A DNA stretch of 43,006 bases, taken from NCBI GenBank assembly GCA_024741835.1, contig JAENRP010000349.1:1800-44805 (forward strand), written 5' to 3'. Below, piece after piece: positions 1-43,006 of the stretch. This DNA is from Diplocarpon mali. Its lineage: Eukaryota; Ascomycota; Leotiomycetes; Helotiales; Drepanopezizaceae. The translations under genes were made by a program, and so were the position numbers. Under the pieces are notes generated by a model that did not search any database, was not told where the DNA came from, and worked only from the letters and a program-made list of their open reading frames with translations. Each line of letters starts with the position of its first letter. Position 1 is the first letter of the stretch.

Positions 1-164
1 TACTATAAGTCATAGCTAAATATAGAACTATGACTCATAGCTAGGATATAGAGTTCATAGCTAAATTTAGTATAGCTATGATTTCTAATCCAACTTAGCT
101 AGTATAGCTACTCCATCTTAGCTATTCCTACTTAGCTAGTATAGCTATGATTCTATATTCAACA
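1..164 (-). mobile_element. Partial LTR, family E, cut by window start
   Basis: On the minus strand this begins TGTTGAATATAGAATCATAG at 164 and runs left out of the window. It matches the start of the solo LTR at 34325-34713, including the runs TAGCTATACTAGCT and CTATATCC. It carries an extra internal duplication of the AGCTATACTAGCTAAGT unit. No polypurine tract precedes it on the minus strand, so it is more likely a 5' or solo LTR than a 3' LTR. Its other end and target duplication lie outside the window. Confidence 0.75.
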
Positions 165-357
165 TAAAGGCCTATTAAGGCATAACTAGACTTGAAAAGG
201 TCTTAGATTAATAATATCCGATATTTTTAATTATAAGCTATTAGCAATTTTTTTTATTTTTTACTATAAGATATATTCCTATACTTATTATTACTACCTT
301 CTTTTATCTTTTTCTTACTTACCTGCGAGTACTTGCATTTTTTTTATCACTTAAGTA
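165..357. other. Backbone segment 1, AT-rich, no gene seen
   Basis: Unassigned AT-rich DNA between the E LTR and element A0. The last five bases, AAGTA (353-357), are the left target-site duplication of A0. Joined to 25254-25294 and 30872 onward, it restores the pre-insertion backbone, and an open phase (reading TAA/TAG as mutated Gln) can be followed from about 320 across the A0 and B junctions. No start codon or product is recognised. Confidence 0.5.
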
Positions 358-552
358 TATTGAGCTTAAGTAAGTCGGCGCAGTAGGTAAAGGAGGCTTC
401 TAGAGGTCGATGGTCGATATATTAGTAAGAGTTAGGGAAGGAAGGTTACCCATTTCTTCCTTATAGTTATATATGTATTAATATCCTACTAATTAAGCAG
501 TAGGGTCATATGATAATATATTAGAGTGATAGCTATATCACTTATCTTAATA
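358..552 (-). repeat. A0 3' LTR (195 bp)
   Basis: The plus strand reads TATTGAGCTTAAG at 358 and ends ATCTTAATA at 552, the reverse complement of the family LTR, which starts TGTTAAGATGGG and ends CTTAAGCTCAATA. It is the same length as all six other A-family LTRs here. It differs from the 25054-25248 copy mainly by transitions, as expected from RIP. Confidence 0.93.
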
Positions 553-854
553 CCCTTATTTAGACTTTACTCCAATTGACCTACAGTTAGGAAAATAATA
601 ACTATCCTTTTACGCTAATTTAACTCTTAGGTATCTTTCTAAATTAAAAACAATTAATTAATAGCAACCTTTATTAAAATCACTAAACTCTACTTATAAG
701 GTAGGACTAAGAGTTAAATTTCCTAAAAGCGTTCCTTTATAAGATTATATAACTTAACTTGCGGTCTAGGCCTAAGAGTCGATTTAAAAACTTTCTTTTA
801 TAAGACTATATAACCTAACTCGCAGGGCGGGCCTAGGAGTCGTCCTTAAGCCTA
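553..854 (-). other. A0 3' non-coding region with three GC-rich motif copies
   Basis: Lies between the gag-pol stop and the 3' LTR. It contains three copies of the ACTCGC..CCTAGGAGT motif near 700, 757 and 820, inside a unit of about 63 bp that also carries CCTTTATAAGACTATATAAC. The same arrangement is seen in A2 and A3, while A1 has only two units. No gene is seen. Confidence 0.75.
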
Positions 855-3800
855 TTAAGCCCTTATTATCTTTTGCAACTTTAGTATATCTTTAAATGCT
901 TTAAACTTTGCAACTATCTTTAGTAGCTTTATAAATCCATCTACTATTATTTAATTAGTTAAGATATAGGTAATTAATAACTTATTCTTTATAATAAGGT
1001 CGCAGATAAAGTAGTAGGTAATATTAATATGCTTTAATCGCTTATACAAATATAAATTCTTTATAAGTGCAATCGCCTTTATATTATTTGCTTAAAGATT
1101 AATATAGTTCCTATCTTATCTAATATACTTAGTAAAACTTATATCTTTTAAAACTTAAGCGATTTATAATCCTTATTTGCAATTTGATAATATTAATATA
1201 TATTCGGCCTTAGTACTTGCAGTAGCTATTAATTTCTACTTCCTACTTTCTTATAATATAGGTCTGCTATATAGTACTACTATACTTTTAAATATACTTT
1301 TCCGACCTTTTATATTTGCTTAATTAGAATTAGTATATACTTTAAGCTTTACACTTATATATTTCGTTAGTCTATTACTTACCTTTTATATGATTATTAA
1401 TCGAAAGTACCTTTTAAATCGCTTGACTATATTCTTATATTAAATCATAAGATTCTTTAAGTTCTGATTAAGTTGCTTAATAATAAAGGCGATATCTGGT
1501 CTTATATATACTATAGTATATATAATTGCTTTAATATCCTATTAGTACTTCTTTAGATCTCCTCTTTGCTTATTTTCATTAATAGGCTCTAACTTATTAT
1601 ACTTTCCTTTGATTGGAGTACGCTTTAGCTTAAAGTTAGGAATATAAGTAGAGAGTCTTATTTAGTTTAGGATCTTTTTAATATACTACTCTTAGTTTAA
1701 CTAGAGTTCTTAAGTAGAGCGGTTCTTTATAATACAAATGCTAAAGATCTTATAAATTCCCCTTAGATCCTTAGTATTAAAACATTTCTAAATAGTTATA
1801 AAGAACCAATCTAATTAAGTAATTGTTTTTATAGCTATAGTAATATCGTCGATATATAATAGTAACTTGATTCTACGCTTAGTATAGGTAAATAGATAAG
1901 GGTTAGCTAGGCTTTAAACGAATCCTATTTCTATTAAAGTAGAACTATATAAGAGGTTTTAATCATAGGCTGATTACTTAAGCCTATAGATACTGCGGAA
2001 TATATAGAAAGAGTAGCTAGTATATATAGGAATACTATTAGGTTAAGAGAGAAAAATCCATTCCTTTATAATCGCTTTAGTAAATGTATTTTTAATATCA
2101 TACTATCTGCATTTAAGGTCCTTAGCGGCTACTATTACTATAAATATGCGAAGGGTATCTATACGAACTATTAGCGCAAATGTATTAAAGTAGTCTTCTC
2201 TATACTATTAAGAAAAGCCCTTAGCTATAAGCCTTACCTTATAATATTCTAAGGTCCTATTTACATATATTTTAATTATAAAGACCTACTTTATTAAAAT
2301 TAGGTTTACGTCCTTGAGCGTGGGTTCTTCTATTTATATACTATTTATAATAAGAGAACTTATTTCTTCTTAGATTGCCTTATTTTATACTACTCTATTC
2401 TTTAGGTTATTAATAGCTTTATTATACATCTTTAAAAGAGAGATTTTCATTATCCTTTTAATAGCTAGGAATATATTATCTTTATTAAAGCTTTATTAAA
2501 GTTCGAGCTTATAGATCCTATATGCTATTATAGCCTAGATACACTTAAACTCGCGTTTATTTAAGGTATCTTTCGATTCTAAGTCTCTATTCCTCTTTAA
2601 AGGCATAGGTTCGGCTATAGGTTCCGTAGGCTTATTATCTAAGGAACTGCTTTCTAATAGTAGAGGCTTATTATTACTTATACCTATTTTAGGAATATCC
2701 TTTACTATAGGTGCTTTAACTAAAAGGATAATAATATCAAAGTTATTTTATACTTTAAGTAGTTAGCAGACGATAGAAATAGTCTATTCGGCCTTTAGGC
2801 AACTAATAGGTCGTTAATCAGCAAGTGCACTTAATATACTTAAGCTAAGAGAAAGGGGTTATTAGTTCGGTTTAATAGTATTACTATTAAGTAGTATACC
2901 TTACGAATCTCTAAGTATATAAAGCTTTAAGGATAGCTCTCTCCTATTTCAAGATTCGTTAAACTTAACTATTAAGGATATAATTACTTGCCTTAGATCT
3001 AGCGCGTATACTATCTATTACTTTATTATCTATTTAATATACTTAATAAATATATACTCTCTACCTTAGTCTATTAGCTTTTTGCTCTTTATACCTATAG
3101 GCTAGGACTTCGGGCTAATATAAGAGTAGTAAACGCTTTTAAAGATATAAATATAGTCTAAGCTTAATTTCTATTTGAAATATGCCTTATATAGTGATAT
3201 TTAAGTGCTATTAATTATTAGTCTACTACCTATTCTATTTCGCAAGTATACGTTTGCCTTAATCGCAAGGTCCTAGAATTCTAATAGCAAGTTAATATCT
3301 TATAGTAAAGTGCGATAATTAATCTCTACTTACTAAATGCTTTGCTTAGCAATACTATTCTAATAGGAACCTTTATATATTACAATTAGTTTATAACAAA
3401 CTTCTTATTTTGCCTATTTATTAAGCTTTACCTTAATCTCTAATGCATTATTAAATCTAATAGCTATTAGCTTTAATTAGGTCTAGCGTTCTTCTATCAC
3501 TTTCTAAGTTTTGAACTTTTCTATAAGCTTAGATTTAATCTTAGCGCAAATAGTCTATATCTATTAAATAGAGTTATCTACTATTTAAGAAAACTAATTA
3601 TTTCCTTTAATTAAGGTTATAAATAGTCTAATAGTATTAATAGATATTAGTACTAGTATTAAATCTTTTTATAAACTAAGCTTAATTCACATCCGATTTC
3701 GAAGTTTTATTAGCTTATAAATTCAGCATACTAGGCGATCCTTTACTACTTAGATCTTCCGTTTTAAGGTCAAGACCTTATATAAGCCCTTTAATTTCTC

Positions 3801-5024
3801 TAGCCTTAGATGCGCGAATCTTTTATATATTAGCTAATACCTTAATAGGATTTCGGCTTTTAATAGCTTTAGTAGCCTATTATCAATCGATACTTTATTA
3901 TTAGCAGCTAAAAAGGAATAGTAATAGCAGTTTAAGGTTTTACCATTTTTTAATCGCAAGCCTAGCTTAAGAATCATTTTTAATAAAACCGTAAGATCAA
4001 CTCGCGGTCCTAGCTTAAGAGTCGATTTCCTAGAAATAGCAAGATCTACTTATAGTCCTAGCTTAAGAGTCGTTTTTAATAAATCTGCGAAGTTTACTCG
4101 CAATCTTAGCTTAAGAGTCATTTTTACGAATTTCACTTGCGCTCTTAGCCTAAGAGTTATTATTAGCAAATTTATAAAATCTACTTATAAACCTAGCCTA
4201 AGAGTCATTTCTACTAAATTCACTTATAGTCTTAGCTTAAGAATCATCTTTAAAGATACCTTATAATCTACTTATAGTCTTAGCTTAAAAGTCATTTTTA
4301 CAAATTTTACTTATAATCCTAGCTTAAGAGTCTATCTATTCTCCTTATCCTTACTTAATTAAGTTAAGGTAGAAATTGCACTTTCCTTAAAGGAATCTAC
4401 TTATAGGTCTAGCCTAAGAGTCATTTTTTATAATATCACCTTTAAAATAATATAAAGTCTATCTTTGATTTTAGCTTTAAAGATCACTTTATAATTATTA
4501 TTTATAAACTATATAAATTAATTATTAAAAACTCTTATATAATTCAACTTTATATAAATCTTACAGCTAAATAAAAGATTAATACTTAAGCTAAGCATAA
4601 GGAGAACATTTTATAAAAGGAAAGAAATACTAGCGATATTCATTTCTATTATATCTATTAAATCAATATATAACCTTCTACTACTAACTTTAATAGAGCG
4701 CCTTTTTATTTTAATAAGCAGGCCTTTAAATAGGTAGGATTTATTAATTATATATGCTATACAACTAGTATTACTATATTAATCGGATTTAAGGATCTTA
4801 TAAAGATCGGCTTTTAAAACGTAAGTATCTTTATTATAATTATCATTTGAATTATTAAAAGTGGATTTAAGTTCAAATGACCTACTATTATTATTAAAGG
4901 TATTTGCTAAAGTTTTAACTAAATAGCCTTTTCCTTTGCCTTTCCTTAGTAGTTGCAGCCTTTAATAGGATAAGGGCAGTTTGCTTCTTAACTTTTGCTT
5001 TGATTACTTCTTAATATTAAAGCT
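855..5024 (-). pseudogene. A0 gag-pol, distal part: protease, integrase, RT, RNase H
   Basis: The minus-strand remainder of the A0 polyprotein after the A1 insertion. In order on the minus strand: a Copia protease-type segment near 4700-4560; the repeat array at about 4445-3955; integrase, whose DDE-Glu region reads N-S-I-A-K (Lys codon at 3345-3347 where Glu is expected); a low-similarity linker; reverse transcriptase with an intact Y-I-D-D motif at 1845-1856; RNase H near 1300-950; stop at 855-857. Many TAA/TAG codons interrupt the frame, but its phase is kept from end to end. It is non-functional. Assignment rests on Copia motif order and on alignment by eye with A1, A2 and A3. TSD base AAGCT (5020-5024) belongs to the A1 junction. 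Confidence 0.88.
3955..4445 (-). repeat. A0 coding repeat array (GC-rich motif, 39/48-nt period)
   Basis: About ten imperfect copies of a unit that reads on the plus strand as TAGCCTAAGAGTCATTTTT with a preceding ACTTGCGGT-like half. It is homologous to the array at 9436-9910 in A2. In the polyprotein it encodes a 13- or 16-residue repeat of the type T-P-K-L-G-x-Q-V. Copies are decayed by C to T changes. Confidence 0.8.
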
Positions 5025-5219
5025 TGTTAAGATGGGTGATACAGCTATCACTCCGATGTATTATCATATGACCCTACTGCTTAGTTAGTAGGATATTGAC
5101 ACGTATATAGCTATAAGGAAGAAAGGGGTAACCTTCCTTCCTTAACTCTTACTAATATATTGACTATCGACCTTTAAAAGCCTCCTTTACCTACTGCGCC
5201 GACTCACTTAAGCTTAATA
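5025..5219 (+). repeat. A1 5' LTR (195 bp)
   Basis: Starts TGTTAAGATGGGTGATAC, ends CTTAAGCTTAATA. It keeps more C and G than its partner at 23531-23725, which starts TATTAAAATAGG. The differences are transitions. Confidence 0.93.
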
Positions 5220-5237
5220 GGTTATAAGCCCTAGCTA
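5220..5237 (+). other. A1 primer-binding site, half-tRNA iMet type
   Basis: GGTTATAAGCCCTAGCT starts directly after the LTR. Allowing one G to A change it matches GGTTATGAGCCC, the complement of GGGCTCATAACC, the anticodon stem-loop of eukaryotic initiator tRNA-Met. Element B keeps the unmutated form at 25528. Confidence 0.75.
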
Positions 5238-5337
5238 GACCAATAATAGATTATTAACTTCCCTTAGAAAGCACTTGTACTATAACTATTAGTAGGAAGT
5301 TGAATAAGACTTATAGTAAGAGGCGAGCAATCGGCGA

Positions 5338-5475
5338 ATAGGAGGTATAATTCCCTATTTAGCTAACCCGTATTGTAAAAGGTATGATTCCTTGCTCTAT
5401 AACCCCTTTAGTATTATAAGAGGTATAATTCCTTGCTTTACTATATTTTATAAGAGGTATGATTCCTTATATTAT
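5338..5475 (+). repeat. A1 leader direct repeats GAGGTATGATTCC
   Basis: Four copies of an (A)GGTAT(A/G)ATTCC unit starting near 5341, 5380, 5419 and 5453, about 34-39 nt apart, with a weaker fifth (GAGGACTTCCTCC) near 5501. They lie in the untranslated leader between primer site and gag and are present in A0, A1, A2 and the scrap at 32962-33346. A packaging or dimerisation role is possible but is inference only. Confidence 0.75.
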
Positions 5476-5620
5476 AGCCTAAAAACCCTTTTTAATAAGA
5501 GGACTTCCTCCTTATTTAATACTTCTATAATACCTGCTATTTAATCATTTTAACCTTTTAATAGGAGGAGTGCCTTTAACTATTTAATTTATTTGATTTT
5601 CAATGCAATTCTATTCGAAA

Positions 5621-7306
5621 ACGGTAATAGCTTCCGATTCCGATCGAAATACCAGATTTAGAGACCTCTAACTCTCTTAAAAGAACTAGCAATAATAGTT
5701 CGACGATTTAGAGCTTTACTTTAAGAGTAAAGGTATTGAAATAGCAATTTAAAAGACACTTATTAAATATATAAGAATAGCCCTTTATATTCCCTCTATC
5801 GATTTATCTACTTCTACTTTAATAGCTAATATAACTGCTAAGGATTTGCTAAATATACTAAATAAGCTTAGCCTAAGAGCTTTAGTAGATAATAATTAAG
5901 AATCCTAAAGGCAGATTTTAAATATAGAAAAGGAGAAGGAGTATAAGCTAGCTTTAGTTAAATGTAAGCTTAAGATTAATAGAGGTTTAAGTGATAAAGA
6001 CTGAGATTTTATTTAAGTTTATAATAACGCAAAGATAAGATAGGATACTTTAAAGGTAAAATACTCTTAAATAACTGCCCTTAATACTTAGTATCTATTA
6101 TAGCAGATTACTTTATTTTAATATAGAAAAGATAAAGATAGCAAGGATATAGATATAAATATTAACTCTACTTAATCTATACTATATAAAGTAAGAAGGA
6201 GAGTAAGAGCCGTAGATCCTAGGATAGCTATAACTTTTAAAGAAACTTAGCTTTTTAATTTCCTATTTAATAGCCTCCCTCTTAAGTTTGCTATTGCGAA
6301 ACAATCTCTTCTTATTTAACCCAACCTTAAGATCTATAAGAAGATCGACCTTCTTTAAACTATTAATTAAGACTTCGAAGGATGCTCTAAATTAGCAAAT
6401 ACTGTATTATAAGGCAATAATAAGCTTAAGAAAAGGAAGGAGCGCAGGACAAGCCCTTAAGCTTATCGGGGATACTACTTTTATAATAGTACTTATAATA
6501 TTACTAATTGTAAAGTTAAAAGGCAATTGATCAATATAGTCGCTAGCTTTAATATTAAGAAGCAATCGAAGCAGAAGTTAAGAAGCAAACTGCCCTTATC
6601 CTACTAAAGGCCGCAACTACTAAAGAAAGGCAAAGGAAAAGGCTATTTAGCTAAAACTTTAGCAAATACCTCTAATAATAATAGTAGGTTATCTAAACCT
6701 AAATCCACTTTTAATAATTCAAATAATAATTATAATAAAAATACCTATATTTTAAAAGCCAATCTCTATAAGATCCTTAAATCCAATTAGTATAATAATA
6801 CTAATTGTATAGTATATATAATTAATAAACCCTACCTATTTAAAGGCCTGCTTACCAAAATAAAAAGGCACTCTATTAAGGTTAGTAGTAGAAGGTTATA
6901 TATAGACTCGATAGGTATAATAAAGATGAATATCGCTAGCGTTTCTTTCCTTTTGCAAAATATTCTCCTTATGCCTAACCTAGGCATTAATCTTTTAATT
7001 AGCTATAAGATCTATATAAAGTTAAATTATATAAGAGTTTTTAATAATCAATTTATATAATTTATAAATAATAACTATAAAGTGATCTTTAAAGCTAAAA
7101 TCAAAGATAGACTTTATATTATCTTAAAGGTAATATTATAAAAATTGACTCCTAAGCCAGACCTATAAGCAAATTCCTTTAAAGAAAGTGCACTCTTTGC
7201 CCTAATACAATTAAGCAAGGATAAGGAGAATAAATAGACTCCTAAACTAGGATCGCAAGTGAAATTCGCGAAAATAACTCTTAAGCTAGGACTATAAGTA
7301 AAATAC
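5621..7306 (+). pseudogene. A1 gag-pol, proximal part: Gag, zinc knuckle, protease
   Basis: The first part of the A1 polyprotein. Relative to A2 and A0 the start codon is altered: A1 reads ACG at 5621-5623 and has one extra A just before it. Gag follows, with a decayed Cys-Cys-His-Cys knuckle around 6460-6505, where the Cys and His codons have become Tyr and only the last Cys (TGT) survives. Next is a Copia protease-like stretch (about 6895-7000) and the first copies of the 13/16-codon repeat (7150-7300). A2 splits the frame at 7306. With A2 and one target copy removed, the frame to the stop at 23289 is 5094 nt, the same 1698-codon length as A0. Many in-frame stops. Confidence 0.87.
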
Positions 7307-7501
7307 TATTGAGATAGGTAATACAGCCATCACTCCGATATATTATCATATGACCCTATTGCTTAATCAGTAGGATATTAATACGTGTATAGCTATAGGA
7401 AAGAAAGGGGTAACCTTCCTTCCTTAACTCTTACTAATATATCGACCATCGACCTCTAGAAGCCTCCTTTACCTACTGCGCCAACTCACTTAAGCTCAAT
7501 A
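7307..7501 (+). repeat. A2 5' LTR (195 bp)
   Basis: Starts TATTGAGATAGGTAATAC (family start TGTTAAGATGGG with RIP changes) and ends CTTAAGCTCAATA. Partner LTR is 19682-19876. Confidence 0.93.
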
Positions 7502-7519
7502 GGTTATAAGCCCTAGCTA
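7502..7519 (+). other. A2 primer-binding site, half-tRNA iMet type
   Basis: GGTTATAAGCCCTAGCTA immediately after the 5' LTR, as in A1. Confidence 0.75.
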
Positions 7520-7617
7520 GACCGATAACAGATTATTAACTTCCTTTAGAAAGCACTTGCGCCGCAACTATTAGTAGGAAGTTGAATAAGACTTGTAGTA
7601 AAAGGCGAGCAATCGGC

Positions 7618-7765
7618 GAATAAGAGGTATAATTCCTTATTTAGCCAACCCGTATTGCAAGAGGTATGATTCCTTGCTCTATAACCCCTTTAGTACTACA
7701 AGAGGTATAATTCCTTACTTTACTATATTTTATAAGAGGTATAATTCCCTATATTATAGCCTAAA
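7618..7765 (+). repeat. A2 leader direct repeats
   Basis: Four copies of AGAGGTAT(A/G)ATTCC starting near 7622, 7659, 7700 and 7733. Same placement as in A1, between primer site and gag. Confidence 0.75.
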
Positions 7766-7902
7766 AACCCTTTTCGATAAGAGGACTTCCTTCTTATTTA
7801 ATACTTCTATAACACCTGCTATTTAATCATTTCAACTTTTCGATAGGAGGAGTGCCTTCAACCATTTAATTTATTTGATTTTTCAATACAATTCTATTTA
7901 AA

Positions 7903-10900
7903 ATGGTAATAGCTTCTAATTCCAATTGAAATACTAGACCTAGAGACCTCTAACTCTTTCGAAAGAATTAGCAATAATAGTTCGACGATTTAAAGCTTTA
8001 CTTTAAGAGCAAAGGCATTAAAATAGCGATTCAAAAGACACTTATTAAATACGCGAGAACAGCCTCCTATACTCCTTCTACCGATTTATCTACTTCTACT
8101 TCAATAGCTAATACAACTGCTAAGGATTTGCCAAATATATTAAATAAGCTTAGCTTAAGAGCTTTAATAGATAATAATTAAGAATCCCAAAGGCAGATTT
8201 TAAATATAAAAAAGGAGAAGGAGTATAAGCTAGCCTTAGCTAAATGCAAGCTTAAGATTAATAAAGGTTTAAGCGATAAAGACTAAGATTTTATTTAAAT
8301 TTATAATAATATAAAGATAAGATAGGATACTTTAAAGGTAAAATACTCTTAAACAACTGCCTTTAATACTTAGCATCTACTATAGTAGATTACTTCATTT
8401 TAATATAAAAAAGACAAAGATAGTAAGGATATAGATATAAATATAGACTCTACTTAGTTTATACTATATAAAGTAAGAAAGAGAATAAGAGCTATAGATC
8501 CTAAGATAGCTATAACTTTTAAGGAAACTCAGCTTTTTAGTTTCCTACTTAATAGCCTTCCTCTTAAGTTTGCTATTATAAAATAATCTCTTCTTATTTA
8601 ACCTAACCTTAAGATCTATAAGAAGATCGACCTCCTTTAAACTATTAAGCAAGACCTTAAAGGACGCTCTAAATTGGCAAATGCCGCGTTATAAGGTAAC
8701 GATAAGCCTAAGAAGAGGAAGGAGCGTAGGACGAGCCCTTAAGCTTATCGGGGATACTACTTCTATAATAGTACTTATAATATTACTAATTGTAAAGTTA
8801 GAAGGTAATTAATCGATATAATCGCCAGCTTTAATATTAAGAAGCAATCGAAGTAGAAGTTAAAAAGCAAACTGCCCTTATCCTGCTAAAGGCCGCAACC
8901 ACTAAGGAAAGGCAAAGGCAAAGGAAAAGGCTATTTAGCTAAAACTTTAGCAAATACCTCTAATAATAATAGTAAGTTATCTGAACTTAAATCCACTTTT
9001 GATAATTCAAATAATAATTATAATAAAAATGCTTATATTTTGAAAGCCGATCTCTATAAGATCTTTGAATTCGATTAGTATAATAATACTAGTTATATAG
9101 TATATATAATTAATAAACCCTACCTATTTAAAGGCCCACTTATTAAAATAAAAAGGCGCTCTATTAAAGTTAGTAATAAAAGGTTATATATAGACTCGAT
9201 AGGTATAATAGAGATAAATGTTACTAGCATTTCTTTCCTTTTGCAAAATGTTCTCCTTATACTTAGCTTAAGTATCAATCTCTTATTTAGCCGTAAGATC
9301 TATATAAAGTTGAATTATATAAGAGTTTTTAATAATCAATTTATATAATTTATAAATAATAACTATAAAGTGATCTTTCAAGTAAAAATTAAAGATAGAC
9401 TTTATATTATCTTAAAAGTGATATTATAGAAATTGACTCCTAGGCCGGACTTATAAGTGGATTCTTTTAAGGAAAGTATACTCTTTACCCTAATATAATT
9501 AAGTAAAGATAAGGAGAATAGATAGACTCTTAAGCTAGGATTGCAAGTGAAATTTATAAAAATAACTCTTAAGTTAAAATTATAAGTAGATTATAAAGTA
9601 TCTTTAAAGGTAACTCTTAAGCTAGGATTATAAATTAATTTAATAGAAATAACTCTTAGGCTAAGATCGCAAATAGATTTTGTAGATTTGCTAATATTGA
9701 CTCTTAAGCTAAAATCGCAAGTGAAATTCGCAGAAATAACTCCTAGGCTAGGACCGCAAGTGAAATTTGCGAAATTATTAAAGATAATTCCTAAGCTAGG
9801 ACTGCGAGTAGATCTTGCTATTTCTAGGAAATCGACTCTTAAGCTAGGACTGCAAGTAGATCTTGCGGTTTTATTAAAAACAACTCTTAAGCTAGGCTTA
9901 CAATTGGAAAATAGCAAAACCTCAAACTGCTATTACTAATCCTTTCTAACTGCTAATAATAAAGTATTAACTAATAATAGGCTATTAAAGCTATTAGAAG
10001 CTAAAAGCCTATTAAAGTATTAGCTAATATATAAAAGATTTGCATATTTAAGACTAGAGAAATTAAAGGGCTTATATAAGGTCTTAACCTTAAAATAGAA
10101 GATCTAAGTACTAAAGGATCACTTAATATACCGAATTTGCAAGCTAATAAAACTTTAAAATCAGATGCAAATTAAGCTTAATCTATAAAAAGATTTAATA
10201 CTTATAATAATTTCTATTAATACTATTAGACTATTTATAACTTTAATTAAAGGAAATAATTAGTTTTCTTAAATAGTAAATAACTCTACTTAATAAATAT
10301 AAACCATTTGCACTAGGATTAAATCTAAGCTTATAGAAAAGTTGGAAACTTAGAAAGTAATAAAGGAATGCTAAACCTAATTAAAGCTAATAGCTATTAG
10401 GTCTAATAATATATTAGAGATTAAGGTAAAGCTTAATAAATAGGTAAAATAAGGAATTCGTTATAAACTAACTATAATATATAAAGGTTCCTATTAGAAT
10501 AGTATCGCTAAGCGAAGCATTTAGCAAGTAAAGACTGACTATCGCGCTCTATTATAAGATACTAACCTATTACTAGAATTCTAGGACCTTGCGATTAAAG
10601 CAGATATATACTTGCAAAATAGAATAGGTAGTAGACTAATAGTTAATAGCACCCAAATATCGCTATATAAGGCATATTTCAAATAGAAGCTAAGCCTAGA
10701 CTATATCTGTATCTTTAGAAGCGTCTACTACTCTTATATTAGCCTAAAGTCCTAACCCGCGGGTATAAAGAGCAAGAAGCTAATAGACTAAGGTAAAGAG
10801 TATAAATTTATTAAGTATATTAAATAAATAATAAAGTAATAGATAGTATATACGCTAGATCTAAAGTAAGTAATTATATCCTTAATAGTTAAGTTTAACA

Positions 10901-11822
10901 AATCTTAAAATAGAAAGGAGCTATCCTTAAAGCTTTATATACTTAGAGATTTGCAAGGTATACTACTTAATAATAATACTATTAAGTCGAACTAATAACC
11001 CCTTTCTTTTAGCTTAAGCATATTAAGCGCACCTGCTAATCGACGACCTACTAATCGCCTAAAGGCTAAATAGACTATTCCTATCGTCTGCGAACTGCCT
11101 AAAGTATAAAATAACTTCGATATTATTATCTCTTTAGTTAAAGCACTTATAGTAAAGGATATTCTTAAAATAGGTATAAGTAATAATAAGCCTCTACTAC
11201 TAGAAAGCGGTTCCTTAGATAATAAGTCTATAGAACCTATAGCTAAACCTACGCCTTTAAAGAGGAATAGAGACCTAGAACCGAAAGATACCTTAGACGA
11301 ATGCGAGTTTAAGCGTATCTAGGCCATAATAGCACATAGGATCTATAAGCTTGAACTTCAATAGAGCTTTAACAAAGATAATACGTTCTTAGCCACTAAG
11401 GAGATAATAAAAATCTCTCTTCTAAAGATATACAATAAAGCTATTAATAATCTAAAGAATAGAGCAGTATAGAATAAGGCAATCTAAGAGGAGATAAGCT
11501 CTCTTACTATAAATGGTATATAAATAGAGGAACCGATGCTAAAGGACGTGAACCTAGTATTAATAAAGTAGGTCTTTATAATTAAAACATATATAGATAG
11601 GATCCTTAAATGTTATAAGGCAAGGCTTATAGCTAAAGGCTTCTTCTAATAGTATAAAGAAGACTACTTCGACACGTTCGCGCCAATAGTTCGCATAGAT
11701 ACCCTTCGCATATTTATAGCAATAGTAGCCGCTAAGGACCTTAAATGCAAATAGTATAATATTAAAAATGCATTTACTAAAGCAATTATAAAGGAATAGA
11801 TTTTTCTCTCCTGACCTAATAG
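7903..11822 (+). pseudogene. A2 gag-pol, proximal part: Gag to start of RT
   Basis: ATG at 7903 opens the best-preserved A-family start. Gag covers about 7903-8800 and has a Lys-rich C-terminal part and a decayed CCHC knuckle near 8750 (Tyr in place of Cys/His, final Cys kept). Protease-like sequence lies near 9185-9290, and the in-frame repeat array at 9436-9910. Integrase follows, with N-S-I-A-K at 10498-10512 where Glu is expected, then the usual F-W-D and Y-L-x-N-R context. RT begins with F-A-P-I-V-R-I-D (from about 11674) and is cut by G after 11822. Unnested to the stop at 19377-19379, the frame is 5100 nt, 1700 codons, all in one phase. Stops are mostly TAA/TAG at former CAA, CAG or TGG codons. 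Confidence 0.9.
9436..9910 (+). repeat. A2 in-frame repeat array of the GC-rich motif
   Basis: Ten copies of a unit starting ACTC(C/T)TA(A/G)GCTAGGA..GCAAGT at 9436, 9526, 9565, 9613, 9652, 9700, 9739, 9787, 9835 and 9883. Spacings are 90, 39, 48, 39, 48, 39, 48, 48 and 48 nt, every one a multiple of three, so the coding frame is never broken. Each unit encodes T-P-K-L-G-x-Q-V-x-F/L-A followed by a short spacer. Because the unit is nearly palindromic, the antisense strand is also open (9591-9917). It lies between protease and integrase. Confidence 0.88.
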
Positions 11823-12116
11823 TATGACGACTGGGAGTGTAACCTCTGCTTAGCACTGATACGCGTACGAATCATATAGCAATGCCAATAGAACGTCTTA
11901 GTAATAACTTAGAATCAACAACTACAGAGCCTTAAAGGAGTGGAAGGGCATAATATATATATATATAAAGAAAAGAGGGTCACCTACTTAAGGGGAGCCG
12001 AACCGGATGCCAACTAAGGGTAACCTAGTTCATAGCCTATACTGAGATTGCGCCAAGCTATAGCCGAACTGAATACAAACTAGGGTATAACCTATATATA
12101 GTGACAATCCGTTATA
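11823..12116 (-). repeat. G 3' LTR (294 bp)
   Basis: Plus strand starts TATGACGACTGGGAGTGTAA and ends AATCCGTTATA. It aligns without gaps to 17901-18194. Shared landmarks are CCTCTGCTTAGCACT, GAACGTCTTAGTAATAAC and GGGGAGCCGAACCGGATGC. Confidence 0.95.
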
Positions 12117-12131
12117 TTACCCCCCCTCTTG
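12117..12131 (-). other. G polypurine tract
   Basis: On the minus strand this reads CAAGAGGGGGGGTAA and abuts the 3' LTR, as a plus-strand primer should. It also forms the last codons of pol (Q-E-G-G-stop). Confidence 0.85.
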
Positions 12132-15100
12132 AAAAAAGCTTATCCTTAAGCGTTTAACCATAGGTTTATTATTACCTATTTCATTATAATCATCTATACT
12201 ATTAGTATAGGCCTATATCTAATTAGGAAGCCTCACAAGCGGGCCTAAGAGGTCTGGATTTTCCAAATGAAATTCGCAAAGCTTAAAAGGCGCATATATA
12301 AAATTAAAGGCTAGGTACTATTTTAAATCAATATCGCGGCTAACCTATAAGGCGCGGTATATAAGCGTACTAGCTTGCTTTCGTATAGTAAGCAGGCTCT
12401 CTACTTTGTATTCTTATTCTTTTATAATATTAATAGTAAGAGGGGGTTTATTCACTTGACTATCTAAAGGAGTACTAAGGTCCCTTTAGAGGCGACTTAG
12501 GTAGAAAATATTATATACCTTTATAGAGTCAGGTAGCTTCAATTAGTATAAACTAAACACTTTCCTTACTATCTTAAATAGGCCAGCTTTAAGGTAGCTA
12601 AGCTTTTTAAAAGGCCTATTTATAAGGTAGGGATGCATATTTAAGTATACCTAATCGCCGACTTCGAAAGTAGCAAGGCGGCAAGAGGTATTAATAGCGT
12701 TTCGTATGCGTTCCTAGGCCTTAAGGATATAAGATTTAGCAAAGGTCTAAGCTTTATAATATCTTGCGAAGTACTTAAGGGCGTCTTATCGATTAAGCTT
12801 TTAGAAAAGGGACTCCGAATCAGGTATATTAAGCTTCCAGTCCTAAATAGTACGCAAAGCGTACCTATACACTACTTCGAATGGCGATAAGCCACTAAAG
12901 GAGTCATAAGGAAGAGTTAGCTAGGCGAAATCTATTATAAGCAAGAATTCGCTCTAATCATCTTAATAGTAGCTAATAAAAGGGCAGAGGCGTTATATAA
13001 AGTATTAATTATAGTTTTCAATTTGGCCATCGGTTTAAGGGTAGTAGGCCGAGCCGAGGGTCAGTTTCGTACCTAAAACAGAGGTAAAAGCTTTCTAAAA
13101 GCTAGAAATGAATTAAGGGCCCTGGTCCGAGGTGATTATTAAAGGGGGACTAAAGTAGTAATATATATAGTATATATAGAGTTAGGCTAGCTAGCGTAAA
13201 TCGGTAGCCTTTTAGCAAGGAATCAATATCGCCTACTTACTAAACCAATCGATAATTATAAGAATATTATTATAGCTATATTTATCTTTATTAAAGCTTA
13301 TATAATCTATAGTTATATACTCCTAAGGTCGGCTTAGTACTAAGAGAGGTTAAAGTAAACTAGGTTTCTTATTATAAGGGACTTTGCTTCATCTATAGGT
13401 ATGGCAATTCTCATAGTACTAGGATATATATTAGCGTAGATTCGGCCAATAGTATTATAAAGAGAGAAGCTAGTAGGTTTTGCGCGCGCTTAAATGCGCA
13501 GTAGCAATTTGATTATAAACCTCTTATATAAGTAGTATATAGAGGTAGTCTATATTAGGTACTACTAGCTTACCTTAAAAGAGAAGCAAATCTCCTTCTA
13601 TCGTTCAAGGGTTAGTCTTAGTCAGGGCTATATCAGACCTATTCCGAAGGGCTATATGGTAATAGACTTAGTAAGGCCTATATTATCGATTAGCGGCTAG
13701 TACTTAATTAATAATATAGAAAGCAAAGGAAAAGGCCGAAACTTCTTCGATAAAGACTAAGTTCTTAACTATAGTCTATTTATAAAGCTATTCGAAGAGG
13801 ATTCAAGGGTTAATCTGATCCTAGCGTAATAATATCGTAAGGCGGTTATTGCGTTTTATTATATTCTAATCCTCTAACTTATCGATATAGCAAGTTAGGG
13901 CATTGGCGAGAGTATTTTCGGAACCAGGTCAGTAGGTAATCGTAAAGTCATATTCAGAGAGAAGCTCGGCCCAGCAGGCCTATTAAAAACTAAGGTTTTT
14001 TATAATTATAAAGTACTTAAGTACTTTATGGTCTATATATACTACGATTCAATAGGGTGCTCTTGCAAGCTCGGCTCTGAAATGGCCAAATAATCGAATA
14101 ATAGCCAGTATCTCCTTATTATATATAGCATAGTTCAGCTCGGCCGGTACTATAGTCTTACTATAATAGGCAACTGGACGCTATTCGGACCTATATTACT
14201 ACAATAATATAAAGGCGACTATACCGTCAGAGGCATCGGTTTCCAACATATAAGAGAGGTCTTACCTATAGTACTAAAGGATTAGGATATACATTAAAGC
14301 TTCTTACAACTATAAGAAGCTCTGCTCGCATTTAAAGGTAAATCAGAAGGGAACGTTATTCTTAGTAAGGTATACTAAAGGGGCAGTAATAAGACTATAG
14401 TCTTAAATAAAATAATAATAAAAGTTGCAAAAACCAAGGAATAACTAAATACCCTTTATAGTAAAAGGATAGGTCCAATTCTCTATTACCGCTACCTTAT
14501 TAAAGTTAACCCAAACGCCTTTAGTAGTAATTATAAAGCTAAGGTACTTAATCTCTATAATATTAAACTTATACTTCTTTAGGTCGGCCTATAGTCCTGC
14601 ATCCGACAATCGCTAAAGAACCCGTTTTATATATGATTTATAATCGAGTCAGTTAGTAGAATAAATAAGGATATTATTTAAGTAGGCTATATAAAAATCT
14701 TTAAGGTAATCGAAAAGGATATCGTTTATATACCTCTAATAGGTTGCAAGGCCGTTAGTAAGGCTAAAAGGGAGCACTTTGCACTTATACACACTATACT
14801 AAGTTCTAAAGGTAGTAAGCTCTTTAGATTCGAGGTCCATTCAGATTCGATAGAAAGCCTGCTATATATCAAGCTTTATAAAAATCTAAGCGCTAGCTAA
14901 TCGAGCTAAGGTCTTATCAATTAGGGGTAAGAGGTATCAATCTTTATAAGTAAGGTTATTAAGCATATAGTAGTCAATATAGAATCGTAAGGAGCCATCG
15001 GCCTTTTTTATAAATAGTACTAGCGCAGTATAGGAGGCAGAGGAGGCCTTGATAAATCCTTTATTAAGGTTATTAATAAAGTACACCTTTACTATTTCTA

Positions 15101-16260
15101 GCTTAAGTATAGATATCTTATATAAGGGGGAGTATTAAAGGGCCTTTTAAGCACCTTTAGCTATAAGCTCGATTTTGTAATTATAAGGGCGATAGGGCGG
15201 CAGCGTATCAAAAGCAGCTTTTAAAAATATATAGCAGTACTCTTTATAAGCGGCTAGAATCGGCTTCTTAGTTAGTTCAAAAGAGGCAGTTAAAACAGTT
15301 ATCGAAACCTCTCTATTATAGTATCAGTTTAAAAGGGAATCGGTTTTGCATTATTAGGTCTGACTTTCTTAATTATCTTAAATCAATCGATCAATTTCGT
15401 AAAATAAGATACTAAAGAGCTTTGCGCCTTGCTAATTCTTAGCTATTATACGAAAAGCATAGGCTAAAATTACGCATATATTTAAAGAAGAAAGGGGGAT
15501 TTTGCACTTTGCTATCTGCTTATAGGTACATTTTAGGGTTGAAATAGGAAAGGGAGCCGAGTTAGGCTTAATCGCATTAAGCTCTCGCTTTATAATCAAT
15601 ATATTATAAGAGTGGTCCTTGGAAAAGGTATTACCCTTGACTTAGGTTAGAGTTAGGGTGGAATCGGAGGTAAAGGAGTATTTATTTAAAACAATAGGAG
15701 GGAATTTAAGAAGAGGGAGCTAAGAGAGGTTTTCCTAGCATTAAGCTTTATACTCAGAAAGGAACCGTTCTAGTACTATATCCTATTAAATTGCATTTCG
15801 CTAGTAGTATCGATTTAAGTTTTATCATTTAATATTAGTGATTTTGATATTCCTTGCGAAAGAGACAGTAGGCAGGTAGGAATCAGGCTAGGTAAGCTTG
15901 CGAAAGGCATAATTAATAGAAACTTTATACTCCTTAAGCCAGGCTTATCCTAAAATCACTCTATAGTTGCTAAGGTTAGTAATAAGAAAAGGAGTAAAAG
16001 ATTGAATTCGCTAATTGATATAAAGATTAAGCAATATATAATAAGTAATAGTACTACCTTAAGAACCGTTGTATCCCTTAATTAGGAAAGGTATAGGGAG
16101 TATGCGAGTCAAAGGTTTAAAAAAAGAAGACAAAGATTTAAATAACGCTGAATCAATTAAAGTATACCTATTAGCGCTTGTATCGATTAATGCCAATACC
16201 TTATGAGAAATACCATTTTTTAAAAGTAGGATCCGTTTTATTATCGAATCGCTACTAAGG
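12117..16260 (-). pseudogene. G pol: protease, RT, RNase H, integrase, chromodomain
   Basis: Polyprotein of a chromovirus. The protease active site D-T-S-A is intact at 16173-16184. RT (about 15090-14400) has the K-K-x-D-G-S-L-R-F and L-N-N-L-T motifs, but its catalytic Y-x-D-D now reads Y-L-N-N at about 14673-14684, so it is dead. RNase H starts L-E-T-D-A-S-D-G (about 14240) and continues through V-A-Y-Y-S-K and Y-T-D-H-K-like sequence to about 13870. Integrase fills about 13750-12600, and its C-terminal part has G-D-x-V-Y-L. A chromodomain-like tail (E-Y-x-V-E near 12413, then E-F-H) ends about 12240; chromodomains are known to target integration to heterochromatin. Sampled motifs from protease, RT and chromodomain are in one phase, which differs from gag by -1. 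Stop TAA at 12117-12119. Confidence 0.9.
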
Positions 16261-16329
16261 AGGTTTCTTAAATCGAGGAATTATATATTATAAAGTGCGC
16301 CTAAGAAGGAGGCTTTACTTAGGCAGGGG

Positions 16330-17761
16330 CGTTTCCCCTAGGGGTCGGAGGGGGAAGGGGAGCACTACTATTATCTTATTCGGCCTTAGGGTCCTCCTCT
16401 TTATCGCTACTCTATCCTTGGCCATTATTATACTCTAGCTTATTAATACAAGAGCTATAATACCTAGGAGTAATAGAAGGGGATTTCGGCCATTTATCAA
16501 ACTGATTTTTTCGATTAGCTAAAAGGAGAGCGCTAGAGGTATCGGTCTAGCGCAGAGGAAAAGAGGAAGATCTAGTCTTAGTAAGGCCAGGAGCAGGAGT
16601 GCCGAACTAGGGTCGATTCAAATACAATTCAAAAAGGTTTCTTAGCAAGGGATTTGATTTGTTATTATCTCCTTATTAGGCAGGCTTGCTAAGATTAGGC
16701 TTAGCCTTAGTGCCCGATTTATCTCTATATTGTATCTAATTATATAGCATCCTCTTAGCGCGCTATCTAGCGTCTTCTTATTAGATGGCAGTAACCCACT
16801 CGTCCAACGTCCTAGTCTTATACTATTTCTATATAAGAAGGGTTTAAAGGCATTTCGGGATTTTCTCCCTAAGGGCGCTATAAAGTCGACTATTATTATC
16901 GATCTCTACTATAGCAGCTAATTAGGAGAACTTAAGGTAGAATTCCTAAAAAGACTCATTAGCCTTTATATAAAGGGCAGTAAACTCGATCTTAGCTTCT
17001 TTACGTTCCGCCGGATCAGCTAAAAACTCAGCAAGTTGACTTACTAGGGTTTCGGCAATAATATAAGCATCCCTATTAAGTACCTAAGGGGTCAGCCAAT
17101 CCTTAGCTATACCCTTAGTCTAATTTAAAATATAGTTAAGCTAGGCCCGTTCCTTATAGAAGTAAGGATAGTATAGCTCTAAATTATCAAATATATAGGC
17201 CTCTTAGTATTTAGCGCAATAGTTATAGCTATTAGACAATTTCTAAGTAAGGTTTAGTACATTATAAATGCAAGAGAGGTTTAGCTATTAAGCTAAAGGC
17301 GAACCGGTAGTATATCAGTTAAGGGAAGCAAAAGAAGGATCATCTTAATTATCGCATCGCTTACTACGCGCAGTCAAGGAAATAAAAGGAGGTAAGTCGA
17401 AGTCTATAAAGCGCTAAGGGCGCATAGGTAAACTAAAGGGGTTTCGTTCTATTACTAGTATTTTCTCAATTAATCTAAGGATGCCTTCAAAGGCACTTTA
17501 AAGGTCATCTAGATCTCTTTCTCAATCAATCAATTATTAGTATATAGAATTTAGCTTATAGTTATAACTATTACGCTCTTCTAATATAAATGCAAGTCAG
17601 ACCTATAGGAAATCTAATTCGGCTTATAATATAGTGACTTCAGGGCCGTCGTCGTCGGCCGGTAAGGAGTTGGTAGGAAAGGTACCAAGGGTAATACTGG
17701 CACCTTCTTAAAGGGAGGGAGAGCAAGAGGTCTTTAAAGACCGAGTAATAGGAGGAACCAT
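16330..17761 (-). pseudogene. G gag
   Basis: ATG on the minus strand at 17761 starts M-V-P-P-I-T-R-S and the frame continues for about 470 codons with scattered TAA/TAG. A capsid-like retrotransposon Gag segment is visible (L-D-E-W-V-T-A-I near 16800, then K-R-M-L-Y). The C-terminal part is rich in Pro, Ser and Asn, and I could not identify a clear CCHC knuckle. The pol frame that follows is shifted by -1, consistent with a Ty3/Gypsy-type gag-pol junction, although an indel cannot be excluded. The coding end is approximate. Confidence 0.75.
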
Positions 17762-17900
17762 TCTTTCAGCTTATAGCAAGAGCTTAGTATAGGTCTTCTA
17801 ATATATTATTATACTTATTAGGGTTTCGGTCGACTACTAGGAATAATATAGATAGATATTATAAATGCTATCTTTAGCAAAGCAAAAGAGTTATTAATAA

Positions 17901-18194
17901 TATAATAACTAAGAGTATAACCTCTGCTTAGCACTAATACATATACGAATCATATAATAATACTAATAGAACGTCTTAGTAATAACTTAGAATCAATAAC
18001 TACAAAGTCCTAAAGGAGTGAAAGGGCATAGTATATATATATATAAAGAAAAGAGGGTCACCTGCTTAAGGGGAGCCGAACCGGATGCTAACTAAGGGTA
18101 ACCTAATTCATAGCCTATACCAAGATTGCGCTAAGCCGTAGCCGAACCGAATACGAACCGGGGTACAACCCATACATAGTGACAATCCGTCACA
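17901..18194 (-). repeat. G 5' LTR (294 bp)
   Basis: On the minus strand it starts TGTGACGGATTGTCACTATG. The copy is slightly different from 11823-12116, by transitions only as far as I can see. I could not recognise a convincing tRNA primer site just inside it (plus 17885-17900). Confidence 0.93.
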
Positions 18195-18199
18195 AATAG

Positions 18200-19379
18200 T
18201 ATTCCTATATGTGCTAGCCACTCTCTTTATATACTTTGCAGTATCTATAAGCTCAAACAATCAGCCTATAATTAAAACCTCTTATATAGCTTTACTCTAA
18301 TGGAAATAGGATTCGTTTAAAGCCTAGCTAACCCTTATCTATTTACTTATATTAAGCGTAGAATCAAGTTGCTACTATATATCGACGATATTACTATAGC
18401 TGCGAAAACAACCACTTAATTAGATTAGTTCTTTATAACAATTCGGAAACGTTTTAATACTAAAGATCTAAGGGGAATTCATAAGATCCTCGGCATCTAT
18501 ATTATAAGGAACCGCTTTACTTAAGAACTCTAATTAGACTAAGAATAGTATATTAAGAAGATCCTAGACCGAATAGGACTCTTTGCTTATACTCCTAACT
18601 TTAAGCCAAAGCGTACTCTAATTAAAGGAAAGTATAATAAGTTGAAGCCTACTAATGAAAATAAGTAAAAAGGAGATCTAAAGAAGTATTAATAGGATAT
18701 TAGAGCAATTATATATACTATAGTATATATAAGACCAAATATTACCTTTATTACTAAGCAACTTAGTCAAAACCTAAAGGATCTGATAATTTGATATAAG
18801 AATATAGTTAAGCGACTTAAAAGGTACCTTCGATTGATAATTATATAAAAGGTAAGATATAAACTAATAAAATATATAAGCGTAAAGCTTAAGGTATATA
18901 CTAATTCCGATTAGGCAAATATAAAAGGTTGGAAAAGTATATTTAAAAGTATAATAGTACTATATAGTAGACCTATATTATAAGAAAGTAGGAAGTAGAA
19001 ATCAGTAGCTACTACAAGCACTAAGGCCAAATATATATTAATATTATTGAATTGTAAGTAAGGATTATAAATCGCCTAAGTTTTAAAAGATATAGGTTTT
19101 ACTAAGTATATTAAATAAGATAGGAACTATATTAATCTTTAAGCAGATAATTTAAGGGCGATTGCACTTATAAAGAATCTATACTTATATAAGCGATCGA
19201 AATATATTAATATTATTTACCACTTTATCCGCAACCTTATTATAAAGAATAAGTTATTAATCACCTATATCCTAACCGATCGAATAGTAGCAGATGGATT
19301 TATAAAGCTATTAAAGATAGTTGTAAAGTTCAAAGTATTTAAAGATATATTAAGGTTATAAAAGATAGTAGGGGCTTAA
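18200..19379 (+). pseudogene. A2 gag-pol, distal part: RT palm and RNase H
   Basis: Continues the A2 polyprotein after G. The RT Y-I-D-D motif is intact at 18378-18389, followed by Copia RT thumb and connection sequence. RNase H starts about 18955, with a T-K-A-E-Y-I-like stretch near 19020 and K-x-I-N-I near 19200. It stops at TAA 19377-19379 after K-I-V-G-A, the position where A0, A1 and A3 also stop, so this is probably the genuine terminus. The phase matches 7903-11822 once the 6377 nt of G plus target copy are subtracted. Confidence 0.9.
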
Positions 19380-19681
19380 TAGGCTTAAGGACGACTCCTA
19401 GGCCCGCCTTATAAGTCAGGTCATATAGTCTTATAAAGGAAAAGTTTTTAAATCGACTCTTAAGCCTAAACCGTAAGTCAAGTCATATAGTCTTATAAAG
19501 GAATACTTTTAGGAAATTTAACTCCTAGTCCTACCCTGCGAGTAAGGTTAGTGATTTTAATAAAAGTTGCTATTAATTGATTGTTTTTAATTTAAAGAGA
19601 TACCTAGGAGTTAGATTAGCGCAAAAGGATAATTATTATTTTCCTAACTGCAGGTCAATTGGAGTAAGGTCTAAGTAAGGG
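19380..19681 (+). other. A2 3' non-coding region with three motif units
   Basis: Three copies of the GC-rich motif start at 19394, 19457 and 19521, in a 63-64-bp unit that includes GTCATATAGTCTTATAAAGG. A purine-rich stretch TAAGTAAGGG ends at 19681, just before the LTR, and is the likely polypurine tract. Confidence 0.8.
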
Positions 19682-19876
19682 TATTAAAATAGGTAATATA
19701 GCTATTACTCTAATATATTATCATATAACCCTACTACTTAATCAGTAGGATATTAATACATATATAGCTATAGGGAAGAAAGGAGTAACCTTCCTTCCTT
19801 AACTCTTACTAATATATCGACTATCGACCTCTAGAAGCCTCCTTTACCTACTGCGCCGACTCACTTAAGCTTAATA
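19682..19876 (+). repeat. A2 3' LTR (195 bp)
   Basis: Starts TATTAAAATAGGTAATATAG and ends CTTAAGCTTAATA, followed by target copy AATAT. More RIP-changed than its partner at 7307-7501. Confidence 0.93.
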
Positions 19877-19881
19877 AATAT

Positions 19882-22800
19882 AATATATTCTTAAAGATAA
19901 CTCTTAAGCTAAGATCATAAGTGAATTTAATAGAAATAACTCTTAAGCCAAAACCGCAAGTAAATTCTATAGATTTGCTAATAATAACTCTTAAGCTAAG
20001 ATCGCAAGTAAAATTCGCAGAAATAACTCCTAGGCTAGGACTATAAGTAAAATTCGCAAATTTATCAAAAACGACTCTTAAGTTAGAACCGCAAGTAGAT
20101 CTTACTATTTCTAGGAAATCGACTCTTAAGCTAGGACCGCGAGTAGATCTTGCGGTTTTATTAAAAATAACTCCTAAGCCAGGCTTACAATTGGAAAATA
20201 GCAAAACCTCAAACTGCTATTACTAATCCTTTCTAACTGCTAATAATAAAGTATTAACTAATAATAGGCTATTAAAGCTATTAGAAGCTAAAAGCCTATT
20301 AAAGTATTAGTTAATATATAGAAGATTTGCGCATTTAAGGCTAAAGAAATTAAAGGGCCTATATAAGGTCTTAACCTTAAAATAAAAGATCTATATACTA
20401 AAGGATCGCCTAGTATGCCGAATTTACAAGCTAATAAAATTTTAAAATCAAATGTAAATTAAGCTTAATCTATAAAAAGATTCAATACTAGCACTAATAT
20501 CTATTAATACTACTAGACTATTTATAACCTTAATCAAAGGAAATAATTAGTTTTCTTAAATAGTAGATAACTCTACTTAGTAGATATAGACTATTTGCAC
20601 TAAGACCAAATCTAAGCTTATAAGAAAGCTAGAAACTTAAAAAGTAATAAAGGAACGCCAGACCTAATTAAAGCTAATAGCTATTAGGTCTAATAATATA
20701 TTAAAAATTAAGGCAAAGCTTAACAAATAAGTAAAATAAGGAGTTTATTATAAACTAACTATAATATATAAAGGTTCCTATTAGAATAGCATTGCTAAGC
20801 GAAGCATCTAGTAAGCAGAGACTAACTATCGCACTCTACTATAAGATACTAACTTACTACTAGAATTCTAAGACCTTATAATTAAAGCAAACGCATACTT
20901 GCGAAATAGAATAAGTAGTAGATTAATAGTTAATAGCATTTGAATATTACTATATAAGGCATATTTCAAATAGAAACTAAGCTTAGATTATATCTGCATC
21001 TTTAAAAGCGTCTGCTACTCTTATATTAGCCCAAAGTCCTGGTCTATAAGTATAAAGAGTAAGAAGCTAATAGATTAAAGCAAAGAGTATATATTTATTA
21101 AGTATATTAAATAGATAATAAAGCAGTAGATAGTATATGCGCTAGATCTAAGGCAAATAATTATATCTTTAATAGTTGAGTTTAATAAATCTTAAAATAA
21201 GGGGGAGCTATCCTTAAAGCTTTATATACTTAGAGATTCGTAAGGTATACCACTTAATAGTAATACTATTAAGCTGAATTAATAACCCCTTTCTCTTAGC
21301 CTAAGTATATTAAGCGTACCTGCTAATTAATAACCTATTAATCGCCTAAAGGCCGAATAGACCATTCTTATTATTTACAAACTTCTTAAAGTATAGAATA
21401 AGTTTAATATTATTATCCCTTTAATTAAAGCACCTATAGTAAAGGATATTCCTAAAATAGGTATAAGTAACAATAAGCCTCTACTATTAGAAAGCGGTTC
21501 CCTGAATAATAAGCCTATAGAACCTATAGCCAAACCTATATCTTTGAAAAGGAATAAAGACCTAAAACTAAAAGATACCTTAGACAAATGCGAGTCTAAG
21601 CGTATCTAAGCTATAATAGCATATAAGATCTATAAGCTTAAACTTTAATAGAGCTTTAATAAAGATAATGCATTCCTAGCTGCTAAAGGGATAATGAAAA
21701 TCTCTCTTCTAAAGATATATAATAAAGCTATTAATAATCTAGAGAATAAAGCAGTATAGAATAAGACAATCTAAGAGGAGATAAGTTATCTTATTGCAAA
21801 TAGTATATAAATAGAGGAACCGATGCTAAAGGATATAAACCTAGTTTTAATAAAATAGGTCTTTATAATTAAGATATATATAAATAGGACTTTAGAATAT
21901 TATAAGGCAAGGCTTATAGCTAAGGGCTTCTCCTAATAGTATAGAGAAGACTACTTTAATATATTCGTACTAATAGTTCGCATAGATACCCTTTGCATAT
22001 TTATAGTAATAGTAGCTGCTAAGGACCTTAAATATAAATAGTATAATATTAAAAATACATTTACTAAAGCAATTATAAAGGAACGGATTTTTCTCTCTTA
22101 ACCTAATAGTGTTCTTATACGCGCTAGCTACTCTCTTTATATACTCCGCAGTATCTATAGACTTAAATAATCAGCCTATAATTAGAACCTCTTATATAGC
22201 TTTGCTTTAATAGAAATAGGATTCGTTTAAAGCCTAGCTAACCCTTATCTATTTACCTATATTAAGCGTAGAATCAAGTTGCTACTATATATTAATAATA
22301 TTACTATAGTTGTAAAAATAACTATTTAATTAAATTGGTTCTTTATAATAATTTGGAAACGTTTTAATACTAAGGATCTAAGGGGAATTTATAAGATCCT
22401 TAGTATCTATATTATAAGGAACCGCTCTATTTAAGAACTCTAATTAGATTAAAAGCAGTATATTAAGAAGATCCTAGACCGAATAGGACTCTTTGCTTAT
22501 ACTCCTAACTTTAAGCTAAAGCGTACTTTAATCGAAGGAAAGTATAATAAGTTAAAGCCTATTAATGAAAATAAGTAGAAAGGAGATTTAAAGAAGTACT
22601 AATAGGATATTAGAGCAATTATATATACTATAATATATATAAGACCAGATATTGCCTTTATTATTAAGCAACTTAATCAAAACCTAAAGGATCTGACAAT
22701 TTGATATAAGAATATAGTTAAGCGACTTAAAAGGTATCTTCAATCGATAATTATATAAAAGGTAAGATATAAACTAACGAAATATATAAGTGTAAAGCTT

Positions 22801-23289
22801 AAAGTATATACTAATTCTAATTAGGCAAATATAAAAGGTCGGAAAAGTATATCTAAAAGTGTAGTAGTACTATATAGTAGACCTATATTATAAGGAAGTA
22901 GGAAGTAGAAATCAGTAGCTACTGCAAGCATTAAGGCCGAATATATATTAATATTATTAAATTGTAAGTAAGGATTATAAATCGCTTAAGTTCTAAAAGA
23001 TATAGGTTTTATTAAGTATATTAGATAAGATAAGAACTATATTAATCTTTAAGTAGATAATATAAAAGCGATTACACTTATAAAGAATCCATACTTATAT
23101 AAGCGATCGAAATATATTAATATTACCTACTACTTTATCTATAACCTTATTGCAAAGAATAAGTTATTAATCACTTATATCCTAATCGATCGAATAGTAG
23201 CAGATAGATTTATAAAGCTACTAAAGACGGTTATAAAGTTTAAAGCGTTTAAAGATATACTAAGGTTGCAGAAGATAGTAGGGGTTTAG
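19882..23289 (+). pseudogene. A1 gag-pol, distal part: repeats, integrase, RT, RNase H
   Basis: Second half of the A1 polyprotein. It begins with the remaining repeat units (19885-20200). Integrase has N-S-I-A-K at 20785-20799. RT begins around 21890; its catalytic motif reads Y-I-N-N at 22288-22299, so both Asp are lost by G to A changes. RNase H spans about 22860-23260. Stop TAG is at 23287-23289, preceded by L-Q-K-I-V-G-V. The CAG in that Q codon survives here although A2 has TAA at the same site. It is the continuation of 5621-7306. Confidence 0.9.
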
Positions 23290-23530
23290 TAGGCTTAAGG
23301 ACGACTCCTAGGCCCACCCTGCGAGTTAAGTTATATAGTCTTATAAAGGAACGCTTTTAGGAAATTTAACTCCTAGTCCTGCCCTATAAGTAGAGTTTAA
23401 TAATTTCAATAGAGGTTATTATTAATTGATTATTTTTAATTTAAAGAGATACTTAAGAGTTGGATTAGCGTAAAAGGATAGTTATTATTTTCCTAACTGC
23501 AGGTCAATCGGAGTAAGGTCTAAGTAAGGG
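23290..23530 (+). other. A1 3' non-coding region, only two motif units
   Basis: GC-rich motif copies at 23304-23326 and about 23369-23391. One unit of about 63 bp is missing compared with A0, A2 and A3, which probably recombined out between neighbouring repeats. A purine-rich tract TAAGTAAGGG ends at 23530. Confidence 0.8.
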
Positions 23531-23725
23531 TATTAAAATAGGTAATACAACTATTACTCTAATATATTATCATATAACCCTACTGCTTAGTTAGTAGGAT
23601 ATTAATATATATATAGCTATAAGGAAGAAAGGGGTAACCTTCCTTCCTTAACTCTTACTAATATATCGACCATCGACCTCTAAAAGCCTCCTTTACCTAC
23701 TGCGCCGACTCACTTAAGCTCAATA
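23531..23725 (+). repeat. A1 3' LTR (195 bp)
   Basis: Starts TATTAAAATAGGTAATAC and ends CTTAAGCTCAATA, followed by target copy AAGCT at 23726-23730. Confidence 0.93.
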
Positions 23726-23730
23726 AAGCT

Positions 23731-24654
23731 AGCATTTATATTAATCAGTTGCCTTCTAACTTTATAATTAGTAATATTATAAGTACCGTTATAGAAATAG
23801 CATCCCTAATAAGCTTAAGGGCTTGTCCCGCGCTCCTTTCTCTTCTTAGGCTTATCGTTGCCCTATAACGCGGCATTTGCCGATTTAAAGCGTCCTTTAA
23901 GGTCTTACTCAATAGTTCAAAGGAGGTCGATCTTCTTATAGATCTTAAGGTTGGGTTAGATAAAAAGAGATTATTTTATAATAGCAAACTTAAGAGGGAG
24001 GCTATTAAGTAGGAAACTAAAAAGTTAAGTTTCTTTAAAAGTTATAGCTATTTTAAGATCTACGGCTCTTACTCTCCTTCTTACTTTACGCAGTATAGAC
24101 TAAGTAGAATTTATATTTATATCTATATCCTTACTATTTTTATCTTTTTTATATTAAAATAAAGTGATTTACTATAGCAGATGCTAGGTATTAAAGGCAG
24201 TTATCTAAGAGTATTTTACCTTTAAAGTATCCTATCTTATCTTTGCATTATTATAAACTCGAATAAAATCTTAGTCTTTATCGCTTAAACTTCTATTGAT
24301 CTTAAGCTTACATTTGACTAAGGCTAGCTTATACTCCTTTTCCTTTTCTATATTTAAAATCTACCTTTAGGATTTTCGATTATTATCTATTAAAGCTCTT
24401 AAGCTAAGCTTATTTAGTATATCTAGCAAATCCTTAGCAGTTATATTAGCTATTAAAGTAGAAGTAGATAAATCGGTAGAAGGAGTATAAGAGGCTATTC
24501 TCGCGTATTTAATAAGTGTCTTTTAAATCGCTATTTCAATACCTTTACTCTTAAAGTAAAGCTTTAAATCGTCGAACTATCGTTATTAGTTCTTTTAAAA
24601 GAGTTAGAGGTCTTTAGGTCTAGTATTTCGATCGGAATCGGAAGCTATTGCCAT
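23731..24654 (-). pseudogene. A0 gag, proximal part
   Basis: Minus-strand ATG at 24652-24654 (M-A-I-A-S-D-S-D) opens A0 Gag. It runs leftwards to the A1 insertion point, just past the decayed zinc knuckle (near 23780-23830) and a Lys/Arg-rich segment. TAA/TAG codons interrupt it. It is one phase with 855-5024 after unnesting. The start is kept here and in A2 but not in A1. Confidence 0.87.
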
Positions 24655-25053
24655 TTCGAATAGAATTGCATTTAAAATTAAATAAATTAAATAGTTAAAG
24701 GCACTCCTCCTATCGAAAAGTCGAAATGATTAAATAGCAGGTATTATAGAAGTATTAAATAGGAAGGAAGTCCTCTTATCGAAAAGGGTTTTTAAGCTAT
24801 AATATAGGGAATTATACCTCTTATAAAATATAGTAAAGTAAGGAATCACACCTCTTGCAGTACTAAAGGGTTATAAAGCAAGGAATCATACCTCTTGTAA
24901 TATAGGTTGGCTAAATAGGGAATCATACCTCCTATTTGCCGATTGCTCGCCTTTTACTATAAGTCTTATTCAACTTCCTATTAATAGTTATAGCGCAAGT
25001 ACTTTTTAAGGAAAGTTAATAATCTATTATCGGTCTATCTAAGGCTTATAACC
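24655..25053 (-). other. A0 leader with primer site and direct repeats
   Basis: Untranslated leader on the minus strand. The primer site abuts the 5' LTR (minus-strand GGTTATAAGCCTTAGATAG from 25053). Four GAGGTATGATTCC-type repeats lie at about 24930-24800. No gene is seen. Confidence 0.75.
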
Positions 25054-25248
25054 TATTAAGCTTAAGTAAGTCGGCGCAATAGGTAAAAGAGGCTTCTAAA
25101 GGTCGATAGTTGATATATTAATAAGAGTTAGGGAAGGAAGGTTACCCCTTTCTTCCCTATAGCTATATATATATCAATATCCTACTGACTAAGCAGTAGG
25201 GTCATATGATAATACATCGCAGTGATGGCTGTATCACCCATCTTAATA
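25054..25248 (-). repeat. A0 5' LTR (195 bp)
   Basis: Plus strand TATTAAGCTTAAGTAAGTCG at 25054, ending CCCATCTTAATA at 25248, followed by target copy AAGTA. Confidence 0.93.
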
Positions 25249-25294
25249 AAGTAGTACTTAAGAAGGAGATTATAATAAAGTAGCGATTATTATA
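25249..25294. other. Backbone segment 2 between A0 and B
   Basis: 46 bp: right target copy of A0 (AAGTA), 36 bp of backbone, then left target copy of B (TTATA, 25290-25294). A0 and B inserted only 41 bp apart in the original DNA. Confidence 0.85.
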
Positions 25295-25527
25295 TGTTGC
25301 AAGTATGCCTGTCACATGTTTGTCACATGATCTGTCATATGACATATTATACATATAATATGTCATATGACTTGCCATATGACTTAGTGGCAGCCCTTGT
25401 TAAATAGCTCGTAGTTAGAGAGCTCTTATGAATTAAGATACCTAATATTGTCGTTTGCACCTTATACTTCTTTATGCCTTCTTTTAGTTTACTATCAAGT
25501 TTACTATTAAAGAACCTTCTTGCTATA
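25295..25527 (+). repeat. B 5' LTR (233 bp)
   Basis: Starts TGTTGCAAGTATGCCTGTCA and ends CCTTCTTGCTATA. Contains a run of overlapping palindromes around TGTCATATGACATATTATAC (25342-25388). Confidence 0.95.
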
Positions 25528-25545
25528 GGTTATGAGCCCTGCATG
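25528..25545 (+). other. B primer-binding site, half-tRNA iMet type
   Basis: GGTTATGAGCCCTGCATG directly follows the 5' LTR. GGTTATGAGCCC is the exact complement of GGGCTCATAACC, which contains the CAT anticodon in the stem-loop context of eukaryotic initiator tRNA-Met. Confidence 0.82.
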
Positions 25546-26976
25546 CCTATGAATAGCATTCGACAAATTCCATCGATTAGAGTCTCCTTTACAAACGAAA
25601 AGGCTGATTGATATTTTTGAGTTTTTTACTTAACCAACGACGTACGATAGTATCATTTTAATAATAAAATAGTGGCTACTCCCCTTCCGAAGCGCTATGC
25701 AATAATCCAAGCTTACGCAAGATTCGTCACTATAGCTGAATTATCAAGATTGATAGCTGAGATTACTAGCTTAATTGCTAAAAGTACTCTATTGCCTGAA
25801 TCACCTAATTTTAAAGGGACTGATATATAGTACCTTAAACTCGAATATAATAGTTCATCTCCTCCTCTTCCTCCTTCTCCTCCTTTCGATAACTCTATAT
25901 ATATATATATAAATAAGATATCGTTGTCTTCGGCTGCCCTTAGCCTCCTTAAGTCTTAAAAGCTTAAAGGCGCAAAGGACTATAGCTAATAGAGGAATAA
26001 GGTTTTAAACCTTGCAAAGTCAAACGCCTTAACTATATATCTTTATATAAAAGCTAGAATATATACTCTACCTAAGGTTGACTTATAAGACTGTTCTATC
26101 ACTTTTAAAGAAAGGGACAATTGGGTTAAATAAGAAGCTAAAGAATCTTAGATAAAGCTTGCTATTATACTTAATTGTAAACTAGGCCTATTAGCTTATA
26201 TAAAAGGCGATAAATCTGCCTTAGATATATAGAAAGCTCTTTAAAAATAGTATAAAGGATCTGGAATAGTGCTTGAATATAACGCTATATAGACCTACGT
26301 TACTATTAAATATAACAACTTTAACTTACTTAAAGCTTACGTTATCGCCTTTAGGCTTTTAATTACTAAATTAGAAGCTCTTGACTTTGCCTCTCCCTTT
26401 TACTAGCACCTTATTATATTTATTATTAGCTATTCTAGTAGATAGCCTATTTAGGCAGATTAATAATGCTTTAACCTTCGCTTAGCTATAGTAGCTAGAC
26501 GAAAATCAAAGATCACGCTTAAAGCTCTTATTAAAGATATTACTAATAAAGCTTAAGCTTTATAAAGTTTAAAAATGAACGGAACCGTCTTATATAGTAA
26601 TAAATCGGCTAGTAAGCCGTATTCCTTTAACTATAAGAAGTCAGAAAATAAGGAAGGTTTCAAAGACTTAAAGAAGAGTACCTTTAGGAATACTACCACT
26701 TCCCCTAACTCCTCCTGTCCTTATTATAAGCAACTAGAGCTATACTATAAGGTAGAAGATTGCTTTGCAATTAATAAATCGAAAAGAGAGGCCTAGGAGA
26801 AGGATTTAAGGAAGAAGTATATATTCTATTACCTTAAAGGTAAGGACGATAAGTCCTTGCTATTATTATTATTAAAAGGTAAAAAGCCTTTTAAGAAGAT
26901 TCAGAAGGAAGACGAAGAGTCAGATAATAACCTCTTTAGGCATACTATGCTATTACTAACCCTAGGGCCAATTCTC

Positions 26977-27053
26977 ACTTGCGAGCCGGGCCTAGGAGTC
27001 AATTCCGACTCCTCCTTAGGGCTAATTTCCACTCGCAGGCCGGGCCTAGGAGT
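26977..27053 (+). repeat. GC-rich palindromic motif, two copies in B protease region
   Basis: Copies at 26977-26999 and 27031-27053 in the orientation ACTCGC..CCTAGGAGT, encoding P-G-L-G-V. A degenerate piece (GACTCCTCCTTAGGGC) lies between them. They are 54 nt apart, in phase, just before the protease active site. Confidence 0.88.
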
Positions 27054-28443
27054 CAGTTCTTCTACCTCCTACTTCTTATTAAAATTAAGGAATCGTTGGC
27101 TATATAATACAAGTGCTAATAAGCACATTTCTAATAATCTCTTTAAGTTTACCTCCTATACTACTTAAGATAATCTACCCTCTTTAAGTATAGTTAATAG
27201 ATCTATTCAACCTTTTAGCATTAGCACTTGCAAAGTTAATGCACTTAAATCTAATAGAAAGGTATATATTCTTAAGTTAATTAATACTCTTTATATACCT
27301 TAATTACCTATCTGCTTATACTTAGGTGGTAAACTTAATAAAATCAAAGGCTTCTATCGAAATAGCAAGCTATTCCTATCTAATAAAAAGGAAATTTGTA
27401 CTATCGATAATAATATATATATAAATGAGAAACAGCCTTCTATTAACTCTTCTAATTATATAAGTGGATATGCTCTCCTAGCTGCTATTAAGAATGGACC
27501 TCTTGATATTAAGCTCTAGTACTATTGATTAGGCTACGCTAGCCTATAAACGGTTAAAAAGACCTAATCTACTATTACTAATATGCAGATTAAGGAAATA
27601 AAATCAAAGAAGACGCGAATTTGCGCTTCTTGCGAGAAGGGCAGACCTCTTTAATATATTAATAAATGTTTAGCTTGCCCTCGACCTACAAAGGCACTTG
27701 ATAAGCTATATATCAATATGGTTTATCTAAAGCCAACTAGCCTTAATAGCTACAAATACGCTTCTATCTTCACTTGCGTAGCTATAATAGTTAAATAGGG
27801 ATAGACTTATATAAATAAATCTAATGCCTTCGAGGTAAATAAGAAGATAATTAGCCTTTTATAAACTTAGTATAATCGCATAATCAAGCGGTAGAGAACT
27901 GATAAAGGCAAAGAGTACTCTTTTATATAGATGTAAATACTTATAGAAAACCTTAGTATAATTTTAGAAGAATCTACTCTATATACGCTAGAATAAGACG
28001 GTAGATTAGAATAATCAATTCGTATACTAATGGAAAAGTTGCAAATAGCTATAATTAACTAAAATATCCCCTCCTTTCTCTGGCCTTACCTCCTTCTTTC
28101 AATAATATATATCACTAATCTTACTGCCTCTAATATTCTAAGTGGCAAGATTCTATATAAGGTCTTTTAGGATAATATTAAGCCTAATAAGCCTTATACT
28201 CCTTTAGTCAAGCATCTTCGAGTACTAGGCTATTACGTCTATATGCTAATCGAGAAAGAAAAGCGAACTTAAAGTAACAAACTCGCTTTAAGAGCAGAGG
28301 TAGGTACTCTTATCGGATTTAATAGTAGAAGTATCTATTAGATCTATATACTATTGCAAATAGGTAAAAAGATTATTCGATTATCTTATATTCGATTTGA
28401 TAAAGATGGCCTAATTATAGAGTCGCAATTAAGGGGTGATTTC

Positions 28444-28556
28444 ACTCCTAGGCCGGGCCCGCGAGTCACTTCTTAAAACGATATTTTCACTCCCGGGCCG
28501 GGACCGCGAGTCAATTCTGACTCTTACGATTTTACTCTTAGGCCGGGACCGCGAGT
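28444..28556 (+). repeat. GC-rich palindromic motif, three copies in B pol linker
   Basis: Copies at 28444-28466, 28489-28511 and 28534-28556, spaced exactly 45 nt, in the opposite orientation (ACTCCTAGG..GCGAGT), encoding R-P-G-P-R-V. They sit in the integrase-RT linker. The bases are nearly RIP-free: CCGGG and GCGAG survive in all three copies. Confidence 0.9.
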
Positions 28557-30360
28557 CGATTCAAAAGAAGCTAATAAAGCTGAGCTTCTAACTTTAAGAA
28601 AGAGAGGAAGACCTCCTGGTTTAAAGAATAAGGCTTACCCTTAGCCTTTCGAAAAGAGAGCTACTCGCTCTACTGCTCTTAGATTCAAAGCTGATAACTC
28701 TAATAATAAGAAAGCCTATTTAAGCGCCTTCTATATGGCCTTACTCGACTCTTTATACCTAAATAACTTGAAAACAGTCGAATAAGCCCTCTCTTGCGCT
28801 AATGCTAATAAATGGCGATTTGCAATTAACTCTAAGTATAATTCCCTCGCTTATAAGGATATATAGGTAGTAGTGAAACGCTTAGAACTCTCTAAAGACA
28901 ATAGAGTACTCGGATTAAGACTTATCTTTAAAATAAAAAGAGATTAAAATAGGGAAATCTCTTAATAGAAGGTTAGATTTGTTATATAAGGCTATATATA
29001 ATAATAAGGTCGAGATTATAACTAAACCTTTGCTAGCGTTTGCAAATCTGCAGTTTAGAAGATCGCAATTGCGCTTATAGTGCTATACGACTTCGAGCTA
29101 GATCAGTTCGATATTAAGATAGCTTTCCTTAATTTAAAAGCTAACTTTAATATATATATCAAGTTACCTTTTAAATATACTTAAAATAAGGTTGTTCTTT
29201 TACCTTAAGACCACTGTCTTAAGCTTCTTAAGGCCTTATATAGCTTAAAGCAATCTTTATAACTATAGTAAGAAAAGCTATAGTCTAAGCTATAAAAGCT
29301 CGATTTTCAACCTCTCGATACTAATAATTGCATATATATCAACCGCGCCTCTTAGATCCTTATTATTACCTATATCGACGACTTCCTTATAGTAGCTAAG
29401 AAAGGTGATATATATAATAAGTTTAAGAGAGATCTTTGCAACCTCTTTAAGATTATAAGTAGCAAATCGGCTAACTACTTCTTAAGAGTACGTATAGTCA
29501 AAGATTAATAAAATAGAATAATCTCACTTTATTAAAACGCCTATATTAATAAGGTTTTTAAACGTTTTTATATAACTAATTGCAAGAGCGTACTAATGCC
29601 TTTTGCTAATAGCTATAAAGTTCATATAGTCAAATTTAAAGGCTAAGCCACTTTATAAGAAGTGAAGCTATATTAGGAGATCTGCGGTTCTCTATAGTAC
29701 CTTGCGCACTATATGCGTTAGGATATACTATACCACTGCTCTATTCTTAGCAAATTCCTTATTAACCCTTCGCTATAGTATATAGTAGCTTTAAAACGAG
29801 TTTTATAATACTTACAAGGAATGCGATTCTATTATACTACCTTCGGAAGTAAAACGACTGACTTAGAGCTTTAGAAATTGTATAGCTACTGCAATTCTGA
29901 CTAGGTAGGTAATAGAGGAACTAGAGCCTCCTATTCTAGGGCTGTCTTCTTCCTTAATAATGGTATAATTACCGCCTCCTTTAAGCGATAGACTATTATC
30001 GCTCTCTTATCTATAGAAGCAGAGTACATCGCTATATGCAAATTCGCATAAGAGGGCTCTTAGATACGCCAAGTACTTAAAGAAATAGGCTATAGCAGCA
30101 ATAATGCTACTAAAGTCGAGATGATCTGCAATAACTAAGGAGCCCTTTATCTTACTAAAAACCCCGAATATTATTAGAGAACGAAGTATATCGATATCAA
30201 GTTCTATTATATTCGGCAAGAGCTTTAGAAAGGCCATTTGGACCTTTAGTATACAAATACTAAAGATAACGCCGCTAATAGACTTACTAAGAGCTTAAAT
30301 AGCTCTAACTACGCCGCCTTTATCAAATTGTTAAATATGAAGGTTTTGCACCTTAATTAA

Positions 30361-30633
30361 AGGGTGATTTTTTTTTTACACCTTTATTATAAGGTGATTT
30401 TTTTTGCACTTCTATTAAGGGGTGATTTTTCTACTCCTGGGCCGGGCCTGCGAGTTGATTTTTAACTTATTAAAGGGTGGATTTCCTACTCTAAAGTAGA
30501 GCGCGCTAGCGAACTCTACTCTATTTCCCATATCTGCAGGTTGATTTTTCATATAAAACTATAAATTATAATAAAAGTTATAATATTATATATATTATTA
30601 GCGAGTACCTTTAAAGGTCTCCCTAGAGGGGTA
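30361..30633 (+). other. B 3' non-coding region with AAGGGGTGATTTTT repeats
   Basis: Three to four copies of (A)AGGGTGATTTTT at about 30359, 30391, 30418 and 30473, the third followed directly by a GC-rich motif copy at 30433-30455. The same AAGGGGTGATTT precedes the coding motif copy at 28444, so the two travel together. CCCTAGAGGGG ends at 30631, just before the LTR, and is the likely polypurine tract. No gene is seen. Confidence 0.8.
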
Positions 30634-30866
30634 TATTGCAAGTATGCCCGTTACATATTTATTATATAATCTGTTATATGATATATTATATATATGATAT
30701 ATCATATGACTTGCCATATGACTTAGTGGCAGCCCTTGTTAAATAGCTCGTAGTTAGAGAGCTCTTATGAATTAAGACACCCAATATCGTCGTTTGCACC
30801 TCATACTTCTTCGTGCCCTCTTCTAGTTTACTATCAAGTTTACTATCAGAGAACCTCCTTGCTATA
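30634..30866 (+). repeat. B 3' LTR (233 bp)
   Basis: Starts TATTGCAAGTATGCCCG and ends CCTCCTTGCTATA. It matches 25295-25527 with transition differences concentrated in the CATATGACA palindromes. Confidence 0.95.
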
Positions 30867-30871
30867 TTATA

Positions 30872-31919
30872 TTGCTAAAAACAATAATCTACTAATAATT
30901 CTACCTTTAACAAGCACCTATCCTAAGCACTAGGATTTCTAAGGCGTAGTTCCTTAGCTGCCTAAGTCCTAAAGGCCTTACCACTCGAAATAGCGACTAA
31001 GTTGGCCTATTCCTTTTAAGCTTATACTTAAGCAAAGGCGGCTGCGATCTCTATTAGATTAGGTTTATCTAAATTATTAAGATATAGATCCCTACCCTTT
31101 AAGGAGCCCTTAGAAGGTACTTATCTACCTTTGCCTTTTTAGCAGCGGATATTATTAAAAGGAGCCTAAGAGCGGCCCTTAGCTAAGCTGAATAGCCCTT
31201 TTATATATTAGAGGGAGCTGAGCACCTTCGCGCCTTAAGTCTTAAGACGCCTAAGGGCAATATTACCGCCTTAGATAGCGCGCAATAGATCCTGCGAATA
31301 GTTAGTTATTAATATCAAATAGATTCAAAGGCACTTATAGCTTATTAGGTATTCGCAAGGTTGATACTATAGTAGAAGGTATAAGCTTCGTTTAGCTAGG
31401 CTAGCTAAAGGGCATCCTAAGTCTTTAGGACTATAGAGATTTATATTTAAATCTCCTTAAATAGGATTTAAGCTACCTCTTAGATCGCATTAATATTGCC
31501 GCTAACCTAAGCATCTTAAAGGATGATATACTTATCCTAAGCTTAGATAGGTATTTAAAACGGATATCTATTAAAGGTTATTAAAGTAAGAGGATATTAA
31601 AGGGCACTTATTAGGATATACTTTGCCTACTATATAATGCAGTAGTTATACTTCTTAAAAGTAAGAGTATTAAATGCGCATATATAGCTGGTATTGTTCT
31701 TACTAGCCTCCTTTTTTAATATCATATGCGTATAATGTATATATAGCATCCGAAAAGCCTTAAGCAGGTCCTTAGGATTGCATTCGAGCACTATCCAAGT
31801 TAGCGAAGTGTATATTAAAAGGGGTCAACTAGCAATTGAAGCACTTACTAATAATAATAATAGTATTAATAGGATAATATAAGATAAGATCTACTATAGG
31901 ATTAATTAACTCAAAAGCA
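30872..31919 (+). pseudogene. Backbone reading frame, unidentified, RIP-degraded
   Basis: One plus-strand phase (codons starting at 30872, 31220 and so on) can be followed through the whole segment with only TAA/TAG stops, each explicable as a mutated CAA/CAG or TGG. Clear stretches include H-L-R-A-L-S-L-K-T-P-K-G-N near 31223 and R-Y-L-S-T-F-A-F-L-A-A-D near 31115. Third positions hold more G/C than the flanks, which hints at real coding. The phase extends left across the B and A0 insertion points (25254-25294, then 357) and may run right past solo LTR F. I do not recognise the product; it could be a host gene or an older element. In AT-rich DNA such a frame could also arise by chance, so confidence is low. 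Confidence 0.33.
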
Positions 31920-32182
31920 TGTTACGACTTGCTCTGGAGCGTACAGAGGGGCGATAATCGAGTAACGCTGACTGTATTACCTCAAGAGGTACGCTATGTA
32001 ATGGAGAAGAAAAGATGAAGATGAGAGAGTCTTTAGTAGAGCTCCTCTAGAATAAGTACAGGTGCTTCACTAGCGTGCACGTGATCCAGCCACCTCGCTA
32101 CCTTAGCGTGCACCTGACTTCTTGCAGTCTTGGCGGCACGTGACATAGCCGTGCACGTGATGCGCGCAGCGCGCACGTAACA
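31920..32182 (+). mobile_element. F: solo LTR, GC-rich, little RIP
   Basis: 263 bp starting TGTTACGACTTGCTCTGGAG and ending GCGCGCACGTAACA, with inverted ends TGTTACG/CGTAACA and perfect target duplication AAGCA (31915-31919, 32183-32187). No internal region remains, so it probably arose by LTR-LTR recombination. Orientation is arbitrary. Composition is strikingly richer in G+C and CpG than everything around it. Confidence 0.92.
32078..32159. promoter_or_regulatory. Three CACGTG sites inside LTR F
   Basis: CACGTG at 32078-32083, 32137-32142 and 32154-32159, two of them in GTGCACGTGAT. CACGTG is the E-box bound by many bHLH factors. Their role as LTR enhancer elements is inference. Confidence 0.45.
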
Positions 32183-32187
32183 AAGCA

Positions 32188-32960
32188 AGAGAGGGAATCG
32201 ACCTACTTATAAGAGGTAGGAGTTAGAGTTAAGAGATTAAGAAAAGAGGGAAACTTAATATATATGCCTTCTTAAAGGCCCCTCTTTTCCCTTCTATAGA
32301 TTATTATAATTTATAGCTATAGTGGATTACAACTCCGGATAACTCTTTAATAAAGAGTCTTAAACCTATTAGAACGCAACCGGACTATAATCGCACTACT
32401 ATAAGGCTTAAATAAAGACTTTAGATTGCTTCTATCACTTAGATACCTTTCCTTTCCCTTTTTGCTATTTGCCTTTATCTTTACTATTCTACTTCCTATA
32501 TACTATCCTTATTACCTATTATACCTACCTTTGCTATTAAGCTATTTATCTTTGCTATTTTATTTTTTATTACCATTTGATTATTTGCTACCGATCTACC
32601 TCCTTTATATACCTATTCTACGTACTTCCTTATGCAAGTTAAAAAGGTCTTTTCAAAAGAGAGTACTACTAGTATTAATACGCAGATTCCTATGCAAGAG
32701 GTAAGCTGCCCTTATTCCTAGGGTCATCCTATATAGCTGTACTATATGCGATATAAAGGGTTTCGTATATATTTCGAACGGCTGTTCAGCCGGAGGACTT
32801 CGGAAGGATATCTATATACAGCTAGAAGGGACTATAAGAGAGAGGACATTTATAGGTATTAAGGTACTATCTTAGTTATATAGAGATAGACAGATATTAT
32901 AATAGATTCTTTTTAATAATAAGTACTCAACTATATTCATATAAATATCGATTACTAGTA
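32188..32960. other. Backbone segment 4, unassigned
   Basis: Continues the backbone after F. It has a pyrimidine-rich tract (about 32425-32640, rich in CTTTCC, CTATT and TTTGC), which makes a 92-codon hydrophobic ORF at 32426-32704 that I regard as chance. It also has a less decayed patch (GAACGGCTGTTCAGCCGGAG, 32777-32796) containing a short CGGCTGTTCAGCCG hairpin. No LTR, known domain or RNA gene is recognised. Confidence 0.5.
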
Positions 32961-32961
32961 T

Positions 32962-33346
32962 AGAACCTATACTTTAAGTTTAGTATTTTAATTAAAATCA
33001 GAAGCTATTGCTATTTCGAATAGAATTGCATTAAAATTAAATAAATTAAATAGTTAAAGGCACTCCTCCTATCGAAAAGTCGAAATGATTAAATAGTAGT
33101 ATTATAAAAGTATTAAATAGGGAGAAAGTCCTTTTATCGAAAAGGGTTTTTAGATTATAACGTAGGAAATTATACCTCTTATAAAATATAGTAAAGTAAG
33201 GAATTATACCTCTTATAATACTAAGGTTATAAAGTAAGGAATCATACCTTTTATAATATAGGTTAGCCAAATAGGGAATTATACCTCCTATTTGCCGATT
33301 GCTTGCTTTTTACTATAAGTCTTATTCAACTTCCTACTAATAGTTA
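32962..33346 (-). mobile_element. A-family fragment: leader and gag start
   Basis: Matches the minus-strand A0 leader and first gag codons (homologous to about 24590-25000), including the GAGGTATGATTCC repeats (33160-33290) and the ATAGAATTGCAT start region. It ends at TAGTTA, where TRIM C2 begins. The rest of the element is gone on both sides. The left edge is approximate. Confidence 0.8.
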
Positions 33347-33820
33347 TATTATGCAGAAAATAGGCTAAATATGCTAGTACGCGCCTTAAAGTGTGGATTC
33401 ACATTTTGGCCGAGCGGTATTATATACAATAGTTATAAGTCCTATAAGCGCAGCGATAATTCTTTTGCATTGCTCTTGCGCGAGGTTTAGCCGACTTTTC
33501 TCGCTTTGAAGTTCTATTAGTAAATTACTTTTTAAAGAATTCGGTAATAATTATACTCGGTTTCGACTGCATTAATAGAAGTTTCGATAGATTTAAATAA
33601 AACGACCTTTGATATATAGCTGAAGAAAAATGCATTCTGGCCTTCCGACTACCTATTTCCTATTAGCTTAGCAGTCTATATGCTATATCTACGCTATTAT
33701 AGACTGGGCTAATACTTAGGCTATCGGAAAAACTGTTCTTCCGGCGACCTAGGGGGTGTGTTATATAGAAAATAGGCTAAATATGCTAATATACGCCCTA
33801 AAGTATGGATTCACATTTTA
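33347..33820 (+). mobile_element. C2: truncated miniature LTR element (TRIM-like)
   Basis: The 5' LTR of 85 bp (33347-33431) starts TATTATGCAGAAAATAGGC. It is followed by primer site GTTATAAGTCCTATAAGC (33432-33449), about 300 bp of non-coding internal DNA, a polypurine tract CCTAGGGGGTG ending at 33758, and a 3' LTR from 33759. That LTR is cut after about 62 bp, where D-family sequence begins (shared ATTTTAA at the junction). The left flank would give target copy AGTTA, but no right copy exists. It is the reverse-oriented sibling of C1 and is more RIP-changed. Confidence 0.85.
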
Positions 33821-34762
33821 ATAGAGCGTTCAATTAACTCCCTTCCTGCTTGCTCTGCGCCTCTATTGGGTTAGTATATATAGGCAGGAGTAAGCTTTAA
33901 ATCAATTCCCTCCTCTTTTACCTATCTCTGGTACTTTATAAGAGAGTCTTCCCTTAGGGAGATTACTAAAGTGTTATTATCTTGCCTAATCTTGCAAATG
34001 GAAAGCTTATATTAGCGTTTTACCTATGCTTTAAAGGCCTAGAGGACTTTTATAACTATATCTCTGCCCTTTAATCTTAATAAGAACGTCTAGAGTATAC
34101 TGCTATACTTGTCCTTAATTAAAAGAACCTATAAGCAACTATTATATAAGTTATTTGGAAAGTTAAAGAGATCCTAGGAGATCTTAAAGAAGGGCCTTAG
34201 AGATCGGTTCTCAAAGGTAGCATAAGAGATAATTTGCCTAGCAGATGCTACTGCGTATATAGGGTACTCCAGCCTTTGTATTCCCTTGATCATTACTCCC
34301 CTAGCGCATTTGACTAGCGCTTAGTGTTAAATATAGAATCATAGCTATACTAGCTTAGTTGGATTAGAAATCATAGCTATACTAAATTTAGCTATAAACT
34401 CTATATCCTGGCTATGAGTTATAGTTCTATATTTAGATATGACTCATAGTACTAAGTTTAGCTAAAACTATATTACAAATCAAAGGATTACGTATTGCAT
34501 TACGTATACCTATATTGATTTATAATCTAGTATAACTCCAATATACTAGAAGGTTCTAGAAGCTCAAGATATTTTGTATATATAGATTGCTTTGCTCCTG
34601 TAGTTAGGAATCAAGCCTCCCAAGCCTCCAAGTTCTTCAACTACTACTATTACTTACTATTCAATACTACCTTATACTCTCTTTACCATATCGGCCAGCC
34701 CTCATATTTCACACTTAGAAAGCCTTCGCGCCTAAGTGGCTAGCGCAAAGGTACTATATATA
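33821..34762 (-). mobile_element. Inverted fragment of Copia family D (integrase region)
   Basis: Reverse complement of about 37130-37675 in the D element, split by solo LTR E. Homologous landmarks include TAGAGCGTTCAATTAACTCC (33821 on), GAGATCCTAGGAGATCTTAA and, after E, GTGGCTAGCGCAAAGGTACT. Across the E site the join (34324 to 34719) aligns to D without gaps. It encodes the GAG-pre-integrase and early integrase region. The right edge runs into the presumed D LTR near 34763. Confidence 0.85.
34325..34713 (+). mobile_element. E: solo LTR (389 bp)
   Basis: Starts TGTTAAATATAGAATCATAG and ends CCCTCATATTTCACA, with perfect target duplication CTTAG (34320-34324, 34714-34718). It carries multiple copies of TAGCTATACTA. 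The related LTR at 1-164 proves it is a repeat family. The solo state implies recombination between the LTRs of a former full element, or loss of its interior. Confidence 0.93.
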
Positions 34763-34766
34763 TGTG

Positions 34767-34963
34767 TGTCGTGCAGAATGGGCAGAGTCTCTACTTATTC
34801 TGGAGACCCTCTACGTGACTTTGCTAAGTCATAGACTTTCCCTTTTCTTTCTAAAGTCTCCTTACTATATATATACTAGATAATAATATAATTAATCATC
34901 TTCTCCTACTTTTGCAAGCCTCTTAAGCGACCTAATGAAGGCCCTTCAGCCGACCGCACTATA
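34767..34963 (+). repeat. D 5' LTR (about 197 bp, left edge uncertain)
   Basis: From TGTCGTGCAGAATGGGCAGA to CCGACCGCACTATA. The right end is fixed by the primer site at 34964. The left end is inferred from TG and from the imperfect inverted ends GTCGTGC/GCAC; neither a second LTR nor a target duplication is available to confirm it. Confidence 0.6.
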
Positions 34964-34981
34964 GTTATAAGCCCTATAAGC
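34964..34981 (+). other. D primer-binding site, half-tRNA iMet type
   Basis: GTTATAAGCCCTATAAGC is identical over 18 bases to the primer site region of miniature element C1 (on its minus strand), and more similar to it than to the A or B sites. Confidence 0.75.
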
Positions 34982-37900
34982 ACTTTAATATGCTTTCTCT
35001 TTACATATAACCGGCTAGAGGGCCCTTTAAGCTTTTAATCGACTTTCCGAGTATTTATAATAACTTAAAGGACCTTTATTTTTAATTAATAAATCTCTAT
35101 TTTCTAATTAAACCTTATTTGCAAACTTCATTTATATACCTAACCTTTTTTATTAGACTCTATTTAATATATCTAACACTTTAAGCATCTTTAAGCCTTG
35201 CTTTAATACCTTTGCCTTTTAAGTAAAGTAGTTTAGTAAATATATATTCTTTGCTAAGCTTTATAATATTACTATTTTTACCGATCTAAGACTCCTATTT
35301 AAGTCAATTATAAAAACTAAGCCTTAAGCTCCTTTTATATAAGAGCTTAAGGAATTAGAAACGGCCAACCTTTGCATAGTATATGCAAGGTTATATAAAG
35401 AGTATATAGCAACTTTATTTAAATAGATTTACGCTTGCTTTCCCTTAAGAGATCTGTTAAAGGCTCTTCCTTTATAAGCCTTTTATAAAGATATTAAAGA
35501 TAAATATAAAATCCTAATAAAGGAGTACCTTATGCATAAGGAAACTTAAAAGACCTAATGCAAATACTATAAACTATTACTAAAATAGGTCTTTAAGACT
35601 ATCGATAGAACGCTTTTAGCTTTTATAATAACTTAAGCTTAAATTTAAGCTAAGAAGCTCTTCTCCTTAATACCTAATAGAGATACTCTTATAAGTGGAA
35701 CTACTACTAATAACCTATATGCTAATTTAATAAACTAGCAACTCTTACTCTAAGGCCTAGTATCTATTTTAAAGTATGATATTGCGCCTTTTAATAAGGC
35801 TATTTAGTCTTAAATAAGGCTTTAGTACTATAATATACTACGCTAAGGCAAGACTAGGAGAACTAATACTTAATAGTAGATCTGGGAGTAGTAAGAGGCA
35901 TACTGCTTAGCAGAATAATACAATCTTCTTAAGATTAAAGGAAGACTAAGAGTAATTGACTTTTTAAACTTAATTGCAATAAAGATTAATTTAAGTTAAG
36001 CGACCTACTTAAAGGAGGAAATAATTATTAATAAGTAGATAGGAACCTTATATAAGTATAACCTAATATAGCTAAGCCGCGCCTTAGCTAGCATTGAATC
36101 TAATAAAGCGATTAATAATGAAGGGCTAGCAGTTTTTACTACTTAAGAGTCTCTTTTAGATATCGAAACCCCTTTGCAGGCTTTAGCAAGTAGCTCCTGA
36201 AATCGCTTTATAAGCTCTAAAAGGAAGATTAGGCCTAAGTGCTCTTATAAAGGCTTTACCAATTACTATTAGAAGCCCTAGGACTATCAGAAACTATTAT
36301 ATACTATAAATAGGCGCAAGGAAAATATAAAGGTTCTCCTCTTGCAAGAGGAGGTCTTACGAATACGAAAGGCGTTAAACGCAAGAGACTAGTTCAAAGG
36401 TCTTTAAGTATAGCTTAAAGAGAATGATATTATAATAATAGCAATTGATAAATTCAAAGGAAAGGCTTTAGCCTTTAAGGAGGATGGTTTAAGTAAAAGG
36501 GAGAACTTACTAGTCTTTATAATAATAGATCCCTTTGCCTTTAACGCTTTTGAAGAATCGTTTAACATTTACTACCTCTTTAAGCTAGAACGCTACTTGC
36601 TCTTTTTAAGTATACTCCTTAATAATTACGCAGCTACTTATATTATTAATTCGAAGGATTTACTTATCGCAAGTACCTTTAAGCCTTCTAACGACTTATA
36701 GTAATATATTAAAGTAGGTACCTTAAGACTCCTAATCATTAAGAGAGGTAATAGATATATAATAGACTCTCTTTTATAGTATAACGGCTTTCCTATAAAG
36801 ATAATGCTATATAATATTGCTATTATAAAGGAGTTTACTATTAATATTATCTTAAAGAGGCTTCTTGCAAATAAGGGTTTTTAATACTCTAGGGTAGACC
36901 TCACTTTGCGCTCTAGGAGTATTGCAGATTTTATAAAGCAAGCTTAATTAGAGCATTGCTATAACCTCGTTTTCTTTAAATATAAGCCTATTAACTATTT
37001 GAATCTCTTAAATATGCTTTAATATGACTTCTTTGCTTTAATAGCATTCCTTATAGTTAAGACGATACTTTATAATAGGTTCTAGTCTAGCTATATACCT
37101 ACTAGGGTATAAGATAATAATGTATATATATAGCACCTTCGCGCTAGCTACCTAAGTACAAAGGCTCTTTAAGCGCTAGTTAAGTGCGCTAGGAGAGTAA
37201 AGATCAAGAGAATACAAAGGCTAAAGTGCCTTATATACGCAGTAGCATTTACTAAGCAAGTTATCTCTTACGCTACCTTTAAGAACCGATCTCTAAGGCC
37301 CTTCTTTAAGATCTCTTAGGATCTCTTTAACTTTTTAAATAACTTATATAATAGCTACTTATAGGTTCTTTTAATTAAGGATAAGTATAGTAGTATACTT
37401 TAGATATTCCTATTAAGATCAAAGGGCAGAGATATGGTTATAAAGGTCCTTTAGGCCTTTAAAGCATAAGTGAAACGCTAATATAGGCTTTCTATTTACA
37501 AAATTAAATAAGATAATAATACTTTAATAATCTCCTTAAAGGAAGACTCTCTTATAAAGTATTAAAGATAAGTAAAAGAGGAGGGAATCGATTTAAAGCT
37601 TACTCTTACCTATATATACTAATCTAATAGAGGCGTAGAGTAAGTAAGAAGGGAGTTAATTGAATGCTCTATTAAAATAAGAATCTACCCTAGGCTTTTA
37701 GCAAGCCTTTGGCTAAAGGTTATAGAGGCTGCTATATACCTTTATAATATCTCCCTACTTACTAAGAAGAAGATGATCTTATTAAGCAAGGCTATTTATA
37801 GTTAGTTTAAGTAGTATTTTCAATTTTATAAACCGCTGCTTATTAAGTAGATAATAGCAAGCTTAAAGCCTAACTAGAGTTGCGTTTATATATATAGCGC

Positions 37901-38302
37901 TTGCATATACCCTTTAATTAGAAAGAGGGAGGTAGGGAAGGACTGCCGAATCTTTAAAATTAAACTATAAGGGCACTTAGGTTACTTAGTTAGATATATT
38001 ACCTTTAATATTTATAGAATCTAGGTTCCTATGCTCTAGCAAGTAATAATAACTTATAATATCAAATTCGATAAGTCTCTCTTCTATAGTCCAAAAGCTA
38101 AGTATGCAAACCTTATATTGTATTAGGAACTTAAGACGACCCTCTAATTGATTAGAGAGGGAGAGGGAGCTTAAGATGCTAAGTTCAAAGGCATTTTCAA
38201 GGAATCGGAGCTTATTATAAGGCCGAATGCAATTGCTATAAAAGAAGCTGCTATATAGGAAGAGCCTATATTATAGACCAATGCTGCTCTATAGCCTTTA
38301 AT
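34980..38302 (+). pseudogene. D gag-pol: Gag, protease, integrase
   Basis: One phase (codons at multiples of three) carries all identified motifs. Gag contains a stretch K-E-L-E-T-A-N at 35349 and a Cys/His-type remnant K-C-S-Y-K-G-F-T-N-Y-Y at 36237. The protease site reads I-I-N-S-K (36645-36656), where D-S-G is expected. GAG-pre-integrase has H-L-R-A-S-Y-L-S at 37134, matching the W-H-x-R-L-G-H-L-S family pattern. Integrase has the C-terminal G-H-L-G-Y-L-V and I-Y-R-I-x-V-P segments at about 37970-38035. The start codon is not identified. Many TAA/TAG stops; non-functional. A3 cuts it after integrase. Confidence 0.85.
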
Positions 38303-38497
38303 TATTGAGCTTAAGTGAGTCGGCGCAATAGGTAAAGGAGGCTTCTAAAGGTCGATGGTCGATATATTAGTAAGAGTTAAGGAAGGAAGGTTACCCCTTT
38401 CTTCCTTATAGCTATATATATATCAATATCCTACTGATTAAGCAGTAGGGTTATATAATAATATATTAGAGTGATAGCTATATCACCTATCTTAATA
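38303..38497 (-). repeat. A3 3' LTR (195 bp)
   Basis: Plus strand TATTGAGCTTAAGTGAGTCG to ACCTATCTTAATA. Left flank TTAAT is the presumed target copy. Confidence 0.92.
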
Positions 38498-38799
38498 CCC
38501 CTACTTAGATCTTACTCCGATTGACCTATAGTTAGAAAAATAATAACTATCCTTTTGCGCTAATCTAATTCCTAAGTATCTCTTTAAATTAAAAATAATT
38601 AATTAATAGTAACCTTTATTAAAATCACCAACCCTACTTATAAGGCGGGACTAGGAGTCAAATTTCCTAAAAGCGTTCCTTTATAAGACTATATAACTTG
38701 ACTCGCAGTCTAGGCCTAGGAGTCGATTTAAAAAACTTTCCTTTATAAGACTATATGACCTAACTCGCAAGGCGGGCCTAAGAGTCGTCCTTAAGCCTA
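38498..38799 (-). other. A3 3' non-coding region, three motif units
   Basis: Three copies of the GC-rich motif near 38636, 38700 and 38763, with AAGACTATATAAC spacers, as in A0. No gene is seen. Confidence 0.78.
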
Positions 38800-39078
38800 C
38801 TAAGCCCTTACTGTCTTTTATAACCTTAGCATATCTTTAAACGCTTCGAACTTTGCAATTATTTTTAATAGCTTTATAAATCTATCTACTACTATTCGAT
38901 CGGTTAGGATATAGGTAATTAATAACTTATTCTTTACAATAAGGTTATAAATAAAGTAGTAGGTAATATTAATATATTTCGATTGCTTATATAAGTATGG
39001 ATTCTTTATTAGTGCAATCGCCTTTGTATTATTTACTTAAAGATTAATATAGTTCCTATCTTATCTAATATACTTAGT

Positions 39079-39587
39079 TGTTATGCATAATACCGCTCGG
39101 CCAAAATGTGAATCCATACCTTAGGGCGCGTACTAGCATATTTAGCCTATTTTCTGCATAACACACCCCCTAGGTCGCCGGAAGAACAGTTTTTCCAGCG
39201 GCCTAAGTACTAGCCTAATCTATAGTAGCGTAGATATGGCGCATAGACCGCTAAGCTAGTAGGAAATAGGTGGTTGGAAGGGCCGGAATGCAATTTTCTT
39301 CGGCCATACGTCGGACGGCTATCGGACGTCTTTTTACTTAAACCTATCGAAACTTCTATTGATACAGTCGAAACCGAGTATAATCATTGCCAAGAATTTG
39401 AAAAGTGGTTTACTAATAGAACTTCGAAGCGAGAAACGTCAGCTAAACCTTGCGCAAGAGGAATATGAAAAGAATTATTACTATGCTTATAGGGCTTATA
39501 ACTATTGTATATAATACCGCTCGGCCAAAATGTGAATCCATACCTTAGGGCGCGTACTAGCATATTTAGCCTATTTTCTGCATAACA
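39079..39587 (-). mobile_element. C1: complete miniature LTR retroelement (TRIM-like, 509 bp)
   Basis: Two 85-bp direct terminal repeats (39079-39163, 39503-39587) with inverted ends TGTTATGCA/TGCATAACA and perfect target duplication TTAGT (39074-39078, 39588-39592). Removing it restores A3 exactly (compare A0 at 1113-1125). On the minus strand the primer site GTTATAAGCCCTATAAGC follows the right repeat (39485-39502) and a polypurine tract CCTAGGGGGTG precedes the left repeat (39164 on). The 339-bp interior codes for nothing convincing; a 64-codon ORF at 39274-39468 runs against the element's orientation. It fits the TRIM definition: LTRs, primer site and polypurine tract, but no gag or pol. 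Confidence 0.93.
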
Positions 39588-42416
39588 TTAGTAAAACCTA
39601 TATCTTTTAAAACTTAGGTAATCTATAATCCTTGCTTGCAATTTAATAATATTAATATATATTTGGCCTTAGTGCTTGCAGTAGCTACTGATTTCTACTT
39701 CCTACTTTCTTATAATATAGGTCCGCTATATAGTACTACTACGCTTTTAGATATACTTTTCTAACCTTTTATATTTGCCTAATTAGAATTGGTATATACC
39801 TTAAGCTTTGCGCTTATATATTTCGTTAGTCTATATCTTACCTTTTATATAATTATCAATCGAAGGTACCTTTTAAATCGCTTGACTATCTATATTCTCG
39901 TATTAAATCGTTAGATCCTTTTAAGTTCTGACTAAGTTGCCTAATAATAAAGGCAATATCTAGTCTTATATATATTATAGTATATATAATTGCTCTAATA
40001 TCCTATTAGTACTTCTTTAGATCTCCTTTCTACTTATTTTCATTAGTAGGCTCTAACTTATTATACTTTCCTTTAATTAGAGTACGCTTTAGCTTAAAGT
40101 TAGAAGTATAAGTAGAGAGTTCTATTCGGTTTAGGATATTCTTAATATACTACTCTTAGTCTAACTAAAGTTCTTAAGTGGAACGGTTCTTTATAATACA
40201 AATGCTAAGGATCTTATAAATTCCCCTTAGATCTTTAGTATTTAAACGTTTCCGAATTATTATAAAGAACTAATTTAATTAAGTAGTTGTTTTTATAGCT
40301 ATAGCAATATTATTAATATATAGTAGCAACTTGATTCTACGTTAAGTATAGGTAAATAGATAAGGGTTAGCTAAGCTTTAAACGAATCCTATTTCTATTA
40401 AAGTAGAGCTATATAAGAGGTTCTAATTATAGGCTGATTATTTAAGCCTATAGATACTGCAAAGTATATGAAGAGAGTGGCCAGCGTATATAAGAATACT
40501 ATTAAGTTAAGAGAGAAAAATCCGTTCCTTTATAATCGCTTTAGTAAATGTATTTTTAATATTATACTATCTGCATTTAAGGTCCTTAATAGCTACTATT
40601 ACTATAAATATACAAAAGGTATCTATGCGAACTATTAGCGCAAATATATTAAAGTAGTCTTCTTTATACTATTAAAAGAAGCCCTTAGCTATAAGCCTTG
40701 CCTTATAACATTCTAAGGTCCTATCTGTATATATCTTAATTATAAAGACCTATTTTATTAAAACTAGGTTTATATCCTTTAGCATCGGTTCCTCTATTTA
40801 TATACTATTTGCAATAAGAGAGCTTATCTCTTCTTAGATTGCCTTATTCTATACTATTCTATTCTTTAGGTTATTAATAGCTTTATTATACATCTTTAGA
40901 AGAGAGATTTTCATTATCCCTTTAGCAGCTAAGAACGCATTATCTTTATTAAAGTTTTATTAAAGTTTAAGCTTATAGATCCTATATATTATTATAGCCT
41001 AGATATGCTTAGACTTACATTTATTTAAAGTATCTTTTAGTTCTAGGTCTCTATTCCTTTTTAGAAGCGTAAGTTTAGCTATAAGTTCTATAGGCTTATT
41101 ATTTAAGGAACTGCATTCTGGTAGTAGAGGCTTATTATTACTTATACCTATTTTAGGAATATCCTTTATTATAAGTGCTTTAATTAAAGGGATGATAATA
41201 TTAAAGTTGTTCTATACTTTAGGCAATTCGCAAATAATAGGAATAGTCTATTCGGCCTTTAGGCAACTAGCAGGTCGTCGATTAATAAGTGCACTTAATA
41301 TACTTAAGCTTAAAGAGAGGGGTTATTAGTTTAGCTTAATAGTATTACTATTAAGTAGTATACCTTACGAATCTCTAGGTATATAAAGCTTTAAGGATAG
41401 CTCCCCCTTATTTTAAGATTTATTAAACTTAACTACTAAGGATATAATTACTTGCCTTAAGTCTAATATATATACTATCTATTACTTTATTATCTATTTA
41501 ATATACTTAATAAATATATACTCTTTACTTTAGTCTATTAGCTTCTTACTCTTTATACCTATAAGCTAGGACTTTAGGCTAATATAAGAGTAGCAGACAC
41601 TTTTAAAGATATAGATATAGTCTAAGCTTAGCTTTTGTTTAAAATATGCCTTATATAGTAATATTCGAGTACTATTAACTATTAGTCTACTACCTATTCT
41701 ATTTTATAAGTATATATCTACCTTAATCGTAAGGTCCTAGAATTCTAATAGTAGGTTAGTATCTTATAATAAAGTATAATAGTCAGTCTCTATTTACTAG
41801 ATGCTTTACTTAATAATGCTATTCTAATAGGAACCTTTGTATATTATAATTAGTTTATAATAAACTCCTTATTTTACCTATTTATTAAGCTTTACCCTAA
41901 TCTCTAATATATTATCAAACCTAATAGCTATTAGCTTTAATTAGGTCTAGTATTCCTTTATCACTTTCTAAGTTTCTAGCTTTTCTATAAGCTTAGATTT
42001 AGTCCTAGTATAAATGGTCTATATCTATTAAGTGAAATTATCTATTATTTAAAAAAACTAACTATTTCCTTTAATTAAGGTTATAAATAGTTTAATAGTA
42101 TTAATAAATATTAGTGCTAGTATCGAATCTTTTTATAAACTAAGCTTAGTTTGCGTCTGATTTCAAAGTTTTATTAGCTTGCAAATTCAATATATTAAAT
42201 AATCCTTTAATACTTAGATCTTCTATTTTAAAGTTAAGACCTTATATAAGCCCTTTAATTTCTCTAGCCCTAGATATGCGAATCTTTTATATATTAGCTA
42301 ATACTTTAATAGGCTTTTAGCTTTTAATAGCTTTAATAGCCTATTATTAATTAATACTTTATTATTAGCGGCTAGAAAGGACTAATAATAGCAATTTAAG
42401 GTTTTGCCATTTTCTA

Positions 42417-42890
42417 ATTATAAGCCTAGCTTAAGAGTCATTTTTAATAAAACCGCAAGATCTACTTATAGTCCTAGCTTAAGAGTCGATTTCCTAGAAA
42501 TAGCAAGATCTACTTATAGTCTTAGCTTAAGAGTTGTCTTTAACAAATTTGCGAATTTCACTTACAGTCCTGGCCTAAGAGTCATTTCTACGAATTTCAC
42601 TTATAATCCTAGCTTAAGAGTTATTATTAGCAAATTTGCAGAATCTACTTACAATCTTAACTTAAGAGTCATTTTTACTAAATTCACTTATAATCCTAGC
42701 TTAAGAGTCATCTTTAAAGATACCTTATAATCTACTTATAATCTTAGCTTAAAAGTCATTTTTATAAATTTTACTTATAATCCTAGCTTAAGAGTCTATC
42801 TATTCTCCTTATCCTTACTTAATTATATTAGGGCAAAGAGTGCACTTTCCTTAAAGGAATCTACTTATAAGTCTGGCCTAAGAGTTAATT
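42417..42890 (-). repeat. A3 coding repeat array of the GC-rich motif
   Basis: About ten copies of the same unit as 9436-9910 on the opposite strand (plus strand shows CCTAGCTTAAGAGTCATTT). The antisense (plus) strand is open from 42404 to 42730, as in the other copies. Confidence 0.82.
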
Positions 42891-43006
42891 TCTATAATAT
42901 TACCTTTAAGATAATATGAAGTCTATCTTTAATTTTAGCTTCAAAGATCACTTTATAATTATTATTTATAAATTATATAAATTAATTATTAAAAACTCCT
43001 ATATAA

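What the first reader, a model, noticed from the sequence alone, without database searches (positions are those of the whole stretch)
26977..30455. A 23-bp GC-rich imperfect palindrome shared by two unrelated Copia families, in both orientations and in frame
Seen: the motif starting ACTCCTAGG, with CCGGG at its centre and ending GCGAGT, occurs in B at 26977, 27031 (reverse orientation), 28444, 28489, 28534 and 30433. In family A, decayed versions form the coding array (9436-9910 and homologues) and the 3' non-coding units (for example 19394, 19457, 19521 and 23304). B and A LTRs are unrelated, yet both carry it, in coding linkers and in untranslated DNA. In B both orientations are in frame, encoding P-G-L-G-V or R-P-G-P-R-V. 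Inference: this behaves like an independent, self-spreading mini-repeat (comparable in style to mitochondrial GC clusters) or a binding site gained by several elements. I know of no named element of this kind.
Basis: partly seen in the sequence, partly recalled or inferred. Interest (0 to 1): 0.85.

Follow-up and report, generated by a model that had tools for sequence, protein, structure and literature searches.

The report
Shared mini-palindrome in fungal retrotransposons
A 23-letter, nearly palindromic DNA word, usually read as the peptide TPGPGPRV or a variant, sits between protein domains and in untranslated ends of at least four different retrotransposon families of one fungus, so a tiny piece seems to have spread among them, by a route that is not yet shown.

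Summary
In detail: 50 motif sites in the window against a mean of 0.03 in 100 shuffles, and 288+289 strand hits genome-wide against 0 for the pattern read backwards.

It is wider than reported: four LTR families carry it, Copia A and B and Gypsy-like C and E. All 93 distinct sites examined lie in these four. Positions differ between families. The shared part is a 23-bp core; beyond biased flanks of about six bases nothing is shared. Of 15 independent coding locations 14 use one frame, T-P/R-G-P-G-P-R/G-V.

Best reading: one ancestral micro-segment exchanged between retrotransposons, probably by template switching in reverse transcription, kept in linkers and multiplied in tandem. It works like a Rickettsia palindromic element but fails membership. 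My paper searches, judged from listings, showed nothing alike.

The parts
26977..26999 (-). motif copy 1 in the gag-protease linker of Copia family B (in frame, TCEPGLGV on the + strand)
27031..27053 (-). motif copy 2 in the gag-protease linker of B (in frame, TRRPGLGV on the + strand), just before the protease motif
28444..28466 (+). motif, first unit of the integrase-RT linker array of B (TPRPGPRV), 45-bp period
28489..28511 (+). motif, second unit of the B integrase-RT linker array (TPGPGPRV)
28534..28556 (+). motif, third unit of the B integrase-RT linker array (TLRPGPRV)
30433..30455 (+). motif in the 3' untranslated region of B, after the stop of the polyprotein frame and before the 3' LTR
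25293..25527 (+). B 5' LTR as found by the repeat search (boundaries approximate)
30632..30866 (+). B 3' LTR, 90% identical to the 5' one (boundaries approximate)
757..779 (-). motif in the 3' untranslated units of a family A copy
818..840 (-). motif in the 3' untranslated units of a family A copy (ACTCCTAGGCCCGCCCTGCGAGT)
3952..4421 (-). decayed linker array of a family A copy (eight units listed)
7148..7299 (+). three decayed units of a family A copy
9436..9857 (+). decayed linker array of a family A copy; best unit 9739-9761
19394..19543 (+). three 3' untranslated units (19394, 19456, 19521) of a family A copy
19939..20192 (+). decayed linker array of a family A copy
23304..23391 (+). 3' untranslated units (23304, 23369) of a family A copy
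38636..38785 (-). three 3' untranslated units (38636, 38701, 38763) of a family A copy
42464..42885 (-). decayed linker array of a family A copy (seven units listed)
11817..18190 (-). negative: a Gypsy-like LTR element F (296-bp repeats 88% alike) in which the motif scan found no copy

Best explanation
The motif is one ancestral micro-segment, a 23-bp GC-rich near-palindrome. It passed between the genomes of at least four LTR retrotransposon families of one fungus while they were active, and was then multiplied locally in tandem (mostly 45- or 48-bp units). Shown: common sequence, four families, differing positions, sharp boundaries, tandem copy-number change, frame bias, no protection in dead A copies. 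Inferred: the route is copy-choice (template switching) during reverse transcription of co-packaged RNAs, for which a short self-complementary GC-rich stretch is a plausible landing site. This would explain why the sampled copies are confined to retroelements. Copies survive in coding DNA only where the polyprotein tolerates them (linkers), nearly always in the frame that gives T-P/R-G-P-G-P-R/G-V; copies in untranslated ends are passengers. It stands out to the eye because decay, strongest at CA and CG, leaves CC- and CT-rich sequence standing.
For: Strict core 288+289 strand hits, backwards control 0. 93 of 93 distinct sites examined lie in A 20, B 30, C 34, E 9: 72 are every distinct place in the rows that one search listed (contigs C1-C58), 21 come from 20 regions I chose among the 31 later places. 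Positions: A protease-integrase linker and 3' UTR; B gag-protease, integrase-RT, 3' UTR; C gag, protease-RT, RNaseH-integrase; E 13 places in L056/L057 including the 3' end. Information over 31 sites is high in the core, weak for about 6 bases each side, at most 0.22 bits further out to the limit shown. Cross-family flanks match for at most 9 bp with one mismatch in 375 pairs; offset control at most 8 in 2250. Tandem variation: B array 2-4 units in 11 sequences; C RNaseH-integrase array 2-4 units in 17 rows, 15 distinct places, 1 unit in L046. Frame: 14 of 15 coding locations in frame 0, p 2e-6. Core decays like surroundings: CpG 190/294 vs 1514/2484, CpT 30/159 vs 791/3983, CpC 46/312 vs 372/2523.
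Against: No transfer was caught in the act. No empty site: 39 B copies besides the window (the best 40 of 191 candidates were scored, a choice that favours complete copies) align through the 3' site with a net length difference of -3 to +8; 8 of 8 E sites of L057 are present in L055; 5 of 5 C gag copies have it, several decayed. Template switching would normally carry longer flanks, yet none is shared between families. The frame bias is not predicted by neutral landing. C and E were recognised as families from loci this same search supplied, and most genome hits were not examined.
Confidence: 0.45

Rival explanations
1. An independent selfish mini-element, with its own means of insertion, comparable to Rickettsia palindromic elements or mitochondrial GC clusters. 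The mirrored flank bias (RAWTYS on the left, SRAWTY on the right) would be a symmetric target preference seen only in the average over sites.
For: Defined boundaries and mirrored flank bias; many single copies with unrelated flanks within one element E; coding and untranslated positions; near-palindrome.
Against: No site outside retroelements in 93 examined; no target-site duplication (0 of 31 sites with even 2 identical bases on both sides); no empty site; no carrier gene known.
Confidence: 0.17
2. A peptide module: the octapeptide TPGPGPRV is useful or uniquely tolerated as a flexible inter-domain linker (perhaps near processing sites), so selection acts on the protein. Untranslated copies are by-products. 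The core GGN-CCN-GGN-CCN is Gly-Pro-Gly-Pro on either strand, which makes part of the palindrome automatic.
For: 14 of 15 coding locations in one frame. Among 20 coding copies, leaving out the polarity positions 5 and 19, transversions fall on third codon positions in 21/140 cells against 1/280; with 5 and 19 included 21/140 against 15/320. Positions are inter-domain linkers.
Against: The cells are not independent: besides 5 and 19 and one change at 22, only positions 9, 12 and 15 vary by transversion. The 9 untranslated copies show the same tilt (6/63 against 2/126), which coding constraint at those places cannot cause. Third position 3 never varies in 31 sites and 21 hardly. One coding location (E RNaseH-integrase) uses frame 1; two further E places with short open frames also read frame 1 if counted as coding.
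Confidence: 0.18
3. A cis-acting RNA or DNA site (RNA dimerisation/packaging palindrome, or binding site of a nuclear protein such as a Zn2Cys6 dimer) gained by several elements because it helps them.
For: Near-palindrome shared by four families; present near the 3' end in A, B and E; one E copy folds at -12.7 kcal/mol, z -2.8, and the B copy at 27031 has z -1.55.
Against: Pairing does not covary (82.6% of cells paired against 83.4% in shuffles; position 5/19 unpaired in 21 of 27); four of six copies folded have z between -0.5 and 0.6; no protection in decayed A copies except a weak sign in the CpC class of the 3' UTR units (6/92, p 0.02); many copies lie in coding linkers.
Confidence: 0.12
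4. Simple inheritance: the four families descend from one element that already had the repeats.
For: 3' untranslated copies occur at a comparable place in A, B and E.
Against: Copia and Gypsy-like elements carry it in different linkers; a Podosphaera relative of A (50% identity) has no TPGPGPRV before its integrase; the scan found none in the Gypsy-like element F of the window.
Confidence: 0.05

Closest known systems
Rickettsia palindromic elements (RPE) and Wolbachia palindromic elements
   Same: Short palindromic DNA found in frame in unrelated proteins as well as outside genes, tolerated by the host protein.
   Different: RPE are 105-146 bp with terminal inverted repeats and sit in bacterial genes (PMC2229807, passages seen; Wolbachia in-frame elements in PMC4224334, passages seen). 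Here the word is 23 bp, in a fungal genome, and found only in retrotransposons in 93 of 93 sites.
Mitochondrial GC clusters, double-hairpin elements and Fusarium mitochondrial palindromes
   Same: Short palindromes spread through an AT-rich genome.
   Different: Those are mitochondrial, and for the Fusarium ones presence in one species and absence in another is reported (PMC7218506, passages seen). Here no such optional site was found. GC clusters themselves are recalled.
Coding minisatellites (tandem amino-acid repeats in linkers; recalled)
   Same: 45/48-bp units, in-frame copy-number change of 1-4 units.
   Different: Here the same 23-bp part is shared between unrelated elements with different spacers, and occurs as dispersed single copies in E.
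Coding palindromes of Nematomorpha mitochondria
   Same: Palindromic DNA that is also coding.
   Different: Long perfect inverted repeats (up to 284 bp) whose arms encode conserved protein regions (PMC6649704, abstract seen), not a dispersed word.

Membership tests
Rickettsia palindromic element (RPE) | palindromic repeat in frame in unrelated proteins | tested here: met
   15 coding locations in four families, read in open frames; the hosts are retroelement polyproteins and E's extra ORFs only
Rickettsia palindromic element (RPE) | length 105-146 bp with long stem-loop | tested here: not met
   23-bp core plus biased flanks of about 6 bases; size criterion
Rickettsia palindromic element (RPE) | insertion shown by empty/filled sites | tested here: inconclusive
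   no empty site; a Podosphaera relative of A lacks it, but is a gene model and may be incomplete
Mobile mini-element (MITE-like) | target-site duplication | tested here: not met
   0 of 31 sites with 2 or more identical bases directly on both sides, 1.2 expected at 2 bases by mispairing; longer, offset or decayed duplications not tested
Mobile mini-element (MITE-like) | copies dispersed outside the carrier elements | tested here: inconclusive
   0 of 93 examined sites outside A, B, C, E; the remaining hits were not examined
Conserved RNA hairpin | compensatory changes in the stem | tested here: not met
   covariation within shuffle range
Host-protein binding site kept by selection | lower decay than surroundings | tested here: not met
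   context-matched decay in family A equal for CpT, CpG and CpC and higher for CpA; a weak sign only in the 3' UTR CpC class (6/92, p 0.02). Tested for A only
Zn2Cys6 binding site | binding by a nuclear protein | not testable with these tools
   needs a binding assay; inverted CGG/CCG triplets are seen only in some copies (sequences; triplet rule recalled)
2A ribosome-skipping peptide | NPGP core (recalled) | tested here: not met
   the 20 coding copies listed read T-x-x-P, none NPGP

The most novel reading that the evidence does not exclude
A protein-coding mini-palindrome of a fungal genome that spreads as its own unit among retrotransposons of different superfamilies, using their replication. 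It would be a parasite of parasites, and the first coding palindromic element of the RPE kind known to me in a eukaryotic nucleus.
Probability: 0.28. Interest if true: 0.82.

Novelty: new variant of a known kind. Interest (0 to 1): 0.58.

Why it matters
A word of 23 bp shared by Copia and Gypsy-like elements, with no longer flanks in common, would be a visible trace of sequence exchange between unrelated retrotransposons, a process hard to see otherwise. It would offer a natural tag for studying template switching between families, and a nuclear counterpart to the coding palindromes of Rickettsia. It also shows how C-to-T decay makes an unprotected GC-rich word look conserved.

Tried and rejected
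Rejected: chance; simple inheritance at aligned positions; conserved hairpin; protection by a bound protein in dead A copies; long shared flanks that would mark one large transferred block; target-site duplication at the core ends; 2A peptide.

Led nowhere: protein searches with A and C pieces found 2 and 1 relatives; viral contigs held no pattern match and no relative of the A piece; the window's Gypsy-like F is too distant from C to align the linkers; the species could not be named. The genome is fungal by 22 Fungal_trans_2 matches and has six DNA-methylase matches. Pfam gave no family for the E extra-ORF pieces scanned. My first exact pattern had a wrong spacing and found nothing.

Weakened by my own checks: the codon-position test falls from 1/280 to 15/320 non-third-position transversions when the two polarity positions are counted. 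I first took the flank bias for outer palindromic arms of a 35-bp unit; at single sites left and right flanks do not pair (inverted match at 3 bases 0 of 31, 2.6 expected by mispairing), so I now claim only a 23-bp unit. The frame count of 15 leaves out two E places with short open frames that read frame 1 and that I class as non-coding; with them it is 14 of 17, p 5e-5.
Full report
WHAT IS THERE. The window is 31% G+C with strong loss of CA/TG (CA 0.44 and TG 0.38 of expectation), as in fungal DNA hit by repeat-induced point mutation (inference). The genome is fungal (22 Fungal_trans_2 matches, none in 14 control genomes). All six named B copies and the A copies were found. With a cost that halves C-to-T and G-to-A changes, the window holds 50 sites at cost <=4; the reversed consensus gives 0 and 100 dinucleotide shuffles give a mean of 0.03, maximum 1.

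GENOME-WIDE. The B-like exact pattern has 93 places and 0 for the pattern read backwards. The looser core ACTC-NNN-GGCC-S-G-S-M-C-NNN-GAGT has 288 forward and 289 reverse hits and 0+0 controls; because it is nearly palindromic many places count on both strands. I fetched every distinct place in the 100 rows that one search listed (72 places, contigs C1-C58; loci L001-L060) and 20 regions from the 31 later places (21 sites). Of these 93 distinct sites, 93 lie in four LTR families: A 20, B 30, C 34, E 9. Two cautions. C and E were recognised from loci of this same listing. For some loci the reference slice covered the same place; their membership then rests on other copies. Hits not examined remain open.

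THE FOUR FAMILIES. A and B are Copia: A pieces hit RVT_2 and Pol_BBD above the cut-off and gag_pre-integrase below it. B shows protease, integrase and RT motifs in Copia order, read by eye from a mildly decayed copy, L022, and the window. C is Gypsy-like: its pol piece matches P0003, which carries PF00078; its own pieces gave no Pfam hit. What first looked like two families, D and E, is one giant Gypsy-like element: the integrase piece lies exactly 1123 bp upstream of the D part at both C12 and C1, and LTR-like ends are 95% alike over 196 bp. E has a retroviral-type aspartyl protease above the cut-off and an integrase-core match below it; its RT was read by eye. Two extra ORF groups in it are paralogous (three piece pairs at E 1e-5 to 2e-7).

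POSITIONS. A: array between protease and integrase, and three units after the polyprotein stop. B: gag-protease linker, integrase-RT linker, one unit after the stop. C: gag N-terminus, protease-RT linker, RNaseH-integrase linker. E: 5' region, gag, protease-RT (two), RNaseH-integrase, extra ORFs and the space between, 3' end.

SIZE OF THE SHARED UNIT. Over 31 sites (several of them units of one array) the 23-bp core carries about 0.5-1.9 bits per base. Six bases on each side carry a weak bias, RAWTYS on the left and SRAWTY on the right; further out it is at most 0.22 bits as far as shown. The two consensus flanks mirror each other, but at single sites they do not pair: inverted match at 3 bases 0 of 31 against 2.6 by mispairing. 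Flanks of 375 cross-family pairs match for at most 9 bp with one mismatch allowed; an offset control reaches 8. Short matches of 6 or more are commoner than in the control (28 of 375 against 21 of 2250), as the flank bias predicts. Inside B, the first integrase-RT unit and the 3' unit share a further left stretch of about 15 bp (ATTAAGGGGTGATTT), which suggests copying within the element.

TANDEM GROWTH. The arrays have mostly 45-, 48- or 39-bp periods, multiples of three. The B integrase-RT array varies from 2 to 4 units among 11 sequences including the window. The C RNaseH-integrase array varies from 2 to 4 among 17 rows, which are 15 distinct places, with 1 unit in L046.

FRAME. Of 15 independent coding locations, 14 read the core in the frame ACT-CCN-GGN-CCN-GGN-CCN-CGA-GT (TPGPGPRV and variants); one, the E RNaseH-integrase linker, reads LASPACES. 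The binomial chance of at least 14 of 15 at one third is 2e-6. Two E places (L056:5004, L057:4245) lie in short open frames that read frame 1; I class them as non-coding, but counting them gives 14 of 17, p 5e-5. Some of the coding pieces are short (from 51 residues). GGN-CCN-GGN-CCN is Gly-Pro-Gly-Pro on both strands, so part of the palindrome is a by-product of this reading. Transversions among 20 coding copies fall mostly on third positions (21/140 against 1/280 without positions 5 and 19; 21/140 against 15/320 with them). The 9 untranslated copies lean the same way (6/63 against 2/126), as if derived from coding ones. These cells are not independent. The invariance of third position 3, and near invariance of 21, argue for identity of DNA as well.

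WHY IT STANDS OUT. I compared the little-decayed A copy L052, taken as the older state, with the decayed A copies of the window, by sequence context, for 11 chosen better-preserved units of L052. The core decays like the rest: CpG 190/294 against 1514/2484, CpT 30/159 against 791/3983, CpC 46/312 against 372/2523; CpA decays even more, 38/41 against 1881/2520. Only the CpC class of the three 3' UTR units is lower (6/92, p 0.02). The alignments overlap in part, so cells are not fully independent. In dead A copies the motif is thus neither protected nor selected; it persists because it has few CA/TG steps.

STRUCTURE. For the 10-pair hairpin over 27 distinct copies 82.6% of cells pair, against 83.4% after shuffling; position 5/19 is unpaired in 21. 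Of six copies folded, one E copy folds clearly better than its shuffles (z -2.8), one B copy somewhat (z -1.55), four do not.

IS IT MOBILE? No empty site of the motif was seen. In B, 39 copies besides the window (40 scored of 191 candidates, so biased towards complete copies) align across the 3' site with a net length difference of -3 to +8. In E, 8 of 8 sites of L057 are present in L055, and the 4 that L031 covers are present there. In C, 5 of 5 gag copies have it. The gains therefore predate the copies seen. The only polarising hint is a Podosphaera relative of A (P0002, 50% identity over 65% of the query) whose sequence before the integrase has no such repeat; it is a gene model and may be incomplete.

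LITERATURE. Searches of open full text returned nothing that describes such a word in retrotransposons, judged from listings; 'GPGPRV' occurs in 0 papers. Comparators: PMC2229807 passages (RPE size and in-frame insertion), PMC4224334 passages (in-frame Wolbachia elements), PMC7218506 passages (mitochondrial palindromes), PMC6649704 abstract and outline.

VERDICT. Observation confirmed and widened; interpretation partly supported. Common origin of the word in four families is secure; spread between families is strongly suggested by the differing positions; mechanism and mobility are open.

Noticed in passing
L056:4087-9901 and L057:1-9900 (C12, about 227.9-243.6 kb): A giant Gypsy-like element of at least 15.7 kb, little decayed, with two paralogous extra ORF groups; the ORF pieces scanned gave no Pfam match. 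Its integrase segment has at least 40 scored copies of 259 first-look candidates.
   Followed up: partly
window:30484-30525, and L002, L003, L007 near 1440-1560: Next to the B 3' unit a second short palindromic stretch (CTACTCTAAAGTAGAG...) is present in some B copies (window, L003) and absent in others (L002, L007): a presence/absence difference of a mini-hairpin.
   Followed up: no
window:30345-30432: The B 3' untranslated region has its own tandem array of a roughly 30-bp unit (AAGGGTGATTTTTTTTGCACCTNTATTA-like), whose start also lies left of the first integrase-RT unit at about 28428-28442.
   Followed up: partly
window:11817-18190: A Gypsy-like LTR element (296-bp repeats, 88% alike) with no copy of the motif in the scan; 37% identical to C over 82 residues at the start of RT.
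   Followed up: partly
L046:about 21-44: The C gag start has the peptide TANPGPRD, similar to TPGPGPRV but with different codons (ACTGCCAACCCCGGTCCTAGAGAT).
   Followed up: no
alignment of L033/L044 with L056 (5' part of E): A gap of about 50 bp: L033 and L044 have an extra low-complexity CCTTCTCCTTCTACA-type stretch that L056 lacks.
   Followed up: no
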